From: Phoronis ovalis | Taxonomy: Eukaryota; Phoronida; Phoronidae | Direction: 5' to 3' | NCBI GenBank assembly: GCA_028565635.1 | Contig: JAOXYB010016187.1 | Location: forward strand, 8,473 to 36,439 | Length of the DNA stretch: 27,967 nucleotides | Shown here: piece by piece, positions 1 to 27,967 of the stretch | How positions within the stretch are numbered: the first letter of the stretch is position 1 | Layout: the number at the start of each line of letters is the position of its first letter | Program-made: the position numbers and the translations under genes | The notes under the pieces: generated by a model | What the model was told of the DNA's origin: nothing | The model's input: the letters and a program-made list of their open reading frames with translations, nothing else | Database searches by the model: none

Positions 1-17
1 GAACTCTCTCTTTTCAG

Positions 18-189
18 TGCTACTGTTGCTAATCTTCAGCAGAAAGTCGAATTACTAAGTGCCAGCAGTACATTGATGAAAGAAGACCTTGCCATAGCCA
101 AAAATCAGACATTATCCTTACAAAATGAAAATCAGATCCTCAAATCGGAAAAAGAGCAAGTTCTTATGACACATCAGAAAAAATTAGAG
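18..189 (+). CDS. RUFY exon a: coiled coil
   Basis: The exon follows a pyrimidine-rich acceptor (ctctcttttcag) and ends at a GAG|GTGATT donor, which is weaker than consensus. The first base completes a codon split across the upstream intron, then 57 codons follow, starting [13 protein letters not shown] and including [12 protein letters not shown]. This matches the central coiled coil of RUFY1/2. No start codon belongs here; upstream exons are outside the window. Confidence 0.92.
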
Positions 190-3100
190 GTGATTATCTC
201 ATGTGTCCTAAAGAAAGACATATCAGAAATTAATGGAGATCTTAGTTAATCTTTCTATTATTTAAGATTCTTCTTGAGGTAGTTTTGATATATGGTACCT
301 TGTGCAATAATAGCCACAGTCTTCTTGTTCTCTGTTTATCTCATATCTGACAAAATGAAATAACAAAGTTATACGTTGATGCAAATGATATTTATCCACA
401 TCAAAACTAATTTGTTTGATTCATTCACTAAAGTCCAGTAGTGATTGTTGCCAATCGTATATGTTTCAACAAGTTTACAAGCTCTTATAATATCACAGGA
501 TGAAGAAAATTTTACTCTGAATTATTTTCTTAGGGAATTTCTGTAAATCCATATTATTTCAAATCTAGAAGTACTAATTCTACAGCAAATAAAAATGTTT
601 CACAATAGGTGGCACTGTTAGTTAAGAGCTATATCATATTAAGAGTTGCTGATCTCCGATTCTCCACTGTTGAAAGTTTTATTGTTTTAGCATAGCCCAC
701 TTGCTAGCCCTAAACATAGTCCACGGAGAAGTCCTAAGAAAGCTAGTAAGGTATCTTATATGTGAAGCATGAACATCTTCTGTTTTAACTGTATGTTGTA
801 ATATTTTGTTTTCAGTACCTGCAATATGTTACATCACATTTATTATTTGATAAAATATGATGCTTCTGAGAATTTCTATGCGTTAAAGGATTCTATTGAG
901 TTGAATGTTTACTTATATGTACAATAGCTTGATACTTCCTAGGTGGAGCTGGTGGTACAGAGCTGTTGTGTCTCTAATATAGCAGGTTGTCATGGAAACT
1001 ATTTGATAGGGGTGTTTCTAAATGAAATTGATAATTTTGTAGTGAAAATATTGTTTTTTCATGAAATACTAAATAGACTATTTGCATACACTTGGTGTAG
1101 CCACTGTTTTGATCCCCACATGAATCGAAATGATCATGGAATTCTGGTTTTGTTAATGGCATCATGCAAGCACACAGGCAGCTGCATCTTTGTTCATTCG
1201 CAAATGCAGCGATCACGACAGTAGCTCCACCAAGTGCATGCAAAGTAATATATTGAATGAAACGCTTTGTAGAATACCGATATCTCTGCAATATCACTTT
1301 TCCATATATTGCTTACTGTTGTTCACTTAAGTTCACATACCCAGTTAATGTATGTGCTGACACCTATTGGTTTAGTTTCTGAAAGGCCGTTATTGATAAC
1401 AATGCATGTTTTAAAAAAGCTGTTTCCTGATTTGATTTAAAATTTTGGCTTCACTTGTGTTTTCTTGAATCTCACTCTTAAACAAACCTAACACTGTTTT
1501 AAATTTACTCAAATAATTAATAACTGTCCTTTGTTAATTCTGAGTCTTTGTTATTGTTTTCATTTTTTTTCATTTCTTTTTGCATGTTTGTATATGTAGT
1601 CAGCCCAGCTAGACATTGACACTGAACGCGAAACTTACCAGATGTCCAGAGCAGGTCTTGATAGTTTATATGCCGAAACAAAGAACAAATTGGAAGATGA
1701 AACGGAAATGAGACTTGTGAGTGCATGAACACCTTGTTTTTTGTACAATTAGCTTACTAATTACTTCTAGGTATGTTCTCCAGGTAATTCTGATAGTATT
1801 TAAAAATACCATTTTATTTTGAACCATATCTCGAACGAAGGTTGACTAATATTATAAATTATTCACATCTTCAGTCACTGTTGATGGTTGACTTTTATTA
1901 AAAATACTAATACTATATAATATTTTATTGATTGAACTTCAATTTAAAAAAGCTAGCTTACCATGAGTTTTTCAATCTGTTTTTGATCCCTCCAGAAAGT
2001 ATTATGGTTTGCCCTAAAATGTGACTTCTTGCCATGTTCTTCTTTGTACCCTGTGTCCTTGATGGCAGGTATGAAAATAAAGTTAGTTGACTTTGTATGA
2101 TTGTTCTAAATGAGACAAGTGAGATTTAGATTAGATAATTTAATACCCCTACTATTGTGTTTCCTTGTCCTTATTAGGGGTATAGGATTGTGATGCAACA
2201 AACCTAAAAAAACAGTAAAGTATCATTAATAACACTTGTCGAGAATGTTACATATCGATGCAAATAAAGCATAATAATGTAAAACACACTGTGATTTATA
2301 TAAATTGTTAAATAAGCTGTTATTTAAAATGATCTTTCATATAACAGGATGTTGAAAAGGAAATGCAGTTACAGATTAGCATGAAAACAGAGATTGAAAT
2401 GGCGATGAGGCTACTAGAAAAAGATGCTCATGAAAAGCAAGATACTATTGTATCGCTGAGAAAGCAACTAGAAGAGGTGAAACAAATAAACATTGAAATG
2501 TATAATAAATTGCAGGTTGGTACCATTCTATGTATTAAGTAACTAATGCTGAATTACTATACATTTAGGACCAGTCCTATGATCTCTAAAACCTTGCATT
2601 ATTTATGGCGTGAGAAGCATATCCATTCGCATAGTTAGTTGCTTTAAAATTTGTTGTGTAATCTTGTGAAGAAAGTTTGTATGAATAAATTTGAAAAATA
2701 CAAGTTAAAATCATCTGTCCCTGAAACTGGGATATTCCACTAGAATTCAGTTATGGAACATTCATTACATGGCTGTTAGTACAGCATACTTGACTAGACT
2801 TTGATATAATTTCTATCACTTGCGTGAATTTATGTGTCTCAAGATGCCGCTATAAAAATGATAAATTCGCGTATTGGAGTAATAAACCTTGCTGCTTGAG
2901 GAAACTGGGTGAATTGGTTGCCGAGAACTATATTATTATTGTGTAAGATATATTGGTAATTTATCAAATTACAATAATTAGACACTCTGTATGTAATTTG
3001 GAGTATGATATCAATAGAAAGTATCGGTTGGCTAATTGAGTAATAATTAATCAGCGGTTTGGAAAATGATATATCAAAAAAGAGCTATTATTCTTAAAGT

Positions 3101-6100
3101 TAAACCAACATCTAGTCACTTATTGTTATATGTTGAGAGGCTCACAGCGCGCAGATTTTATGTATTTTATTCTTAAGATTGAAGCCCCATTCTGAATGCC
3201 TATAAACAGTCTTGTGGTTATAGGTTGTTTATTTCAATTCATTTGGGAATATAAAATGAATGTTAATGTTTGCTTGGAAGTTTGCTATAGTGCACTGCCT
3301 GCTTAGCAAATCTCACATAATCTTTCTTAGCAACCTTCTAACATAGAGATTTACTGTTGTTTCAAAGCAAACTTTCTGCTTGGAAACATTTAATTACATT
3401 TCTTGATGCCCCTTTTATATCACAGTAATAACAATGACGTCATTGACTTTTTCAAATATGCTCATGCTGTGAGATTTGTAAAACTAAAAGAATTGACCGA
3501 TTTTAATAAAGATTAGTATTAAAAACACATACTAAGATTAAGGTTGGATCCAAATGTTGCTCAGAGGTATTTTGCATAGTTATCACTGAAACATATCTGT
3601 CGGCTGGGGCAGATAATTTGGTAAGGCAGACCCCCCCCACCCCCCAAAAAAATAGTATTTTAAATCAGTTTCTATCCTACAGTATTAGAGATTCTATTAG
3701 AATAGCATTTATGTTACTTTTATGGTAGAGCCACTCGTTTTCCAAATAGAGACTTGCCCTCCAGTAAATTGACTGTACCCATTGTTCATATCATATCAAG
3801 TCCTGTGCAACAGAAAACTACAGTGTCAGCTAGTATTAAGTCACAAAGTAAGGCAAAGAAATAAACAACAAGATTAAACTGCTAATATTAGCTGTGGTAA
3901 GACTTATCGTCAGTTTAAAGCAATTCTCTTAGGAACAATCAGTTTGAATTCTGTTCAAAAACACAAATGTATTAAACATTTATTTTGGAAAAAATAAGAG
4001 TACTATTAAAGAGCCGAATTCATGAAGTTGTGCAAACATTGTCCCGTGTTATCTGTACAGGGATAGTTATAGTGGGACTAGTAATTATAGTTAGCAATTT
4101 TTCACTATAATGTTGATATGTTATAAAGAGTACACTTTTGTTGTATGAAATTGAATATGTTTGCACTGTGCAGGAAAAATGTGAATCAGCAGATTATGGT
4201 TTCTGTTGATTAGACATTTCTTTCTTTATAATTGAACTGAATGCAAAACATTACTTTACAGCTTTGCCAGGAGTAAGAAACTACTATAAATCATGTAGTA
4301 GTGATTGTTAAACGATATTTTTGTTCCATACACTTGGTGGCACTGTGAAACAATTTCTGATAAGTAGTAAATTATCCCCCCTCCTAAATTCCTCTTCTAG
4401 AAATCAAAATTTTGAAAAAATACCAACTAGTATCTTGAAAATACAACAAATACAAACTTAAGCCTTGTACTAATTATAAAAGTTGTAGTTTTGTGTTTAT
4501 TCAGTAAAAAGAATCAAAATTAAATGCCAAAATATTTATTTTCAATTATTATTCAATTATAATTACTATTTCATGCTACTATGCAATCATTTTGCTTTCA
4601 TATTGATTACAGTGTCATAAAAAATAAGAGAATAATATTTGCAATGTTTTAAAATGTCATTACTGATAACTAAAATATCATATATGATATGTAAAGACAA
4701 AGCTACAACAGTGTACTTAAATTTTTTGATTAACTTGTAAATATTACTAGTCATATTTTAGCTAATCAGTTCACAACATTTCCAACAGTGTATTCATTCA
4801 TTCATTCATCCTTTGTACATTTCATATAAAGTGCGTTCCATTCTTACTTAATGGTCTGTAAATTCAATGTTACTTGAAAATATTGTCATTCTGTGCATTA
4901 TCCATTTTGTACTTAGAAAACCAAGTAAGCAAAACACGTGCATATTCCCATCCACATTCCATTGATAAAAATAAGCAAGAAAGACTAGACAGTCATTTTA
5001 TAGCTGCCTCTCCATGTTGATGAAGTATTTAATTCCAACGTATCTCAGCATCATCAAATTGTGGCTTTTCTTGCAAACATTTTAGGTCAGACTCTTTCAA
5101 CTTCTGCAGCTCGTACTGAAATTTAAAACAAACCAACTGTATTCTAATATACAGTATAACCGTTAATAAATAAAACTAAAGTGTTGAAATTTTACACTCA
5201 ACTTATAAATACAAAACAATTAAAAGGACAGAGAAGCAGTGTTCAATATTCAAAAAAATGAAATCTCATTACCATTTTATGTGGCGAGGGGTATTAACCA
5301 AAATTCTTCGAGTAATACATATTTAAAACTTGAATTTATTTCTGGTCACTGTGGAAAATGCAATTAAAATGGAAATTTGTAGATTTTTGTGCAGATTGTT
5401 ATCAAGAACTATATATCTTTTTTGTTATAAAATAAGAAGTTTAAACAGAGAACACAAATTTCAGGCTTGCTTTTCAGAGCTTTCAATATCATTTTGATGA
5501 ACTGACCGTGGCTTTGAAGAATATAGTAAAAGAAACTTTTCAAATTTAAAACGAATGAACTAAAATGAATATTTGTTGAGTTCATTACTGCTCTTGACTA
5601 TGCCTGTATTTATGCTACAAAAGAACCAAACTAATTAACTTTTTTTTTCCACTAAATGATTTTTCAGTTCCACAAATTCAAATACAATAAAATGTATTCA
5701 ACAACGACTTAGAAATAAAAATGAATTATGTATCTTATTCTATGCAGGTACTAAAAAAGTCTCAAAATGTATCATTATAAGTTCAATCCATAGTTATGTC
5801 TAATTTAATCAATGTTAACTTGAAATTCAGAATTTCCACTTGTAATTAGTTTCTGTTAAAATTTCCTGTGGCTATTCTTTGAAAGGTTATTTAATAGGTC
5901 TCACCTAATGGAAAGAGTTAAACAAAGAAGTCATTCTGGCAGTGCGTGTTAAGCAAGTTTTAGCATCTTCCATAGACGTAATCGAATTTAATGAACATTT
6001 TTAGAAATAGTGTAATTAAAAATTTTGTCAGAATTGGAATCCCCTCTTACGTTTGCCGTGTTGTTTAAAAAACCTCATGAGAGTATCGGCATTTGATTAT

Positions 6101-9100
6101 CAATTGCTTAACACGTAAATGGTACCTTCACAGTAATCTATTCAATGTCGTTGTTTTGCGTGCTGCAACCCCTTCCTTATTTGGCAAACTTATGATGTAA
6201 TAGCTGTATTAGCGAATCAGAGATATCTGTATCTGTGCATGTTCTTATTTCATTAAATACAACTGAGAATGCTACTGTTTGGTTTGTACCCATCTGTGTG
6301 TTTAATTAAGTCCCTTAATCTATCTCATCAAATTTTGGAATGTAGACAACTGACAACTGCACAAAAAAGAAAGGTTACTAACAAGACATGCGATAAGTTG
6401 CAGGACACAAGTACCTTTAACATTTAACCCTGGTAGAGTTTTAAACTTTCGCATCTTAAATGTAAAGGAGTGATGTGTAGTCTGCAATTGGCATCTAAAT
6501 TTACTCGAAGTAAATGATTATTTATAATAATAATTATTATTATTATTGTAATAATGGATTGCACATTTTATTATCGGAAGAATCCATTGAAGATGTGTCT
6601 TTTAATTTGCTGTATAACTCAGAGGCTGTATCCACCCATCCTAAGAAACGTTTCAAGAGGGGATACTTAAAATTTCCCAGGTTATAACATCATTTGTTCC
6701 AGTCTAGTAACTGAGGCCCCACCTTACCCGTTCCCGTTTCTGTATCGTTACAGAGCTCACGCCTTTAATCACTTGGCCTTGGGAATGCTAAAACATGGTT
6801 ACTCTTACCTCTAGAAAGTCTGTTAATAACTGCCGCATTGTTTGTCGCATAGTTGCTTTAGCAGTTGAACAGTCTGATGTGGTTAAGCTTGCCCGCTTGC
6901 CAGCAGGGGGTCCCCAGCCTTTACTATAGTGGTAACCTTGTGCATGAACTTGGCATACTAATAAAATTACCATCAGTGCTATAAATACTTCTATGAATGC
7001 ATGATTCTTCATATTTCTAGAAAAATAAATGACAATTATTCATTTCTTTAGTGTACATTTGGATACAAATTTAAAGTTTAGAGATCATCTCAAAAGTTAT
7101 CACAATGACCACAGACATATAGTGTTTCGTATAAGGCGCAGGGGGTAACATCCACCTATGTTTATGGTTTAGTGCGAAATGAAAAAATCATGCCTAGTAT
7201 ATATATAATATTTAAAAACATTCCTTTAACGCACCCCCCTTTTGAACTGACAGGAAAACACAAGCACATCCCCCTTTGGAACAGAAAGAATTTTTTTTTG
7301 TTTACGTCACTTATTCCTATATTAAACACTATACGTTTGTGGTCATTGCGATAACTTTTGAGATGATCCCTTAGTTAATGAAGTAATCAAAAAGAGTTTC
7401 TTTTAAATGTCTATATGTCCTGTTTAACTTTTTGAAACTCAACTTTTAGTTACAAGTTATACCCGAATGGTTGTCAAAGTATTATAGTATATTGCTAGCA
7501 AGCTACCAATAAGCCTCATTTGAAATTTCCGTCTAAATTTACCTCTCTGTGCTTGTTACTGTCGTGAATGTTAGTAAAGGTAACAGGCACATAGTGTTTT
7601 GACTGTAATGACAAACTTTAATATCTCCTGGGACTACTGTTGCATGTACTCTTAACCTGGGCATTGTGTGATTGGCTTAAACTTAATGTAATTGTCAACA
7701 GTTGCCAATGACTTTGAGAAAGTGTTAATTAAATTTACAATTATTGCTAAATGTAAATTTTTTAAGGTTATTTTTGCATGATTTCTATTTCCATGTATGG
7801 GTTAGTAACTATGTTGTCATTATTTAAAAGAGGATGTCATAGAATTAAACAGAATAATTATTTGTTTAAGTTACTATAGTTAGTATCCTGTAGAATCTCC
7901 TTAAATAGCTTTTGGTTATAATGATTAATATTTCTTTCCTTCATGTGTCTATTTCTGGTTCTATTATTTTTCTACACTTGGATGAATGCTATAATTAACC
8001 AGTTGTAAAGCATTCATATTGTGGTCTGGATATTATTAATTCTTTTTAGTTTTGGTAGAACATATATATTAATATATATATATGTATATTCCAAATCAAT
8101 GCCTGTACTTCCTGGCACTGATTTAATCAACATTTGAAAAAACACATGTTTTACAAGGTGGTTAATTACTAAATACATTTAAAAGAAAGATGGCTAAAAT
8201 TGCAGTATAATGTTATGAGCAATGCTTTCTGTTTTTAATATACATATTATGTGATGGCTGGAAGTGCAATAGGAAAGGTGTGCAACAAGACACATACATT
8301 ATTGAGCCTATAAGTAGCCACTATGTACAATATTTATTTTAGGATCCTAAAAACACCATTTTAAAAGAAAAATCTGCTATGTTATGTAGTTAATACTGTT
8401 TCTTCATCCTACTTTTTCAAGAGATATTGCTACAGTTAAGTAATACTTGAACTGCTTTTGTACAAAATCTATTAAGATTGTATTACGAAAGTAATGATTA
8501 AAGTTTGCCTCTGGGTTTGGTAATTAGCAGGTGACACTGATGTTTTGCGTTCTGAAGCATCTGCCTTGATTATTATTTTATTACCTTGTGATTCCGGTTT
8601 TAAAATATTTCCTTAATTTTTGACATGCCCAGTATCAAAGACTTATGATGCACCTGTCTGTTAACTATGTTTTCCGTCACATAAGTACATGATGATTAAG
8701 CAAATCATGACAAGTCATTAAAGTAAAAAAATCTCTTTTCATATGATTCCATCATTGGTACACCTCCCTCTTCTAGATTTTATAATTGCTGAAAATTACA
8801 TTACCATTTTCAATTCGATATTTTAAAGTATAATGTACTCTTACAATTATGCAAACTCTGTTTTCACCATAATATGGATTTTTCCTTCACCTTCTTTTAA
8901 TTATTATAAACAAAGACAAAAACTAAGAAAAGAGGTTTATAAATTTTTTGCTCACTTTGGGAATAAATCACAGAATTGCTGGGAATTTTCCCCTTTTACT
9001 GCAAACCTAGTTGAACTTATTCATTGCAAGCTCCATTAGTTTGTAAACCGTGGATAATCCCACCTTTGGTAAACATTATTTTTCCAAGAATTTGCATTTT

Positions 9101-12100
9101 CCAAAATTTGTAACCCCCCAAAAATTATATGAATCTGAGATTTTTTACCATAATTCTGTTTTGCTTAGAAAGCTATATGAAATTGACCTAAATCAGATAT
9201 ACATATTTGGGCCCCAAGTGATTTTTCGGTTTCTACAAGAATACTTGCTGATATGAATATTGTAGGAACTGAAGAATTCAAGCTGATATCTGTGTATCAA
9301 TTTTTATTTTATCTGCATTTAATCAGACATTTGTGTTATAATGTTAGTAAGAAAAAGCACAGATATTAGTTTCGTGGTGACATTACAGCAAGTTCAGTGC
9401 GTGCAATAATTAAAAAGATTAGCTTAATTGATATTATGTTTCTGCTTAAGTATTAATTTGTCCCAACTGCTCACTTATAATACTCAGTATGCGAACCTCA
9501 TCACTGTATGCAATCATTAGCCCACATGTGACAAGCAATGAGCCCACGTTCGGAAATATATTGATCTCTTTATTGAAACAAAAAGCTATACTTAAATTAC
9601 TATTATATTAAGATAATTGTTAGTTCGTTAATAAAGTAACCTATTGATTATATAAGTTCTTACAGTACAGCAAAGTAAATGTCTACGAACAGTATTCAAA
9701 TCTTTTTCTATTAACGAACATGTTATAAGCAATAAATAAATGTCAATAAAATGTTAAACATAAAAATAATGACTCCTGCATAATATACCATATTTTTGTA
9801 ATGTACATTTTAGATGCTATAACACCTTTATCTATAAATCTACATAACATGCATATGAAATTATTTTTCTATTAAACTACTTGAATTATATTTTTAAATT
9901 TTGCTATATAATTATATTCATCACTGTTATTTTGGACTGTTGCTTGCAGACTGAAGGTTAAGTTTAATTGTGTTCACAGTGATAAATAATACCTTTGGAA
10001 AAAGCCCTAAGACAGTGTCTTGCTGACTATTTAGCAAGTCCTACTGTTTATTGAGATGTTTAATGATTAACTTTCATGTTTGTTATCATCGAAATATAAA
10101 AATGTTGACAATTCAGCTCACTAGATCCATGGACATGTAAATATATTGGGAGCTGTTTTTTTCCCAGTCAGGCATATAAATGTAGAGATAAATATTTAAA
10201 AAAAACGTAAGCTTTAAAATTTATTAAACTAAAATAAAAATTGTTTTAAAAAATTTAATTGAAAAAAAATAATTTAAAAACCTTCCCACCTGCAATTTTA
10301 CGTAAATCACATTAATATGAAAATCTACAAATCACAATCTCAGACATTAAAACTAAATTTATGCATCATAATTGAAAAGTTGTTTTTTTGTAATGTAAAG
10401 AATTCGCATTTTTTAAGCAAAACAAACTTTCGTAATCAAATGCAATAATTTGAAATCTCGCCTGTTTGAATAAATGTTAGGCATATTTCTGCTTTGCACG
10501 TACAGCTTTGTTGCAGTTATGTTTTTTGAAGTTTGTCTGTAAAAGATGGTAAGCTGATTTCATAATCCTGTAACAGGAAGATGAAGTAAATTTTCCTTCT
10601 TTTATCATATGACAGTAGTCAGCATCTTTCAAAAAAAATGTTTACTTTCATTAGTCTATATTTTAATATAACTAGCTCAAAATAACTTGAAAAAAGAAAA
10701 CTAGAGCTGAACTAACTGAAGATAACATTTAACAAAGTGACTTTTAAATGATTGAATAAAGTAACTTACATACTATGGTGTAACAGCTTAGTGCTCAAAT
10801 GTCTTTTAAGTCTTACTATAAGATACTATAAAATTATTAAACTTTTATCCTTTTCTCCTGCCTATGCTTGACTGTATAGAACTTGAGCAAGTTTTTTTAT
10901 TATATAGTTTTCTAGATCATCACATTTGTTGTCCATAGTCATTAATTCTAATTATACCTGGAAGGGACTGTTTCAAATGTTACAATACCATGTGGCAATA
11001 TAGTAATGTTATACAATAGTGTTGTAATTTAAAGTAGCAAATAGTGTTTGGCACGTTTTATTCCCACTTATACTTAAGTTAAATTTTAACACATCAAATA
11101 AAGATAGACAGACAAAAGTATACATATTTTGAAAGCATACTACTTAAACTTTTTTAAATCTGTGATTTCTTTTTTGAGGAGATCATGTGACCTGTATAGA
11201 CACCATTTTGGGTAAAAACTTTAAGAATTGTAATATTTCTTGAAAATAAAATGATAGGAAATTTTGTCTTAAAACATTTCCTGAAACTGTGCCATGTTAT
11301 TTGATCAGCAACTCATTAAGTTATTCGACATTATGTAAGCAAGAGTTGTTTATAGGTTTCTTTGCACTGTGTTACGAATTTAAGTACTAGGTAAATGGAA
11401 TTCATGCTATCTTTTCATTTAAATAGCTAAAATTTAACTTAAAGTATATAGTGTGAATATAGGGGGGGGGGGCAACAATATTCGCTACCTTAAATGTAAA
11501 GCATTCTTTTTAGTAAAATTTAATCGATATTATTTATGAAAAAGCAAATGCCTTACATTTAAAAAGGTAACCTGTTTAGGAAAAATATTTGCTGAAATAA
11601 TACATGTCTTTATTGCTGAGATTGGTTAAAAATTACTTTGTTTCAGATTTCTAAATTTTACTGCTTTGTGTACTTGGATACTTCCCTGATGTCATGTTCT
11701 GTGGTTTTTATGTTTTTTGTCAAATATTGATAAAATTTGGATTCTAAATGTATTACAAATGCTATTACTTTTATGTAAGTAAAATGAATCAAATGATTCT
11801 TTAAAATGTGAAGACCAATTATAATATATAAAGAAATTATATAGTAGAATGTATTTTTGTGATGTTCCCTAATATAGAGTGTATTTAAAAGATGTACTTC
11901 AAAAAGATTAAATACCTGTACAAGGGCTACATTTAAACTTAGTGCACCATTCATGTACACATAACTGACATTTTACCTATACATATTTGGGGTTGTAAAC
12001 CAATTATCATAGACCCTGGAATATGTATACAGATTTTTGTGGCCTAGCCAATAGTGTAGGTAGACATCATTGGTGACGTCCTCAAGCTAGTTATTCATCA

Positions 12101-15100
12101 TTTGATATTAGCAAGGTACTATGGTTAAAGTCTTCAGTTGTCTTCAGTATGGTAATTACCACTAATTATTTCCTAATATAATTACTAGATTTATGACCAC
12201 TAAGTGACATCAGATATGCAAATTAGTTATTGTTTTGCACCATCTATAGCGCATTTGAACGGATATGCATAATTTTTTTTTGTCTTTTGTAACATCAGTA
12301 ACCAGAATGTAGTGCATCAGAGTCAAAAAAACACAGAATGTTTTTTAAGTTCTGTAGAAAAAAGTAACAGTTAAAATTTAAATAAATACATTACAAAGCA
12401 TGCATCATTAGTAGAAGCGTCAATATATCAAATGTGGGTGCTTCTTCATTGACCCAAAATTATACTTCAACGTTAAAATTGGTTTTATGAGATGTTGTGC
12501 ACCATTTTCTGTGAAGTGAATATACCGAAGCATGCGGCAAAATCATTGATAATCGATATACCTGAATGGCAAAATCACTGATTGTCGGTATAACTCGGGC
12601 CCAAAAAACCAACCCTGCATGATCTCCTGCACAAATTTAAATACTTCGTAAAAGTTGAGTATATTACTGAGAGATTAGTCCTAATAATAATAAGCCCAAT
12701 ATCTGACATATTGATCATAATACTTTCCTAGTAAAAATTTATCGTAATTTGAAATTAACAAAAACTCACCCATCTATTCTACCAAAATAATGGAGTGGAT
12801 TTTTCCCGCCACTATTTTGTATAGGTGTAACTGTGACCGTGTTGATTACTTTCGTTGTGACGTAGATATATTTATACTGTCAACATTGTATGTTTCATGC
12901 CTGCTGCATACTTGTACCTTGAACGCCTTCTCAGTGGCAGTTCCTAGCATTTAACCGAGACAATATTTTCAATCCAAGCATTTGACATGGACACTAACTG
13001 TGATGTGCTCGCACCCAGACGCTATCACTAATTGTAGCGTTTAACCCAGACACTAATTCCGAGCTATATTTCTATAGCATGAGGAATTCCTAATCTCTAT
13101 GAGGACCGTATGAGAATCGCAAGGATCATTGATGAAAATTTCATATAATAATACTTCAGTGGTCTTAATTTGTTATTATCAAGTGAAGAAAGAACAAATT
13201 TACGTGTGTAACATAGTCAGATGGTAAAAATTCAGTAAAATTTACAGTTGTTTCAAAGTTATTGAATTAAAACTTGTTAAAATTCAACAACTGTTGTGAC
13301 ACAAGAAAGATTTATACATTTATCACTTAATAATAATGAATTAAGGCCATTAGAGCATTGTTGTAGGAAAATTTTCATTGTATGGAGGAGCTTTGTTAAT
13401 CTCGAAAGATGATATATTTTGACTAGGAAGGTGTTCAGACAAATACATGAGATATTGGACCTATTTTTATGACTAATCTTCTGAATACTGAACTTTTATG
13501 GAGTAATTTAATATGTGCAGGTCACTCAACTCTGGGAGTCTTTTTTTTGTTTTGTGGTCATTAATAAAAATGCTCTAGTCTTGCATTCCAGTAAGCATTA
13601 AGTCTATTAAATTGTACTAATTAAAGTAAGGCTAAATAAGGCCATTTTAGGATTGATTTGATAAATAACAAACACCTTAATGTTCGGATTCTTAAATTAA
13701 AGTTTTTGAAGTACATGGAGCAACCATATCTTCACTTGGTTGACTATCCTTAAGTCAGAGTTGCTATTTACTGCTTTGTAATTACTTCCCCTGGGCTGTT
13801 AGTAGAGAGAGTATAAAGTGAGAGTAAGTATATATTTTTCCTATGGGGAGGGGGGTGTTTAATAATGGAAGGATTTGCCATTAATTTAGGAAATATAATT
13901 ATATGGAATAGTTATTTTTTTGATTACTCTGCATGTGTAAAAATCTGAAAAGCGTACGTCATAATTGTTATGTTTTAATAATGATTATGTAAGGGACCTA
14001 CGATGCCCCAAGATACAATAATGTATACCACCAGATCAGTCTGATTAATATGCTGACTCCCAGGTTTTTAATTTCATCAGTCTTCTTGGTACTTTGCTTC
14101 ATATAGTGGTATTTCTAGATATTCTATTTGTCTACTAGTTATTTCTAATCCTTTTCTATAATGCCTTCGCAAGTTCAACAATATGGACACTATTTATTAT
14201 TACAAGTACCACAGTGGGAGTTTAAAGAATCGAGTTCAAGTTCAATTACAATTAAATAAGAAGTGTGTTTCAGTTTCTACTCCATCATTGCAGATATGAC
14301 ACTGTCTATCACAAATCTCCGGATTTCTAAATCTATCTACTTCAATCATCAAGGGCAATATGCCTGTTCTTAACTGGAGCAATATAAGTGATCTACGTGA
14401 TCGTGGTTGAGACAAGTCTATATGATCTCAACTTTGGTTTCTTTTTCATTCATCTGACCACAAAGTACATTCAATTTCATGCAGATAACTTTGAACAGAT
14501 CTCAAGTCAATAGACTCTTCTCATGCATGGCTGTTCCATGCTCCCTCCCCCTAATACTACATGTGCAAACCAAGTATACATTCAATAGGAATTATAACAT
14601 ACTTATCAAGATTAAAAATAATTGTTAGGTTTAGAATTTTTTCCTGTTGATATGATATATACTGTAGTATAATACATGTACGCAAAAGGTTCTTTTTCTC
14701 AAATTTTGTTTCCTGATTTTTTAAAGTCAGATATACCTGTATTTGTAATGTAATTGATTGGTAGTTTGCACCTGTATAAAACAGGAAGTAGAGGGTAAAT
14801 CAACTGATGGAATAGCTGTGAGAAGACTATAGTTAACTTGGCATTAAGGAGTTATTAACTATATAGACCTATGCTTGAAAGGATATTCCTAATTTCAGCT
14901 GACCAGTTTCTACCACATGTGGAGCAATCATGACATGAACATTTTCTTTGTTAGTCTTTCATCATCAAATTTAAGAAATCTATTTCATAAATGTAACATA
15001 TCAACATTTCTAACTGAACTGAATTCCAACCCTATACTACCATTGACTGCATGATTTGAACTGAATTTATGAACCCCTAGAAAAATCTTGCAGCTCTATT

Positions 15101-18100
15101 TTGAACAATATTCATTTTGCATAAAGGTCATTTGTTCTTACCCCCGAACTGCTGAACAATAGTCATTAATTGGTGCAGCACATGAATTAAATAATGCACC
15201 ATATGTATTAAAATGCTTATTTTTGAGTTTTTTAATTTTTTTATCGAAGCCCCTAGTGCCTTTCCTGTTGAATCAGATAAAACTTTTACTGTAGTTGTAT
15301 TGTCCGAAAATTCGTCACAACTACCCCAAGGTAATTATATATGTCTGTGTATTCTAAAAGATCGAATGTAACCAAAATGAAATTCGTATTTTATTCCTAC
15401 ACACATTTTTAGATCTAAAATGCACAATCTGAGTCTTTTTTTTGTTAATAAGGAGTCTCCATTTTCTACACCAAATACAGACAATATCTAACATACTGTG
15501 CAATTATCCTGATGCAATTAACACTATGTCATCCATATGCAGTAATATAGGTATTTCAAGATGGCCCAAGATTAGAATTTTCAATTCCAACGTTAACATA
15601 AAGAGCAAAAATTGTCTATGACAGTACAGCTTCTTGTTTCACCCCGCAACTGGTAAAAAAAGTCAGTATACAAATTATTTATCTTCAGGCAGGATTGAGA
15701 TAAGGCATATATTCTTTTAATTGCATAATAAAATTTTCCATCAATATTCATATTTTATAACTTATATGGCATGGCATATCTATCTATCCAATTAGACACT
15801 TTTTGCATAAAATGTTGTGAATGTGGATAACCCTTTTTTCTTTCTATTCCTAGTTATATGTGAGAGTAAACGCATGATCTACACACACCCTACTATTACT
15901 TTGGAAACCATTCTGTTCATCTACATATAAATTGTTACATTCCATAAATATACCATGGTAATTTAGAGGCACTCGCAAGTCACAGGTCGACCCNNNNNNN
16001 NNNNNNNNNNNNNNNNNNNNNNNNNNNNNNNNNNNNNNNNNNNNNNNNNNNNNNNNNNNNNNNNNNNNNNNNNNNNNNNNNNNNNNNNNNNNNTCATCTA
16101 CATATAAATTGTTACATTCCATAAATATACCATGGTAATTTAGAGGCACTCGCAAGTCACAGGTCGACCCATTTGATAGATGTAGTCCATAAATTAGGAA
16201 TCATACCATAATTGAAACACTTTAATTTGAAAAAGATATGTCAGCACTATCATTTTTAAAGACCTCATAGGTTATATTGTCACAACCAACAGCTTTACCA
16301 AACTTCAACTTACTAACCACTTTCTGTACCTCATCAGTGCTCATATACCTAATATTTAAATCAGTTGATTCTCTTTGAATCAGTTGATTCTCTTTGAATC
16401 ATTTTGGACTGTAACTCAGATTTATGTTTCATTACAAATTCATAAAAATGTTGATCAAAATGTGTTATATTTGTATCATCTTTTTCCGAGTACAGAGATT
16501 GGAATTCAGATTTCCAGCTATTGAATACGGCTTGAGTATCAGTGATCACTTGTTCATTTTCATCATATACTAGCTTCCATTGATATTTGTTTCCTGGATC
16601 TAGGTCCAAGTTTTTTAGTGTGGTTCCAGAACTCGTTTGGATTAATTCATCTATCATACTATTTCTCAAATATAATCTTTCTACTCATATGCTTTTTGTC
16701 AATTGAAAGTGTGCTAACCAAAACATATCATTCTGTTAGTTTCTTTTTTGTATGTTTAGGACCGCTAAATTTCATATAAACCCTTTCTTTTTCCAAGCTT
16801 CACTTAAAGCACTATTCCAATAATGGCTTAGGAGGTTTACGATTTCGTAGATTTACTAGAGAAGTCATGAAACTTTAATTTCTGGTCTATCGATGTGTAA
16901 AAATTTTTCATATAGTAAAATAATATGATTGTAAGAAGTTTAAAAGGTTGCAGCATATTTGGTAATTCAAGCTCCAGTTCTGTGTTGTCATTATGATCAT
17001 ATATTTTGGAAACTAATATTCCTCCCATGTTTTAGCATAGTTCTTACTGGTACAAATCAGAGATTAGCAAACTAATCGTTGTATTTCCCCTTGTATTTTT
17101 AAGCTAGACAGCGTACATTAATTGTTTATTTTTTAAGATAAAATTGTCCTTTGGGATACAAGTGAATCATTTAGATTTGATGATAATTTTTTTGTGTGAC
17201 AATGGATTCATTGTATTATTAAACATATATGCTATTTATATTGCAGCATATTGCTTTAAATATCATTTCTAGTTTTTGGAGAATAAAAATTTTAATCGAA
17301 TGGCTTTCCACAAAATGTTGGATATGCAGAACATATCTCCACTCTTTTATACCTAAGTTGTAAAAAGCTTCAAGATTTTATATGTACAAATACTTGTATT
17401 GCTACCTTAATACAGCACTCAAAGTGTACACAAATAAGCAATGTCATTAGACTATTTTTATGCTAGCTGTTAGTTAACTTATATTTTAAAGTAATTAATA
17501 TTAAATGTTTAGATTATTTTAAGTCACTCTCAGATCTTTATTTAGCCATTATTGATATTATACTTGCTTGAGTTGTTCTGTTAAAAGCATATTCCTGCAG
17601 ATCAAAGTTAATAGCATAAAATTAATAATTACTAAAGTGAAGTTTTTGTGTATATTATGTTTACTAACACTTCAGCCTTATTATAAGAGGAATACGGTTA
17701 ATGACTTTGGTCATTGTTTGCTGTTTTAATTACCTATTGTGTAATTACTGTTTAAAAAATATTTTATAAAATTGGAAAATCAAAGCTTTTCATGAACTTT
17801 CACATCTGATCTCTTCCTAGGCTTGTGAAGCTTCCTTGAAACACAAAACGGAGCTGGTACCAAAATTGGAAGAGAAAAACCAGCAAATGGCAGCAGCGAT
17901 GAAAATAGCAGAGGCAAAGTGAGTGTTATATGTTAATTATGGTGATGCTTCCATCTGAATAATTCAAATTTATTGATTTTGTGATGTTGTTATTGTTTTT
18001 TTTTTTACAAGTAGGTATACAAACAGGCTAGATATTGTATGACTGGTCAGGATTTTTTTTGTTTCTCCATTCTTTTTATTACATTAAGCCTGCTATAATA

Positions 18101-21100
18101 CACTCAAGGAATGACAACTGGTGAATAAGTTAGATATTTTGTTTTGTGTACTAGGTGAAGTGAAGTTGTACTTGGTTGAAGTACCAGTGATTATCCCCTG
18201 GGTTTCACTTTTCAGTAATTTATCCTTTGATGTCCACATAAATAATAGTGATTATTATACATTTGTCTTGAAATTGTTAAAATTTTGTTCCTGCATTAAT
18301 TTGTTAGTTCCATCGCCTGTATTGTTTAACCTCATTTTATGGCTAAATTTCTTTTTAACTCTTTTGTTTAATCGTCCATCTTTTTTGCTAACTTCAGTTT
18401 TCTAAAATTTCAAGCATCCATATTTGTTAAAATATTTTGCAGAATGCAATGATGAAATGAAGTTGCACTCACAATATGTAGATGTAAACTTAAGGAGTCA
18501 ACAAAATACTTTCTATTTGAGCACACTCCTACTGAAAATACCCAAGATTATTTTTAAGTTTTACTTATAGCAGGAGCTGAACAACAAATATATTAATAGT
18601 GTTCTTATATCCTGGTTATTGAACGGAATTTACATTGTAATTTATGGAAATTTAAAACATGAAATAATTGTTGTGAAAATGTTTGACTTTGAATGTTTCC
18701 TAAATACAATAAATTTGATCAATTTTATTATCCAGATTAAACCTGTATGAACATCTAGTTTCTAGAGGTGTCCGTAATCAAGGAACATCAGAATAACAAA
18801 ATCCTACTACACGTGACGTGAATAAAGTAGCCTGCTGAATATAGTCTTTTGACTAGGAGGAAATACACTCCAGTTATACTTGTCCTCATTCCTTATTGAT
18901 ATTGCCACAAGGAACTTGACAAACAAACAAGTTTAAGTTTAAGTTTTTTAAAAGTGTGTGGGAATGAGGAAATTCAATTCTCACTGAACATATTTCATGT
19001 ATAAATAGAATTACCAGGATAAAATTAACATTTCGGTTTATTAACTTTCTTCAGAAGGAAGAAAAATAATTCTTAAGGAATGTTTTGATAAGCTCAAACA
19101 TTAATTTTTATTTAAGATTGTAATTCTATTTTCTTATTTTAATTATTATAATATTTTTTTTAATTTACATGTATCTCTTAGTATCATTCTGGATCTGACT
19201 TTCTAATACTTTACTGGTTGAAATCTTTCTTCATAACTGTCTCGTTTTAGTGTAGTATTTTGGATTATATTCTATTATTCTCGAATTATGGAAATATTTC
19301 CTTTATTCACACCTAAGGGAGGGAGAAAACCTTTCAAATAACTTTAGAAACACCCAAATTCAACTGGTCAACAAATAGAACAGATAGCTGTAGATATGGG
19401 ATTCAGTTTCGAGCAGATTTAAAAGTTTTTCAGTATTTTATATGCATATTTTTGTATTATGTGCAAATTGAGAAAATATAGTAACAGCAGACAGCATCAA
19501 ATAATTGGCGAAGTCCACATTTTATGTTTATAACCTTGTTCCAATTATCTTGAATTTCTAATAGTTCAACCAGTAAGAATTGAAATTAATTTTTGTTGTT
19601 GAACTAATGTACTCAGGGAATAATTTTCTACATAGTTTAATTACGCAAGAGATGTCCTGTAATAAAAGTATAATTATAATGCAATCAATATGTATTTATG
19701 CAAAACAATTTGATAAACTATTTCAGATATAAACAAAGTGATTCTGACAAGAAAGCAGCGGAAGAGACTGCTCGGAGCTTAAGTCAACAAATGGTGGACA
19801 GAGATGCTAAAAGGTACCTGGGGATACATGTAATATGTACTATGTAATATGTAATATACCGAATGCAGGCTAATAAAAAGTCTCTATTCGGGTCTAATAA
19901 TGACTACTAACTTACTAACTTAATTACAGTTCAATAACTTAATATCATAAAAGGACTAATAGTCATACTTAAGAGGCTGGTCTTTCCAGAAACTATCCAG
20001 CCTTTTTTCAAAACTATATTATTAGTTAATGAGTTCCATGTTGATACTATTTTATATGTAAATGATAATTTTTTAACATTCTTATTCGCTCTAACTTGGA
20101 ACAGTTTTAACGAATGTCCTCTTGTATTACTGTCACTAATGGGCACCAACATTTTTGACACATTCTCATCATATATATTATTGAGTATTTTATATGTCTC
20201 AATCATGTCACCACGAAGTCTTCTGAATACCAAAGTCGGCAAATCTAGTTTCTTAAGTCTTTCCTCATAACTCAGGGCTTTTATTGATGGTATCAGCTTT
20301 GTTGCCCTCCTTTGTATGCTCTCTATGGCAATAATGAAAATATCCTCATCTAAATAAACAAAGGTTCTCCTTATCATACCCAGAATTTGATTAGCTTTAT
20401 TAACTTTTTCGTTAATGTGATCACTAAATAACAATTTAGAATCAATTACAACTCCGATATCCTTTTCATTCGATACATGAGTAAGAGAGTGTGCCCTTCC
20501 ATTGTCATGTTTCCATTACATATCATGTTTGAAACCCAAGTGATTCTTTAAAGCAGATACTGTTTCACATACACACGAATTGTGAATTGCTTCATGTCAG
20601 ACAATTCACTGTAACACCATCACTTGCTCTATTGCACATGGTAGTTAATAATAGACCATTTGCATGCACTTAGTAGAGCAACCAGTCATGGACCCAAACC
20701 TTCCCAGCATGTTGCATTTTGTGTATGAATAATGACGTATTCTCCGTGTGCTCTTGCAATTCATGCACAAAATGCTACAAACTCCACCACATCTGCATAC
20801 CGAGCCAAAAAACAAAAAAATAATCTCATCTGTGTTGGTCTAAGAAACACCTTTTTTTAATAAAAATTTATATTAGTATTTCATGCATAAACAATTATTT
20901 AATAATTTTTTCTACTACTTACATGTAGATTACGTTAATTTCAAGGTTTAATGCATTTCCAAAGTCAGGTTTCAAGAAACAGGAGTTGTATTCAATTGAA
21001 GGCTGCTGGGATTGAAAGAGTCCGACGGTGGTGCCCTCAGGTGCATGCAAGTAGTCTGTTGGTAGTGATTTCGTTGTAATTTGATAGTTTCCAGCTGTAT

Positions 21101-24100
21101 AATTATTGATACAGGAATGGCATCCAGCCATGGAGTCTGGCATTACTGCACATTTTGGTCATATAAATGGTTATGTTGTCTCGTGGCATTTAGAGACTTA
21201 TTGGAAATCTGTGCTGCAAACGTTTGAAACTGTTAACCCCTCTTTAGACAGTTCCAGTTTTTCCCCCCAATGGCCTGATTGTAGCTACTGTACGCTGTGT
21301 CTCTGTATTTATTCTAAGTGCTTCATGCCCTTGAAAATAAATCTCAAAACTTCGCTTGTGTATACTACTATTCAGATGTATCAAAAACATTGATTTTGTG
21401 AATCAAAGTCTTACTAGCAGTATTTGGGATAGTGGAAGAAATGAAATAAAGGTTTAGTTAGTGGCTAATTTTATGAAATGTATGAAGGAAATAAAATCTA
21501 TGTACACCCATTGAAAAAAGCATATTACGATATGTGTGTGTACATGTCTGTCCATCCCTCCATCACACTTTCTGTTCAGGCTGTAACTCTTAAACCATTT
21601 AACTTACTTGCGGTCACTAAATTTATGCTAAAGTTATGGGCATATCATGTGGTGTATCCTTCCTGTACTTTAATAGCAAGTGTATTAACTGTGTTAAGTA
21701 CACAATAATAAAAAAAAATATTGCAAATATTCCCGCTTCTAGGGTGTTATTCACCCTAGGCAATAGACTTATTAATTACTTGTCATCAAAAGTTTTGTTG
21801 ATTGTAACATTCAGTTGGATATTTCTTTCTTTTTCTTTCCAAATAGGAGTGCTTTAGAAACTGACTTAAAAATAGAAAAAGAATGGAGGTCAACTTTACA
21901 AAAAAATTTGGAACAAGAAAAAGAAAAGACATTACGCATTCAATCAGAATTACAGAAAATGAAAAAAATAGAGCAGGTCAGATTAAAATATATTTCAGTT
22001 ATAAAAGATGCTTGCATAAGTATAACAATATTTTGTTATTTTCAAATTATGAACTTTTATGAACTTAATTTGCCTTAATTGCCTTAAATATTTATTCTAA
22101 TTTCTAATAATTTGCTCGCTTGTTCTTTGAAGTTTATTGGGTCAGGTTCATTTAAAATTTTAATAAGCTTGACATTTGTACACTGACGGTAAAATAGTAA
22201 TTATATTAAAACATGGTAAAGGAGTAGTACGCATTAGTAAGAATAAACAATATGAAGGATGAAGTGGCGTACCACACCAAACAAGGCAGCGAAAAAACCA
22301 CCCTACACAGTAGTGGGCATTAACCAATCAAAGATACTTATACAATAGAACGTACAGCATGCCTGACAATAGTGTAATTATACCTATTGTTACTGATGAA
22401 AATTTTCTATCTTGTTGCTTTGGCTATATCTTCAGAATGATGCAAGTGATTTCTTTGAAATTTGGAGATGTAAGAAACAACAGGCTATAATTTTGTACCT
22501 ATTTTTTTCACATATTTTCCTGAAAATTGTTGCCATGGCAATCACTGTTATTTGTTTTTTAAGAAAATATGAGAAATTGTTATTTTCGTAGTAATTCTTA
22601 GTATAATAAATAAACAGTACATTATGATGTAAATTTCTATAGCAGGTAAATAGTTTAAGAAGTCATGTTTTGCCACTATGCAATGATGTATGGCGATTCT
22701 GTAGAATGGTCAACAGGGTCAGTAATAAGAGCTGCCAACTTTGGCGGTACAAACTCCTTTGTACTTCTTAACACCCCAGGATTAACACATCCAATGTTAT
22801 ATGTTCTGTTTTAGTTGATCACTTTTGCATATCTATATTATAAAAATTATGTACTTTAAAATAGTTTGTACCATTTATTTGTCACGAAATCAAAGCAAAT
22901 GGACTTACTGTTTTTACTGAACGACAACACAGTGACGTCATCATGTTAACATTTGTGCAAAAACTGTCAAACGATAAACAAACAAAGTTACTAAAATATC
23001 TTGTTTTGCGATAGATATCTTCCATGTAATGTTTTTAGTAAGGCAATACTCTAAATATTGTCAGTTTTGTAGTAAAATTAGCATATGAACATCATTTTGT
23101 ATGTACCATATTTTGACCCCGGCCAAGGACATTTTCCTCATCAACATGTTTACCTTTTATTTTGTAATAAAATGGTGATAAAGCAAACTAAAAATTAATG
23201 TAATCTTCAGTCAATAAGGATTTTAAAAAAATGTTTCCCCCAGTAATTCACATTGCCTTTATTTTAATAAGATTAACTTCCTCGGTGTTACACCACATTC
23301 ATTATAAAGGACAAATTTTCATATCTTCACACCCTCCTTTAAAGTTCAAGCAATTAAATAAACACCTGTTTTCTTACCTCGAATAATCAATTGAATTACG
23401 TTTATAAAATTTAATTGATGTCATCAATTTTAACACTTGACATTACACAAGATGTTTTCCTGTCTTTACCTGCTACCCACGGCAGGTGTTTGCTAACAGG
23501 TAAAGGGTGGATACTGAATTAACAATTAACATCAAATTTTCTTTCCCACATTTTGTTGCTGCATTTACTCAGTAATTCTATTTTCTGAAGAGTTATAGCA
23601 AATAAAACTAAATTTATATTACTTCAACAACAAAAAAAGGTATGATGATAGTATATTAGTAAACAAATATTGTCTGCAAGTAAATTTAATAGTTTTAAAT
23701 GCTGTAGTATTTTGTAACTGTATGTATAAAATAATCAATTCAGTGTTTTGTGGGAAGCTGAAACTTACAAAACTTCTAGTAGCGTAAATAAATTTACTTA
23801 TTAAACTGTGATAAACTTTTGTTATACATCGTATTTGTTTTTAGAAGTTCTTTCCTACAGCAAAAGTGCAAACAGCTGTATTTTACAGGAACATGGAAAG
23901 TTACAACATCAATATCAGATGCTGGAAACCACCTGTCGTGAACAAGAAGAGACGCTGAAAGAGTTGGGATCGCATCTGAGCGAGTAAATATCTTGTCAAA
24001 TGTTAACGGTTCTTAAAAAACATCTTTATATTTTCTGCACATTTATTGTTTTACTAAATAAGCATGTTCTTCTGCACCAGGTTTTCTTGACTATTTATTA

Positions 24101-25706
24101 TTTTGTAAATGGTGTCAAGAAAAGACAGTGGCCATGTGCATGCATCAGCATCAAGCTGTGATGCTTTTTATGTAAAAATATCTGGGAAACTGTTGTTCAA
24201 AGTTGTAAGCCTGTTACTTCAAAACTGTTGGTGAAATGGATGTCCCTGAAAGCCTTGCCATCCAATGATTTTGTCGTAAGTCATCGTCCTTCAACTTTAA
24301 GAACTAATGTAATAAATTGTTTTTGGAATACTTGAGAAATAATAGATAATAGAACCTGATATTTTCTGAAAGTCACTAGTGCCAAAATATGTGTAATTGT
24401 AACTTCTAAAAGAGGTTTTAGAAGTACTGGTTAATAAAGTTATGTCATGTTTCAGGTCAAAATTGAAAATGGAAGATATGCGTGAGACTCATATGGTTTT
24501 AAAAGAAGCTCAGTGGCAAGATGATAGTCAAGTTACTAATTGTAAACACTGCAATAAGCAGTTTTCAGTCAGTCGCAGAAAGGTATGATCTAACAATCTT
24601 TAGATATATAGTCTTGCACTGGAGATACATATGCGTTTGAAATATATTTATTGATAAATAAGGGGAAATCATACCATATATTTCACATTGAGCTAAATAA
24701 GTTAGTATTATTGATTTGGTTAATTTTGTCCATTCTTTATAGTTTTTACAGGTAGTACTACTGCAAATACAACTTGTATTACATGGTATGGTAAATTAAG
24801 TTAGAAGTAACACACATAATTTTCTTCTGTAAAGTCATTGAAACTACTCAATTTAGTAAAAGAAAAGTGAAGATTGTTACTAAAAATAGAGTAATAAAGA
24901 CAGTTTGCATGTGTGACATTTTAATTGTGAAATGAGCCATTAAGTGAAAATGAAAATTATATCAAAATTTTATCTGCTTATCTGCTGATCAGAGATCAGT
25001 TTTAATGTCATGTAGGGTTTTGTATGTAACTCAATAACAAAGATTGATATTTATGTAATTAAGTTGTAATTAGTATTGTTTGTAGTTCTATAATTGTTCT
25101 ATCAAAAAAAGGTGAACATCCTTATTCACACTTCATTAAGTTGAATTTTAAATAGTAAAATGAAAACATAGACAAATAACATTATTCATATATTAAAGGT
25201 ATCTAAAATAAGGTTTGTAAATATGTAATTTCTTTTCCAGTAATTAGGTCAAGTGACTCTCACTGAGGAAATTTTGGGTTAAAAAGGGTTTTGATTTACA
25301 TTTATTTTTAAAAAATGAGCCGTTTCACCCAAAATTACAACAATTCCTGTCACAGCTCCTTCATAGAAAAAAATGAAAGATTTAGAAAGTTTGAGTTATA
25401 CCAGTAGTACTGTTTTTTTATCTTTTCAATTTAAGTATGAAGTAGTGTGAATAAGCTGTGCCGGACAATTTGTTACCTTAATTGTAGTCAGTCGCCTTAG
25501 TCCCAGCAAGTGTTATTATTCATATACATACGTTATATTATGACTACTTTGAAATTCTTTGTTTTTAGCATCACTGTCGAAATTGTGGCGATATATTCTG
25601 CAACGAATGTTCGGACAATAAGATGCCTCTACCATCATCAGCTAAACCTGTAAGAGTTTGTGATGGATGTCAAGAAATTCTTCTCAGTCGCTACTCCGCA
25701 AACTGA
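18..25706 (+). CDS. RUFY-type RUN and FYVE domain protein, C-terminal part (9 exons, 5' partial)
   Basis: The coding sequence joins 18-189, 1600-1716, 2348-2515, 17821-17918, 19727-19813, 21847-21976, 23889-23983, 24456-24582 and 25569-25706. All junctions are GT-AG and all phases match, giving 376 complete residues plus a stop; one base of a split codon comes from an upstream exon. The product is a long coiled coil rich in Glu, Lys and Gln followed by a C-terminal FYVE finger. Stretches such as [41 protein letters not shown] and RKHHCRNCG match vertebrate RUFY1/RUFY2 as I know those families. Known RUFY proteins bind PI3P on early endosomes and small GTPases such as Rab4 or Rab14, and act in endosome trafficking. 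The N-terminal RUN domain must lie upstream of this window. The third intron here (2516-17820) is very long and hosts an antisense neuropeptide gene and a LINE relic. Orthology to RUFY1 versus RUFY2 is not decided; an invertebrate probably has one co-orthologue. Confidence 0.95.
190..1599 (+). other. RUFY intron a-b
   Basis: This 1,410-base AT-rich intron contains a GC-richer patch at about 940-1241 with inverted repeats, described separately. Open frames there on both strands overlap each other and have no recognised domain. Confidence 0.85.
1084..1241. repeat. Imperfect fold-back repeat
   Basis: The bases at 1084-1114 (gcatacacttggtgtagcca...gatc) pair with 1211-1241 in inverted orientation, 26 of 31 matching, with a 96-base spacer. 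A related fragment, ggtggagct, occurs at 942-950. This looks like a decayed transposon end or fold-back element. Confidence 0.5.
1600..1716 (+). CDS. RUFY exon b: coiled coil
   Basis: This exon has 39 codons in phase 0 at both ends. The acceptor is ttgtatatgtag and the donor is CTT|GTGAGT. The peptide contains [19 protein letters not shown], corresponding to the [20 protein letters not shown] region of vertebrate RUFY2 (from memory). It is charged and helical and continues the coiled coil of the previous exon. Confidence 0.93.
1717..2347 (+). other. RUFY intron b-c
   Basis: This 631-base AT-rich intron has canonical GTGAGT and tataacag ends. Nothing else is seen in it. Confidence 0.85.
2348..2515 (+). 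CDS. RUFY exon c: coiled coil, most conserved block
   Basis: This exon has 56 codons in phase 0 at both ends. The acceptor is tataacag and the donor is CAG|GTTGGT. It carries [20 protein letters not shown] and [16 protein letters not shown], nearly identical to vertebrate RUFY1/2 in this stretch. A 15,305-base intron follows, the longest in the window. Confidence 0.95.
2516..4514. other. Intronic sequence without a gene
   Basis: AT-rich. A C8-A-C6-A7 tract lies at 3631-3652. The string cacttggtggcactgtgaaac at about 4331 resembles an inverted or direct fragment near 598-622. No coding or RNA gene is seen. Confidence 0.6.
4535..4540 (-). terminator. Candidate polyadenylation signal of the neuropeptide gene
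   Basis: AATAAA reads on the minus strand here, about 490 bases after the stop codon at 5029. A TATAAA variant lies closer, at 5002-4997. Either could end the transcript; the choice is inference. Confidence 0.35.
4793..4809 (+). repeat. (CATT)n microsatellite
   Basis: Four tandem copies of ttca/catt lie in the region downstream of the neuropeptide stop codon. Confidence 0.7.
5029..5115 (-). CDS. Neuropeptide exon 2: end of the associated peptide
   Basis: This exon has 28 codons and TAA (5031-5029). It is preceded on the minus strand by ttttaaatttcag, a good acceptor in the phase required by exon 1. The peptide begins [17 protein letters not shown] and ends EIRWN. Its single cysteine pairs logically with that of exon 1. 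The exon is too short to stand out as an open frame; it is an inference from splice site, phase, cysteine and the amphipathic charged composition expected of this region. Confidence 0.8.
   Translation of the reverse strand, partial: YELQKLKESDLKCLQEKPQFDDAEIRWN
5029..7012 (-). CDS. GnRH/corazonin-superfamily neuropeptide precursor, nested antisense (2 coding exons)
   Basis: The coding sequence joins 7012-6809 and 5115-5029 on the minus strand: 96 residues and TAA. Residues 1-24 are a signal peptide (hydrophobic core [11 protein letters not shown], ending V-H-A). Residues 25-37 are [13 protein letters not shown], followed by G38-K39-R40, an amidation donor and dibasic cleavage site. The expected hormone is [19 protein letters not shown]. 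Its Y-H-Y-S-K-G-W core aligns with molluscan GnRH (octopus pQNYHFSNGWHPG-amide) and, less well, with arthropod corazonin (pQTFQYSRGWTN-amide). The remaining 56 residues form an associated peptide with two cysteines (C48, C81), a pattern seen in invertebrate precursors of this family. Both splice junctions are phase 0 (GAG|GTAAGA and atttcag|TAC). The gene lies wholly inside a RUFY intron on the opposite strand. Known ligands of this kind act through class A GPCRs. Expression and true mature length are unproven, and a corazonin-type identity is possible. Confidence 0.88.
5116..6808 (-). other. Intron of the neuropeptide gene
   Basis: This 1,693-base intron has GT-AG ends on the minus strand. 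It contains an AT-rich (taa/tta)n stretch near 6523-6556. I see no further exon in it. A middle exon cannot be excluded, but none is required, because the phases of the two exons already match. Confidence 0.7.
6523..6556 (+). repeat. AT-rich trinucleotide repeat
   Basis: An ataataataatt followed by attattattatt stretch, within the neuropeptide gene's intron. It is partly self-complementary. Confidence 0.7.
6809..7012 (-). CDS. Neuropeptide exon 1: signal peptide, hormone, first half of the associated peptide
   Basis: This exon has 68 codons starting at ATG (7012-7010) and ending CTA GAG at a GTAAGAGT donor (6808-6801). The mature peptide is coded by 6940-6902 and the Gly-Lys-Arg site by 6901-6893. 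After it, [19 protein letters not shown] has a cysteine and a helical run. Reading through the donor adds only six residues before a stop, so splicing is needed for the normal length of such precursors. The start is chosen because it gives an immediate, well-formed signal peptide. Confidence 0.9.
6902..6940 (-). other. Predicted mature GnRH-like peptide
   Basis: Thirteen codons give [13 protein letters not shown], between an Ala-x-Ala-like signal cleavage (VHA) and GKR. N-terminal pyroglutamate and C-terminal amide are expected from family chemistry. It is one residue longer than the 12-residue octopus GnRH and two longer than typical 11-residue forms. Confidence 0.82.
7013..7031 (-). promoter_or_regulatory. 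Possible 3' splice acceptor just before the neuropeptide start codon
   Basis: On the minus strand the bases before the ATG read atttatttttctag|AAAT then ATG. The pyrimidine-rich tract and AG form a plausible acceptor, which would leave only four UTR bases in this exon and imply a non-coding first exon further upstream. The upstream exon was not found. Confidence 0.45.
7083..7127 (+). repeat. MITE left terminal inverted repeat
   Basis: This 45-base arm starts gatcatctcaaaagttatc and ends near gtgttt. It pairs with 7324-7368 with about three mismatches. Confidence 0.8.
7324..7368 (-). repeat. MITE right terminal inverted repeat
   Basis: This 45-base arm starts aaacactatacgtttgtggt and ends gagatgatc. 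It is the inverted partner of 7083-7127. Confidence 0.8.
8061..8094 (+). repeat. (AT)n palindromic repeat
   Basis: catatatattaatatatata followed by tatgtatatt; simple sequence able to fold on itself. Confidence 0.7.
11462..11472 (+). repeat. Run of 11 G
   Basis: A homopolymer in otherwise AT-rich intron sequence. Its length may be a sequencing estimate. Confidence 0.8.
12536..12593 (+). repeat. Short diverged direct repeat
   Basis: ggcaaaatcattgataatcg at 12536 recurs as ggcaaaatcactgattgtcg at 12568, each followed by a tata segment, a period of about 32 bases. Only two copies are visible. Confidence 0.5.
14225..14415 (-). pseudogene. LINE relic: C-terminal Cys-His region
   Basis: This open stretch reads [18 protein letters not shown], then [20 protein letters not shown] and NC. 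Many LINEs end with a CxxC...H...C motif after an R-x-G-I-L-P-L-x-I-E segment, which this fits. Sequence beyond about 14,200 looks like degenerate C-terminus and 3' tail. Confidence 0.75.
15430..15993 (-). pseudogene. LINE relic: reverse transcriptase core
   Basis: The blocks are [59 protein letters not shown] and [17 protein letters not shown]. All are canonical LINE palm-domain segments in order. Between them are stops and an apparent deletion removing the segment between NYHGI and the NNLYVDEQ block. The catalytic box reads HMDD at 15,539-15,528 in place of F/Y-A-D-D. Confidence 0.8.
15917..15993 (+). repeat. 77 bp direct repeat, left of the gap
   Basis: It runs from tcatctacatataaattg to caggtcgaccc and is identical to 16094-16170 on the other side of the N run. 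It is probably the same molecule sequenced at two contig ends, not a biological duplication. Confidence 0.9.
15994..16093. other. Assembly gap (100 N)
   Basis: Exactly 100 N, the usual placeholder for a gap of unknown size. Both flanks carry the same 77 bases, so real missing sequence may be nil. Confidence 0.98.
16094..16170 (+). repeat. 77 bp direct repeat, right of the gap
   Basis: This is the identical partner of 15917-15993. It lies within the LINE relic, and removing one copy plus the N run leaves a continuous LINE alignment. Confidence 0.9.
16210..16860 (-). pseudogene. LINE relic: linker and start of the reverse transcriptase
   Basis: Pieces read in more than one frame: [11 protein letters not shown] near 16,845, [15 protein letters not shown] near 16,600, then [20 protein letters not shown] and SLYSEKDD near 16,560-16,480, and [20 protein letters not shown] near 16,310-16,260. 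The last is the fingers motif of LINE reverse transcriptases (K-x-G-K-A-x-G-x-D). Frameshifts separate the blocks. Confidence 0.78.
16871..17820. other. Intronic sequence upstream of exon d
   Basis: AT-rich, ending in the exon d acceptor. A 63-codon minus frame at 16837-17028 may include decayed LINE sequence at its low end but has no clear match. Confidence 0.5.
17821..17918 (+). CDS. RUFY exon d: coiled coil
   Basis: This exon has 32 codons plus two bases. The acceptor is gatctcttcctag and the donor is a canonical GTGAGT. The peptide contains [20 protein letters not shown], matching the RUFY2 segment IIARLEEKTNKITAAMRQLE in spacing and character. The split Lys codon is completed by the first base of the next exon. 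Confidence 0.92.
17919..19726 (+). other. RUFY intron d-e
   Basis: This 1,808-base AT-rich intron has GTGAGT and atttcag ends. A 94-codon plus frame at 18121-18405 is hydrophobic and AT-driven without family features. There is a short gtttaa repeat at about 18,930-18,950. Confidence 0.8.
19727..19813 (+). CDS. RUFY exon e: coiled coil, diverged
   Basis: The first base completes the Lys codon, then 28 codons and two bases follow ([18 protein letters not shown]...). The acceptor is aactatttcag and the donor AAAAG|GTACCT. This is the least conserved part of the coiled coil, but its phases fit both neighbours exactly. A LINE 3' fragment begins only about 14 bases downstream of the donor. Confidence 0.88.
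19828..19856 (-). repeat. LINE 3' terminal microsatellite tail
   Basis: On the minus strand the unit ATATTACAT recurs with variation (with a GTAC variant). Short tandem tails of this sort mark the 3' end of CR1-like LINEs. Confidence 0.6.
19828..20515 (-). mobile_element. LINE 3' fragment (CR1/jockey-like), minus strand
   Basis: The minus strand is open from 20515 and reads [40 protein letters not shown], then [20 protein letters not shown] and [20 protein letters not shown], down to [12 protein letters not shown]. This is the conserved C-terminus after the reverse transcriptase in CR1/jockey-like elements. The usual segment of about 25-30 residues between [10 protein letters not shown] and [12 protein letters not shown] is missing, an internal deletion near 20,330. 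A frameshift near 20,016 separates the true ending, [19 protein letters not shown] and TAG (19958-19956). A short 3' tail ends in an (ATATTAC)-like repeat at 19856-19828. It is a dead, 5'-truncated copy, different in type from the relic at 14-17 kb. Confidence 0.88.
20711..20778. repeat. Hairpin: 19-base inverted repeat
   Basis: gttgcattttgtgtatgaa (20711-20729) pairs with ttcatgcacaaaatgctac (20760-20778), 17 of 19 positions, across a 30-base loop. Confidence 0.6.
21847..21976 (+). CDS. RUFY exon f: coiled coil with [10 protein letters not shown] block
   Basis: The first base completes an Arg codon, then 43 codons run to CAG|GTCAGA. The acceptor is ctttccaaatag. [18 protein letters not shown] is a RUFY1/2 signature just upstream of the FYVE-linked helix. 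A longer open frame over 21815-22078 includes intron on both sides and is not the real limit. Confidence 0.94.
21977..23888 (+). other. RUFY intron f-g
   Basis: This 1,912-base AT-rich intron has no open frame of note and no recognised repeat family. Its ends are GTCAGA and gtattttacag. Confidence 0.8.
23889..23983 (+). CDS. RUFY exon g: coiled coil end
   Basis: This exon has 31 codons plus two bases. The acceptor is gtattttacag and the donor GCGA|GTAAAT. The peptide ends [16 protein letters not shown], matching the EQEQALQELGNKLSESK segment of RUFY2. The Glu codon is split with the next exon. Confidence 0.93.
23984..24455 (+). other. RUFY intron g-h
   Basis: This 472-base intron has GTAAAT and catgtttcag ends. 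Nothing else is seen. Confidence 0.85.
24456..24582 (+). CDS. RUFY exon h: linker and first half of the FYVE finger
   Basis: One base completes the Glu codon, then 42 codons follow. The acceptor is catgtttcag and the donor [19 protein letters not shown] leads into the WxxD motif (WQDD, around 24514), then the first zinc pair CKHC (24541-24552) and SVSRRK. The exon ends directly before the HHCRNCG motif, so the PI3P-binding signature is split by the 986-base intron. Confidence 0.95.
24583..25568 (+). other. RUFY intron h-i, splits the FYVE motif
   Basis: This 986-base AT-rich intron lies in phase 0 between RRK and HHCRNCG. No feature is found inside. Confidence 0.85.
25569..25706 (+). CDS. 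RUFY exon i: FYVE zinc finger and stop
   Basis: This exon has 45 codons and TGA at 25704-25706. The acceptor is tttgtttttag. It opens with [14 protein letters not shown], completing the basic R(R/K)HHCRxCG motif with the last residues of the previous exon, and continues to PVRVCDGC. Together the two exons supply all eight zinc-binding cysteines plus the WxxD and RVC motifs, so the finger should bind PI3P. The tail after the last cysteine is short ([11 protein letters not shown]), as in RUFY1/2. Confidence 0.97.
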
Positions 25707-26560
25707 AAATAATAAATAAATGCATATCTCTCTGTGGGAATGCAGTTTATAAGATCTTGGTTATTTTAAAGTCTAACCTTAAGGTAAACCGTTGTGTTTT
25801 AATGGTGATCTCATAATTGCCATCATCCAGGATCTTGTATTGGGCTGACTATGCATTTTTCCATGATTCTACTGAATCAGAATTGTTATACAGTTTTTGT
25901 ACATTTTAATTAGAGGACCTTATTATATTGATAAGTGCATCACCTTCAAGCCACTGAACTGAATGTCAGTATGTGATGTTACAGCATGTGTGCATACCAA
26001 AACAGTGTCTAACATAAATTATTAGATTCTGATCCAGGTGAATTTAATGAGTCTTGCAGAATTCTTCCAGCTTCTTCACTAGATGTCATAAGCTACTGGG
26101 CATTGGAGCATTCAGAAAGACAAAATGCTTACCAATGCTATAACAAGAAAACTGGATTTCCCCATGCTTGACATTTTTTTTACAACGAAATGAACAGATT
26201 AATTCTGGAAAAGATGTGTTGATGACAGTGAAGTCCTTGTTCTGTGTAGATTTAATTTTGGTTATAGTTGTATTTAATTAAGACTAAACAGAATGAACAT
26301 TATGGAATTATTTTATGTTACCATGGATATCAGAAGCTTTATCCTATGTATATTTAACTTTTCAGCTGTCTTTAAAGTGCTTTGACTGGAATGTTGTTGT
26401 TTCAATTGTTTGAACAGTAACATGTGCTTCCACCTGTATTTCATAAATAATGAAAAATATTATTGTAAATTTAAGAAATATCTGTAAAACTTATGTGAAG
26501 AAATACAAGAGGAATATTAAGAGAAATAAAAAGAATAAAATATTCTTATTATTCCTAATG
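25707..26560 (+). other. RUFY 3' untranslated region
   Basis: This non-coding stretch runs from the stop codon to the inferred cleavage site. Two AATAAA copies lie a few bases after the stop (25711-25720) and would give almost no UTR, so the later pair at 26525-26530 and 26534-26539 is the likelier end. The exact cleavage position is an estimate. Confidence 0.6.
26525..26539 (+). terminator. Paired polyadenylation signals AATAAA
   Basis: Two AATAAA hexamers, at 26525-26530 and 26534-26539, are followed by a T-rich segment (tattcttattattcc). They fit the 3' end of the RUFY transcript, about 820 bases after its stop codon. Confidence 0.6.
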
Positions 26561-27967
26561 CTTGTATAAAGATTCACATCTATTTTCAAGTGAAAGATGA
26601 CACACACTCAGCAACTGGATTTGTTTGTAAAATTGGTACCACTTCCAAATAGCTTTAATTGGATGGCCTTGCCGGTTCGAACAACAACGGCAGAGGAAGA
26701 GGGGAGAAATGTCTGTCATTATATTGTAGTATTAGATCAGTGGTAGCTGGAGTTAGGCTTCCTACGGGGCTTCCTATTGGTCAACTTAACCGTCTGCCAA
26801 ATGAAATGTGACTATAATTCACAATAATAATAATAATAGTTGAGTTTTAGTATTGCCACAGTATTTTGCAACGTACATGGACAAATACAAAGAAAGTAAA
26901 TAACAACTATATTTAATATGTCAACTACAACATGTACAGACCATAAATATATTTATAACTGCATACTATGTTTATTTTGATAAGCAACATCCCAATGTAA
27001 ATTGCTCGAATTCAATAATATTTTAATCATAATATTACCAACAAATGTCCAAAATATCTAGCAGAAGTTGAACTATTTCCAGAAACTCGCACAAACACAT
27101 GGTAGACCTTGAATTGAATGACAAATAGCAGTCACTAAACATTATTTCTAATATGGCATATGAGCAATACCACATGGTACGAATAGTTGTAATAGATGTA
27201 CCACAAACTTTACCTACACTTGCTTCTGCAGTTTTGATTGTTTAGACTTTGTTTGCTGCAAGCTTACTGCAATTGGTTGTGTTTTTGCTATCTAATTGGT
27301 CATATTGTGATTGCCACAAGCTTGTTGCAACCCTGATTTGCATGTGAAATTCCTGAAGAAGTTTCTGCAAGATTACCCAACAAGTATTTGCCATCAACTT
27401 GACAGTAGTAGTTGTTGAATGTTGTCGCAATTAATTGTCACAAGCTTAACATTTTCAAAAGGACAGCTAAAACTTAGTGATATATACTTTAATTTTAATA
27501 TATGGTAATTGAAATTTTACGGCAAAGTCCAGTGGACAAAATTAAAGGACAAGTAGCATATTTACAATATGCAAAGGATGGATTAAAGATGGCAAATATT
27601 GAAGCATTCCTGACACCCTCTAAAGGCAACAAGGGTGGTTCCGTACACACTGGGGAAATTCTATTTAAAATTTTTACAGGGTTTAACTATTAGTGTCTCC
27701 AGTTAGAACAGATTATATATCCAGAATAAATTTTGGAAAAATATAGTACTGTAGGTTTATAGATTATTATAATTAAAAAACAAACATTGAAGTTTTTTTT
27801 CCAACGGAGCAATTAATAGCATGTTTAGCGTATAGACAATAAACACATATTTTATTAACAATGGATTAATTGACAAACATACGTGACTGTTGCTGAAAGG
27901 GTCATTGTCGTAAGGGGTACTACAGAAGTGTACCCGGCGGACAATTTCCGCAAGGCGGTAAACTTCT
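26561..27967. other. Intergenic sequence downstream of RUFY
   Basis: About 1.4 kb without a recognised gene. A GC-richer patch lies at 26,640-26,800, an (AAT)n tract at 26,822-26,838, and aagctt-containing short repeats at 27,255-27,450. A 63-codon plus frame at 27502-27693 has no known domain. The last 80 bases are again richer in GC and may belong to a repeat cut by the window edge. Confidence 0.5.
26822..26838 (+). repeat. (AAT)n microsatellite
   Basis: Five to six tandem aat units, downstream of the RUFY polyadenylation signals. Confidence 0.7.

Follow-up and report, generated by a model that had tools for sequence, protein, structure and literature searches.

Mollusc peptides such as pQNYHYSNGWHPa and pQNFHYSNGWQPa (PMC7697785) resemble the peptide encoded at the locus described here. 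The mollusc and annelid peptides formerly called 'GnRH' are now counted as corazonin, a renaming set out in section 13 of PMC8557429, and the form QxYH[YF]SxGW matches the peptides so reassigned (PMC8113230). Corazonin has also been reported in nemerteans, brachiopods and phoronids (PMC8557429), and knockout of corazonin-1/GnRHL1 in Platynereis shows that it acts in growth, in energy balance and in maturation (PMC6969523). At the gene level, one phase-0 intron is described for AKH and corazonin genes (PMC5024129, PMC10321317), and a C-terminal associated peptide with two cysteines is a feature of the family (PMC5024129). The intron counts given for deuterostomes in PMC4923880 are the reverse of those in PMC10321317, so that intron number is no secure divider between CRZ and GnRH.

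The window analyzed here, a stretch of 27,967 nucleotides, appears with good probability to carry a functional lophotrochozoan neuropeptide gene of the corazonin type, which lies antisense within an intron of a RUFY2-like gene. The initial annotation had placed the gene in the GnRH/corazonin family on the basis of the peptide core and the amidation/dibasic site. Membership of this family is supported by the predicted peptide core together with the precursor layout, the scallop relatives and the intron phase, all of which agree with the earlier placement; under current naming, the sharper term would be corazonin-type (the invertebrate 'GnRH' group).

When positions 7012..6809 and 5115..5029 of the minus strand were joined, translation of the assembled sequence yielded a precursor of 96 residues, matching the product first proposed. 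Residues 1–24 correspond to a predicted signal peptide, with the cleavage site judged by eye (Val at −3, Ala at −1). It is directly followed by a single peptide with N-terminal Gln (residues 25–37), which contains the core Q-x-[YF]-H-[YF]-S-x-G-W, and then by GKR (residues 38–40), comprising the glycine amide donor and the dibasic cleavage site KR. The tail after GKR contains two cysteines, Cys48 and Cys81, the second of which depends on the putative exon 2.

The first coding exon comprises 68 codons, free of stops and frameshifts, and ends at the donor GAG/GTAAGA. The score of this donor, calculated with a weight matrix, was reached by 3 of the 1386 minus-strand GT sites of the window, this donor included. 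The putative exon 2 (28 codons and TAA, acceptor TTTCAG/TACGAG) would be joined to it in phase 0, giving the two phase-matched exons originally claimed and a phase-0 intron within the coding region; its acceptor tied for first place with two others among the 124 phase-0 acceptors tested. Upstream of the ATG, an in-frame stop is present at 7042, and a possible acceptor hints at a 5′ noncoding exon. A mobile element occupying positions 7078..7373 ends some 65 bp before the ATG. All features are collected in Table 1.

Table 1. Positions of the peptide gene and of the RUFY2-like host gene within the window.
Feature	Positions	Strand	Remarks
Coding exon 1	6809..7012	-	signal peptide, mature peptide, GKR, beginning of the Cys48-containing tail
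Codons of the predicted mature 13-residue peptide	6902..6940	-	single assembly-wide match of the core pattern
Peptide-gene intron, phase 0, 1693 bp, GTAAGAG...TTTCAG	5116..6808	-	
Coding exon 2 (putative), Cys81, stop TAA	5029..5115	-	placed from splice sites and cysteine only
Possible acceptor TTTATTTTTCTAG	7017..7037	-	ends 4 bases before ATG
RUFY2-like exon A	1..189	+	upstream part beyond window, reads N
RUFY2-like exon B	1600..1716	+	
RUFY2-like exon C	2348..2515	+	5′ border of host intron
Host intron, contains the peptide gene	2516..17820	+	15,305 bp as assembled
RUFY2-like exon D	17821..17918	+	3′ border of host intron
RUFY2-like exon E	19727..19813	+	
RUFY2-like exon F	21847..21976	+	
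RUFY2-like exon G	23889..23983	+	
RUFY2-like exon H	24456..24582	+	start of FYVE finger
RUFY2-like exon I	25569..25706	+	remainder of FYVE finger and stop

The plus-strand host is a RUFY2-like gene of nine exons encoding 382 residues, with the frame open across all junctions. Its product contains a coiled-coil-like stretch and a C-terminal FYVE finger (E 9.3e-22) and is 65% identical to Lingula RUFY2; among the best 120 of 1553 matches, the named top ones were annotated as RUN and FYVE domain proteins, in most cases as RUFY2-like. The N-terminal RUN domain would be encoded before the first position of the window, in a part that the assembly gives as N. In a tree of 18 rows (the window and 17 of the 120 listed matches, with P0026, P0046, P0080 and P0104 fetched but left out), the window row was placed without resolution beside Lingula and one further row, and fell outside a supported group comprising nine rows of mollusc type (98/96).

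Nesting of the peptide gene antisense in a 15.3 kb RUFY intron, as initially annotated, was confirmed in the assembly, where the intron is flanked by in-frame exons. The true length of this intron is uncertain because of a 100-base N gap at 15994..16093, with exons A–C and the peptide gene on one side and exons D–I on the other. The join is supported by the RUFY frame, which is continuous across the gap, and by the match to Lingula RUFY2 on both sides of it.

RUFY2-like and GnRH-like genes were also found together in both scallops for which a contig was stated. In Ylistrum balloti, P0018 (RUFY2-like) and P0123 (GnRH-like) share a contig of 465,439 bp, and in Pecten maximus, P0014, P0019 and P0047 (RUFY2-like) share a sequence of 60,076,705 bp with P0124 (GnRH-like), the sizes being those given in the match listing. 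Because both genes occur on one contig in two scallops, their linkage probably predates the split from scallops, and the value of the nested arrangement as a synteny marker, suggested at the outset, gains support. No earlier report linking RUFY to corazonin/GnRH was found among the titles and abstract openings listed by the literature searches, and the text of PMC10321317 discusses the synteny of GnRH/CRZ regions without RUFY or FYVE. The linkage shared with scallops appears to be new here.

The age of the nesting itself is a separate question. The chances are about even that nesting is specific to this lineage, which would be compatible with the corazonin-type explanation, with only the RUFY neighborhood being old and the gene lying outside RUFY in scallops; a shared contig demonstrates linkage within 465 kb, not nesting. 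It is rather unlikely that the gene has been nested in the RUFY2 intron since before the split from molluscs and has been kept there by coupled transcription or regulation of both genes. An old neutral linkage is the more likely interpretation of the nesting than a regulatory device.

For the corazonin-type gene itself, the best named relatives were the scallop "GnRH" precursors of Azumapecten farreri (P0122), Ylistrum balloti (P0123) and Pecten maximus (P0124), with E values of 9.3e-4, 1.9e-3 and 3.5e-3 (3 of 9 candidates passing E 10). The query that found them was composed of known YHFSNGW-type peptides and four added variants, so the peptide match is partly by construction. A direct protein search with the 96 residues returned no candidate sharing three 5-residue words, and hence none was scored.

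The scallop precursors are 100–103 residues long, compared to 96 here, and likewise consist of a leader, Q..HYS.GW.P, GKRAS and a tail with two cysteines, the second of which depends on the putative exon 2 in the window protein. Their peptide comprises 11 residues, whereas that of the window has 13 (ending GPPA), and overall identity reached 38–39%. The cysteines are spaced by 33 residues here and by 24 in scallops, and fall into different alignment columns. The tails after GKR aligned better than expected by chance: of 2000 shuffles, 3, 25 and 28 attained the local alignment scores and 1, 6 and 1 the global ones, the three comparisons amounting to about one test since the scallop proteins are near-copies. 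Exon 2 alone did not align to the scallop tails better than shuffled sequence, with scores of 16, 18 and 18 reached by 1539, 1201 and 981 of 2000 shuffles, respectively.

This layout and the phase-0 intron are common to the corazonin and the GnRH/AKH paralogue groups, proto-AKH genes of annelids are organized as corazonin genes (PMC5024129), and GWGPPA at the end of the peptide is reminiscent of GWGPGa, with which starfish GnRH ends. Furthermore, the scallop precursors matched Pfam AKH weakly (18.2–19.9 bits, cut-off 22.9), yet more strongly than Corazonin (16.1–16.7 bits, below the cut-off in all three). In contrast, the window protein matched the Corazonin profile only, and weakly (PF17308, 14 bits, E 0.066, below the 25-bit cut-off), with no match to AKH, and its QxYH[YF]SxGW form is that of the mollusc and annelid peptides now called corazonin (PMC8557429, PMC8113230). 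Membership of the GnRH/AKH group rather than of corazonin is considered improbable. The Corazonin cut-off was not taken as defining, since all three named scallop precursors miss it as well. Over the assembly to which the window belongs, the Corazonin profile returned one match, on C4414 (E 5.53), which was not credible, and missed the window gene; the AKH profile returned no match, but all 14 controls were equally silent.

The corazonin-type peptide gene was the only copy found in the assembly (77.4 Mb), in which the DNA pattern for the core matched once, compared to zero matches for the backward control and 0.07 expected by chance at an assumed 31% G+C. This match directly follows the signal-peptide-like leader and stands four residues before GKR. 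In the literature searched, the string QGYHYSKGW had no match, and YHYSKGW was absent from the literature found with six core strings; the exact peptide may already be listed in a figure or the supplements of PMC8557429.

The mobile element near the ATG and the weak support of exon 2 would speak for a relic that is not expressed or a pseudogene of recent origin, but this is very unlikely: exon 1 is intact, its donor is strong, the processing residues are preserved and no second copy was found. If splicing used the acceptor at 7017, the mobile element would be part of a 5′ intron. Although the motif is short, the protein small and a direct homologue candidate lacking, a chance resemblance to the family is extremely unlikely in view of the single, suitably placed core match against 0.07 expected, the tail similarity to scallops and the linkage to RUFY in the two scallop species for which a contig was given.

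A receptor was also sought in the assembly, which is fragmented. The DNA pattern for the motif CWTP[YF]Y gave no match. With a receptor-like query of 243 residues, 33 matches were obtained at E 1e-6. None of the 11 of these 33 translations inspected by eye resembled a GnRH/CRZ receptor, and a protein-motif scan of the fetched loci gave no GnRH/CRZ receptor match. Receptor genes of the CRZ/GnRH group are split by introns (PMC5024129).

Mitochondrial contig C1114 (15,713 bp) carries two gene blocks on opposite strands, ND1-ND6-CYTB-ND4L-ND4-ND5 and COX3-ATP6-ND3-ND2-COX1-COX2, the genes having been named by eye and only COX1 by Pfam. This order presumably recalls those of chitons and phoronids. 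Together with the RUFY tree, it points to a lophotrochozoan that is probably no mollusc.

If the corazonin-type reading is correct, transcription of the minus strand would take place in neurons and start at a promoter of the peptide gene itself, and the transcript would probably include a 5′ noncoding exon. Having entered the secretory path, the precursor would be cut at KR, the glycine would be converted to a C-terminal amide and the glutamine to pyroglutamate, and the processed peptide would act on a corazonin-type G-protein-coupled receptor.

Owing to the shortness of its peptides, the GnRH/corazonin superfamily has a confused nomenclature. The RUFY2-like host is a long gene whose orthologues are easily traced, and it could serve as an independent orthology marker. 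The linkage makes the corazonin orthology of a gene named 'GnRH' or 'AKH' testable in chromosome-level lophotrochozoan genomes, as well as the persistence of an antisense nested pair since the lineages of this animal and of scallops parted, in the Cambrian or earlier.

Compared with known systems, the predicted peptide shares the core pGlu-x-Tyr-His-aromatic-Ser-x-Gly-Trp and the amide with octopus pQNYHFSNGWHPGa, Charonia pQNYHYSNGWHPa and Capitella pQAYHFSHGWFPa. It differs from mollusc and annelid corazonin ('invGnRH/CRZ') in carrying Lys at position 7 and in its longer ending. Platynereis corazonin-1/GnRHL1 would belong to the same superfamily as the window gene.

Re-reading of both strands bore out the coordinates, junctions and intron size that the initial annotation had proposed for a nested peptide gene. 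The features concerned are listed in the following table.

Features of the peptide gene and its surroundings (window positions)
Feature	Position	Strand	Remarks
Peptide gene, exon 1 CDS	starts 7012, donor 6809/6808	minus	ATG + 68 open codons, GAG/GTAAGA
Peptide gene, exon 2 CDS	5115..5029	minus	TTTCAG acceptor, then 28 codons to TAA ending 5029
Short non-autonomous DNA transposon	7078-7373		54-nt inverted ends, 89% complementary; TA flanking both sides by eye
Host intron	2516..17820	plus	flanked by exons C and D; 15,305 bp as assembled; contains the entire peptide gene
100-N gap	15994..16093		between peptide gene and exon D, within the host intron

The host gene comprises nine plus-strand exons yielding 382 open codons and ending in a FYVE finger, which matched a solved RUFY1 FYVE chain at 3.7e-27. 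Among the best 120 of 1553 protein-search matches, the top one was Lingula anatina RUFY2 (65% identity), followed by oysters and other molluscs. Since the RUFY protein runs on across the gap in the same way as in Lingula, the assembly join is taken as right. Identical sequence flanks the gap, a reverse-strand ORF (15850-16155) repeating 19 residues across it, so the assembly may contain a duplicated edge there. Two minus-strand open frames within introns of RUFY, 19931-20434 and 16361-16669, resemble by eye remnants of a LINE-type reverse transcriptase; the former matched nothing in Pfam and the latter only one non-credible family (13.4 bits, cut-off 22.9).

The translated exons join into a 96-residue product consisting of a hydrophobic leader ending in VHA, a 16-residue stretch (peptide plus GKR) and a tail that carries two cysteines, Cys48 and Cys81. 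The donor score at 6809, under a weight matrix, was attained by 3 of 1386 minus-strand GT sites, the exon 1 donor included. As an in-frame stop lies ten codons upstream of the ATG and the acceptor-like TTTATTTTTCTAG ends four bases before it, a 5' noncoding exon is likely. The transposon edge lies about 65 bp upstream of the ATG; 40 of 279 candidate copies in the assembly were scored, the window's own included, with 79-100% identity, many having a longer middle than the window copy.

Searched as DNA, the core pattern Q-x-[YF]-H-[YF]-S-x-G-W matched once in the 77,411,486-base assembly, at the window peptide, with 0.07 matches expected on both strands (31% G+C assumed); its backward control gave none in the same assembly. 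Protein search of this assembly recovered only the two exons of the window gene. The assembly also holds a 15,713-bp mitochondrial contig (C1114, loci L064 and L065; invertebrate code), one strand of which carries ND1-ND6-CYTB-ND4L-ND4-ND5 and the opposite one COX3-ATP6-ND3-ND2-COX1-COX2, genes being named by eye; ATP8 and rRNAs were not located on it by such reading.

In the comparison with invertebrate GnRH, corazonin and AKH precursors, suggested in the initial annotation, the bare 96-residue query returned no candidate; a peptide-seeded profile did. This profile set known mollusc and annelid peptides (from a table in PMC7697785) and four self-made variants into the window's own tail. It yielded nine candidates, three with E < 10, each a scallop GnRH precursor. 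Because the peptide portion of the match was built into the query, the tail after GKR was tested separately: against the three scallop tails, which belong to near-copies of one another, local scores were attained by 3, 25 and 28 of 2000 shuffles, and global scores by 1, 6 and 1. Against Pfam Corazonin the product scored 14 bits (cut-off 25); the scallop proteins likewise fell under the cut-off, their AKH scores being slightly higher, still below cut-off.

On the opposing side, exon 2 by itself did not align with the scallop tails above shuffles, and the cysteines of the window and scallop precursors do not line up. Its acceptor was joint top with two others among 124 phase-0 acceptors tested from 6769 to 2516, the tied rivals having poorer acceptor sequence by eye. 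For these reasons, exon 2 as drawn is considered likely, not proven.

Linkage with RUFY was also found in scallops. In Ylistrum balloti, RUFY2-like P0018 and prepro-GnRH-like P0123 each lie on a 465,439-base contig; in Pecten maximus, RUFY2-like P0014, P0019 and P0047 and prepro-GnRH-like P0124 each lie on a 60,076,705-base contig (RUFY matches among the best 120 of 1553 in both). Both GnRH matches with a stated contig (2/2) thus share it with RUFY2-like genes, equal base counts within a species almost certainly denoting one contig; P0122 (Azumapecten farreri) has no stated contig. The Pecten unit is chromosome-sized and weak alone, that of Ylistrum under half a megabase. Ylistrum and Pecten are both scallops, so the two cases count as one independent lineage. 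As the RUFY tree places the window animal outside the mollusc set, the best reading of the linkage, which in scallops is known at the level of a common contig, is that the window animal and the scallops share it by descent from a common ancestor. Literature matches listed for RUFY with corazonin/GnRH and for nested neuropeptide genes did not include this linkage. The observation is confirmed and its interpretation supported under a sharper name: the gene adds a member to an established peptide family, and its place in the genome is noteworthy.

The GnRH/corazonin-type reading is supported and can be sharpened to corazonin-type, as the peptide resembles mollusc and annelid peptides formerly named GnRH and now classed as corazonin-type (stated in words in PMC8557429, section 13; likewise in PMC8113230, e.g., pQNYHFSNGWYA-amide). 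The gene's single phase-0 intron would suit an AKH gene as well as a corazonin gene (PMC5024129). For GnRH versus corazonin in deuterostomes, the intron counts given in PMC10321317 are the reverse of those in PMC4923880; intron number was therefore left out of the decision. The best explanation, a functional corazonin-type gene nested antisense in a RUFY2-like intron, is probably right.

From family knowledge, the precursor would be secreted and cleaved at KR, with C-terminal amidation via Gly38 and conversion of Gln25 to pyroglutamate, and the predicted peptide would act on a corazonin-type receptor. In this fragmented assembly, no receptor of the GnRH/corazonin group was recognised by eye among the 11 translations read out of 33 matches to a receptor-like query. 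The 7tm_1 receptor family has at least 147 matches in the assembly, many covering almost the whole profile in one open frame, apparently without introns. The N-terminal Gln distinguishes the window peptide from xenacoelomorph family members, which lack it according to PMC6188537. The best guide to what the gene may do is provided by Platynereis corazonin-1/GnRHL1 knockouts, in which, as PMC6969523 reports, growth and maturation were delayed and energy enzymes altered.
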